From Ignavibacteriaceae bacterium (lineage in GTDB: Bacteria > Bacteroidota > Ignavibacteria > Ignavibacteriales > Ignavibacteriaceae), in NCBI GenBank assembly GCA_014860115.1, contig JACZKK010000199.1, positions 1 through 34,093 of the forward strand: DNA of 34,093 bases, given 5' to 3'. The translations under genes were made by a program, and so were the position numbers. Below are positions 1 through 34,093 of the stretch, in pieces (the stretch's first letter is position 1; each line of letters opens with the position of its first letter). Under the pieces are notes generated by a model, which was not told the DNA's origin, searched no databases, and saw only the letters and a list, made by a program, of their open reading frames with translations.

Positions 1-50
1 AGAAGGATAAAGTATATATGCTTCAAGTTTTAATTCTTTAAGAATAAACT

Positions 51-58
51 TAAGTTTG
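51..58 (+). promoter_or_regulatory. candidate -7 box TAAGTTTG upstream of the first gene
   Basis: TAAGTTTG fits the Bacteroidetes-type -7 consensus TAnnTTTG and would give a leader of about 60 nt before the ATG at 123. About 20 nt upstream there is only a T-rich stretch and no true TTG, so the -33 half is weak. The remaining bases of 1-122 show nothing else recognisable. Confidence 0.3.
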
Positions 59-122
59 ATATAGTCGACGGAAAAAATTCTGCGTATTAAATATAATATC
101 AATTCAATTTATGGAGGTTTAT

Positions 123-3100
123 ATGAAATCTCGCTTTATACTTTTCTTATCTGTATCCATCATTGTATTTTCTTTTGTCACTAATAATATCTTTAGTCAG
201 AGCAAAGACTTTGTTGGTACGAAGAAAATTGAAAAAAATGGTAAAATTGCTTTCGAAACTATCTCCGCTCAAAATAAAGGAGGTATAGAATCACTCGATG
301 ATCATTTACTCGGAATGAATAATTCTCAGGGAGATCAATTTGTTCTTGGAGGATCAGTACTCTGGTCTACTCAGGATCCAGTGGCAATTGCAAATGTTGT
401 TGCCATTAATTCTGCCGGTAATACCGCTATTACTGGTTGGGGTTTAAATGATATGAGAGTTTCTCTTTATTCAGATGCCAGTGGTAATCCTGTCTGGAAT
501 TTCCCAACAGGACAATACGATCCTTTTGTTGATATTTCAGGTGATGGTTCAAAGATAGCTGCAACTGGTGGAACGGATTTTTATTTATTAGATCCCACCA
601 ATGGAAATATTAATTTTCAATTCACACTACCTGATTCTTTTTATGCTTCATCTGTTACATTATCCAGAGACGGCTCAATAGCTGTTGTTCTCGCAAATGC
701 CTGGGGTAGTTCAACTACTTACAGAGCTTATGCTTTTGATCTTGCAGGCGGCACTCCTTCAATAAAGTGGACGTTTGATGTTCAAGGAAGTGAAATTACA
801 AACTGGGCAGGTGTAAACTTTTCACCAGATGGATCAGTTGTAGCTATAACCGGGAGAAATCATTTATACATTTTAAATAGTTTAAATGGTTCAGTAACCT
901 GGCACCACTTCATTGATAATACTGAATCTGCACCTGCAATAAGTGAGAATGGTAGGGTTGTTGTTACAGCTGATAATAGTGGATTTGTTCAAACTTGGCA
1001 TTTTGATTCAGTTAATAACGAATATTTCTTATTATGGCAGTACAAGGTACCACCGTCAGCATTTAGCAGTTGGGCTTCTTCTGCAGGTATTTCGGCAGAT
1101 GGTAACACCATAGTGGCTGGCTCTCTTATTTTCCCCGCATCAGGTAATGAAGGATCAGTTATGTGCTTTGATACTTATGGAGATGGAACACCTAAATGGG
1201 TATTCAGTGGTGCAGGTGATTTAGTGGATGACATTAAACTCTCCGACGATGGAAAAGTTGCTGCAGCTGTTACATGGGGCGATCTGGCACATACACGTCC
1301 GGATTTAATGGTATTCGATACTCAAACCGGGGAGATGACATTTAATGTAATTACTCCCGGTTCATTTTTTTCTTGTGACTTAAGTCCTGATGGTAAAAGA
1401 GTTTTTGCCGGTGGTAAAGCTGTTCATGCCCGTGAATTCGGAAACGGTGGCCGCATTTATTTATGTGACATACAACTTGGAGGCGGAAACGTTACGGGTA
1501 ATATAAATTTAACAAACACCGGTGACGATAGTGGTGTTTTGGTAAAAGTTGTTGGTTCTGTTCGAACAGCGATTACTGATGTGAGTGGAAATTACGAAAT
1601 CCAAAATATTCCTCCCGGAACCCACACCATACGGGCAGAAAAACCCGGATATAATTTCGGAACAGTCGCAAATGTGGTTGTTACTGAAGGTGGGACTACA
1701 GCAGGAGTAAATATGTCACTAAATCCATTCTCAACACAACCGCCAACTCTTAGTGCTTCTACAGGATTAGTTGGAATGATTATACTTAATTGGACTTCAT
1801 TATTACCAAATCCTGAAAGAGAAAGGGAAATTGCCTTGATGGTTGGGGATGAACTTTTTGAAAATAATTCGTTACCGAATGGTACTCTTTCAGTTAAAAA
1901 TGATAAATCAGAATTAATAATTTCAAATGGATTTCAATCTGTACTCTTAGCTGATAGCATAGCAATCTACCGAAGCTTAGTTGGAGGTGGTCCGTATAAA
2001 AAGATCGCCACTGTTCCTGCAACCGAAACAAACTATGCTGATACAGATGTTTTCGCTTTGAAGGATTATTACTACGTTGTCAACATATTTAGTGAAATCG
2101 GTCAAAGCATTTATTCAAATGAAGCTCTGGGAAAAGTCAGTGATTCACTACTGACTTTTAGTCTAGAAGTTCCCGAAGCATCAATACCAACTATTGATGG
2201 TGTTTTGGCTCCTGGTGAATGGGATGATGCATTCAAACTAGATATCTCAGATATTTTTGGTTACGGTGGTGGTATTCCCAGACCTCAAGGTTCTGCATTT
2301 ATGTACTTAAAATTTGATGATACAAATGATATGTTATACGTTGCGGGTGAAGATTTTCTCAATCCAACTCTCGATGATAACGAGGGTTTTGGTTTATACT
2401 TCGATGATAATAACAATAATGTATTTGATGGTAATCCTCCTTTTGTCCGAGAAGGAAATTTCTGGGCTTACTGGCATCCAGGTGGATCTGACTTACGGTT
2501 TCGAGAAATTCCGACTTATGTAATCACTCCAATAATAAATGCAGAAGTAGATTTTTCAGATATTAATGGACACTTGCAAGGTGAATTTGCCATCCCGATG
2601 GGTTTCCTTGAAGGATATCAGTTGCAAGTTTTTGGTCCTGACAAAATTGCAGGATTGGGTGCTTTCCTTATTGCAAGGCAGGGAACTACACCAATATATA
2701 GTGGTTGGTGGCCTCAAACAATGAACAGCGTTTTTAACCCTGTTTATTTCGGTGATGTCGGAATTGATGTTTCATTACTTGCGCCGCCGCAAGCTCCTTC
2801 GAATATTTCTGTTACACGGCAGGGAGAAGATCTACTTTTAACCTGGGATGATCCTGCATTAGGAATTAATAATGATCCACTTCCGGTTCCGCCAACAATA
2901 AATGTTTATAAGAATGGTGAATATATAACTTCCTTTGTAGCCGGTGTTGAGTCTTATCTTGATAATGATGTTTATTGTGTTGCTTGGTACGAGTATCAGT
3001 TCAAAGCATACATTGTTAATGGTGCAGATACTTTAACAGGTCCAATGAGTGCGCCAGTTGGAGAATATGCTTGTGATGAACCTACGCTTGTTCCAATAAG

Positions 3101-3872
3101 TTATGATGATGGTAACTGGAATAGTTTTTATGTTGCCAGCTTTACGTGGGAAGAGAATAAATTTGGCATTCGCTTCACTCCCACATCTTATCCAACGTAC
3201 GTTCGTAAGCTTGAAACAATTGTAAATGGTAATGATCCATTTGATTTTACAATTCAGAAAGATAATGGTGGAATTCCGGGAGATGTCATAGCAGGACCTT
3301 ATCGTGTTTATGACAGCACTCCTGCTCAGGTAGGTACAGTTATTAAAAATGTTCCTGGTATAGATCCTCCGGAAATTACACAGGGTGACTTCTGGGTTGT
3401 AATAAACTGGCTTGAAGCAACACCCGGAGCACCAGGCATAGGTGCCGATACGGATCAGCCAATTGACAACCGCAGCATGTATTATTTAACAAGCAGTGGA
3501 TGGGTTAGTATTGCAGGTATCGATGTTATGGTTACAGCTTATGTATCAGATCAACCTGTTGGTGTTGAAGACAACAATGAAGTTCTCTTACCATTCACAT
3601 TTGATTTGAAACAAAATTATCCTAATCCATTTAATCCTTCTACAATAATTACCTATCAGCTACCACAGAGTGAACTTGTCACTTTAGAAATTTATAATGC
3701 ATTAGGAGAAAAAGTCAGAACTCTTGTCAATCAGGTTCAGGAAACTGGTTATTATCAGATTGAATGGGATGGAAAGAACAACTCAGGCAGTCAGCTATCA
3801 AGCGGTATCTACTTATATCGTATATCTGCAGGTAATTATGTAAAAGTAATGAAGATGGTTCTACTCCGTTAA
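123..3872 (+). CDS. secreted multidomain T9SS cargo protein (beta-propeller, CBM9-like, Fn3, sorting domain)
   Basis: Large exported protein of unknown substrate. The start is placed at ATG 123 because GGAGG at 113-117 lies just in front of it; the in-frame ATG at 111 overlaps that ribosome site. Domains by eye: signal peptide (about 1-25, ending near FSQS); WD40/PQQ-like propeller (about 60-450) with repeated S-x-DG-x-x-V/I-A units such as SPDGSVVAITG and SPDGKRVFAGG; carboxypeptidase-regulatory-like domain (about 452-538, DVSGNYEIQNIPPGTHTI); Fn3-like region (about 540-680); a CBM9/DOMON-like domain (about 685-870) opening with PTIDGVLAPGEWDDA; a second Fn3-like domain (about 891-985); a further beta-rich region; and a T9SS type A sorting domain (about 1155-1249) containing QNYPNPFNPST and ending KVMKMVLLR. 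The CBM9-like domain suggests glycan or surface binding (inference). It is closed by its own terminator, so probably monocistronic. Confidence 0.85.
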   Translation: MKSRFILFLSVSIIVFSFVTNNIFSQSKDFVGTKKIEKNGKIAFETISAQNKGGIESLDDHLLGMNNSQGDQFVLGGSVLWSTQDPVAIANVVAINSAGNTAITGWGLNDMRVSLYSDASGNPVWNFPTGQYDPFVDISGDGSKIAATGGTDFYLLDPTNGNINFQFTLPDSFYASSVTLSRDGSIAVVLANAWGSSTTYRAYAFDLAGGTPSIKWTFDVQGSEITNWAGVNFSPDGSVVAITGRNHLYILNSLNGSVTWHHFIDNTESAPAISENGRVVVTADNSGFVQTWHFDSVNNEYFLLWQYKVPPSAFSSWASSAGISADGNTIVAGSLIFPASGNEGSVMCFDTYGDGTPKWVFSGAGDLVDDIKLSDDGKVAAAVTWGDLAHTRPDLMVFDTQTGEMTFNVITPGSFFSCDLSPDGKRVFAGGKAVHAREFGNGGRIYLCDIQLGGGNVTGNINLTNTGDDSGVLVKVVGSVRTAITDVSGNYEIQNIPPGTHTIRAEKPGYNFGTVANVVVTEGGTTAGVNMSLNPFSTQPPTLSASTGLVGMIILNWTSLLPNPEREREIALMVGDELFENNSLPNGTLSVKNDKSELIISNGFQSVLLADSIAIYRSLVGGGPYKKIATVPATETNYADTDVFALKDYYYVVNIFSEIGQSIYSNEALGKVSDSLLTFSLEVPEASIPTIDGVLAPGEWDDAFKLDISDIFGYGGGIPRPQGSAFMYLKFDDTNDMLYVAGEDFLNPTLDDNEGFGLYFDDNNNNVFDGNPPFVREGNFWAYWHPGGSDLRFREIPTYVITPIINAEVDFSDINGHLQGEFAIPMGFLEGYQLQVFGPDKIAGLGAFLIARQGTTPIYSGWWPQTMNSVFNPVYFGDVGIDVSLLAPPQAPSNISVTRQGEDLLLTWDDPALGINNDPLPVPPTINVYKNGEYITSFVAGVESYLDNDVYCVAWYEYQFKAYIVNGADTLTGPMSAPVGEYACDEPTLVPISYDDGNWNSFYVASFTWEENKFGIRFTPTSYPTYVRKLETIVNGNDPFDFTIQKDNGGIPGDVIAGPYRVYDSTPAQVGTVIKNVPGIDPPEITQGDFWVVINWLEATPGAPGIGADTDQPIDNRSMYYLTSSGWVSIAGIDVMVTAYVSDQPVGVEDNNEVLLPFTFDLKQNYPNPFNPSTIITYQLPQSELVTLEIYNALGEKVRTLVNQVQETGYYQIEWDGKNNSGSQLSSGIYLYRISAGNYVKVMKMVLLR

Positions 3873-3894
3873 AAAGTTATTAATTCTATAAATG

Positions 3895-3922
3895 GGCTCA
3901 CTTTGACAGTGAGCCTTTTTTT
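3895..3922 (+). terminator. rho-independent terminator
   Basis: Perfect 8-bp stem GGCTCACT (3895-3902) / AGTGAGCC (3908-3915) with a 5-nt loop, followed by seven T. It lies 22 nt after the stop codon of the upstream T9SS cargo gene and is the clearest plus-strand terminator in the window. Confidence 0.9.
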
Positions 3923-4009
3923 AGGACGATACAAGCTTATAATACTCCAACCGAGGTAGCACGGGTGAAATGCATATCCAATTTCACATCACATTTTGCC
4001 GGATTTCAT

Positions 4010-4017
4010 TATCTTTG
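4010..4017 (+). promoter_or_regulatory. candidate -7 box TATCTTTG before the L,D-transpeptidase
   Basis: TATCTTTG matches TAnnTTTG. No TTG lies 17-23 nt upstream, so only half of the promoter is supported. The same octamer lies before alr (17923) and before the AbgT-type gene (19667). Confidence 0.35.
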
Positions 4018-4066
4018 TTTAGGCTTAAACTATTGATTACTGCGTGTCTTACTTATTATCTCTAAG

Positions 4067-5923
4067 TTGACCATTCTTAAAGAGGGCATTACTATAAAAA
4101 TATTTATTAAATATATATCTATCGCTGTAATTCTTTTCGTAATGCTTTCAGCATGTGATAAAAAACCTGTTGAAATTGAAAAAAGTCTGAACGAAAAACT
4201 GAATTTCAGCTCCACCGAATATCTAAATGTATTCAAAAGCAAAATTATTTCAGTTGATTCAGTTTTGGTCAAGCAGGATACACTGATTCAGTATTATGAT
4301 ACTTTGAAATATTTTTATTCATTAAAAAACTTTGAACCTGTTTTCATAAAAAGTTTTGAAGATGAAGATATTGTCTATTCGATTTTATCTGTAATTGAAA
4401 AAGCCGAAGAACATGGATTAAATCCGGATCAATATCACCTTTGGAGCATCTCACAAGAGTTTTCCAGTACGATTGATACCATTCCGCATAATTCAAGATA
4501 TTCACAGCTCGCAAATGCAGAATTATTACTGTCGGATGCAATATTAAAATACAGTTATCATCTCAGATACGGTATAGTTAATCCAAAGGAATTATTTTCC
4601 GACACTTATTATTTGCCACTTGATGATTCATCAAAAGGGGATCTGTTTCAGCCATTAAGACAAGAAAATATTCTACAATATTTGGCTGATATTGAGCCGA
4701 AAAGTAAAAGATATAAGGCTCTTCAAAAGGAATTGAGCTATTATAATCGCTTTAGGGAACTTGAATGGTCGTCTATACCACTGCCGAATGAGAAAATTGA
4801 AGTTGGAGCTAAGGATACTTTAGTTTCTCTGATTATAAACAGGTTGATTGAACTCGAATATATTGATACTTCAAAATATAAATTAAATGAACATACAGTT
4901 TACGATACCTCTCTGGTTGATTATATAGAGCGGTTCCAGCGAAATAATGGCTTGGTTGAGGATGGAGTTATTGGGAATAATACGATTGAAAGATTAAACA
5001 TAACACCGCAACAGTATATTGATAAAATTAAACTTAATCTCGAAAGATTCAGATGGAATGATTATCCTGATACATCACAATATATATTGGTAAACATCCC
5101 TGAGTTTATGCTGCATATTATCGACAATGGAGAAGAAATATTTAATACGAAAGTTTGCACTGGAATAAAACGTTCATCGTATTATGAAAGTCAGTTAAAG
5201 GTTTATAAAAAAACTAAACGGTGGGGTGATAAACCTGATGATTGGGAAACGCCAAATATGTATGGCGAGATTTCGTATATGGTACTCAATCCGACGTGGA
5301 ATGTGCCTGCAAGTATTATGAGAGAGGAAATAGCTTACAAACTGAAGAAGGACTCAACATATCTGCGGGACAAAAATTTTAAAGTTTACAAAGATGACGT
5401 AGAAATAGATCCGATGACTGTTGAATTAGCTGAACTTCATTCCGACAAAATCCCTTACAGGATTGTTCAGGATCCGGGTGCTGGAAATGCGTTGGGAAAA
5501 ATAAAATTTATGTTTAATAATCCTTTTGGAATTTATCTTCACGACACTCCAAACAGACCTCCGTTCAATAAATCCAATAGGGCAGTAAGTCACGGTTGCG
5601 TTCGAGTAGAAAAACCGCTACCGCTTGCAGAATTTCTATTGAGAAATCATCTTAAATGGAACATTAATTATTTGAAAATCGAAATAGGACAAAAAGTTGA
5701 TGATAAAAAAGTAGTATCCGAATATTATAGCAAAAGAGAATCACTTAGAAAATATGCAAGTATTGGTGAGACAACGGATGTTATTCTAGCACAGAAAACT
5801 CCTGTATACATTGACTATTATACAGCATGGGTTGACGATAATGGTGTAATACAATTTAGAGCTGATGTTTATGACAGAGATAAAGTGCTGCTGGAATATT
5901 TGAACTCGAATAAATTTATTTAA
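4067..5923 (+). CDS. YcbB-type L,D-transpeptidase lipoprotein
   Basis: Predicted cell-wall enzyme that makes 3-3 peptide cross-links in peptidoglycan, or attaches proteins to it, anchored as a lipoprotein. The signal peptide ends in the lipobox LSAC (Cys 30 from the TTG start). An N-terminal scaffold is followed by a peptidoglycan-binding-like helical segment (about 250-305, FQRNNGLVEDGVIGNNTIERL) and the YkuD catalytic domain (from about 338) with the histidine of IYLHDTPN and the signature SHGCVRV, catalytic Cys 511. The length of 618 suits the YcbB/LdtD family. The start is uncertain: TTG 4067 has no good ribosome site, whereas AGAGGG at 4081-4086 is 7 nt before ATA 4094, which would begin a textbook MKIFIKYI lipoprotein signal. 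The stop codon directly abuts the stop of the convergent gene that follows. Confidence 0.87.
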   Translation: MTILKEGITIKIFIKYISIAVILFVMLSACDKKPVEIEKSLNEKLNFSSTEYLNVFKSKIISVDSVLVKQDTLIQYYDTLKYFYSLKNFEPVFIKSFEDEDIVYSILSVIEKAEEHGLNPDQYHLWSISQEFSSTIDTIPHNSRYSQLANAELLLSDAILKYSYHLRYGIVNPKELFSDTYYLPLDDSSKGDLFQPLRQENILQYLADIEPKSKRYKALQKELSYYNRFRELEWSSIPLPNEKIEVGAKDTLVSLIINRLIELEYIDTSKYKLNEHTVYDTSLVDYIERFQRNNGLVEDGVIGNNTIERLNITPQQYIDKIKLNLERFRWNDYPDTSQYILVNIPEFMLHIIDNGEEIFNTKVCTGIKRSSYYESQLKVYKKTKRWGDKPDDWETPNMYGEISYMVLNPTWNVPASIMREEIAYKLKKDSTYLRDKNFKVYKDDVEIDPMTVELAELHSDKIPYRIVQDPGAGNALGKIKFMFNNPFGIYLHDTPNRPPFNKSNRAVSHGCVRVEKPLPLAEFLLRNHLKWNINYLKIEIGQKVDDKKVVSEYYSKRESLRKYASIGETTDVILAQKTPVYIDYYTAWVDDNGVIQFRADVYDRDKVLLEYLNSNKFI

Positions 5924-7972
5924 TTATTTGAGCAACAACATTTTTTTCGACTGAACAAATTCATTAGCAATCATTCTGTAAATATATGTTCCTGAACTCA
6001 TTTGATTTCCGGATTCATTTAACCCGTCCCATTCAATTGTATAGTTTCCTCTTGGAACTTGTTCATTAAATAGAGTCTTCACTTCTCTTCCAAGAATATC
6101 ATAAATTTTTATCATTACTTTGCTGTCAACCGGTACTTCAAATCTTACACTTGTGGATGGATTGAAAGGGTTCGGGAAATTCTGGTAAAGAATGTAATCA
6201 AGGGGTATATAAGGTGGGGTTCCATAAACTATTTCTATTTCAGCATCCATAATTCTTTGTCTGTTGATATCAACTAAGATCAATTTTTCAATACTTATAT
6301 CCTCAGGATTACTGATAAATGATGGAATATCAGCAATAAAATTCTCACCGGATTTAATAGTTTTCATTGCCTTTCTGTCATATAACAGAACTCTGAGTAT
6401 TTCATCATCTTTATTGTAATACCCATGACCCAGATCTGTGTTAATGAACATATTATTTGAAATCTGAATATTTCCAGCAAATTCTACCTGGACTGCCCTT
6501 ACATCAACACTGGCATTTGAATATAGAGTTATACCTGATTTATTAATATAGAATGTTACTTTGAAGTCTTCTCCACTATATATTTTTTCAATGCTTGTAA
6601 ATGAACATGCATTTATCAGGATACCATTTGGATAAACACCGGTGAGTATAATATTTTGAAGCAGTGAAAGATCCTGTACATTAACATACGCATCCGGGTT
6701 CGGGGCAGGCTCACCCGGTATCCAGGGCGCAATATTTGCTCTCTCAAACTCATCCGTTTCAAGTGAATCTCTGCCGACTATATGATCAACAATCATGATA
6801 ATATCGAGAATATCGAGACATCCATCTCCATTAACATCACCATAAGCGCTGACTCTGTTTTGTGCAATAATAGTAAGTTCATCCCTCGATGGCGTAATGT
6901 CAATTGGAAAACCCTGATAAGTACTTGCCTCAGCTTCTGAAATTTTTATTGATGATTTAATGCTGTCCTGTAAAGCAGGCAAATCTGCGACTCGATACTT
7001 GACTTTTAATAACTCATTATAGTCACCCGGTGGTAAACCATTATTCTGATCAAGATTAAATAACAGGACCAGGATTTCATCTACAGATGCACCGTTTCCG
7101 GTAAGCGGACCTCTAAAAACGTTGTAAGTAAGAATCCAGCTGGGGTCAAGAATATCGCTTCCTTTTTGAATATTCTGAAAGGTTAATATGACATTGTCAT
7201 CAATAGACTGGTTAACTAATAATCTGAATTGCAATGCCTGTGCTTTATCAGTCAAACCTTTCAACTGCATTATATCTACATAAGAATCATATTCAAGACG
7301 GTAAACCGTATCCTTTTCAAAAATTAATCCCTGGCTAGGGATGATTGTAATTGCTTTTATAATTAATTTAAATTCATCCCTTGATGGTGTAATATCAATC
7401 GGTTGACCTTGTGCAGTGCTTGCCTGAGCGTTAGTAATTTTCATAGAGGATTTGACACTATCTTGTAATACCGGAAGATCTGCAACTATGTAATTAACTT
7501 TTAATAATTCATTGTAATCTCCGGGAGGTAATCCACCATTCTGATTCAAATTATAGAGTAAGATTAATACTTCGTCCTTCGATGCGCCATTCGGTAAAAC
7601 AGTACCTTTAATAATATTGTAATTCACCACCCAGTTTTGGTCACTGATGTCAGCACCTTTTTCTAAATTATCGAAAATTAATATTGTACTGTCATCTTCA
7701 GCTTTGTTTAACTGAATTCTGAACTGAATTGCCTGTGCAATACCGCTAAGATTTTTAAGCTGTAGAATATCAGTATAAGAACTGTCTTTTGAGATGTAAC
7801 GGAATGTTTTCTCGAAAATCAAGCCGGAATCATCTGTTGGATAAAATGAAGGACGATTTGAATCCAACTCAAAAGAATTGTTTTGAAAAGTGTTCTCTCC
7901 TGCAAAAATTCCCTGAGCAGGAAATAAAACAAAGAATAAATAAAATGAAATTAATTTACGGAAAACCCGCAT
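5924..7972 (-). CDS. secreted protein with two cohesin-like repeats, dockerin-like segment and T9SS sorting domain
   Basis: Exported surface or extracellular protein of unknown partner. The start is set at ATG 7972 (MRVFRKLISFYLFF signal peptide), preceded by an AAGAG-type ribosome site; an upstream in-frame TTG at 8002 lacks one. After the signal peptide come two homologous modules of about 155 residues (about 50-208 and 215-370). Each contains GLIFEK, an ALQFR/AIQFR strand, GLPPGDYNELLKV and IDITPSRDE. Then comes a dockerin-like stretch (about 377-445) with a calcium-loop-like GDVNGDGCLDILD and a second weaker half VNVQDLSLLQNII. A third beta-sandwich-like region follows (about 450-585), then a T9SS sorting domain (about 595-682, QNFPNPFNPST, ending KKMLLLK). 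The cohesin assignment is from pattern only; the dockerin-like and sorting motifs are clear. Confidence 0.85.
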   Translation of the reverse strand: MRVFRKLISFYLFFVLFPAQGIFAGENTFQNNSFELDSNRPSFYPTDDSGLIFEKTFRYISKDSSYTDILQLKNLSGIAQAIQFRIQLNKAEDDSTILIFDNLEKGADISDQNWVVNYNIIKGTVLPNGASKDEVLILLYNLNQNGGLPPGDYNELLKVNYIVADLPVLQDSVKSSMKITNAQASTAQGQPIDITPSRDEFKLIIKAITIIPSQGLIFEKDTVYRLEYDSYVDIMQLKGLTDKAQALQFRLLVNQSIDDNVILTFQNIQKGSDILDPSWILTYNVFRGPLTGNGASVDEILVLLFNLDQNNGLPPGDYNELLKVKYRVADLPALQDSIKSSIKISEAEASTYQGFPIDITPSRDELTIIAQNRVSAYGDVNGDGCLDILDIIMIVDHIVGRDSLETDEFERANIAPWIPGEPAPNPDAYVNVQDLSLLQNIILTGVYPNGILINACSFTSIEKIYSGEDFKVTFYINKSGITLYSNASVDVRAVQVEFAGNIQISNNMFINTDLGHGYYNKDDEILRVLLYDRKAMKTIKSGENFIADIPSFISNPEDISIEKLILVDINRQRIMDAEIEIVYGTPPYIPLDYILYQNFPNPFNPSTSVRFEVPVDSKVMIKIYDILGREVKTLFNEQVPRGNYTIEWDGLNESGNQMSSGTYIYRMIANEFVQSKKMLLLK

Positions 7973-8002
7973 CCTTGTTCTCTTTTTAAAATTTTTACTC
8001 AA

Positions 8003-8216
8003 CCACGAGCATTATTATTCAATAACAATACCATCCGAAAAGCTTATTTTGATACAGCCATCCTTGTGAAAATCATTCTTAAACACAATTTTTGATTATT
8101 AGCTGTTGAGTTAAACAAAGAAAGAATAGCGAAGTGATGTAATTATTTCTGAGAGGAAGAAAAGTCTAATGGCTATTGATGGATATTAGAGATAGATTAG
8201 AATTAATGAAAAAACA
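8003..8216. other. 214-bp intergenic region, no gene
   Basis: AT-rich spacer between two minus-strand genes. It should hold the promoter of the dockerin-like protein, but I see no convincing TTG/TAnnTTTG pair on that strand, no hairpin with a T-tract and no repeat. Confidence 0.5.
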
Positions 8217-8588
8217 TTAAGTTTTAAAGGGATTCATCGAAAAAAATAGTACAACTAAAATCGTTAGGGCTACCAAGGATATCGTAATCGTGCCACCTAA
8301 ATCAAATCTGGATTCTTTTACTTTTTCAACTTCACTTATCCCAATTAATTTTCTTTCAGAACCTTCAGAGACAACCAAAGAATCTCCTACTAACTTAATG
8401 TTAGTAGTGTCGTCTTTTTCGACAACAAATTCCTTTCCGTTTTTATAAACAATTTTAATATCTTCCATATTTTCAATTTTACTATAATCGTCATTTGGGA
8501 AAGTATAATATGAATAACAACCCGTAAACAAAATCGAAATGGATAGTATCCAGATTGTGAAATGAAAAGTTATGTGTGAAAATTTCAA
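8217..8588 (-). CDS. small putative lipoprotein with C-terminal membrane segment
   Basis: Not recognised as a named family. The 123-residue product has an N-terminal hydrophobic segment ending in LFTGC, a plausible lipobox with the cysteine at about residue 24. A short polar middle contains KIVYKNGKEFVVEKDD and LVGDSLVVSEGSERKLIGISEVEKV, followed by one strong hydrophobic helix (about 100-118) at the C-terminus. The start is TTG at 8588 and has no clear ribosome site. It lies only 31 bp after the beta-helix gene on the same strand, so co-transcription is likely. The middle resembles small envelope proteins that sense or display a short beta-strand repeat, but no function can be given. Confidence 0.65.
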   Translation of the reverse strand: MKFSHITFHFTIWILSISILFTGCYSYYTFPNDDYSKIENMEDIKIVYKNGKEFVVEKDDTTNIKLVGDSLVVSEGSERKLIGISEVEKVKESRFDLGGTITISLVALTILVVLFFSMNPFKT

Positions 8589-8619
8589 AGTAAAGTATTT
8601 TTAATAATTCAATGATTGC

Positions 8620-10173
8620 CTATTTAAGCAATAACATTTTTTTTGTCTGAGTGAAACTTCCGCATTTTAATTGAGAAAAATAAATTCCGCTTGGTAATCC
8701 TTCTGCATCGAATTCAATTTCATATTTACTTGCAGTTTTATACTCATTAACCAATGTTGCAACTTCATTTCCTAAGACATCATAAACTTTCAGTGTTTGC
8801 CAACTGCCTATTGGCGACTGCCAACTGATTTTTGTAGTCGGATTAAACGGATTTGGATAATTCTGATAAAGTATAAATCCTTCCGGAATATTTCCTTCAG
8901 TAATTGAAGAAACTGGATTATATTCATAAGCGCCAATATCAAAACCAGTTCCCTGTGGACGTGATACATAATCAAGATCCTCAGACACAGTCGGTAAAAC
9001 TAAATTTGTTCCAGCATCGACGGCTTGCGCATTTTGAAGGAGATGAAAATTACTATTTGTGTGATCAACAAAAATTTGATTTTCAGGATCTGCAATCATT
9101 GAATGAAGATCATATCCAAGAGACTGCCATTGGCTCAAAGTCATATTTGAATTTCCATCATCATTGCTTAATCGATTAACCAGGATATTATAATCACTAG
9201 TAAATCCTGTTATGGAAGCTGCATCAATCGAAATACTTCCTCTAAAACTGTGATGACTAATTAAAATATTATTGTAAAGCGTGTTACCAGTTGAACCATC
9301 GGTTACAAGAATATTCCATCTTCCATCTGATGGCTGGATGATTGTGTTGTTATAAACTTTATTATTCTTAGATGCATCTCCTCCATCGATTTGGTACATT
9401 GCAATTCCGGTTGCGTGATTATTGTAAACCAGGTTGTTGAAAATTTCAGAATTCTGAACTCCATCCATATTTATTGCTGAACCGCCGCCGTATCCGTTAT
9501 CGTGAATAATATTTCCTTCAACCACTGCATTGCTGATAATTCCATCACCACCCATTGATATATCGCCATTCATATGGATTCCGCAGCCGTTATTGTTGAA
9601 TGAATGATTGTTCCTGATTATTGGTCTGTCACTGCTGTTTGAAACATAAATTCCGTGTTCATCTTCGCTGAAAGAACAGGAATTATTTTCTATTAATATA
9701 TCATCTGTAAATCCTGTAAAAATTCCCCAGCGATAATTGTTATGGCAATAATTATTTTTTATCGTTATAAAATCTGAAACCGCTGCACGAATTCCTGCAC
9801 GAGGCTGATCCAGAATTTCGAATCCATCAATAACAATCCACGAAGCATTCTCAATATTAATTCCGTCAGGGGTTTCAGAATTTGGTTGATCGATTACAAC
9901 ATTATTTTCAATGGCCTTAAAAACAATTGGTGAAGTTTGGCTTGCATTAATTCTAATATCAAATCCAACATAAGTTCCTTCAAGAACTAAAACTGAGTCT
10001 TCTGCAGAAATCATATCTGCTGCATACTGTAATGTTGCAAATGCAGTTGGAGGTGTTAATCCGTTGTTACTGTTGCTTCCTGATTCTGAAACGTAATAAT
10101 TCGTCGAATACACATTGAAACTCAAGTTAATGATCAGCGCAATGAAGATGGCGAATTGTAATTGTGACCTCAT
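8620..10173 (-). CDS. right-handed parallel beta-helix protein with T9SS sorting domain
   Basis: Exported protein of the pectate-lyase-fold / DUF1565-like type. Such proteins bind or cleave acidic polysaccharides, but no catalytic residues can be assigned here. The start ATG 10173 follows GAGG in AAAGAGGAAGAATATG. Signal peptide about 1-23; then YYVSESGSNSNNGLTPPTAF, the usual entry of this family. Repeated N-rich coils follow (about 70-380), for example IKNNYCHNNYRWGIF, ILIENNSCSF, EIFNNLVYNN and KVYNNTIIQ, typical stacked asparagine-ladder turns. A T9SS type A sorting domain is at about 435-517 (QNYPNPFNPTT, ending TKKMLLLK). It is divergent from transketolase and probably heads a transcript that continues into the small lipoprotein gene. 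Confidence 0.88.
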   Translation of the reverse strand: MRSQLQFAIFIALIINLSFNVYSTNYYVSESGSNSNNGLTPPTAFATLQYAADMISAEDSVLVLEGTYVGFDIRINASQTSPIVFKAIENNVVIDQPNSETPDGINIENASWIVIDGFEILDQPRAGIRAAVSDFITIKNNYCHNNYRWGIFTGFTDDILIENNSCSFSEDEHGIYVSNSSDRPIIRNNHSFNNNGCGIHMNGDISMGGDGIISNAVVEGNIIHDNGYGGGSAINMDGVQNSEIFNNLVYNNHATGIAMYQIDGGDASKNNKVYNNTIIQPSDGRWNILVTDGSTGNTLYNNILISHHSFRGSISIDAASITGFTSDYNILVNRLSNDDGNSNMTLSQWQSLGYDLHSMIADPENQIFVDHTNSNFHLLQNAQAVDAGTNLVLPTVSEDLDYVSRPQGTGFDIGAYEYNPVSSITEGNIPEGFILYQNYPNPFNPTTKISWQSPIGSWQTLKVYDVLGNEVATLVNEYKTASKYEIEFDAEGLPSGIYFSQLKCGSFTQTKKMLLLK

Positions 10174-10272
10174 ATTCTTCCTCTTTTTTTATTGCATTTA
10201 TGAAGGCAATTAGAATACCAGATTTCAATGAGTTAATATTTTAACCAGAAGTGATTTTCATCAAATTAACAA

Positions 10273-10301
10273 TTTGTTAAAGCGTCAAAGGTTACATTTT
10301 G
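10273..10301 (+). promoter_or_regulatory. candidate promoter for transketolase
   Basis: TTTG (10273-10276) is followed after 16 nt by TACATTTTG (10293-10301), which resembles the TACGTTTTG boxes seen on the minus strand at 16212 and 17859. The spacing is slightly short, and the leader would be about 75 nt. Confidence 0.3.
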
Positions 10302-10381
10302 ACCGTCTATTATGGTAATTTTACGAAGCGTTTTTATTCAACTTTTAACTACAAAACAGACGATTTTATTGGAGCATTTCA

Positions 10382-12352
10382 ATGAATTTTAACCTCATAA
10401 AAAAATCAGAATTCGATAAAGTAAGATCATCCGGCGGTGATTGGGCAACAAAGATGGAACTCTTTGCAGATATGTGTAGATACAATACTCTTGTTGCTGT
10501 GAAGAAAGCTGGTTCAGGTCATCTTGGTTCTTCACTTAGTGCGATGGATATTACAACTTATCTTTATTTAAATGAGTTGAATGTATTAGAAGTCGGACTT
10601 GATTCACCTGATCGTGATATTTATTTTTCATCTAAGGGACACGATGTGCCGGGACTTTATGCTCTCTTTTATGCACTTGGAATTATTCCGGAAGAAAAAT
10701 TATTGATGTTGAGAAGATTGAATGGACTTGATGGTCATCCTGAAGTTCGTCAGCCAGGAATTGAAGCAAGTACTGGTTCACTTGGAATGGGAATTTCAAA
10801 AGCAAAAGGAATGGCCTGGGCAAAAAATTATAATAAGAGTAAAGGACACGTTTATGTGCTGACTGGTGACGGAGAATTTCAGGAAGGACAGATTTACGAA
10901 TCACTTCAGGCAACAGCTCATCAGAAAGTGAATAATGTAATTGCAATTATGGATCACAACAAATATCAGACAGATATGCTTGTTGCAGATGTAAATAATA
11001 TTGAAGATGTTGTTGAAAAAGTCAAAGCATTCGGTTGGTATGTTGTGAGAATAAATGGTCACGATTATAATATGCTTAAGCATACCTTTGATGCAATGAA
11101 GAAGTTAATTGATAAACCAAAAATGATAATCGCTGATACAATAAAGGGAAGGGGAGTTTCTTTTATGGAAAAACCTCTAACTGAAACTTTCCAGGGAAAA
11201 ACTCTTTACAAATGGCATTCCGGTGCGCCGGATGATGAAAGTTATGACAAAGGATTAGCTGAACTAACAGAGGCAATAAATAAACTTTCTGAAAAACTTG
11301 GTGTTGGAAAAATTCAGATACCAGAAAACAAATCTGAAGGTAAGCCAATTACAAAGCTCGATAAAGAATTTGTGACCGAAGCTTACGGCGAAGCTTTGGT
11401 TGAACTTGCAAAGACAAATAAAAAATTTGTTGTACTCGATGGAGATCTCTCTGCAGATTGTAAGCTACGTAACTTTGAAAAAACTTATCCCGATAGATTC
11501 ATTGAAAACGGAATTGCAGAACAGGATATGGTTTCTATGGCTGGCGGACTTGCAAGAATGGGACTGATTCCAATCGTCAATACATTTGCAAGCTTTCTTG
11601 CTGCAAGAGCAAACGAACACATTTACAACAATGCTGGTGAGAAAACTAAAATAATTTACACCTGTCATTTCTCGGGAATGATTCCAGCGGGACCTGGAAA
11701 ATCTCATCAAAGTGTCCGGGATATTTCTCTGTTCGGTGCTTTGCCGAATGTTACAATTATTCAGCCCTGCAATGCCGAAGAAACAAAGTGGGCAACAGAT
11801 TATTGCATAAACAAAGCAGAAGAAAATTGTATGCTGCGATTGGTAATTGGTCCCTCACCAGAAAGAATTCAATTACCGAAAGATTACAAATTCAAAGTTG
11901 GTGTTGGTGCTGAATTAACTCGAGGCACTGATGCAATTTTATTTGGCTACGGACCGGTGATGCTTCACGAAGCTTTAGTAGCTGCAGATTATTTAAAGAA
12001 AATCGGTTTCGGTTTAAAAGTTATCAATATGCCCTGGCTGAATAAGATTGACAAAGAATGGTTGAACAAAGTTGTATCTGATCAGAAAAAAATATTTGTG
12101 CTTGAAGATCATTCTGCTGTTGGCGGACTTGGCGACAGGTTATTAAATGAATTCGTGTCAATTGGTGTAATTAGTGGCAAAGAATTTACCAACCTTGGAT
12201 TAACTGAATATCCAGAATGCGGAACTCCTTTGGAAGTTTTAGAATTTCATAAGCTTGATGGGAAATCTCTTGCTCAAAGAATTTCTGGTATTAATGAAAT
12301 TGAAACCGCAGAAGCAGTCAAGCAAAAGTACACCGCAGATGCGCCGCAATAG
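10382..12352 (+). CDS. tkt: transketolase
   Basis: Thiamine-diphosphate enzyme of the non-oxidative pentose phosphate pathway; it moves a two-carbon ketol unit between sugar phosphates in the cytoplasm. The start ATG 10382 has GGAG about 8 nt upstream. The N-terminal half contains AGSGHLGSSLSAMD and the thiamine-diphosphate motif GDGEFQEGQ (from about 161) ending in the usual N-containing strand. The pyrimidine-binding half begins near 353 (DGDLSADC) with the conserved glutamate in GIAEQDM (about 377). The C-terminal domain follows, and 656 residues is the normal full length. The wording of the motifs (GHLGSS, GIAEQDM) is closer to the split two-subunit transketolase subfamily than to the E. 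coli TktA type, with a lysine-rich linker near residues 295-325. It is probably transcribed alone. Confidence 0.9.
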   Translation: MNFNLIKKSEFDKVRSSGGDWATKMELFADMCRYNTLVAVKKAGSGHLGSSLSAMDITTYLYLNELNVLEVGLDSPDRDIYFSSKGHDVPGLYALFYALGIIPEEKLLMLRRLNGLDGHPEVRQPGIEASTGSLGMGISKAKGMAWAKNYNKSKGHVYVLTGDGEFQEGQIYESLQATAHQKVNNVIAIMDHNKYQTDMLVADVNNIEDVVEKVKAFGWYVVRINGHDYNMLKHTFDAMKKLIDKPKMIIADTIKGRGVSFMEKPLTETFQGKTLYKWHSGAPDDESYDKGLAELTEAINKLSEKLGVGKIQIPENKSEGKPITKLDKEFVTEAYGEALVELAKTNKKFVVLDGDLSADCKLRNFEKTYPDRFIENGIAEQDMVSMAGGLARMGLIPIVNTFASFLAARANEHIYNNAGEKTKIIYTCHFSGMIPAGPGKSHQSVRDISLFGALPNVTIIQPCNAEETKWATDYCINKAEENCMLRLVIGPSPERIQLPKDYKFKVGVGAELTRGTDAILFGYGPVMLHEALVAADYLKKIGFGLKVINMPWLNKIDKEWLNKVVSDQKKIFVLEDHSAVGGLGDRLLNEFVSIGVISGKEFTNLGLTEYPECGTPLEVLEFHKLDGKSLAQRISGINEIETAEAVKQKYTADAPQ

Positions 12353-12390
12353 TAATCGAAGAACTCGCTGACTGAGTGTAACACTCTTAT

Positions 12391-12488
12391 GTCATTCTGG
12401 CCCTGCCTGTCCGGCAGGCAGGTTGTCCAGAATCTGATTAATATTCACGTGGTGCAGATTCCGGACTCATTTCATTCGCCGGAATGAC
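12391..12488 (+). repeat. double-hairpin intergenic palindrome, copy A
   Basis: 98 bp, bounded by GTCATTCTGG and CCGGAATGAC, in the convergent gap between transketolase and the PorV-like gene. The left-arm loop contains a GC-rich inner palindrome CCTGCC...GGCAGG (12402-12422). A small GAGTG/CACTC stem (12374-12386) lies just before it, close to the transketolase stop, and may act as a weak terminator. It is related to copies at 16275, 19136 and 23439, though this copy is the most divergent. Confidence 0.8.
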
Positions 12489-12513
12489 GTTTATCGGTAC
12501 ATTCAACTACTAA

Positions 12514-13779
12514 TTATTCAAACAACTCATTCAAATTATGAATATAGAATGCCAGCCCCGTCATCTTTGTTTGGGTAATATTAAAATCAGAGTAATCTGT
12601 ATTATAATATCGTATATCAATATGGTCTCTTAGAAAATCTGTTATCGGATCTTTAGCCCACACTGCACAGAGCTTGAGCAAACCTTTGGCTCTTATCTCA
12701 AAACCATTTGTCTCCTTTGGGTCAGGATAACCACGACCTGAAAAGTGTCCAAAGTACAGTGAAACTGTTTCGACAAATTCGAGTTTTGTACCAGCGTGAG
12801 ATACAATTTTCTCATCACCCTCAATCAGCACAATATTCTTCCAAAACTTCAAATCACTTAAAGTCTGTTGATATTCCCAATCGTTTGACATTGATTCTCT
12901 TTTAATTAAAATATCATCTGCTTCAACTGTGAATGTGAGATTGAATGCATTGATTCTGAAATTATCTGAAATCAAATCAAAGCCTGCTGTAATCCCATAA
13001 CCCAATCTATCCATCCTTGGAAGAAGAACAGCCTGAGCAGGATCTACATACGTGATTTCATCTCCAATATTAGATTTTGAATAACCCAAAGAAAAATTAA
13101 ATATGGGTTTTGCAAAAAGGTTTTCATCTAACTGAGCTTGCATTTTGTCATCAATTAATTTTAACACTGGAACATTTAATAGAATTCCAAAATCATTAAC
13201 CGTTGTCTCTGCTTTTACTTGCCCGGAATCAGGACTTGAAGAAAAATCAGCTAGCAATGATTTCACATCTTTAATTGTATAACCAATGCTTAACTGAACA
13301 AAGTAGTCTACTCCCAAACCAAAAGAATATGCGTTGTAATAATCTTTAGCTTCAACTTCATCAATAATATTTCCAAACTCATCGTACATATAAAAAGTAC
13401 CAAAATTGAATTCAGGATTTGAGTAACCAAAACCAAAACTTAAAGGAAAACCAATTAATTCTTCGAAATTATATCCTGCATTAAATGCTATTGCTTTAAA
13501 TTCCCAGTCCAAATTGAAAGCCGGAAACCATTCTAGCTTTGACGGATAAAAAATGAATGATAGATTATTTGTTTGACTTGTGTATCCTAACTGTGCTGGA
13601 TTCCATAAAAATCCAAATGGATCTTCAGTTGGTAAAGCTGTTCCAGTTGCACCCATTGCACTAAGAGAAGGAGAAGGATTCAGTAATAAGAATGGAACTG
13701 CTGCTTCGCCCTGCGCAAAACTTGTAACTGAAAATAAATTGAATAGAAAAAGGATGGTTAGAGAGGATGTAGTTTTCAT
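12514..13779 (-). CDS. PorV/PorQ-like outer-membrane protein, copy 2 of a tandem pair
   Basis: Predicted outer-membrane beta-barrel of the PorV/PorQ (UPF0164, FadL-like) group. PorV binds the C-terminal domain of T9SS cargo and carries it from the translocon to the surface attachment machinery; whether this paralogue does so is inference. ATG 13779 follows AAGGAGA. Signal peptide about 1-22 (ends SFAQ); then GEAAVPFLLLNPSPS and the family hallmark ALPTEDPFGFLWNPAQLGY, followed by alternating strands typical of a barrel (FGFGYSNPEF, FNFSLGYSKS). In the first 74 residues only 7 differ from the neighbouring gene, and the C-termini are also alike (KMTGLAFYIHNLNELF). It lies 55 bp downstream of its paralogue and lacks a good promoter of its own, so the two are probably one transcript. 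Confidence 0.75.
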   Translation of the reverse strand: MKTTSSLTILFLFNLFSVTSFAQGEAAVPFLLLNPSPSLSAMGATGTALPTEDPFGFLWNPAQLGYTSQTNNLSFIFYPSKLEWFPAFNLDWEFKAIAFNAGYNFEELIGFPLSFGFGYSNPEFNFGTFYMYDEFGNIIDEVEAKDYYNAYSFGLGVDYFVQLSIGYTIKDVKSLLADFSSSPDSGQVKAETTVNDFGILLNVPVLKLIDDKMQAQLDENLFAKPIFNFSLGYSKSNIGDEITYVDPAQAVLLPRMDRLGYGITAGFDLISDNFRINAFNLTFTVEADDILIKRESMSNDWEYQQTLSDLKFWKNIVLIEGDEKIVSHAGTKLEFVETVSLYFGHFSGRGYPDPKETNGFEIRAKGLLKLCAVWAKDPITDFLRDHIDIRYYNTDYSDFNITQTKMTGLAFYIHNLNELFE

Positions 13780-13834
13780 CGAAATTCTCCTTGAAAATCT
13801 TAATTAACTTGATTGAACAAACTTTGATTTTGAA

Positions 13835-15088
13835 CTAAAACAACTCATTCAAATTGTGAACATAAAATGCCAGCCCTGTCATCTTTGTTTCAAGATCGTG
13901 ATCAGCAAAGTAGTTCGTGTTATAATATATAATGTCAAAATGATCTCGCAAGAAATCAGTGACAGGGTGCTTAGCCCAAAGCGCAGCAACTTTTAAAAAA
14001 CCTTTAAATCTCACTTCATATCCGTTTGTCTTTCTTTGACCATAGCCTTTACCTGAAAAGTGTCCAAAGTTATAAGTGAATGTTTCTACAAATTCGATCT
14101 TTGTTCCTGTCCGGGAAACAATTTGCTCATCACCCTCAATCTGCACAATATTTTTCCAGAAATCCAGATCATCCTGATATTCCCAATGAGATTGACTCAT
14201 TGAACTTCCTGAAACCAGAATGTCCTCGGCTTCTACAGTAAATGAAAGATTAAATGCATTAATACTAAAGTCATCAGTGACTAAATCAAAACCCGTTGCG
14301 ATACCATAACCGGTTCGTGCTACACGCGGAAGTGGATCGGCCTGAGCGGGATCTATATATGAAATAGAATCGCCAATGTTTGATTTTGAATAGCCTAAAG
14401 AAAAATTAAATTTGGGTTGAGCGAAAAGGTCTTCGTCAAACTGAACCTGCATTTTATCATCGATTAATTTTAGAACCGGAACTATAAAAAGTATTCCAAA
14501 ATCATTAACCGTTGTTTCAGCCATTCCAGTGCCTTGTTCCTCACCTGTAGGTTGATCGGAGAGAATTGAGGTTACATCTTTTATCGTGTATCCAACACTT
14601 AACTGAACGCCGACATCAAGACCCAATCCAAAAGAATATGCATCGTAATAATCTTTGGCTTCAAAGGTGCCAATAACATTTCCATTTTCATCAGTTCTAA
14701 CAAATTCCCCAAAATTGACTTCAAAATTTGAATAACCAAAACCAAAACTCAATGGAACTCCAATTAAGTCTTTAAAATTATATCCAGTATTGAACGCAAT
14801 TGCTTTTAACTCCAAATCCAAATTGAAAGCTGGAAGCCATTCTAATTTTGCCGGATAGAAAATGTATGAGAGATTATTTGTCTGGCTTGTGTAACCTAAT
14901 TGTGCAGGATTCCACAGAAAACCGAATGGATCTTCAGTTGGTAATGCTGTTCCTGTTGAACCCATTGCACTTTGTGACGGTGATGGATTTAACATTAAAA
15001 ATGGAACTGCTGCTTCGCCTTGTGCAAAGCTTGTGATTGAAAATAAATGGAATAGAAACAGTATGGATAGAAAGGATGTAGTTTTCAT
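13835..15088 (-). CDS. PorV/PorQ-like outer-membrane protein, copy 1 of a tandem pair
   Basis: Same family as the gene that follows it: signal peptide, GEAAVPFLMLNPSPS, ALPTEDPFGFLWNPAQLGY, then about 14 beta-strand-like segments to the end, 417 residues. ATG 15088 follows GGAGA. Differences from the paralogue concentrate in the middle, for example the inserted loop with EEQGTGMAE and the FVRTDENGNVIG turn, which would be surface or periplasmic loops. It carries the pair's clear promoter (15126-15156). A role in T9SS cargo export is suggested by four T9SS-sorted proteins within the window, but no other T9SS machinery gene is visible here. Confidence 0.75.
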   Translation of the reverse strand: MKTTSFLSILFLFHLFSITSFAQGEAAVPFLMLNPSPSQSAMGSTGTALPTEDPFGFLWNPAQLGYTSQTNNLSYIFYPAKLEWLPAFNLDLELKAIAFNTGYNFKDLIGVPLSFGFGYSNFEVNFGEFVRTDENGNVIGTFEAKDYYDAYSFGLGLDVGVQLSVGYTIKDVTSILSDQPTGEEQGTGMAETTVNDFGILFIVPVLKLIDDKMQVQFDEDLFAQPKFNFSLGYSKSNIGDSISYIDPAQADPLPRVARTGYGIATGFDLVTDDFSINAFNLSFTVEAEDILVSGSSMSQSHWEYQDDLDFWKNIVQIEGDEQIVSRTGTKIEFVETFTYNFGHFSGKGYGQRKTNGYEVRFKGFLKVAALWAKHPVTDFLRDHFDIIYYNTNYFADHDLETKMTGLAFYVHNLNELF

Positions 15089-15125
15089 CGAGATTCTCCG
15101 TGAATATTTTTTGAATCAACCTGAT

Positions 15126-15156
15126 CAAACGTAATACTCTCTAAAATATGTGTCAA
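15126..15156 (-). promoter_or_regulatory. promoter of the PorV-like pair (TTG-N20-TACGTTTG)
   Basis: On the minus strand TTG (15156-15154), a 20-nt spacer and TACGTTTG (15133-15126) match the Bacteroidetes-type -33/-7 consensus TTG / TAnnTTTG. The leader to ATG 15088 would be about 30 nt. Two further minus-strand promoters, at 16212 and 17859, have the same layout. Confidence 0.65.
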
Positions 15157-15198
15157 TCCTAAAATAGCGTGAGACTTAAGGATACTTCATGACTTAAA

Positions 15199-15771
15199 TT
15201 AAAATGAGTTTCGCTGCTTTACTTTAAACTTTTTAATTACTTTGGTTCCTATCCAAAACAAAAAGACAATTGTTACAAATCCTGCAATTACAGGAATAAA
15301 GATTGCGAGTAATGACAATCCAAAAGATGAACCTGCTTCAACAGTTGATACAATTGGATTTGCCAATCCGCCTGTAGTCGTTGTTGAAGCTGCCCGAGTT
15401 AGTGTCGTTCCGGTTTGAACAATTCCGGCAGCCCCGCTTCCTGCGATAATTGCTAAAGCCCATTTTGCAAGTGGAGGTAATCCGCTGACAACTGCAACCA
15501 TCAAAATTGCACCTGCAACGAAGGCAGCCGGTGTAGCAATTGAATCAAGTAAGTTATCAAACCAGGGAATGTAGTAAGCAGCTATTTCAAAAATTGTAGC
15601 GACTCCGAATGCAATCAAAGCTGGATAAGTTCCAATCCATTCGAATGATGGAGAAAGAGGAAGGTAGCCGGTGATTGAAGCAACGCTTGCAACAAGAAAA
15701 GGAACAAATATCCTGAATCCTGTTGCGGCACTAAGTCCGATTCCAAGAAGAATTGATGTTATTGTTTCCAA
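15199..15771 (-). CDS. DUF4126 family membrane protein
   Basis: Inner-membrane protein of unknown function, 190 residues. The opening METITSILLGIGLSAATGFRI followed by FVPFL is characteristic of DUF4126. Hydrophobic segments are at roughly 5-30, 50-68, 80-120 and 150-178, with a glycine/threonine-rich stretch between (GTTLTRAASTTTTGGLANP) and a basic C-terminal tail KVIKKFKVKQR facing the cytoplasm. The start is TTG 15771 without a visible ribosome site; it is kept because it reproduces the usual family N-terminus. It lies 22 bp after the unrecognised gene upstream, so it is probably read from the promoter at 16212-16243. Confidence 0.8.
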   Translation of the reverse strand: METITSILLGIGLSAATGFRIFVPFLVASVASITGYLPLSPSFEWIGTYPALIAFGVATIFEIAAYYIPWFDNLLDSIATPAAFVAGAILMVAVVSGLPPLAKWALAIIAGSGAAGIVQTGTTLTRAASTTTTGGLANPIVSTVEAGSSFGLSLLAIFIPVIAGFVTIVFLFWIGTKVIKKFKVKQRNSF

Positions 15772-15793
15772 TTATTACTACATAAAAAATTAT

Positions 15794-16186
15794 TTAATAT
15801 GGTCCGCTTCCTTCACGGTCGCGGTCTTCGAAAGAACATTCACCAAGCTCAACATGACCTTTGAATTGTTCTTCCATTGTTTGCTTGTAATGCTCTTCAA
15901 GTGAATGACAGATTTCAGGTCGCTCCAGCCATTTTCCTTTTTCAGATAGGCAGTATTTTTTATCTATAGGAATTTCCTTTTTCTGATAACATGCGAACAG
16001 CTCGACATCTTCCGGGAGAATGTTGTTGCTGCTTAAATATTCTACTAATCCGCAAATCGTATCAGAGAAATAGTGATTTACAAGATTATCATCCCTCTCC
16101 AGAATTTTTACTTTAGCGATGTAAGTGTATGGAATGCTGTCATCGTATTTTGAAATTGGACCGATAAACTTCTTTATTATCCCCAT
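15794..16186 (-). CDS. conserved-looking protein of unknown function
   Basis: I do not recognise this 130-residue protein. It is soluble, rich in charged residues and cysteine (FACYQKKE, KKYCLSEKG, PEICHSLEEHY, GECSFEDRD), with no signal peptide or membrane segment. It ends in an acidic and basic tail EDRDREGSGPY. It is credible as a gene because ATG 16186 has a perfect GGAGG 9 nt upstream, a well-formed promoter (16212-16243), and a downstream partner 22 bp away. The start is unusual: the sequence between ribosome site and start reads ATGTAATG, so an ATG-TAA minimal reading frame overlaps the true start codon. Confidence 0.7.
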   Translation of the reverse strand: MGIIKKFIGPISKYDDSIPYTYIAKVKILERDDNLVNHYFSDTICGLVEYLSSNNILPEDVELFACYQKKEIPIDKKYCLSEKGKWLERPEICHSLEEHYKQTMEEQFKGHVELGECSFEDRDREGSGPY

Positions 16187-16211
16187 TACATTTGTCCTCC
16201 AATATGTTACT

Positions 16212-16243
16212 CAAAACGTAAATAAAATAATAATAATGTTCAA
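16212..16243 (-). promoter_or_regulatory. promoter (TTG-N20-TACGTTTTG)
   Basis: On the minus strand TTG (16243-16241) in TTTG context, then 20 nt, then TACGTTTTG (16220-16212), which has one extra T compared with TAnnTTTG. It would serve the unknown gene at 16186 and the DUF4126 gene, with a leader of about 20 nt. Confidence 0.6.
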
Positions 16244-16274
16244 ATAATTTCATAGAAATTTATTTAGCTCGCTC

Positions 16275-16364
16275 GTCATTTCGGTCGATCCCCATTTATC
16301 GGGTGAAGAGCCGGAATCTATTTAGTGATTTATTTTCTGGATTCCGTCTCAAGGACGGAATGAC
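16275..16364 (+). repeat. double-hairpin intergenic palindrome, copy B
   Basis: 90 bp from GTCATTTCGG to GACGGAATGAC, ending 13 bp before the stop of the TGS GTPase gene. The left-arm inner hairpin is CCCCAT/ATCGGG-like. The right arm is ATTCCGTC-TCAAG-GACGGAAT, a base-pair swap relative to the ATTCCGTG/CACGGAAT arm of copy C, which keeps the stem intact. Confidence 0.85.
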
Positions 16365-16377
16365 ACAAGTAATACTA

Positions 16378-17364
16378 TCACAAGTGCAATTCAACAATGT
16401 CTTTATCGTGCAGAACGTGGTCTTTGCCAACCATCTGTCCATCAAAAACATTTTTGCCCCAGACACGTGCAGTCTTCAGGTTGTGAATGAAATCGTGATG
16501 GACTTTACCAGCAAGCTCTTCCACTGTATTTGCTTTTTTCAGGATGAAAGGTTTTGATAAATCCGGTTCTTTTCCCGGTGGTTTAGAATATATCCTTATG
16601 ATACCGAGACTTCTAAATACTTGATTCTTAAGCTTGTCAAGATTTCTTTTATTTGTTACAGAAATAGGTAAAAGTGGTAAGTCGATTTCAGTCAATTCTT
16701 TGAAGACTTCAAAGTCCTCATCAAACAGATCATCGTCATCTTTGTTAACGATAACGAGAACAGGAATAAATTCAATTCGTCTTTCATCATTAGTTTTTTC
16801 TTCCCATTGTTTGGGAATGATTTTGTGTTGATTTAAAATATCAAGTGAATCTTCAAGCTGTTGAAAAGGAGTTGTTTGCAGATTAATTATAAGAAGAATT
16901 AAATCTGAGCTGCGGATTAAATCAAATAATTCGGGCTGCGAATGTTCTTTACTTATTGGCGGTGTGTCAATCAACTGTATCTGGATGTCTTCGAATTCCA
17001 TCATTCCCGGCAAAGGCTGCCAGGTTGTAAACGGTGCTTCGGAAATTTTCGGTGTTGCGTGAGTTAATGCAGCAACTATGGATGATTTGCCGGTATTTTC
17101 AAAACCAATTAAAACAACCCTTCCCGCACCTTCTTTTTCAATATGATATTCTGATTCGTGTTTACCTGCCCCTTTTTTCTTTTGCTGATTTTCTTTAAGC
17201 TTCGATATTTTTCTTCTTAGTTCAGCACGCAGTTTATCAGTTCCTTTATGTTTTGGAATTGTGCTCATCATTTCTTCAAGTGCTGCAACTTTAGCAGAAG
17301 TCGATTCTGCTTCTCGGAAAACCTGCTCGGCTCTGAAATATTCAGGTGGAAGATTTGTCGGCAT
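16378..17364 (-). CDS. DRG/OBG-like GTPase with C-terminal TGS domain
   Basis: Cytoplasmic GTPase, probably acting on ribosomes or RNA as the related DRG proteins do (inference). The N-terminal helical region (1-75) is rich in Lys/Glu (KLRAELRRKISKLKENQQKK), as in DRG proteins. The G domain has P-loop GFENTGKSS (87-95), switch-II DTPP (133-136) and base-specificity motif NKDD (207-210). The TGS domain (about 256-328) reads IYSKPPGKEPD, a TVEELAGKVHHDF helix, RVWGKNVFDGQMVGKDHVL and DKDIVELHL. The second glycine of the usual DxxG is a proline, which I believe is normal for this bacterial subgroup. There is no clear ribosome site before ATG 17364. It sits 110 bp after the small ABM-like gene on the same strand. 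Confidence 0.85.
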   Translation of the reverse strand: MPTNLPPEYFRAEQVFREAESTSAKVAALEEMMSTIPKHKGTDKLRAELRRKISKLKENQQKKKGAGKHESEYHIEKEGAGRVVLIGFENTGKSSIVAALTHATPKISEAPFTTWQPLPGMMEFEDIQIQLIDTPPISKEHSQPELFDLIRSSDLILLIINLQTTPFQQLEDSLDILNQHKIIPKQWEEKTNDERRIEFIPVLVIVNKDDDDLFDEDFEVFKELTEIDLPLLPISVTNKRNLDKLKNQVFRSLGIIRIYSKPPGKEPDLSKPFILKKANTVEELAGKVHHDFIHNLKTARVWGKNVFDGQMVGKDHVLHDKDIVELHL

Positions 17365-17399
17365 ATTAAAACAAATTGAAGTTCGTTCTAAAAATATTA

Positions 17400-17447
17400 A
17401 CTCTCATCTCAATAAAATTATTAGCAGATCGAAAACCTGCTGAGAGT
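17400..17447. other. possible structured leader upstream of the TGS GTPase gene
   Basis: Within the 110-bp gap, ACTCTCA (17400-17406) can pair with TGAGAGT (17441-17447), and AGCAG (17423-17427) with CTGCT (17437-17441), the two stems nearly stacking. There is no T-tract, so it is not an ordinary terminator. It may be a chance structure. Confidence 0.25.
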
Positions 17448-17474
17448 GTTGAATTATATTTATTGCCAATATCC

Positions 17475-17786
17475 TTAGGGACGAATTGGATCAGGACTAA
17501 TCGGAGAAGGCCCCCATATCTGAACATCAATGTTTGTTACGAACTTCCTGAAATCTTGTGTGATTTTCTGAAATTCAGGAGATTGAGCCATCTCCGCATA
17601 ATCAGAAAGCCTTTGCCAAACTGAAGTTCTGCGAACATTAGGAGAACCCATCATATTTCTGTTAGCTCTGAATTCAATAAATCCTTTTGATGAAAGCATA
17701 ATCTGGGTTGCACTTCTTGCAACTTTGGTATAAGCTACTACGTCAAAATTAGGAATGAAATCATAAGTGAATGCTACTTCGATCAT
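17475..17786 (-). CDS. small ABM-like (dimeric alpha/beta-barrel) protein
   Basis: 103-residue cytoplasmic protein. The pattern of an N-terminal strand (IEVAFTYDFIPNF), a helix (YTKVARSATQIMLSSKGF), a strand with IEFRANRNMMGSP, a VWQRLSDYAEMAQSPEFQKI helix and the final strand NIDVQIWGPSP resembles antibiotic-biosynthesis-monooxygenase-like folds, where a bulky ligand or reactive compound is bound between two subunits. No catalytic residues can be named. ATG 17786 follows AAGGGAG at good spacing, and a well-formed promoter is at 17859-17890. It is divergent from alr, sharing a 175-bp gap that holds a promoter in each direction. Confidence 0.65.
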   Translation of the reverse strand: MIEVAFTYDFIPNFDVVAYTKVARSATQIMLSSKGFIEFRANRNMMGSPNVRRTSVWQRLSDYAEMAQSPEFQKITQDFRKFVTNIDVQIWGPSPISPDPIRP

Positions 17787-17858
17787 AACTAACTCCCTTG
17801 ATATTAAGTGTTTAATTATTTTCTGATGGAAAAGAATAACTAAAAATTATTCTCACTT

Positions 17859-17890
17859 CAAAACGTAATCAAAATTTAGAAGATCATCAA
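17859..17890 (-). promoter_or_regulatory. promoter (TTG-N20-TACGTTTTG)
   Basis: On the minus strand TTG (17890-17888), 20 nt, TACGTTTTG (17867-17859), identical in -7 sequence and spacing to the promoter at 16212-16243. It would transcribe the ABM-like gene with a leader of about 65 nt, and possibly the TGS GTPase gene beyond it. Confidence 0.6.
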
Positions 17891-17922
17891 TTAACTTCTG
17901 AATTTTTAACCTGTAATTATTT

Positions 17923-17930
17923 TATCTTTG
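17923..17930 (+). promoter_or_regulatory. candidate -7 box TATCTTTG before alr
   Basis: TATCTTTG fits TAnnTTTG and lies 31 nt before the alr ATG. Upstream there is TCTG rather than TTTG at about 22 nt, so the -33 half is imperfect. Confidence 0.4.
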
Positions 17931-17961
17931 TATCAGAATAAAATTATTATCTGAATAACCA

Positions 17962-19113
17962 ATGAAAATTCATACAAACCATCCGGTAATCAGTATTGAC
18001 GAGATAGTCCGCCCAACAAGAGTTGAAGTGGATTTAAAAATCCTCACAGAAAATTTTAAGGCGATAAGAACTCACGTCGGTAATTCTAAAATGATGCCTG
18101 TCCTTAAAGCAAATGCATATGGACATGGTTTAGTACGTATTGCTCAACTCTATGAGGAGCTGAAAGCTGATTATCTCGGAGTTGCTGTAGTTGAAGAAGG
18201 AATTTTATTACGAGAAATGGGAATTAAAATTCCAATTCTCGTTTTAGGAGGTGTTTGGGGAAACCAGATTCCATTATTCCTTAAAAATAATCTATCAATC
18301 ACAGCTTCATCAATCGATAAGCTAAAACAGATTGATGAAACTGCAGCAAAGATGAAGACGAAAGCAATTGTCCATCTGAAAATTGATACAGGAATGGAAC
18401 GTATTGGAGTTCATTATTACAATGCTGAAAAATTTCTTGATGCAGCTTACTCTTATAAAAATATTTTTGTTGAAGGAATCTATTCTCACTTCGCAACAGC
18501 TGAATTTGAAGATCTGACTTTCCCAAAACTTCAGCTTGAAAGATTTAACCAAGTGCTGGATTATTTCAACAAGCATTCAATCAAATCTCCACTAAGACAT
18601 ATATCGAATTCAGGAGCAATTCTTCAATTACCGGAAGCTAATCTTGATATGGTTCGTCCGGGTATAATGCTGTTCGGGGTTTATCCCTCAAAGAATATTA
18701 AGAAAACTGTTGTCGTAAACCCCGCACTTACCTGGAAATCTTTAGTCGTTTACTTCAAAGTTATTAAAGATGGAAACTCAGTAGGTTATGGATTAACCTG
18801 GAAACCCGATCACAACATTCGGGCGATTACAATTCCCGTTGGATATGGTGATGGATATTTCAGAAGTATGTCGCACAAAGCAAAAGTTTTATTGAACGGA
18901 AAACTTTATCCAGTTATTGGAAATATTTCGATGGATCAAATAGTCGTGAATATTGAAAATGATTCTGCGTACAACAGCGATGAAGTTATTTTACTCGGAA
19001 GTGGTGGGAAGAATTCTATTACTGCCGAAGATCTTGCAGAATGGGCGGGCACAATTCCTTATGAAATTCTTACCAACATAAATACACGCGTTCCCAGGAT
19101 TTATTTGGAATAA
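17962..19113 (+). CDS. alr: alanine racemase
   Basis: PLP-dependent enzyme interconverting L- and D-alanine, supplying D-alanine for peptidoglycan; cytoplasmic. The PLP-binding lysine is K49 in MPVLKANAYGHG. The barrel continues with HLKIDTGMERIG, GIYSHFATAE, HISNSGAIL and DMVRPGIMLFG. The second catalytic residue is the tyrosine in SVGYGLTW (about 276), followed by PVGYGDGYFR and the substrate-loop region GNISMDQIVVN. At 383 residues it is of normal length and appears intact. The first 18 residues (NHPVISIDEIVRPTR) form a short extension before the usual VEVDL start. No murF fusion is present. The ribosome site is weak. Repeat copy C begins 23 bp after the stop. Confidence 0.96.
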   Translation: MKIHTNHPVISIDEIVRPTRVEVDLKILTENFKAIRTHVGNSKMMPVLKANAYGHGLVRIAQLYEELKADYLGVAVVEEGILLREMGIKIPILVLGGVWGNQIPLFLKNNLSITASSIDKLKQIDETAAKMKTKAIVHLKIDTGMERIGVHYYNAEKFLDAAYSYKNIFVEGIYSHFATAEFEDLTFPKLQLERFNQVLDYFNKHSIKSPLRHISNSGAILQLPEANLDMVRPGIMLFGVYPSKNIKKTVVVNPALTWKSLVVYFKVIKDGNSVGYGLTWKPDHNIRAITIPVGYGDGYFRSMSHKAKVLLNGKLYPVIGNISMDQIVVNIENDSAYNSDEVILLGSGGKNSITAEDLAEWAGTIPYEILTNINTRVPRIYLE

Positions 19114-19135
19114 TTATTTCTGACTCTCTATACTT

Positions 19136-19211
19136 GTCATTCCGGTCGAGCGAAGCTCAGAACCGGAATCTACTTTGATCAGAATAGATTCCGTGTCAAG
19201 CACGGAATGAC
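19136..19211 (+). repeat. double-hairpin intergenic palindrome, copy C
   Basis: 76 bp, the cleanest copy. The left arm GTCATTCCGGT...ACCGGAATCTA encloses a small GAG-CGAAG-CTC hairpin; the right arm TAGATTCCGTG-TCAAG-CACGGAATGAC is a near-perfect hairpin. The whole can also pair end to end through GGAATCTA/TAGATTCC. It fills the convergent gap between alr and the YciI-like gene and ends 4 bp before the latter's stop codon. Confidence 0.9.
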
Positions 19212-19215
19212 ATTT

Positions 19216-19497
19216 TCATTTGTTACCAATAACCACTGTCCACGGTCTGATCTCCCATTTGGCGATCAATCCATTTTTTACGTACGGATCTTTCCTGATG
19301 AAATTTTCGATGCTGGATTTATCTGCAGCTTTGAAAATGAGCAACGCTTTATCCGGCGGATCACTGAAGGCACCTGCGAGTATCATTTCACCGCGTTCAT
19401 TTGATTTCTTTGCGAGTTTTAAATGCTCTTCACGGAATTGTCCTCGTCGATCCATATAATCGTCAACAAGATGATAAATAAGTGCGTAGTAGTTCAT
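19216..19497 (-). CDS. YciI-like domain protein
   Basis: Small cytoplasmic protein of the YCII family (ferredoxin-like dimeric fold), usually of unconfirmed enzymatic role. The 93-residue chain starts MNYYALIYHLVDDY, continues with the helix containing the conserved His (FREEHLKLAKKSNERGE), the strand-turn ILAGAFSDPPDKALLIFKA, and FIRKDPYVKNGLIAKWEIRPW with the conserved Asp-Pro. These His and Asp positions are the proposed active-site pair of the family. ATG 19497 is preceded by AAGGGA. It is convergent with alr and has only repeat copy C between. Confidence 0.85.
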   Translation of the reverse strand: MNYYALIYHLVDDYMDRRGQFREEHLKLAKKSNERGEMILAGAFSDPPDKALLIFKAADKSSIENFIRKDPYVKNGLIAKWEIRPWTVVIGNK

Positions 19498-19572
19498 AAA
19501 AATATCCCTTCAATTCTTTTTTATAAAGTTAACCTGTCCATATATTGAATTCAACTATTTGATGAAGTATAA

Positions 19573-19628
19573 CTTTGTGTCTTGGAGTCTTTGTGGCAAT
19601 ATTTTCTCTTTGCCACTGAGACACAAAG
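19573..19628. repeat. intergenic palindrome of a third type
   Basis: CTTTGTGTCT (19573-19582) is the exact reverse complement of AGACACAAAG (19619-19628), and inside it GTGGCAA (19593-19599) pairs with TTGCCAC (19610-19616). It lies in the divergent gap between the YciI-like and AbgT-type genes, just upstream of the latter's promoter region. The sequence has the look of the dispersed ...TTTGTGTC...GACACAAAG... intergenic repeats found in several phyla. Confidence 0.7.
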
Positions 19629-19666
19629 TCACTAAGAATTTTTTTTTAATTCTATTCTGATACCCC

Positions 19667-19674
19667 TATCTTTG
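19667..19674 (+). promoter_or_regulatory. candidate -7 box TATCTTTG before the AbgT-type gene
   Basis: TATCTTTG matches TAnnTTTG, 31 nt before the TTG start. Twenty nt upstream is a run of T rather than a true TTG. The leader carries a perfect GGAGG (19696-19700). Confidence 0.4.
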
Positions 19675-19705
19675 CCAGTAATTATTTAAGTCATCGGAGG
19701 AAAAA

Positions 19706-21229
19706 TTGAAATCTCTTGCTTCCCGTATATTCAATAAATCATTAGACTACATAGAAATAGTAGGCAATAAGTTGCCTCATCCCGCAACGCTTTTTGGACT
19801 GCTTGCTGTTATTGTTGCAGTAGTCTCTTTAATTGGCGCAATGGTTGGAATGACAGCAGTCCATCCTGCAGATGGCTCAACCATTCACGTAAAAAATTTA
19901 TTGAACGGTGACGGCTTAAGATGGATTTATGAAAATGTTGTTCACAACTTTGTACTCTTTCCTCCGCTTGGATATGTGCTTGCCGTAATGATCGGAATCG
20001 GTGTCGCAGAGGGATCGGGACTTTTCAATACTGTAATAAGAGCACTCGTTTTAAAAGCGCCAACTAAACTAATTACAGGTTCAGTTGTGCTGGCTGGAGT
20101 TCTCTCTCATTTAGCTTCTGAAGCTGGTTACGTAATTCTTATTCCTCTTGGCGCAATGATTTTTTATGCGATTGGAAGACACCCAATGGCAGGACTTGCT
20201 GCCGCTTTTTGCGGAGTGAGCGGTGGATTCGGTGCTAACTTCCTCATCGGTTCTGTTGATCCGATACTTGCCGGACTGTCTGAAACAGCCGCACATATAA
20301 TTGATCCTACTATGAAAATAAATGCCGCCGTTAATTTTTATTTTATGTTCGTTTCTGCTTTTATGATTGTAATTGTTGGAACACTCGTAACAGAAAAAAT
20401 AGTTGAACCACGATTGAAAAAATATGAAGGCAATGCTGAAAAACTTCCGGTTCACGATATCACAACCATAGAGAAAAAAGGACTTAAGTGGGCAGGAATC
20501 TGGCTATTTATTTTTGCTGTTGCGTTAGCCTGGACAATAATTCCTGAGAATGGTTTATTCAGAAATCCGGAAACGGGTACAATTCTTCACTCACCATTCT
20601 TTGATGGAATAATTACGGGCATTTTAGTTTTCTTCTTTGTCCCGGGACTTGCTTATGGTATTGTAACTAAATCAATAAGGAATGATACCGATATGATGAA
20701 GCATATCATCAAGTCGATGGGTACGATGGCAACATACATTGTACTTGTATTTTTTGCCGCGCAGTTTGTTTACTTTTTCCGTTACAGCAACCTCGGATTG
20801 ATACTTGCAATTGATGGTGCTGAGTTTTTAAAGAGCATTGGCTTTACAGGAATTACACTTATCGTTGCATTCGTACTTCTCTCTGCCTTTATAAATTTAT
20901 TTATGGGAAGCGCATCAGCAAAGTGGGCAATCATGGCTCCCGTTTTTGTTCCGATGTTTATGCTTCTCGATTATCATCCTGCATTAACACAGGCAGCTTT
21001 CAGGATAGGGGATTCGGTTACAAATCTTATTACACCGATGATGAGCTACTTTGCACTAATTGTTGCATTTGCACAGAAGTATGATGAAAAGTATGGCATA
21101 GGCACAATCATCTCTACAATGATTCCTTATACAGTGATCTTTACAGTTTTCTGGATAATTATTCTGGTTATCTGGATGCTTCTCGGTTTGCCTTTGGGAC
21201 CGGATGGACCTTTGTATTTGGTGAAGTGA
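19706..21229 (+). CDS. AbgT family transporter
   Basis: Inner-membrane secondary transporter of the AbgT family. Characterised members import p-aminobenzoyl-glutamate or export sulfonamide-like compounds; the substrate here is unknown. 507 residues with about 11 hydrophobic segments. Diagnostic stretches are NKLPHPATLFGLLA near the N-terminus, FPPLGYVLAVMIGIGVAEGSG, SHLASEAGYVILIPLGA, GVSGGFGANFLIGSVDPILAG, FMGSASAKWAIMAPVFVPM and GDSVTNLITPMMSYFALI. The start is TTG 19706 with GGAGG five bases upstream. The C-terminus LGPDGPLYLVK is encoded a second time at 21401-21437, after an inserted repeat. Confidence 0.92.
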   Translation: MKSLASRIFNKSLDYIEIVGNKLPHPATLFGLLAVIVAVVSLIGAMVGMTAVHPADGSTIHVKNLLNGDGLRWIYENVVHNFVLFPPLGYVLAVMIGIGVAEGSGLFNTVIRALVLKAPTKLITGSVVLAGVLSHLASEAGYVILIPLGAMIFYAIGRHPMAGLAAAFCGVSGGFGANFLIGSVDPILAGLSETAAHIIDPTMKINAAVNFYFMFVSAFMIVIVGTLVTEKIVEPRLKKYEGNAEKLPVHDITTIEKKGLKWAGIWLFIFAVALAWTIIPENGLFRNPETGTILHSPFFDGIITGILVFFFVPGLAYGIVTKSIRNDTDMMKHIIKSMGTMATYIVLVFFAAQFVYFFRYSNLGLILAIDGAEFLKSIGFTGITLIVAFVLLSAFINLFMGSASAKWAIMAPVFVPMFMLLDYHPALTQAAFRIGDSVTNLITPMMSYFALIVAFAQKYDEKYGIGTIISTMIPYTVIFTVFWIIILVIWMLLGLPLGPDGPLYLVK

Positions 21230-21248
21230 GAGATTAAAAGATTAATAG

Positions 21249-21391
21249 AACTCACCCTAATCCCTCTCTTCAAAAGAGAGGGACTTCTTTTAAATAAATC
21301 TTTAGATAAAAAAATCTTGACAGAATATTTGTTGGAAAGACATCACTAACAATAATCCCTTCTCTAATTAAGAGAAGGGTAGGGATGAGTT
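21249..21391 (+). repeat. 143-bp inverted-repeat (MITE-like) element
   Basis: The ends are AACTCACCCTA (21249-21259) and TAGGGATGAGTT (21380-21391), imperfect inverted repeats. Each end carries an adjoining hairpin: TCCCTCTCT/AGAGAGGGA (21261-21283) and CCCTTCTCT/AGAGAAGGG (21357-21379). The centre is AT-rich and has no open frame. Its form suggests a non-autonomous mobile repeat; no transposase is in the window. Confidence 0.7.
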
Positions 21392-21400
21392 TAAACTAAC

Positions 21401-21437
21401 TTTGGGACCGGATGGACCGCTGTATTTGGTTAAGTGA
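21401..21437 (+). pseudogene. duplicated 3' end of the AbgT-type gene
   Basis: 37 nt matching 21193-21229, the last codons and stop of the transporter gene, at 34 of 37 positions. Both copies translate to LGPDGPLYLVK plus TGA; the three mismatches are synonymous (CCT/CCG, TTG/CTG, GTG/GTT). It has no start and is not a gene on its own. It is likely the remnant of a diverged second allele or paralogue. Confidence 0.75.
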
Positions 21438-21473
21438 TTAAAAAGTGCTTCGAGTAATTTTTTGAGTTAGTGG

Positions 21474-21546
21474 AACTCACCCTAATCCCTCCCTGCCTTT
21501 GCCGGCAGGCAGGTCGGGACGATATAGAAAATAGGGTGCGGTGTAG
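21474..21546 (+). repeat. second inverted-repeat element with inner CCTGCC palindrome
   Basis: Begins AACTCACCCTAATCCCTC, as does the element at 21249, but its hairpin is replaced by CCTGCC...GGCAGG (21492-21513), the same inner palindrome as in repeat copy A at 12402. The right end TAGGGTGCGGTG is a partial inverted copy of the left end. The boundary on the right is approximate. Confidence 0.6.
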
Positions 21547-21557
21547 ATTAAATCACA

Positions 21558-21588
21558 TTGTATTCTCCTCTAAATAACACCATATTTG
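21558..21588 (+). promoter_or_regulatory. candidate bipA promoter (TTG-N20-CATATTTG)
   Basis: TTG (21558-21560) and CATATTTG (21581-21588), one mismatch to TAnnTTTG, are 20 nt apart, the same spacing as in the three minus-strand promoters. The leader to the chosen TTG start would be about 30 nt. Confidence 0.45.
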
Positions 21589-21623
21589 TGCCTCATTTTT
21601 TAAGAATTAAAAGAAGAAAACTA

Positions 21624-23429
21624 TTGAAACAAATAAGAAACATAGCCATAATAGCCCACGTTGACCACGGCAAAACCACGCTTGTAGATCAGCTTCTTAA
21701 GCAAAGCAACGTATTCAGAAAAAACCAGGTTGTGCAGGATTGCTTCCTCGATTCAAACGACCTTGAAAGAGAAAGAGGAATTACTATACTTGCCAAGAAT
21801 ATCAGCATTCCTTACAAAGATGTAAAAATAAATTTAATTGACACACCAGGTCACGCAGACTTCGGCGGTGAAGTTGAACGTGTTCTTAAAATGGCAGACG
21901 GAGTTTTGCTTCTGGTGGATTCATTTGAAGGTCCGATGCCTCAGACAAGATTCGTTCTGGAAAAAGCTCTTCATCTTCATTTGAAACCGATTATTGTGAT
22001 AAACAAAATCGACAGACCGGATAACCGTCCCGCAGAAGTTCTCGATGAAATTTATGATCTGTTCATAGATCTCGGTGCTGACGATGCACAACTTGATTTC
22101 CCGGTAATTTATGCAAGCGGAAGAAACGGCTGGGCTGTAAAGAATCTTAAAGATGAAAGAAAAGATCTTGTTCCGCTACTTGAAAAGATTGTAAATAAAA
22201 TTCCTCAGCCGAAAGTGGAAATAGGCCCAATGCAAATGCAGATTACTTCTCTCGATTACAACGATTACGTTGGTCGAATCGGTATCGGCAGAGTTTTCCG
22301 CGGAACTTTGAGGAAGAATGATTCGCTTTGCATCATCAAAAGAAATGGCGACATTCATCCGGTCAGTATCAATCAGCTTTTCATATTTGAAGGAATAGCA
22401 CGAACAGAAGTTGATGAAGTTGTTGCAGGTGATATCTGTGCGATGGTTGGTGTTGAAGATATTGATATTGGCGATACAATTTCAGATGCCGAAAATCCCG
22501 AACCACTTTCAATCATAGATATTGATGAGCCAACAATAAGTATGTATTTCACAGTGAATACTTCTCCCTTTTATGGAAAGGAAGGGAAGTATGTAACTTC
22601 CAGACATCTTCGTGACAGACTTTACAAAGAGCTTGAGAAAAATGTTGCGATGCGTTTGGAGGAAACAGGCTCACCGGATACGTACAAAGTTTCGGGAAGA
22701 GGATTGCTTCATCTTTCAATTCTTATTGAAAATATGAGACGTGAAGGTTATGAGTTTGCTGTCGGACCACCGAAAGTTATTTACAAAGAAATTGATCACA
22801 AGAAAGCTGAGCCGATTGAAATACTCGTTGTCGATGTACCCAATAGTTTAACCGGTAAAGTGATTGAGCTTGTCGGACAAAGAAGGGGAGTGATGACAAA
22901 AATGGAAAAGAAGGGAAGTCTTACCACGCTTGAGTTTCATATTCCTTCCCGCGGATTGATGGGATTGAGGAATAGAATTCTTACAGTAACAGCCGGTGAA
23001 GGAATTATGCATCATCGTTTTTACCAATACGAATTCTTCAAAGGTTCGATAGTGCAAAGATCGAATGGAGTTTTGATTTCAATGCACGAAGGACAATCAA
23101 CTGCGTATGCGATTGATTCGCTTCAGGATCGTGGTGAGTTTTTTATTGAACCGGGAGATGTTGTTTACCGTGGACAAATCGTCGGTGAATACAATAAAGA
23201 TAATGATATCGAAGTTCACGTTAACCGCGGAAAGAAATTGACGAATATGCGAGCATCAGGTTCTGATAAAGCAGCTAAGATTGCACCTGCAATCAAATTC
23301 AGTCTTGAAGAAGCACTCGAGTATATAAAAGACGATGAGCTGGTTGAAGTAACACCAAAATCAATCAGGATGAGGAAGTTGTATTTAGATCCAACCGAAA
23401 GAAAGCGCTTTAATTTATCCAAAGTGTAA
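21624..23429 (+). CDS. typA: ribosome-associated GTPase BipA/TypA
   Basis: Translational GTPase related to EF-G that binds the ribosome and helps 50S assembly, especially at low temperature or under stress. An open frame extends to TTG 21558, but that would add LRIKRRK-type residues not expected in the family. TTG 21624 gives the usual KQIRNIAIIAHVDHGKTT start, has AAGAAG upstream, and leaves TTG 21558 as a promoter element. G motifs: AHVDHGKTT, ERGITI, DTPGHADFGGEVERV, NKID. Domain II follows (about 200-300), then the EF-G-like domains III and V, for example SGRGLLHLSILIENMRREGYE, and the BipA-specific C-terminal domain with FFIEPGDVVYRGQIVGE, HVNRGKKLTNMRASGSD and a basic end TERKRFNLSKV. 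601 residues, normal length. Confidence 0.95.
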   Translation: MKQIRNIAIIAHVDHGKTTLVDQLLKQSNVFRKNQVVQDCFLDSNDLERERGITILAKNISIPYKDVKINLIDTPGHADFGGEVERVLKMADGVLLLVDSFEGPMPQTRFVLEKALHLHLKPIIVINKIDRPDNRPAEVLDEIYDLFIDLGADDAQLDFPVIYASGRNGWAVKNLKDERKDLVPLLEKIVNKIPQPKVEIGPMQMQITSLDYNDYVGRIGIGRVFRGTLRKNDSLCIIKRNGDIHPVSINQLFIFEGIARTEVDEVVAGDICAMVGVEDIDIGDTISDAENPEPLSIIDIDEPTISMYFTVNTSPFYGKEGKYVTSRHLRDRLYKELEKNVAMRLEETGSPDTYKVSGRGLLHLSILIENMRREGYEFAVGPPKVIYKEIDHKKAEPIEILVVDVPNSLTGKVIELVGQRRGVMTKMEKKGSLTTLEFHIPSRGLMGLRNRILTVTAGEGIMHHRFYQYEFFKGSIVQRSNGVLISMHEGQSTAYAIDSLQDRGEFFIEPGDVVYRGQIVGEYNKDNDIEVHVNRGKKLTNMRASGSDKAAKIAPAIKFSLEEALEYIKDDELVEVTPKSIRMRKLYLDPTERKRFNLSKV

Positions 23430-23438
23430 TTGCAGTGT

Positions 23439-23528
23439 GTCATTCCGGTCGATCCCGATTTATCGGGAGAAGAACCGGAATCTATAATTGTATTCATACC
23501 TTGGATTCCGTGTCAAGCACGAAATGAC
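23439..23528 (+). repeat. double-hairpin intergenic palindrome, copy D
   Basis: 90 bp starting 9 bp after the bipA stop. The left arm GTCATTCCGGT...ACCGGAATCTA encloses the inner hairpin TCCCGAT-TT-ATCGGGA. The right arm GGATTCCGTG-TCAAG-CACGAAATGAC has one mismatch. It lies in the convergent gap between bipA and the propeller cargo gene. Confidence 0.88.
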
Positions 23529-23572
23529 AATACAATTCTTGATTTGAATGCAGCCAAATATTTGGGAATATT

Positions 23573-25045
23573 TTACTTTAATAAAATCATTTTTTTTGAT
23601 AAAATAAATTCTCCTGCAAGGAGATTGTAAATATAAATTCCACTCGGTAGATCGCTGGCATCCCAATCTGTTTTGTAGTTTCCGGCAGATAGATTTTCAT
23701 TTACAAGTAATCCGACTTGTTCGCCAAGCAAATTGTAAACCGCTAACGTAATAAATTGGCTTTCGGGAATTCTAAACTCAATTGTTGTAGAAGGATTAAA
23801 AGGATTAGGATAATTTTGTTTTAGCTCAATTGTTTCGGGAATTGGAGCGTAATCATCTCGTTCAACCTTACTTATATTCGGATCGAATTTCAAAAGCCAG
23901 ATATCACGAGTATTAGTAACTTCTGAATAGTATTCGCCTGCAATTATCAAGCTGCCATCACTGTTTTTATTTATAGAGCGACCTACATTGTTAAAAGTTC
24001 CACCATAAGTTTTTGACCATTGAGCATTTCCATTTAAGTCTGTTTTAACGACCCAAAGATCCTGGTTGAATGTGCTTATTTTTCTATAACCTGTCCAAAC
24101 ATAACCACCATCTGATGTTTGAACAACTGACATTGCTCCATCGTGCCCATCACTACCCCAGCTTCTGGTCCAAAGAGTATCACCATTGTAATCAGTTTTG
24201 ATCAGCCAGGCATCGTGATAATTATTTGATGCCTCTGTTGACCCGGCAATAATAAATCCACCGTCGTCCGTTTGTCTGACATCATTGGCATAATTATCCT
24301 CAGTATTACCATAAGTTTTTGACCAAATCAGGTTACCATTTGAATCGGTTCTTATTAGCCAGCCATCAAAATCCCCGGTACCGAAAGACTCAGTACTTCC
24401 GGCAATAATAAATCCACCATCGGAAGTTCGATTAATAGAGCTTGAAAGATCACGTTCTACTCCGCCATAAGTTTTTGTCCAGATAATATCACCGGCAGAA
24501 TCAGTTTTCACAAGCCAAAGATCCTCCGGATCACCCGCACCAATTTTAGTATAACCTACAAAAACGTAACCACTGTCCGGTATTTCAACACCTTCTTCAA
24601 TAAAATAATACGCATAGTCACCCAAATGCTTTGTCCAAAGTGTAGTACCAGAGTTATTTGTTTTAATCATATAACCTTCCCAGAAGTTTGGATCGAATGA
24701 ATTGGTTTCACCGAAAATAATGTAACCACCATCATTGGTCTGATGAACACAGGTTGCATAATCGTAATCGCTTCCTCCGATTGTTTTCGTCCAGAGTGTA
24801 TCACCAGAAGAATTTGTTTTAATAAGCCATACATCATCTAAACCGGATCCAAATGCATCTGTTGTGCCGACCAGAATGAAACCGTCATCACTTGTTTGCT
24901 CGGCGTAATATCCGTACTCGTTTGCACTTCCTCCTAAGATTTTCGTCCAGAGTGTATCTGGTGTTTGTGAAAAACAAGTTTGAATTGAATAAAGAGTGAA
25001 GAATATCAGGAAAGAATAAAGCAAGGTTAAATTTTTACTTAACAT
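23573..25045 (-). CDS. secreted seven-repeat beta-propeller protein with T9SS sorting domain
   Basis: Exported protein of unknown ligand. The start is ATG 25045 (MLSKNLTLLYSFLIFF) because TGGAGG lies 5 nt upstream; an in-frame TTG at 25057 overlaps that site. After the signal peptide (about 1-27) come seven repeats of 51-52 residues (about 32-390). Each runs xxWTKxxGG...QTxDGGFIIxGxT...DxWLIKTDxxGD, which would form a seven-bladed propeller. The T9SS type A sorting domain (about 405-490) contains QNYPNPFNPST and ends LSKKMILLK. The repeats are close to each other, pointing to recent internal amplification. No catalytic residues are visible; a binding or surface role is likely (inference). It is convergent with bipA. 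Confidence 0.87.
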   Translation of the reverse strand: MLSKNLTLLYSFLIFFTLYSIQTCFSQTPDTLWTKILGGSANEYGYYAEQTSDDGFILVGTTDAFGSGLDDVWLIKTNSSGDTLWTKTIGGSDYDYATCVHQTNDGGYIIFGETNSFDPNFWEGYMIKTNNSGTTLWTKHLGDYAYYFIEEGVEIPDSGYVFVGYTKIGAGDPEDLWLVKTDSAGDIIWTKTYGGVERDLSSSINRTSDGGFIIAGSTESFGTGDFDGWLIRTDSNGNLIWSKTYGNTEDNYANDVRQTDDGGFIIAGSTEASNNYHDAWLIKTDYNGDTLWTRSWGSDGHDGAMSVVQTSDGGYVWTGYRKISTFNQDLWVVKTDLNGNAQWSKTYGGTFNNVGRSINKNSDGSLIIAGEYYSEVTNTRDIWLLKFDPNISKVERDDYAPIPETIELKQNYPNPFNPSTTIEFRIPESQFITLAVYNLLGEQVGLLVNENLSAGNYKTDWDASDLPSGIYIYNLLAGEFILSKKMILLK

Positions 25046-25192
25046 TTGAGCCTCCAAAAGTTTAAATAAAAAAATATCAGTTATCTATAGAAAGTCAGTG
25101 CTAACTGAGTCAATTATAATTACATATAAAACTTAAATTAATTTTTAGGAAGTTTCAATCAACAACTGGACACTGTTGCCAACGCGCATTTG

Positions 25193-25225
25193 AAAAAAAA
25201 GAGTTACTGTTTGAGCAGCAACTCT
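25193..25225 (-). terminator. rho-independent terminator of the VPS10-like operon
   Basis: Read on the minus strand, AGAGTTGCTG (25225-25216), loop CTCAAA, CAGTAACTCT (25209-25200) and then a T-tract. The stem is 10 bp with one G-T pair. It lies about 40 nt after the stop of the last operon gene. Confidence 0.85.
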
Positions 25226-25264
25226 TGTAATCTATTGTAAATATTTATGGTTATGACTACTTAG

Positions 25265-28200
25265 CTAACTTTTATCGTATTCTTCTCTTGTGATAACTTT
25301 TATTTCTTCCAGATTCAAACCTTTTAGTTCAGAATTTATCATCATTAATTCTTCACCAAGTATTTTATTCATTTGTTCCCGGTAATTATCATAAACTCCA
25401 GTAAACAAATTCAATCCCGATATCTGAGAATCAGTGGGTTTTCCTGAGTAACTGATAATTCCTGAATAAATATCAGCAACTTTTTCTGCTAACTTTACTT
25501 CTCCTGAGAGACGATTCGGACTGGTTGCAACCAATTCTTTGTGCATCTTTTCAAGTCTATTGGATAATTCAGTCATTGAATTCTTTAGTTCATCCGAAGA
25601 AACTTTTTCTTTAGCTCTATTCAGCTTTTCCATTAAATCAGTTGCCTGTCTGTCAGTAAAAGAAATATCTTCAAGCAGAGTGTAAGCACGATTAAGAGTT
25701 TCATACTGAAGATTCATATCTTCTGCCAAGTGACCGGTTGAAGGATCAGTTTGCAAAGTAATCTTTCCTTCATAAACATTTTCACCCTTTTTGATTTTCA
25801 CCGTGTATTCACCGGGAGGAAATGTAGGTCCAAATGCAGTTCTGAATGCAAGCATAGGATTCGCTGCTTTTACTTTCGGTGGTTTTTTCCTTACAGCCCA
25901 TTCAACATAGTTTATTCCTTTATTCTTTCCTGCAGGAAGTGTTTTTAACAGTTCACCATACGAATTATAAATCTCGACTGACATATCACCAAACACATGC
26001 CGCTTCTGCATATAGTAACTTATGATTGCGGAGGATTTCGGATTGCTTCCCCAAAATTCTTGATCACCCGAAAGACCGGTTGCATATCTCGGATTAGTTA
26101 TTGTATAAGGTTCTGACGGAAATATTGTTAATTCAGAAGAGAGAATTTGATCAGTCAGCATTCGGAGAGGAGTAATGTCATCGATTATTAAAATTCCTCT
26201 GCCATGTGTTGCAATTACGAGATCATTTTCAGTAGGATGGATTACCATTTCGTAAATCGGAACTTTAGGAACTTTACCTTCAAACCGTACCCATTCTTTT
26301 CCTCCATCTATTGTGATATACAACCCATATTCTGTTCCGAGGAATAATAAGTTTGGATTAACGAAATCTTCGGTAATTGTTCTTGCAAATGTTTCAATAC
26401 TTTCTGTTGCGAGTGATGCCCATGTTACACCGAGGTCTGTTGTTTTATAAACATAAACTTTCTTGTCACCATTTCTGTGACCATCGAACACAGCATAAGA
26501 TGTATTTGCATCGTGATTACTTGCCTGAACTTTTGCACACCAGGTATTTTTTGGAATTCCGGTAATATTTGAAGTAACGTCCGTCCAGCTTTCACCATCA
26601 TCATCTGTTACCTGGAGATTTCCGTCATCAGTTCCTGCCCAGATAATTCTGCTGTTCTTTGGTGACTCGCTGATTGTATAAATAGTACAATGATTTTCAG
26701 CAGTTGAGTTATCGATTGTTAGACCACCAGATTCTTCCTGCTTTTGTTTTTCAGGATCATTTGTTGTCAAATCAGGAGAAATTTTTTGCCAGGAATCACC
26801 ACGATTAGTTGTTCGATAAAGATACTGTGAACCGACGTACATCACTCCGCTATTTGTTGGTGAAAATGCAATCGGTGTATCCCAATTGAATCTTAGTTTT
26901 TCCTCAGAATTATCCGAGAACGGTTTTACTTCTTTTATTTCCCCCGTATTTTTATAATAACGCATCAGATTACCGCCCTGATACTGCCAGTAGATAATGT
27001 TTCTATCTGAAGGATCGGGGATTACATTAAAGCCATCTCCATAACCAACACTTTGCCAATCTGAATTTGAAATGCCACCAATTCCCTCAGATGGACCAAC
27101 CCACGAACCGTTATCCTGCAATCCGCCGTAAACATTGTACGATTTTTCATTGTCGACGGCGACATGGTAAAATTGTGATATTGGTAAGTTCTGTGCATGA
27201 ACCCAGGTGCTTGCTCTATCGTAACTCATATAGAGTCCGCCATCGGTACCAAGATACATCTGCGAATTATTTTTAGGATTTATCCATAAAGCATGCATGT
27301 CACCATGAACATTTCCACCTTCAATGAATGGAGAAGTGAATGAGAAACCACCATCATCACTTACGACCATGAAAAATCCGGGTTTATATAATCTGTTTGT
27401 ATCAACCGGATCGGGAACGATGTATGAAAAATAGAATGGACGATCAGCAACAACCTGTGCAGTTGTTCTGAGTTCCCAGGTTTTGCCAGAATCAGTTGAA
27501 CGATAAAGACCTGTTTTCTTTGATTCAACTAAAGCATAGATGATTTTCGGGCTGACCGGAGAAAACGCTACAGCTATTCTTCCAAGTTCTCCCATATCTG
27601 ATGCAATGTCAACCTTATTCCAATTATTTCCAGCATCAGTTGTCCGATATAATCCACTCCCTGGTCCACCGGATCTGAAAGTGTATGCCTTTCTCTGGAA
27701 ATCCCACATACCCGCATAAAGTACATTTGGATTCGAAAGATCCATCGCAAGATCAGCGCAGCCTGTTCCGTCATTAACAAATAGAATTTTATTCCATGTT
27801 TTTCCGCCATCAGTTGTTTTAAATACACCTCGTTCTTCATTTTGACCCCAGACTTTTCCAAGTGCAGCAACATAAACTTCATCTGTATTTTCAGGATTGA
27901 TTATGATTTTAGAAATGTGTTCAGTGTTTTCTAATCCAAGATGTTCCCACTTTTCACCGCCGTTGGACGTTTTATAAACACCGTCGCCGATACTGATGCT
28001 GTTTCTTGTTCTCGTTTCACCGGTTCCAACCCAGATATTCTCTTTGTTCTTCTGATTGATTGCAACTGCACCGATTGTCTGAACGTGATCTTTGAACACT
28101 TCCTTGAAAGTAGTTCCGCCGTTTGTGCTTTTCCACAATCCGCCACTTGCTGCGCCAATATAAACCAATCTTGGATCATCATTGAAAGCATCAATTGATA

Positions 28201-28348
28201 ATATACGTCCGCTCATTACAGCAGGACCAATCTCACGTGCTTCCATCGAGCCGAAAAAGCTGGAAGTGAGTTTTGAAGTTTGTGCATCCAAATTTTGTAC
28301 AGAAAATATCAGTGCAGCGAATAATGCAAAATAGATTACTCGTTTCAT
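25265..28348 (-). CDS. large VPS10/sortilin-like BNR-repeat exoprotein (operon gene 3)
   Basis: Exported 1027-residue protein of the sortilin/VPS10-like, Asp-box (BNR) propeller group; such bacterial proteins are often annotated as glycosyl hydrolases without proof. Signal peptide about 1-22. The long propeller (about 35-730) carries many Asp boxes, for example GLWKSTNGGTTF, GVYKTSNGGEKW, GVFKTTDGGKTW, GLYRSTDSGKTW, GLYITIDGGKEW. Near 800-840 is a FlgD-like Ig strand pattern (VEIYNSYGELLKTLPAGKNK, then YVEWAV). From about 890 there is a helical, coiled-coil-prone tail (LMEKLNRAKEKVSSDELKN). Unlike the other exported proteins here it has no PNPFNP-type C-terminal sorting domain, so it probably stays periplasmic or leaves by another route. 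Start ATG 28348 with AAGGT upstream; it follows the LolA-like gene by 17 bp. Confidence 0.82.
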   Translation of the reverse strand: MKRVIYFALFAALIFSVQNLDAQTSKLTSSFFGSMEAREIGPAVMSGRILSIDAFNDDPRLVYIGAASGGLWKSTNGGTTFKEVFKDHVQTIGAVAINQKNKENIWVGTGETRTRNSISIGDGVYKTSNGGEKWEHLGLENTEHISKIIINPENTDEVYVAALGKVWGQNEERGVFKTTDGGKTWNKILFVNDGTGCADLAMDLSNPNVLYAGMWDFQRKAYTFRSGGPGSGLYRTTDAGNNWNKVDIASDMGELGRIAVAFSPVSPKIIYALVESKKTGLYRSTDSGKTWELRTTAQVVADRPFYFSYIVPDPVDTNRLYKPGFFMVVSDDGGFSFTSPFIEGGNVHGDMHALWINPKNNSQMYLGTDGGLYMSYDRASTWVHAQNLPISQFYHVAVDNEKSYNVYGGLQDNGSWVGPSEGIGGISNSDWQSVGYGDGFNVIPDPSDRNIIYWQYQGGNLMRYYKNTGEIKEVKPFSDNSEEKLRFNWDTPIAFSPTNSGVMYVGSQYLYRTTNRGDSWQKISPDLTTNDPEKQKQEESGGLTIDNSTAENHCTIYTISESPKNSRIIWAGTDDGNLQVTDDDGESWTDVTSNITGIPKNTWCAKVQASNHDANTSYAVFDGHRNGDKKVYVYKTTDLGVTWASLATESIETFARTITEDFVNPNLLFLGTEYGLYITIDGGKEWVRFEGKVPKVPIYEMVIHPTENDLVIATHGRGILIIDDITPLRMLTDQILSSELTIFPSEPYTITNPRYATGLSGDQEFWGSNPKSSAIISYYMQKRHVFGDMSVEIYNSYGELLKTLPAGKNKGINYVEWAVRKKPPKVKAANPMLAFRTAFGPTFPPGEYTVKIKKGENVYEGKITLQTDPSTGHLAEDMNLQYETLNRAYTLLEDISFTDRQATDLMEKLNRAKEKVSSDELKNSMTELSNRLEKMHKELVATSPNRLSGEVKLAEKVADIYSGIISYSGKPTDSQISGLNLFTGVYDNYREQMNKILGEELMMINSELKGLNLEEIKVITREEYDKS

Positions 28349-28365
28349 TTTGTTTACCTTAGATT

Positions 28366-29112
28366 TTATTCAGACTTTGTCGAATCAGATGGAGCCGTAA
28401 CTTCAGGCATTTCAAACATTGAATCCGGTATTTCAACATCGTAAGTAATCTCCTCAAGCACCATCTGCATAACTGTTTGTCCGTTCATTTTAGTTTCAAC
28501 AGAATAAGCAGCCAGAATGTCATTAACAGGTTTATAATTACTGAAAATTGTTTCAGCTTCAGTTTCTACTCCCTGCATTTTGATTTTAGTCAGCATCTTT
28601 AACGGAACATAATTCTCAGCATCAATGTAGGTGGTAATTACATCTCCGCTTGGTCTTGTCAATTTCAAAACGTATGTTTCAATGTCATCAACATTTTCCT
28701 TACCAATAAGCTCAACAGTATAACCTTTTTCCTTATAGTTATAATAAAGTCCTTCGTAGTCAGCCTGAATTTTCATACGGTCGATCTGCTCTTCTGTCAT
28801 TGGCTGCGGATCTGTAGAACCCATCATTGGATTGATTGACCAGCCCTGCGTCCCATCGAACCCCGAAGAAATTTTCATTCCCTGGAACTCAGCTTCCGAC
28901 CTGAAGCTCATAGGTTTTTTATGATATGATGTAAAAGGAATTTCAAATTGACCCTGGATAATTTTTCCTTTTGTCATCATTGTAGATGTTGCGAGAAGTT
29001 TTTCCTGACCAATAACCGCAAAATGTTGTTCCAGAATTTCGTCAACTGTTTGTGCAAGCGACAGTGTCGTGATCATTATAATCATCAGGAAAGACAAAGT
29101 TTGATTTTTCAT
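28366..29112 (-). CDS. LolA-like periplasmic protein (operon gene 2)
   Basis: 248-residue exported protein with a LolA/LolB-like fold pattern (outer membrane lipoprotein-sorting group). Signal peptide about 1-20 (ends SLAQ). Then a helix VDEILEQHFAVIGQEKLLA and a curved sheet of strands: MMTKGKIIQGQFEIPFTSY, SGFDGTQGWSINPM, YTVELIGKENVDDIETYVLKL, TTYIDAENYVPLKML, AETIFSNYKPV. LolA proper shuttles lipoproteins through the periplasm; relatives bind lipids or peptides in the same cleft. There is no lipobox. ATG 29112 follows GAGGG at good spacing. It sits between two VPS10-like genes with gaps of 42 and 17 bp, so it is very likely co-expressed with them and may carry or process a hydrophobic partner (inference). 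Confidence 0.75.
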   Translation of the reverse strand: MKNQTLSFLMIIMITTLSLAQTVDEILEQHFAVIGQEKLLATSTMMTKGKIIQGQFEIPFTSYHKKPMSFRSEAEFQGMKISSGFDGTQGWSINPMMGSTDPQPMTEEQIDRMKIQADYEGLYYNYKEKGYTVELIGKENVDDIETYVLKLTRPSGDVITTYIDAENYVPLKMLTKIKMQGVETEAETIFSNYKPVNDILAAYSVETKMNGQTVMQMVLEEITYDVEIPDSMFEMPEVTAPSDSTKSE

Positions 29113-29154
29113 TTTACCCTCTTATAAATTGTTTTTAAGTATTTGAATTAATTT

Positions 29155-32100
29155 CTAATTCTTTTTCCACTCCGGAATTCTTCCTGGCGTATAAGGTGCT
29201 CCTGATTTTTCAAGTTCTGACTCAACATTTTTAATTTTCTGATCAACTGAATTAAGATCGTTCAATATTTCATCAACTTTTTCCGCCGCTGCTTCATAAG
29301 ATTTTATAAATGTATTCGTTGGTGCTGCAGTTGTACTCCATAACGCACCCGTGATCAGATTTACTCTTCCTTTAACTGAAGTTGGAGAGCCGCCTTCATA
29401 TCTTGCCCTAAGTGGATCGCCATTTAGTTTTTTATTGAGTTCTCGCAAGTCGGATTCAACACTAATTATATTATTGTAAGTGGCTGCCGGAACTTCTGCT
29501 CCATCTAAAACTGCTTTTTTGAGATAAGATATTTTATCAACTAACTCTCCTCTAAATGCATCAGCTCCTGTGATAGCTCGTGTTAAATCAGCAACTTTTT
29601 TATTGAAAGCATTGAGTGCAAGTTTGTCTTGAGCAGGAAGGGTAGTATTGTTCAGTGACTTGCAGATGAACTCTTTTTTACTGACAAGCTCTGTGAATTT
29701 TCCATCCTGAAACTTTGAAAGCGAGACAAAATATTTTCCTGGAACAACCATATAACCTTTGTCAGCTTCAATCCAAGGAACAGAATCATCGAACGGTTCA
29801 AGAGAAATGGGAGTTGGCGGAGTATAGCGGAAATTCCAGACAATTCTGTTCACACCTTTCTGTGCATCAGTTTTTATTTTTCGTACTACATTGCCCATTT
29901 CATCTGTTATGGTAAATAAAAGATAAACTTCCGGCTCTTCCTGTTCGGCTTTTAGAGTTTCGTATGATGGATATTTTATGTCTTCTTTGTTCTTCTGCTT
30001 TTTCTTTTCTTCATCTCTGCGAATTTCTTTCAGAGTTTTGAATTCATCTTTTAAATAATAAGTGAACACTGCTCCAACTTCAGGATTCGGTGCCGAATAA
30101 AAGCTTGCACCCATAAATGCAACACCTCTGAATCCTAATGGATTGGACTGGATGAACATGAGAGCATCTTTAATCGGAAATATTTCTGCTTCTTTTTGCA
30201 AGGCCTCTTTTGACATAAATCTCAGCGGTGAATAATCATCGAGAATGTAAACGCCTCTTCCAAAAGTTGAGACTACAAGATCATTTTCTCTTCTTTGAAT
30301 ATCGAGATCCATTACACAAGCTGGCGGCATTCCGTTATTCAAAGTTATCCATTCCTTTCCGCCATCATTTGAGAAATAAACTCCGTACAGAGTTCCGAGA
30401 AACAAAAGATTTTTATCAACGTGATCTTCTGCAATCGAATAACTGCTTCCAAGTTCCGGCAGATTGTTGTTTATTGAGAACCAGTTCTTTCCGCCATCAG
30501 TCGTTTTGTAAATGTATGGCTTGTAATCACCGCCAACGTAATTATGGCAGGCAGCATAAGCAACATTCATATCAATGTTTGAAGCAATGATGTGATGAAT
30601 TCTTGTGTATTCCGGCAAACCCGAAGTTGTAGCTTTAGTCCATGTTGTTCCACCGTTATTTGTAACGTGAATTAATCCATCACCTGAACCAACAAATAAA
30701 ATATTTTCATCAAGAGGAGATTCGGCAATCGTTACAATTTGCGCCATCGCACTTTTACGTGCAAGCTGATCGATACTCCAGCTTTGTCCCATTAACTTTT
30801 GCATTTCCTTTGGAACACCTCTGGTCAAATCAGGACTAATTTCTCTCCACGTACTTCCCTGATCATCACTCCGCATAAGTTTGTTACCGCCATGATACAA
30901 TCTTTTATTATCAAATTTTGAAAGGATGAATCCTGCGTCCCAATCATAACGATAAGCAGTATCCGCAAAGTCCTGCGGTTGTATATATAAGTTTTCCCCG
31001 CTTCGTTTATCAAATCGAACGAGTCCACCGAATTGTGATTGCGAATAAATTATGTTTGGATCTTTCCAATCGACCTGTGTTTCAAAACCATCACCTGAGT
31101 TAGTGAAAAGCCAATCGCTGTTTACAATTCCTGAAGAATTAATCGTTCGTGAAGGACCGCCGAGACTATTATTATCTTGCGTTCCGATGTAAATATTATA
31201 AAATGGTTCTGCATTATCAGTAGTAACTTTATAAATCTCCGCTATCGGAATATTCGACTTAAAATCCCAGTTCTTTGCCTGGTCAAAAGTTTCATAAACT
31301 CCGCCATCACACCCAGCTCGAATGTTTTTGTTATCATTCGGATTTATCCAGAGTGCGTGGTTATCAACGTGCTTTTTATCGTCACCAAGATTTTTCCACG
31401 TCTTTCCTCCGTCAACCGAAACCTGTAGGAAAGTGTCATCGCTGTAAACTCTATCTAAATCTACCGGATCACAATAAAGTTCATGATAGTAAAATCCAGC
31501 CGATGCATTGTAACTGTTTAGTTTTGTCCAGCTAGCACCGCGGTCAGTACTTTTATATGTACCTTTATTTTTATCAGTTGCTTCGATGACTGCAAAAAGA
31601 TAATCAGGATTCACAGTTGATATTGCCATTCCTATTCTTCCAACATCTTCTGCAGGTAAACCACCTTTCAATTTATCCCATGTTATACCGCCGTCAAGAC
31701 TTCTGTAAATTCCGCTTTCAGGTCCGCCGTAAACTCCAGTATATAAATTTCTCATTCTTTGGTGAGCAACAGCGTAAAGAATATTCGAAAATCTTGGATC
31801 CATATGAACCTGGTAGCATCCGGTATATTCACTGATTTTTAAAACATTCTCCCATGTTTTTCCGCCATCAGTTGTTTTATAAATTCCTCTGTCACCACCG
31901 GAAACCCGTGACGAACCATAAGCTGCGGCATAAACTATGTTTGAATTGTTTGGATCGATAACAATTCCGCCAATCTGGTGTGATTCTTTAAGACCCATAT
32001 TATTCCATGTTTTACCGCCATCTTCAGTTTTATAGATGCCATCACCAAAAATCACATTGTTCTGGTTATTGTTTTCCCCAGTTCCTACCCAGACAACATT

Positions 32101-32421
32101 TGGATTAGTTGGATCAATTTTGATGCAGCCAATTGCATAAGACTTATTAGCATCAAAAACAGGGTCGAAAGTAATTCCGCTGTTTGTTGTCTTCCACAAC
32201 GAGCCGTGACCCGATGCAACATAGTATTCACTGAAGTTAAAAGGATTGACAGCAATATCAACTACTCTTCCTCCAGTCACAGCAGGACCAATACTTCTAA
32301 ACGAGAGTCCTGACAGGGAAATATTTTTTAGTGAATCAGCACCTGAATTTTCCTGCGAGAGTGTGACTGACGAAAGTGAGATAAGAATAAATAAAACTGA
32401 AATATTAAATAATTTAGACAT
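29155..32421 (-). CDS. large VPS10/sortilin-like BNR-repeat exoprotein (operon gene 1)
   Basis: 1088-residue paralogue of the last operon gene, same architecture: signal peptide (about 1-22), opening LSFRSIGPAVTGGRVVDIA (matching REIGPAVMSGRILSIDA in the other), an Asp-box propeller (about 35-735; SLWKTTNSGITF, GIYKTEDGGKTW, GIYKTTDGGKTW, GIYRSLDGGITW, YIYKTTDGGKNW), a Lys/Glu-rich insert (about 790-820, RRDEEKKKQKNKED) absent from the paralogue, a FlgD-like Ig segment (FTITDEMGNVVRKIKTDA, then RIVWNFRYTPP) and a helical C-terminal tail ending KSGAPYTPGRIPEWKKN. No T9SS sorting domain. ATG 32421 with AGGTTA upstream. It heads the three-gene operon; the 243 bp upstream hold a degenerate repeat but no clear promoter. 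Confidence 0.82.
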   Translation of the reverse strand: MSKLFNISVLFILISLSSVTLSQENSGADSLKNISLSGLSFRSIGPAVTGGRVVDIAVNPFNFSEYYVASGHGSLWKTTNSGITFDPVFDANKSYAIGCIKIDPTNPNVVWVGTGENNNQNNVIFGDGIYKTEDGGKTWNNMGLKESHQIGGIVIDPNNSNIVYAAAYGSSRVSGGDRGIYKTTDGGKTWENVLKISEYTGCYQVHMDPRFSNILYAVAHQRMRNLYTGVYGGPESGIYRSLDGGITWDKLKGGLPAEDVGRIGMAISTVNPDYLFAVIEATDKNKGTYKSTDRGASWTKLNSYNASAGFYYHELYCDPVDLDRVYSDDTFLQVSVDGGKTWKNLGDDKKHVDNHALWINPNDNKNIRAGCDGGVYETFDQAKNWDFKSNIPIAEIYKVTTDNAEPFYNIYIGTQDNNSLGGPSRTINSSGIVNSDWLFTNSGDGFETQVDWKDPNIIYSQSQFGGLVRFDKRSGENLYIQPQDFADTAYRYDWDAGFILSKFDNKRLYHGGNKLMRSDDQGSTWREISPDLTRGVPKEMQKLMGQSWSIDQLARKSAMAQIVTIAESPLDENILFVGSGDGLIHVTNNGGTTWTKATTSGLPEYTRIHHIIASNIDMNVAYAACHNYVGGDYKPYIYKTTDGGKNWFSINNNLPELGSSYSIAEDHVDKNLLFLGTLYGVYFSNDGGKEWITLNNGMPPACVMDLDIQRRENDLVVSTFGRGVYILDDYSPLRFMSKEALQKEAEIFPIKDALMFIQSNPLGFRGVAFMGASFYSAPNPEVGAVFTYYLKDEFKTLKEIRRDEEKKKQKNKEDIKYPSYETLKAEQEEPEVYLLFTITDEMGNVVRKIKTDAQKGVNRIVWNFRYTPPTPISLEPFDDSVPWIEADKGYMVVPGKYFVSLSKFQDGKFTELVSKKEFICKSLNNTTLPAQDKLALNAFNKKVADLTRAITGADAFRGELVDKISYLKKAVLDGAEVPAATYNNIISVESDLRELNKKLNGDPLRARYEGGSPTSVKGRVNLITGALWSTTAAPTNTFIKSYEAAAEKVDEILNDLNSVDQKIKNVESELEKSGAPYTPGRIPEWKKN

Positions 32422-32449
32422 AGAAATAACCTGAGATGGTTGATGAATG

Positions 32450-32534
32450 ATTGAACCGGCACCATTACTGTACCGGGGTGAACTGTATGAATGTATGATC
32501 CGGCTTCTCCCGATAATTCGGGATTCGCCGAGAC
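32450..32534 (-). repeat. degenerate relative of the double-hairpin palindrome, copy E
   Basis: Read on the minus strand it has a GTCTCGGCGA-like left end, the inner hairpin TCCCGA...TCGGGA (32508-32523) followed by GAAGCCGGATC, and further on GGTGCCGGTTCAATC. The inner hairpin and GAAG-CCGGA context match copies B and D, but the right arm differs and the orientation is opposite. The boundaries are approximate. Confidence 0.45.
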
Positions 32535-32664
32535 AAGTTGCATGATAGTATGAAAATTTGTTTAATAACTGTGATAAATTAAGGGTTTGTTTGAGTTAAA
32601 ACCAATATTTTGAGGCAGGATTTTGATGAGCGGGTTAAATTAATGGTAAAATGTGAATCGAATA

Positions 32665-33612
32665 TTAACTATTGAGATAAACGTTTTCATTATGCCATAG
32701 AATAAAATCTTTTTGAGGTGCGTCTTGAGATAAATTTGGTGTGGATATTTTGCTTCCATGAAATGGATAATAAGAATGTCCATTATCGAAATCGAGTTTC
32801 AATCTAGGACTTACTTCCACTCTGAAGTCAGTTGTGAGAGTTATATATCCCTGATCGAAAAGCTTGTGCAGATCGGCCCTTAGCAATAATCCATTAGAAA
32901 TCAAATTTGGACCATTTTTACCAAATGGTTTTATATGCGATGCATCTAAAGCAGGTAATGAATGTTCTTTTGTTATTGCACACGCACGATTGTACGCTTC
33001 CAAAACTGCAATTCTGAAAATCCCTTGACCAATACGCGGTTGAATTAATTGTGGATGTCCATATCTTTCAATTGGTTCGTCAACTTCCAGAATATTTTCA
33101 GATTTTACTAAAGTGCTCCCAATTGGGATTCTTTCTAAGCATTCATTCCAAATTCTTAAACCTTCTCCATGAGAAAGATTATATTTCTTATTTCTAAGAT
33201 TTGCTGGCGGCCAATCTTTGGGGCCTTTAATCCATAAATTTTCTTTGAAGAAAACTGGTTGGGCTAGTAATATGCACCCAATTTCGTTAATCGCTCTATT
33301 ACTATGATAATCAATTCTTTTTCTGATAGCACCTATCTTTTCTTTCATTGCTTCAAGTGATGGTGTGCCATTTTTCAATTGGAATGAATCCCAGGCTAAC
33401 CAATCTGGTAATCTTACATAGCGAGAAAAGAAAGCGACTCCACATACAGCATTATTATACTTGGCTTTCAATTTAAAGAAAAAGGGAGAGCCAACTTCTG
33501 CACGGAATCCCCAATAAGCAGAGGGTGTCCAGAAGTTGACTTCATCTAAATTAGATTGGTTTTCTAAAAATTCATACCAACCATAATCAGTAATTGCGAC
33601 TGTTCCTTCCAA
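32665..33612 (-). CDS. HNH endonuclease with EVE/PUA-like N-terminal domain
   Basis: Predicted nuclease, 315 residues, probably acting on DNA. The N-terminal part (about 1-80) has VNFWTPSAYWGF, GSPFFFKLK, AVCGVAFFSRYVRLPDWLAW and DSFQLKNG, which resembles the PUA-like reader domains found in front of HNH nucleases that recognise modified bases. The C-terminal HNH_2-like domain (about 205-265) shows CAITKEHSLPALDASHIKPF with H226 and SNGLLLRADLHKLFD with N240 and H249, the metal-binding and catalytic set. The start is TTG 33612, which gives the usual short lead-in to VAITDYGWYEF; it lies 12 bp after the stop of the preceding gene, so translation may be coupled. A modification-dependent restriction role is inference. 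Confidence 0.82.
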   Translation of the reverse strand: MEGTVAITDYGWYEFLENQSNLDEVNFWTPSAYWGFRAEVGSPFFFKLKAKYNNAVCGVAFFSRYVRLPDWLAWDSFQLKNGTPSLEAMKEKIGAIRKRIDYHSNRAINEIGCILLAQPVFFKENLWIKGPKDWPPANLRNKKYNLSHGEGLRIWNECLERIPIGSTLVKSENILEVDEPIERYGHPQLIQPRIGQGIFRIAVLEAYNRACAITKEHSLPALDASHIKPFGKNGPNLISNGLLLRADLHKLFDQGYITLTTDFRVEVSPRLKLDFDNGHSYYPFHGSKISTPNLSQDAPQKDFILWHNENVYLNS

Positions 33613-33624
33613 TTGTTTTCGAGT

Positions 33625-34093
33625 TTACTTAATTATCTTCTTTTCTCTCAGTACAGTTTCAATAGTGTTCTGTCCAATTTCCTGTAAGTCGTAATTTACG
33701 CGAGTGTAAGGCTTGTTTATCTTTATGTATCTGCTTAAATCTATCGGAGTTCCAATAACAACTGAGTCGCAATCGGTTTTGTTAATTGTCACTTCAAGAT
33801 CTTTCATCTGTGCTGGTCCGTAGCCCATTGCAGGTAGCAGGATACCAATGTTTGGATATTTCTTGAATGTGTCGGAAATTGTTTTAACAGTATATGGTCT
33901 TGGATCAACAATTTCTTTTGCACCAAGCTTTTGTGCTGCTATTGTACCGGCTCCATATTTCATTTCTCCGTGAGTTAATGTTGGACCATCTTCAACAACC
34001 AGAACTCTCTTTCCTTTGATTACAGAAGGTTTATCAACTGTAATCGGTGAAGCTGCTTCGATAATTATTGCATCGGGATTGATCAGCTTTGTG
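33625..34093 (-). CDS. cyclic 2,3-diphosphoglycerate synthetase-like GTPase, C-terminal part
   Basis: Cut by the window edge; the open frame runs to the last base with no start in sight, so only the C-terminal 155 residues or so are seen. The text KRVLVVEDGPTLTHGEMKYG, KLGAKEIVDPRPY, DTFKKYPNIGILLPAMGYG, DLEVTINKTDCDSVVIGTPIDLSRYIKINKP and RVNYDLQEIGQ is typical of the predicted GTPases annotated as cyclic 2,3-diphosphoglycerate synthetase (COG2403 type). The actual reaction in bacteria is not established. An internal ATG at 33963 is not the start, since the homologous text continues upstream of it. Confidence 0.82.
   Translation of the reverse strand, partial: TKLINPDAIIIEAASPITVDKPSVIKGKRVLVVEDGPTLTHGEMKYGAGTIAAQKLGAKEIVDPRPYTVKTISDTFKKYPNIGILLPAMGYGPAQMKDLEVTINKTDCDSVVIGTPIDLSRYIKINKPYTRVNYDLQEIGQNTIETVLREKKIIK

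Follow-up and report, generated by a model that had tools for sequence, protein, structure and literature searches.

Genomes of the Bacteroidota carry several LolA paralogues, some with neither partner nor cargo known, as well as many propellers of the VPS10/GH74 type for which we found no described role. A locus in which the two kinds of protein lie side by side raises the question of whether they form one unit, and what such a unit might do. The window, by which is meant the whole 34,093-nucleotide stretch of Ignavibacteriaceae DNA that was analysed, contains three minus-strand open reading frames of 1088, 248 and 1027 amino acids, here called A, LOL and B, separated by gaps of 42 bp (A-LOL) and 17 bp (LOL-B). 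An earlier sequence-only reading had described them as an operon of two paralogous VPS10-like proteins flanking a LolA-like one, and its account of the frames, sizes and gaps was borne out, as was the paralogy of the two large proteins (32% identity over 1087 columns). All features are collected in Table 1.

Table 1. Positions of the genes, protein segments and motifs discussed, in window coordinates
Feature	Position	Strand	Description
TypA/BipA GTPase gene	21558..23429	+	Other border of the TypA-A locus
Terminator-like hairpin	25199..25226	-	11-bp hairpin, then T-run, after B; resembles an intrinsic terminator
Gene B	25265..28348	-	1027 aa; signal peptide by eye; predicted to fold into a tandem beta-propeller, a beta-sandwich and a helical tail; downstream gene of the pair
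B residues 875-1010	25319..25726	-	Predicted helical tail
B residues 774-867	25748..26029	-	Predicted beta-sandwich ('FlgD-like Ig' of the sequence-only reading)
B residues 35-725	26174..28246	-	Propeller region; about 600 residues align with GH74 structures
B residues 411-413	27110..27118	-	QDN; invariant in 38 paired B proteins
B residues 348-352	27293..27307	-	HxDxH; invariant in 38 paired B proteins
B residue Ala67	28148..28150	-	First GH74 catalytic Asp position, by sequence alignment
Gene LOL	28366..29112	-	248 aa; LolA superfamily; upstream gene of the conserved pair; signal peptide by eye
LOL residues 124-131	28720..28743	-	YNYKEKGY; between helix 107-117 and strand 132-141
Gene A	29155..32421	-	1088 aa; propeller of B's family; signal peptide by eye
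3' part of a gene for a 440-aa protein	33625..34092	-	Also upstream of A in congeners G001 and G002

The terminator proposed after the last gene was found as a hairpin followed by a T-run (-17.7 kcal/mol, z -4.07, with 0 of 200 shuffles equally stable), and the six further terminator-like sites listed for the window, against a shuffle mean of 4.6, were weaker. The motif TAnnTTTG, which we take to be the Bacteroidetes-type promoter motif, had no match in the sequence ahead of A, LOL or B, and a sigma-70 scan returned 18 sites, fewer than the shuffle mean of 24.1. Signal peptides were assigned to all three products by eye from their sequences. No T9SS sorting domain (PF18962 / TIGR04183) was detected at E <= 1 in A, LOL or B, as had been claimed for the two propellers. 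The accompanying claim that the other exported proteins of the window carry this domain was nearly right: among the other window proteins scanned it was present in those at 111-3872, 8620-10173 and 23573-25057, whereas the protein at 5924-8002 had FlgD_ig alone.

The conserved unit is LOL followed by B, not the trio. In a phylum sample of 296 genomes, LOL lay upstream of B, on the same strand and within 700 bp, for 28 of 29 B homologues of at least 1170 bits, a line chosen after the list was seen; in one of the 28 (G249) a 178-aa gene stands between the two. Over all 38 B rows of at least 1000 bits, 29 had LOL, and eight of the nine misses belonged to a sister clade. These counts are among the matches listed, with two candidates scored per genome and with a LOL list of 56 hand-chosen rows, restricted to single-domain frames that reached about 112 bits, so that long frames and lower-scoring rows fell away. 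Two weaker LOL rows (G097 and G281) were kept because they adjoin B, and without both the pairing is 26 of 29. A separate scan of genome contigs at 29 LOL loci placed B downstream of LOL in 15, at a distance of about 1 kb in L012; B was missing downstream of LOL at 13 loci, all from Dyadobacter, and one contig ended too soon.

Paired B proteins grouped in a single clade (FastTree support 99), within which adjacency to LOL was later lost once (G315). At 13 sister-clade loci, a six-frame search of the 7-12 kb retrieved gave no LOL. The distance matrices of LOL and B were correlated at r = 0.95, with none of 2000 permutations as high, a correlation also expected from shared ancestry. Since most loci were fetched for having the pair, neither the tree nor the correlation describes a random sample. 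L012 and L029 were left out for a partial B, and L005 was left out of the B tree by the A/B score rule; in L070 and L073, outside the 38-row set, the LOLs were missed with the window LOL as query and both were found by a later search. Outside the phylum, a Kangiella (Gammaproteobacteria) carries the pair too, and the nearest relatives of both its proteins, by identity, lie in one Bacteroidota locus (L036). Many members of the phylum thus inherit LOL and B as neighbours, which points to an undescribed shared job in the cell envelope, and a functional link between them is well supported. Among the top-ranked matches of a literature search there was no account of the pair.

LOL matched PF17131 marginally, at 31.3 bits against a cut-off of 30. 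Of three single-domain relatives, found next to B or in Dyadobacter, two passed (L009, 39 bits; L018, 31 bits) and one fell below (L035, 22.3 bits). The classical LolA family PF03548 gave no LOL match at E <= 1; the host genome has a separate classical LolA, its PF03548 match being another gene (C29). The predicted structure of LOL (pLDDT 90) bears out the LolA-like fold proposed earlier for the middle gene, with LolA and LolB entries at Z 8.6-17.8. The highest of these was LolA3 of P. gingivalis (Z 17.8, rmsd 3.6 over 199 residues), which shares with LOL a large half-barrel of the LolA/LolB type and also matched the LOL profile (E 4e-7, profile positions 136-240). It is not uniquely near, as 3bk5 (Z 18.6) and the DUF1329 protein 4z48 (Z 18.2) lie just as close; the other LolA and LolB entries gave Z 8.6-12.5, with the exception of P. 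gingivalis LolB (Z 15.8). All 20 sequences of alignment A1 have the segment YNYKEKGY unchanged, but not all 38 paired LOLs do.

The predicted structure of B (pLDDT 80) matched GH74 entries at Z 27.7-30.6 over 594-618 residues; single WD40 propellers reached nearly that level, up to Z 27.7, over about 300 residues. The tandem propeller fold of 2cn2, 6p2m, 6p2k and other GH74 xyloglucanases appears to extend over about 600 residues of B, as a likeness of overall fold. According to an excerpt of PMC2716378, the GH74 fold consists of tandem seven-bladed Asp-box propellers. B differs from these enzymes in its additional beta-sandwich and helical tail and in its partner LOL. Of the FlgD-like Ig segment and helical tail attributed earlier to both propellers, a beta-sandwich and a helical tail are indeed predicted in B, but the family assignment was not recovered, as FlgD_ig scored 13.6 bits in A against a cut-off of 27 and gave no match in B at E <= 1.

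B also differs at the GH74 active site. The first catalytic Asp, which we take to be Asp70 of 2cn2, corresponds in B to position 67, occupied by Ala in 36 and by Gly in 2 of the 38 paired B proteins; chain residue 43 is Asp in 2cn2 and Ala in 2cn3. The second, presumably Asp465 of OXG-RCBH, was placed in B by none of the alignments shown. The title of entry 2ebs names a D465N mutant. B has a conserved polar set, apparently its own, consisting of Glu111, HxDxH at 348-352, QDN at 411-413 and Asp438. This motif was present in 52 of 52 distinct propellers and in 14 of 14 further unpaired ones, and QDN belongs to the core common to paired B proteins, A and the sister clade. That core comprises 88 positions; only six positions are specific to paired B proteins, so there is no obvious docking patch for LOL.

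The reading that we favour, at a probability of roughly 0.6, is that LOL and B constitute a periplasmic two-protein module, with LOL as carrier of a hydrophobic or acylated ligand and B as the protein that binds or processes this ligand. The module would have had a single origin, would have been kept as a unit and was probably transferred as one, as may have happened to Kangiella. Both proteins would be exported by Sec and cleaved by signal peptidase I; a rough lipobox pattern was present in 1 of 38 LOLs and 3 of 38 B proteins, and given these few possible lipoboxes, the Sec-type appearance and the lack of a T9SS domain in the window proteins, the two should meet in the periplasm. LOL would act as a LolA3-like carrier, its half-barrel most likely holding a lipid, a lipoprotein acyl chain or a lipid-linked sugar, although fold likeness alone does not show ligand binding. 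B, as a GH74-fold tandem propeller that has lost the first catalytic Asp and retained its own polar set, would most likely bind or process the exposed part of LOL's load, or receive it. The pair offers a candidate partner for each of the two kinds of protein and opens the way to a straightforward genetic test in a tractable flavobacterium; the Christiangramia and Gramella strains of L035 and L037 carry the pair.

Possible, and clearly less probable than the carrier module, is that B is an envelope enzyme with a new HxDxH/QDN active site in a GH74 fold, served by LOL as a dedicated chaperone or inhibitor that holds no lipid. The polar residues are invariant with or without LOL (HxDxH in 66 of 66 distinct propellers, and 88 core positions common to paired B proteins, the sister clade and A), as this would lead one to expect, and the LolA fold does other work too, for example in VioE and RseB, whose common fold with LolA was seen in the structure comparison of LOL. 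Yet both A and the sister-clade B proteins are found where LOL is not, which means that the propeller fold needs no LolA chaperone, and LOL is itself found without B at 27 of the 56 places listed in the phylum sample (one of them, G160, on a short contig end) and in 13 of 13 Dyadobacter loci. It also forms part of an M16 peptidase (L054), whose C-terminal LolA-like domain is related to LOL (120.7 bits with profile A1; 16.4 bits with PF17131, below cut-off). In this case the LolA-like domain is joined to its partner, a peptidase, within one chain, and one such protein was scanned; long open frames of 640-740 aa are probably further M16-LOL fusions. With LOL so frequently apart from B and also fused to a peptidase, its role is not tied to B alone.

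We regard as rather unlikely a dedicated Bacteroidota envelope delivery route outside LolA-LolB, in which LOL would hand an acylated or lipid-linked substrate to B and B would receive or cut it through the new HxDxH/QDN site. Alternative routes have been suggested because delivery of some lipoproteins to the outer membrane continues in the absence of LolA and LolB (PMC11885536, in excerpt), and the pair would then be one of the alternative lipoprotein routes beside LolA-LolB. The available parts of two papers state that LolA3 of P. gingivalis binds LolB only weakly, a separate function being proposed (PMC13103446), and that the signal sequence of F. johnsoniae LolA3 is of the signal peptidase I type (PMC11885536). 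In contrast to LOL, no propeller partner of LolA3 is mentioned in those parts.

The sequence-only reading had joined A, LOL and B in one surface or periplasmic trafficking complex analogous to the eukaryotic VPS10 sorting receptors, which we consider very improbable. The trio is present in the window and in G005, its gaps are short and a terminator follows the last gene. However, A adjoins LOL-B at only 2 of the 40 pair loci examined, one in the window and the other in a congener; at L030 and L031 the contig breaks off upstream of LOL. In congeners G001 and G002 A lies within the TypA-A locus without LOL-B, and the sole LOL match of G002, a single-contig genome, is the orthologue (85.5% identity) of a second LOL-like gene of the window genome. 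In most genomes seen A was apart from LOL and B, and such occurrence of the homologues without each other rules out the trio as a conserved operon. The idea that a LolA-like protein and propellers belong together is therefore strongly supported for LOL and B and does not extend to A. Relocation of A to the side of LOL-B was considered and dropped once TypA was recognised in the window, since LOL-B sits inside the TypA-A locus. A is a resident of that locus in this genus, outside the conserved unit, and looks like a neighbour that was already present before LOL-B. In this genus the pair stands between TypA and the older propeller gene, just behind A, with which it may share a transcript. A second propeller adjoins LOL-B in 5 of the 40 loci, in three lineages, so two propellers around one LolA may be a recurrent arrangement, although each lineage has a propeller of a different subfamily.

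The receptor analogy itself is weak. The VPS10 label holds as a Pfam name, PF15902 matching A with 118.1 bits in six stretches and B with 112.2 bits in five (cut-off 33), and Asp-box repeats (PF02012) are a further likeness, but the predicted fold of B is of the GH74 tandem type. In Foldseek the best matches of B were tandem GH74 propellers, and sortilin (5nnj) ranked 50th with a TM of 0.15; its absence from the 50 VIA matches listed for B excludes nothing. Vps10 receptors have a 10-bladed propeller (PMC2716378, in excerpt) and 10CC modules, whereas neither propeller here is followed by a cysteine-rich module (no cysteine in B residues 731-1027, one in A residues 735-1088). These results suggest that both 'VPS10 domain' and 'glycosyl hydrolase' are misleading labels for such propellers.

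It is most improbable that B is an ordinary secreted GH74 glycoside hydrolase with LOL as a bystander: the fold (Z about 30) and sequence (best E 4.9e-14, to xyloglucanases) agree with it, but all 38 paired proteins have Ala or Gly in place of the first catalytic Asp, the adjacency with LOL is conserved and of one origin, and no other neighbour family, whatever its kind, recurs at more than 5 of the 38 loci.

PorZ of the P. gingivalis type IX system resembles B in having two propellers and a further C-terminal domain, and is described in part of PMC8545088 as an envelope protein handling the lipid-linked glycan A-LPS. Its structure (5m11) ranked 29th against B in Foldseek (TM 0.39), below most GH74 entries by E-value, and it differs in its cell-surface location and T9SS CTD, a domain absent from B. 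The PorP family had only a sub-cut-off match in the host genome. The propeller of BamI, from the Bacteroidota BAM complex, is six-bladed (PMC12578637, in excerpt). An excerpt of PMC9936825 lists, among the apparently T9SS-secreted peptidases of F. columnare, a Sortilin-Vps10-labelled protein with a subtilisin PA domain; T9SS cargo in the phylum may therefore include certain proteins with a VPS10 label. A gene resembling inorganic pyrophosphatase, named from reading its sequence, lies near LOL in G013, G029 and G175.

The three genes are separated by gaps of 42 bp (A to LOL) and 17 bp (LOL to B), and B is followed at its 3' end by a terminator-like hairpin and T-run (-17.7 kcal/mol, z -4.07), which confirms the three-gene layout described in the sequence-only reading. 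A and B, proposed there to be paralogues, are 32% identical. Signal peptides were judged by eye to be present on all three products. The T9SS sorting domain, said to be missing from the propellers and carried by the other exported proteins, was absent from A, LOL and B in a family scan at E <= 1; among the other window proteins scanned, three carry one.

Genes A, LOL and B in the window
Gene	Coordinates	Strand	Product (aa)	Position in transcription order
A (propeller)	32421-29155	minus	1088	first of three
LOL (LolA superfamily)	29112-28366	minus	248	second of three
B (propeller)	28348-25265	minus	1027	third of three

The pairing of a LolA-like gene with a propeller was upheld for LOL and B. 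In a sample of 296 genomes from the phylum, 29 B homologues score at least 1170 bits, a line set after the list was seen. For 28 of them LOL lies no more than 700 bp upstream, on the same strand; with the line at 1000 bits the count is 29 of 38. For the one exception among the 29, in genome G315, LOL is on a different contig. When genome contigs were scanned with LOL as query, 29 loci came up: a B orthologue follows in 15 (at one locus, L012, about 1 kb beyond LOL), 13 are Dyadobacter loci with no B downstream, and in one the contig ends too soon. In the 38 complete pairs LOL and B are -59 to 120 bp apart, except in G249, where a gene for a 178-aa protein intervenes. Since no further neighbour family was found in more than five of the 38 loci, LOL and B look like a unit by themselves. 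All 13 Dyadobacter loci (L014-L026) have, after LOL, a gene for a protein of 175-193 aa that, judged by reading its sequence, resembles a YceI lipid-binding protein.

A FastTree tree of 59 propellers groups the paired Bs in one clade (support 99), interrupted only by the G315 protein and separate from the A-type proteins and from a sister clade without LOL neighbours; a six-frame search of 7-12 kb around each of the 13 sister-clade genes found no LOL. Distances among LOLs and among Bs, compared for 38 loci, are correlated (r = 0.95; 0 of 2000 permutations as high); the loci behind the tree and the correlation were partly fetched because the pair was present and are not a random sample. The pair also occurs in the gammaproteobacterium Kangiella sp. 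HZ709, where the nearest relative by identity of both proteins is a Flammeovirgaceae locus (L036) and in the tree B is placed beside that of genome G322 (support 97); both fit a transfer from Bacteroidota to Kangiella.

The trio proposed earlier as a possible trafficking complex was not recovered as a conserved unit. The gene-neighbourhood comparison suggested for it sustained LOL-B adjacency but placed A beside the pair in only 2 of 40 pair loci (the contig ends upstream of LOL in two of the 40), those of the window and congener G005. LOL-B occurs without A in congener G001, where A is located elsewhere; in the single-contig congener G002 A is present, and its one LOL match is orthologous to the second LOL-like gene of the window genome. 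A is thus outside the conserved unit. In G001 and G002 the TypA/BipA GTPase gene (TypA) is followed by A and then by a gene for a 440-aa protein, with other small genes in the intervals. The window has, starting from TypA, a gene for a 494-aa T9SS protein, then B, LOL and A, then genes for an HNH protein and for the same 440-aa protein. The G005 contig runs from the 3' half of A through LOL, B and two further genes to TypA, where it ends. From these orders, LOL-B sits between TypA and A. Because A of G002 is nearer to the window by protein identity than that of G005 (82.6% vs 76.0%), a single insertion with later loss and two insertions are both possible. The contigs of G003 and G004 end within A, and A is broken over three frames in a close congener (L100, G003:C30:2-2907), by mutation or assembly error. 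In the window the HNH_2 endonuclease-domain gene (32665-33612) separates A from the gene for the 440-aa protein; G001 and G002 carry other small genes at that place. Five of the 40 loci, spread over three lineages, have a second propeller next to LOL-B; these propellers belong to different subfamilies, and their recurrence may be more than chance. Second propellers of another subfamily follow LOL-B on the same strand at L073:11308-14454, L076:10573-13692 and L011:11727-14468.

LOL barely reaches PF17131 LolA_like (31.3 bits, cut-off 30). The LolA-like fold claimed for it was borne out by its AlphaFold model (pLDDT 90), a LolA/LolB half-barrel. Z is 18.6 for 3bk5, 18.2 for a DUF1329 protein, 17.8 for LolA3 and 15.8 for LolB of P. 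gingivalis, and 8.6-12.5 for the remaining LolA/LolB entries among the matches listed. LOL is not the classical LolA of the genome; the PF03548 match is a different gene, on contig C29.

B takes its Pfam name, Sortilin-Vps10, from 112 bits over five stretches, so the VPS10 label stands as a family name, but the predicted fold (pLDDT 80) is nearer to GH74 xyloglucanases, which match 594-618 residues with Z of 27.7-30.6; sortilin ranks 50 in Foldseek (TM 0.15), and single WD40 propellers reach Z of 27.7 over about 300 residues. The propellers are followed in the model by a beta-sandwich (774-867) and, as had been claimed, a helical tail (875-1010). By profile alignment, residue 67 of B corresponds to a GH74 position occupied by Asp in 2cn2 and by Ala in 2cn3, which we take to be catalytic Asp70 and its mutant. 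Of 38 paired Bs, 36 have Ala here and two have Gly, which makes GH74 catalysis as known unlikely. A different set of polar residues is retained in B. Its HxDxH motif (residues 348-352) is invariant in the 38 paired Bs; the motif is present in all 52 distinct propellers of at least 850 aa from the first set of loci, among them distant paralogues, and in each of 14 unpaired B-like proteins. The 88-position core common to paired Bs, A and the sister clade includes QDN 411-413, Glu111 and Asp438.

By a rough pattern, 31 of the 38 LOLs and 30 of the 38 Bs have a signal peptide that ends before Gln; a rough lipobox pattern appears in one LOL and three Bs. Substrates of signal peptidase I in Bacteroidetes usually have Gln after the cleavage site (PMC5837995). 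On these patterns LOL and B should mostly be soluble and periplasmic. LolA3 of P. gingivalis binds LolB only weakly and is considered to serve a separate function (PMC13103446), some lipoproteins still arrive at the outer membrane in F. johnsoniae without LolA and LolB (PMC11885536), and PorZ shows that a lipid-linked glycan can be bound by a protein with two propellers in this phylum (PMC8545088). Together these suggest that LOL may carry a hydrophobic or acylated ligand, the exposed part of which would be bound, received or processed by B. We put the probability of a functional link between LOL and B at about 0.85. Direct contact between them is an even bet, the chances of a carrier role for LOL are similarly balanced, and an enzymatic B is possible at slightly below even odds. 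Counted against a LOL-B module are LOL without B (27 of 56 hand-chosen places in the phylum sample, which are single-domain frames of about 112 bits or more plus two weaker rows that adjoin B; Dyadobacter; an M16 fusion), B relatives without LOL, and the fact that only six positions are specific to paired Bs.

No published account of LOL-B as a unit was found in the literature searched. Both families are already known; what is new here is the apparent propeller partner of a LolA paralogue.

An M16 peptidase (L054:279-2456) has at its C-terminus a fused LolA-like domain that is related to LOL, and open frames 640-740 aa long suggest that this fusion is common in Bacteroidota. At least eight genes of the window genome match A (on contigs C46 twice, C99, C168, C56, C218, C120 and C59), with weaker matches besides. 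The second LOL-like gene (L055:4108-4842, contig C35 of the same genome; also L094, L095 and L102) stands head to head with a DUF5686/CarbopepD_reg_2 gene, an arrangement kept in G002 and found in G003 and G004 with a gene of 804-813 aa whose start is similar.
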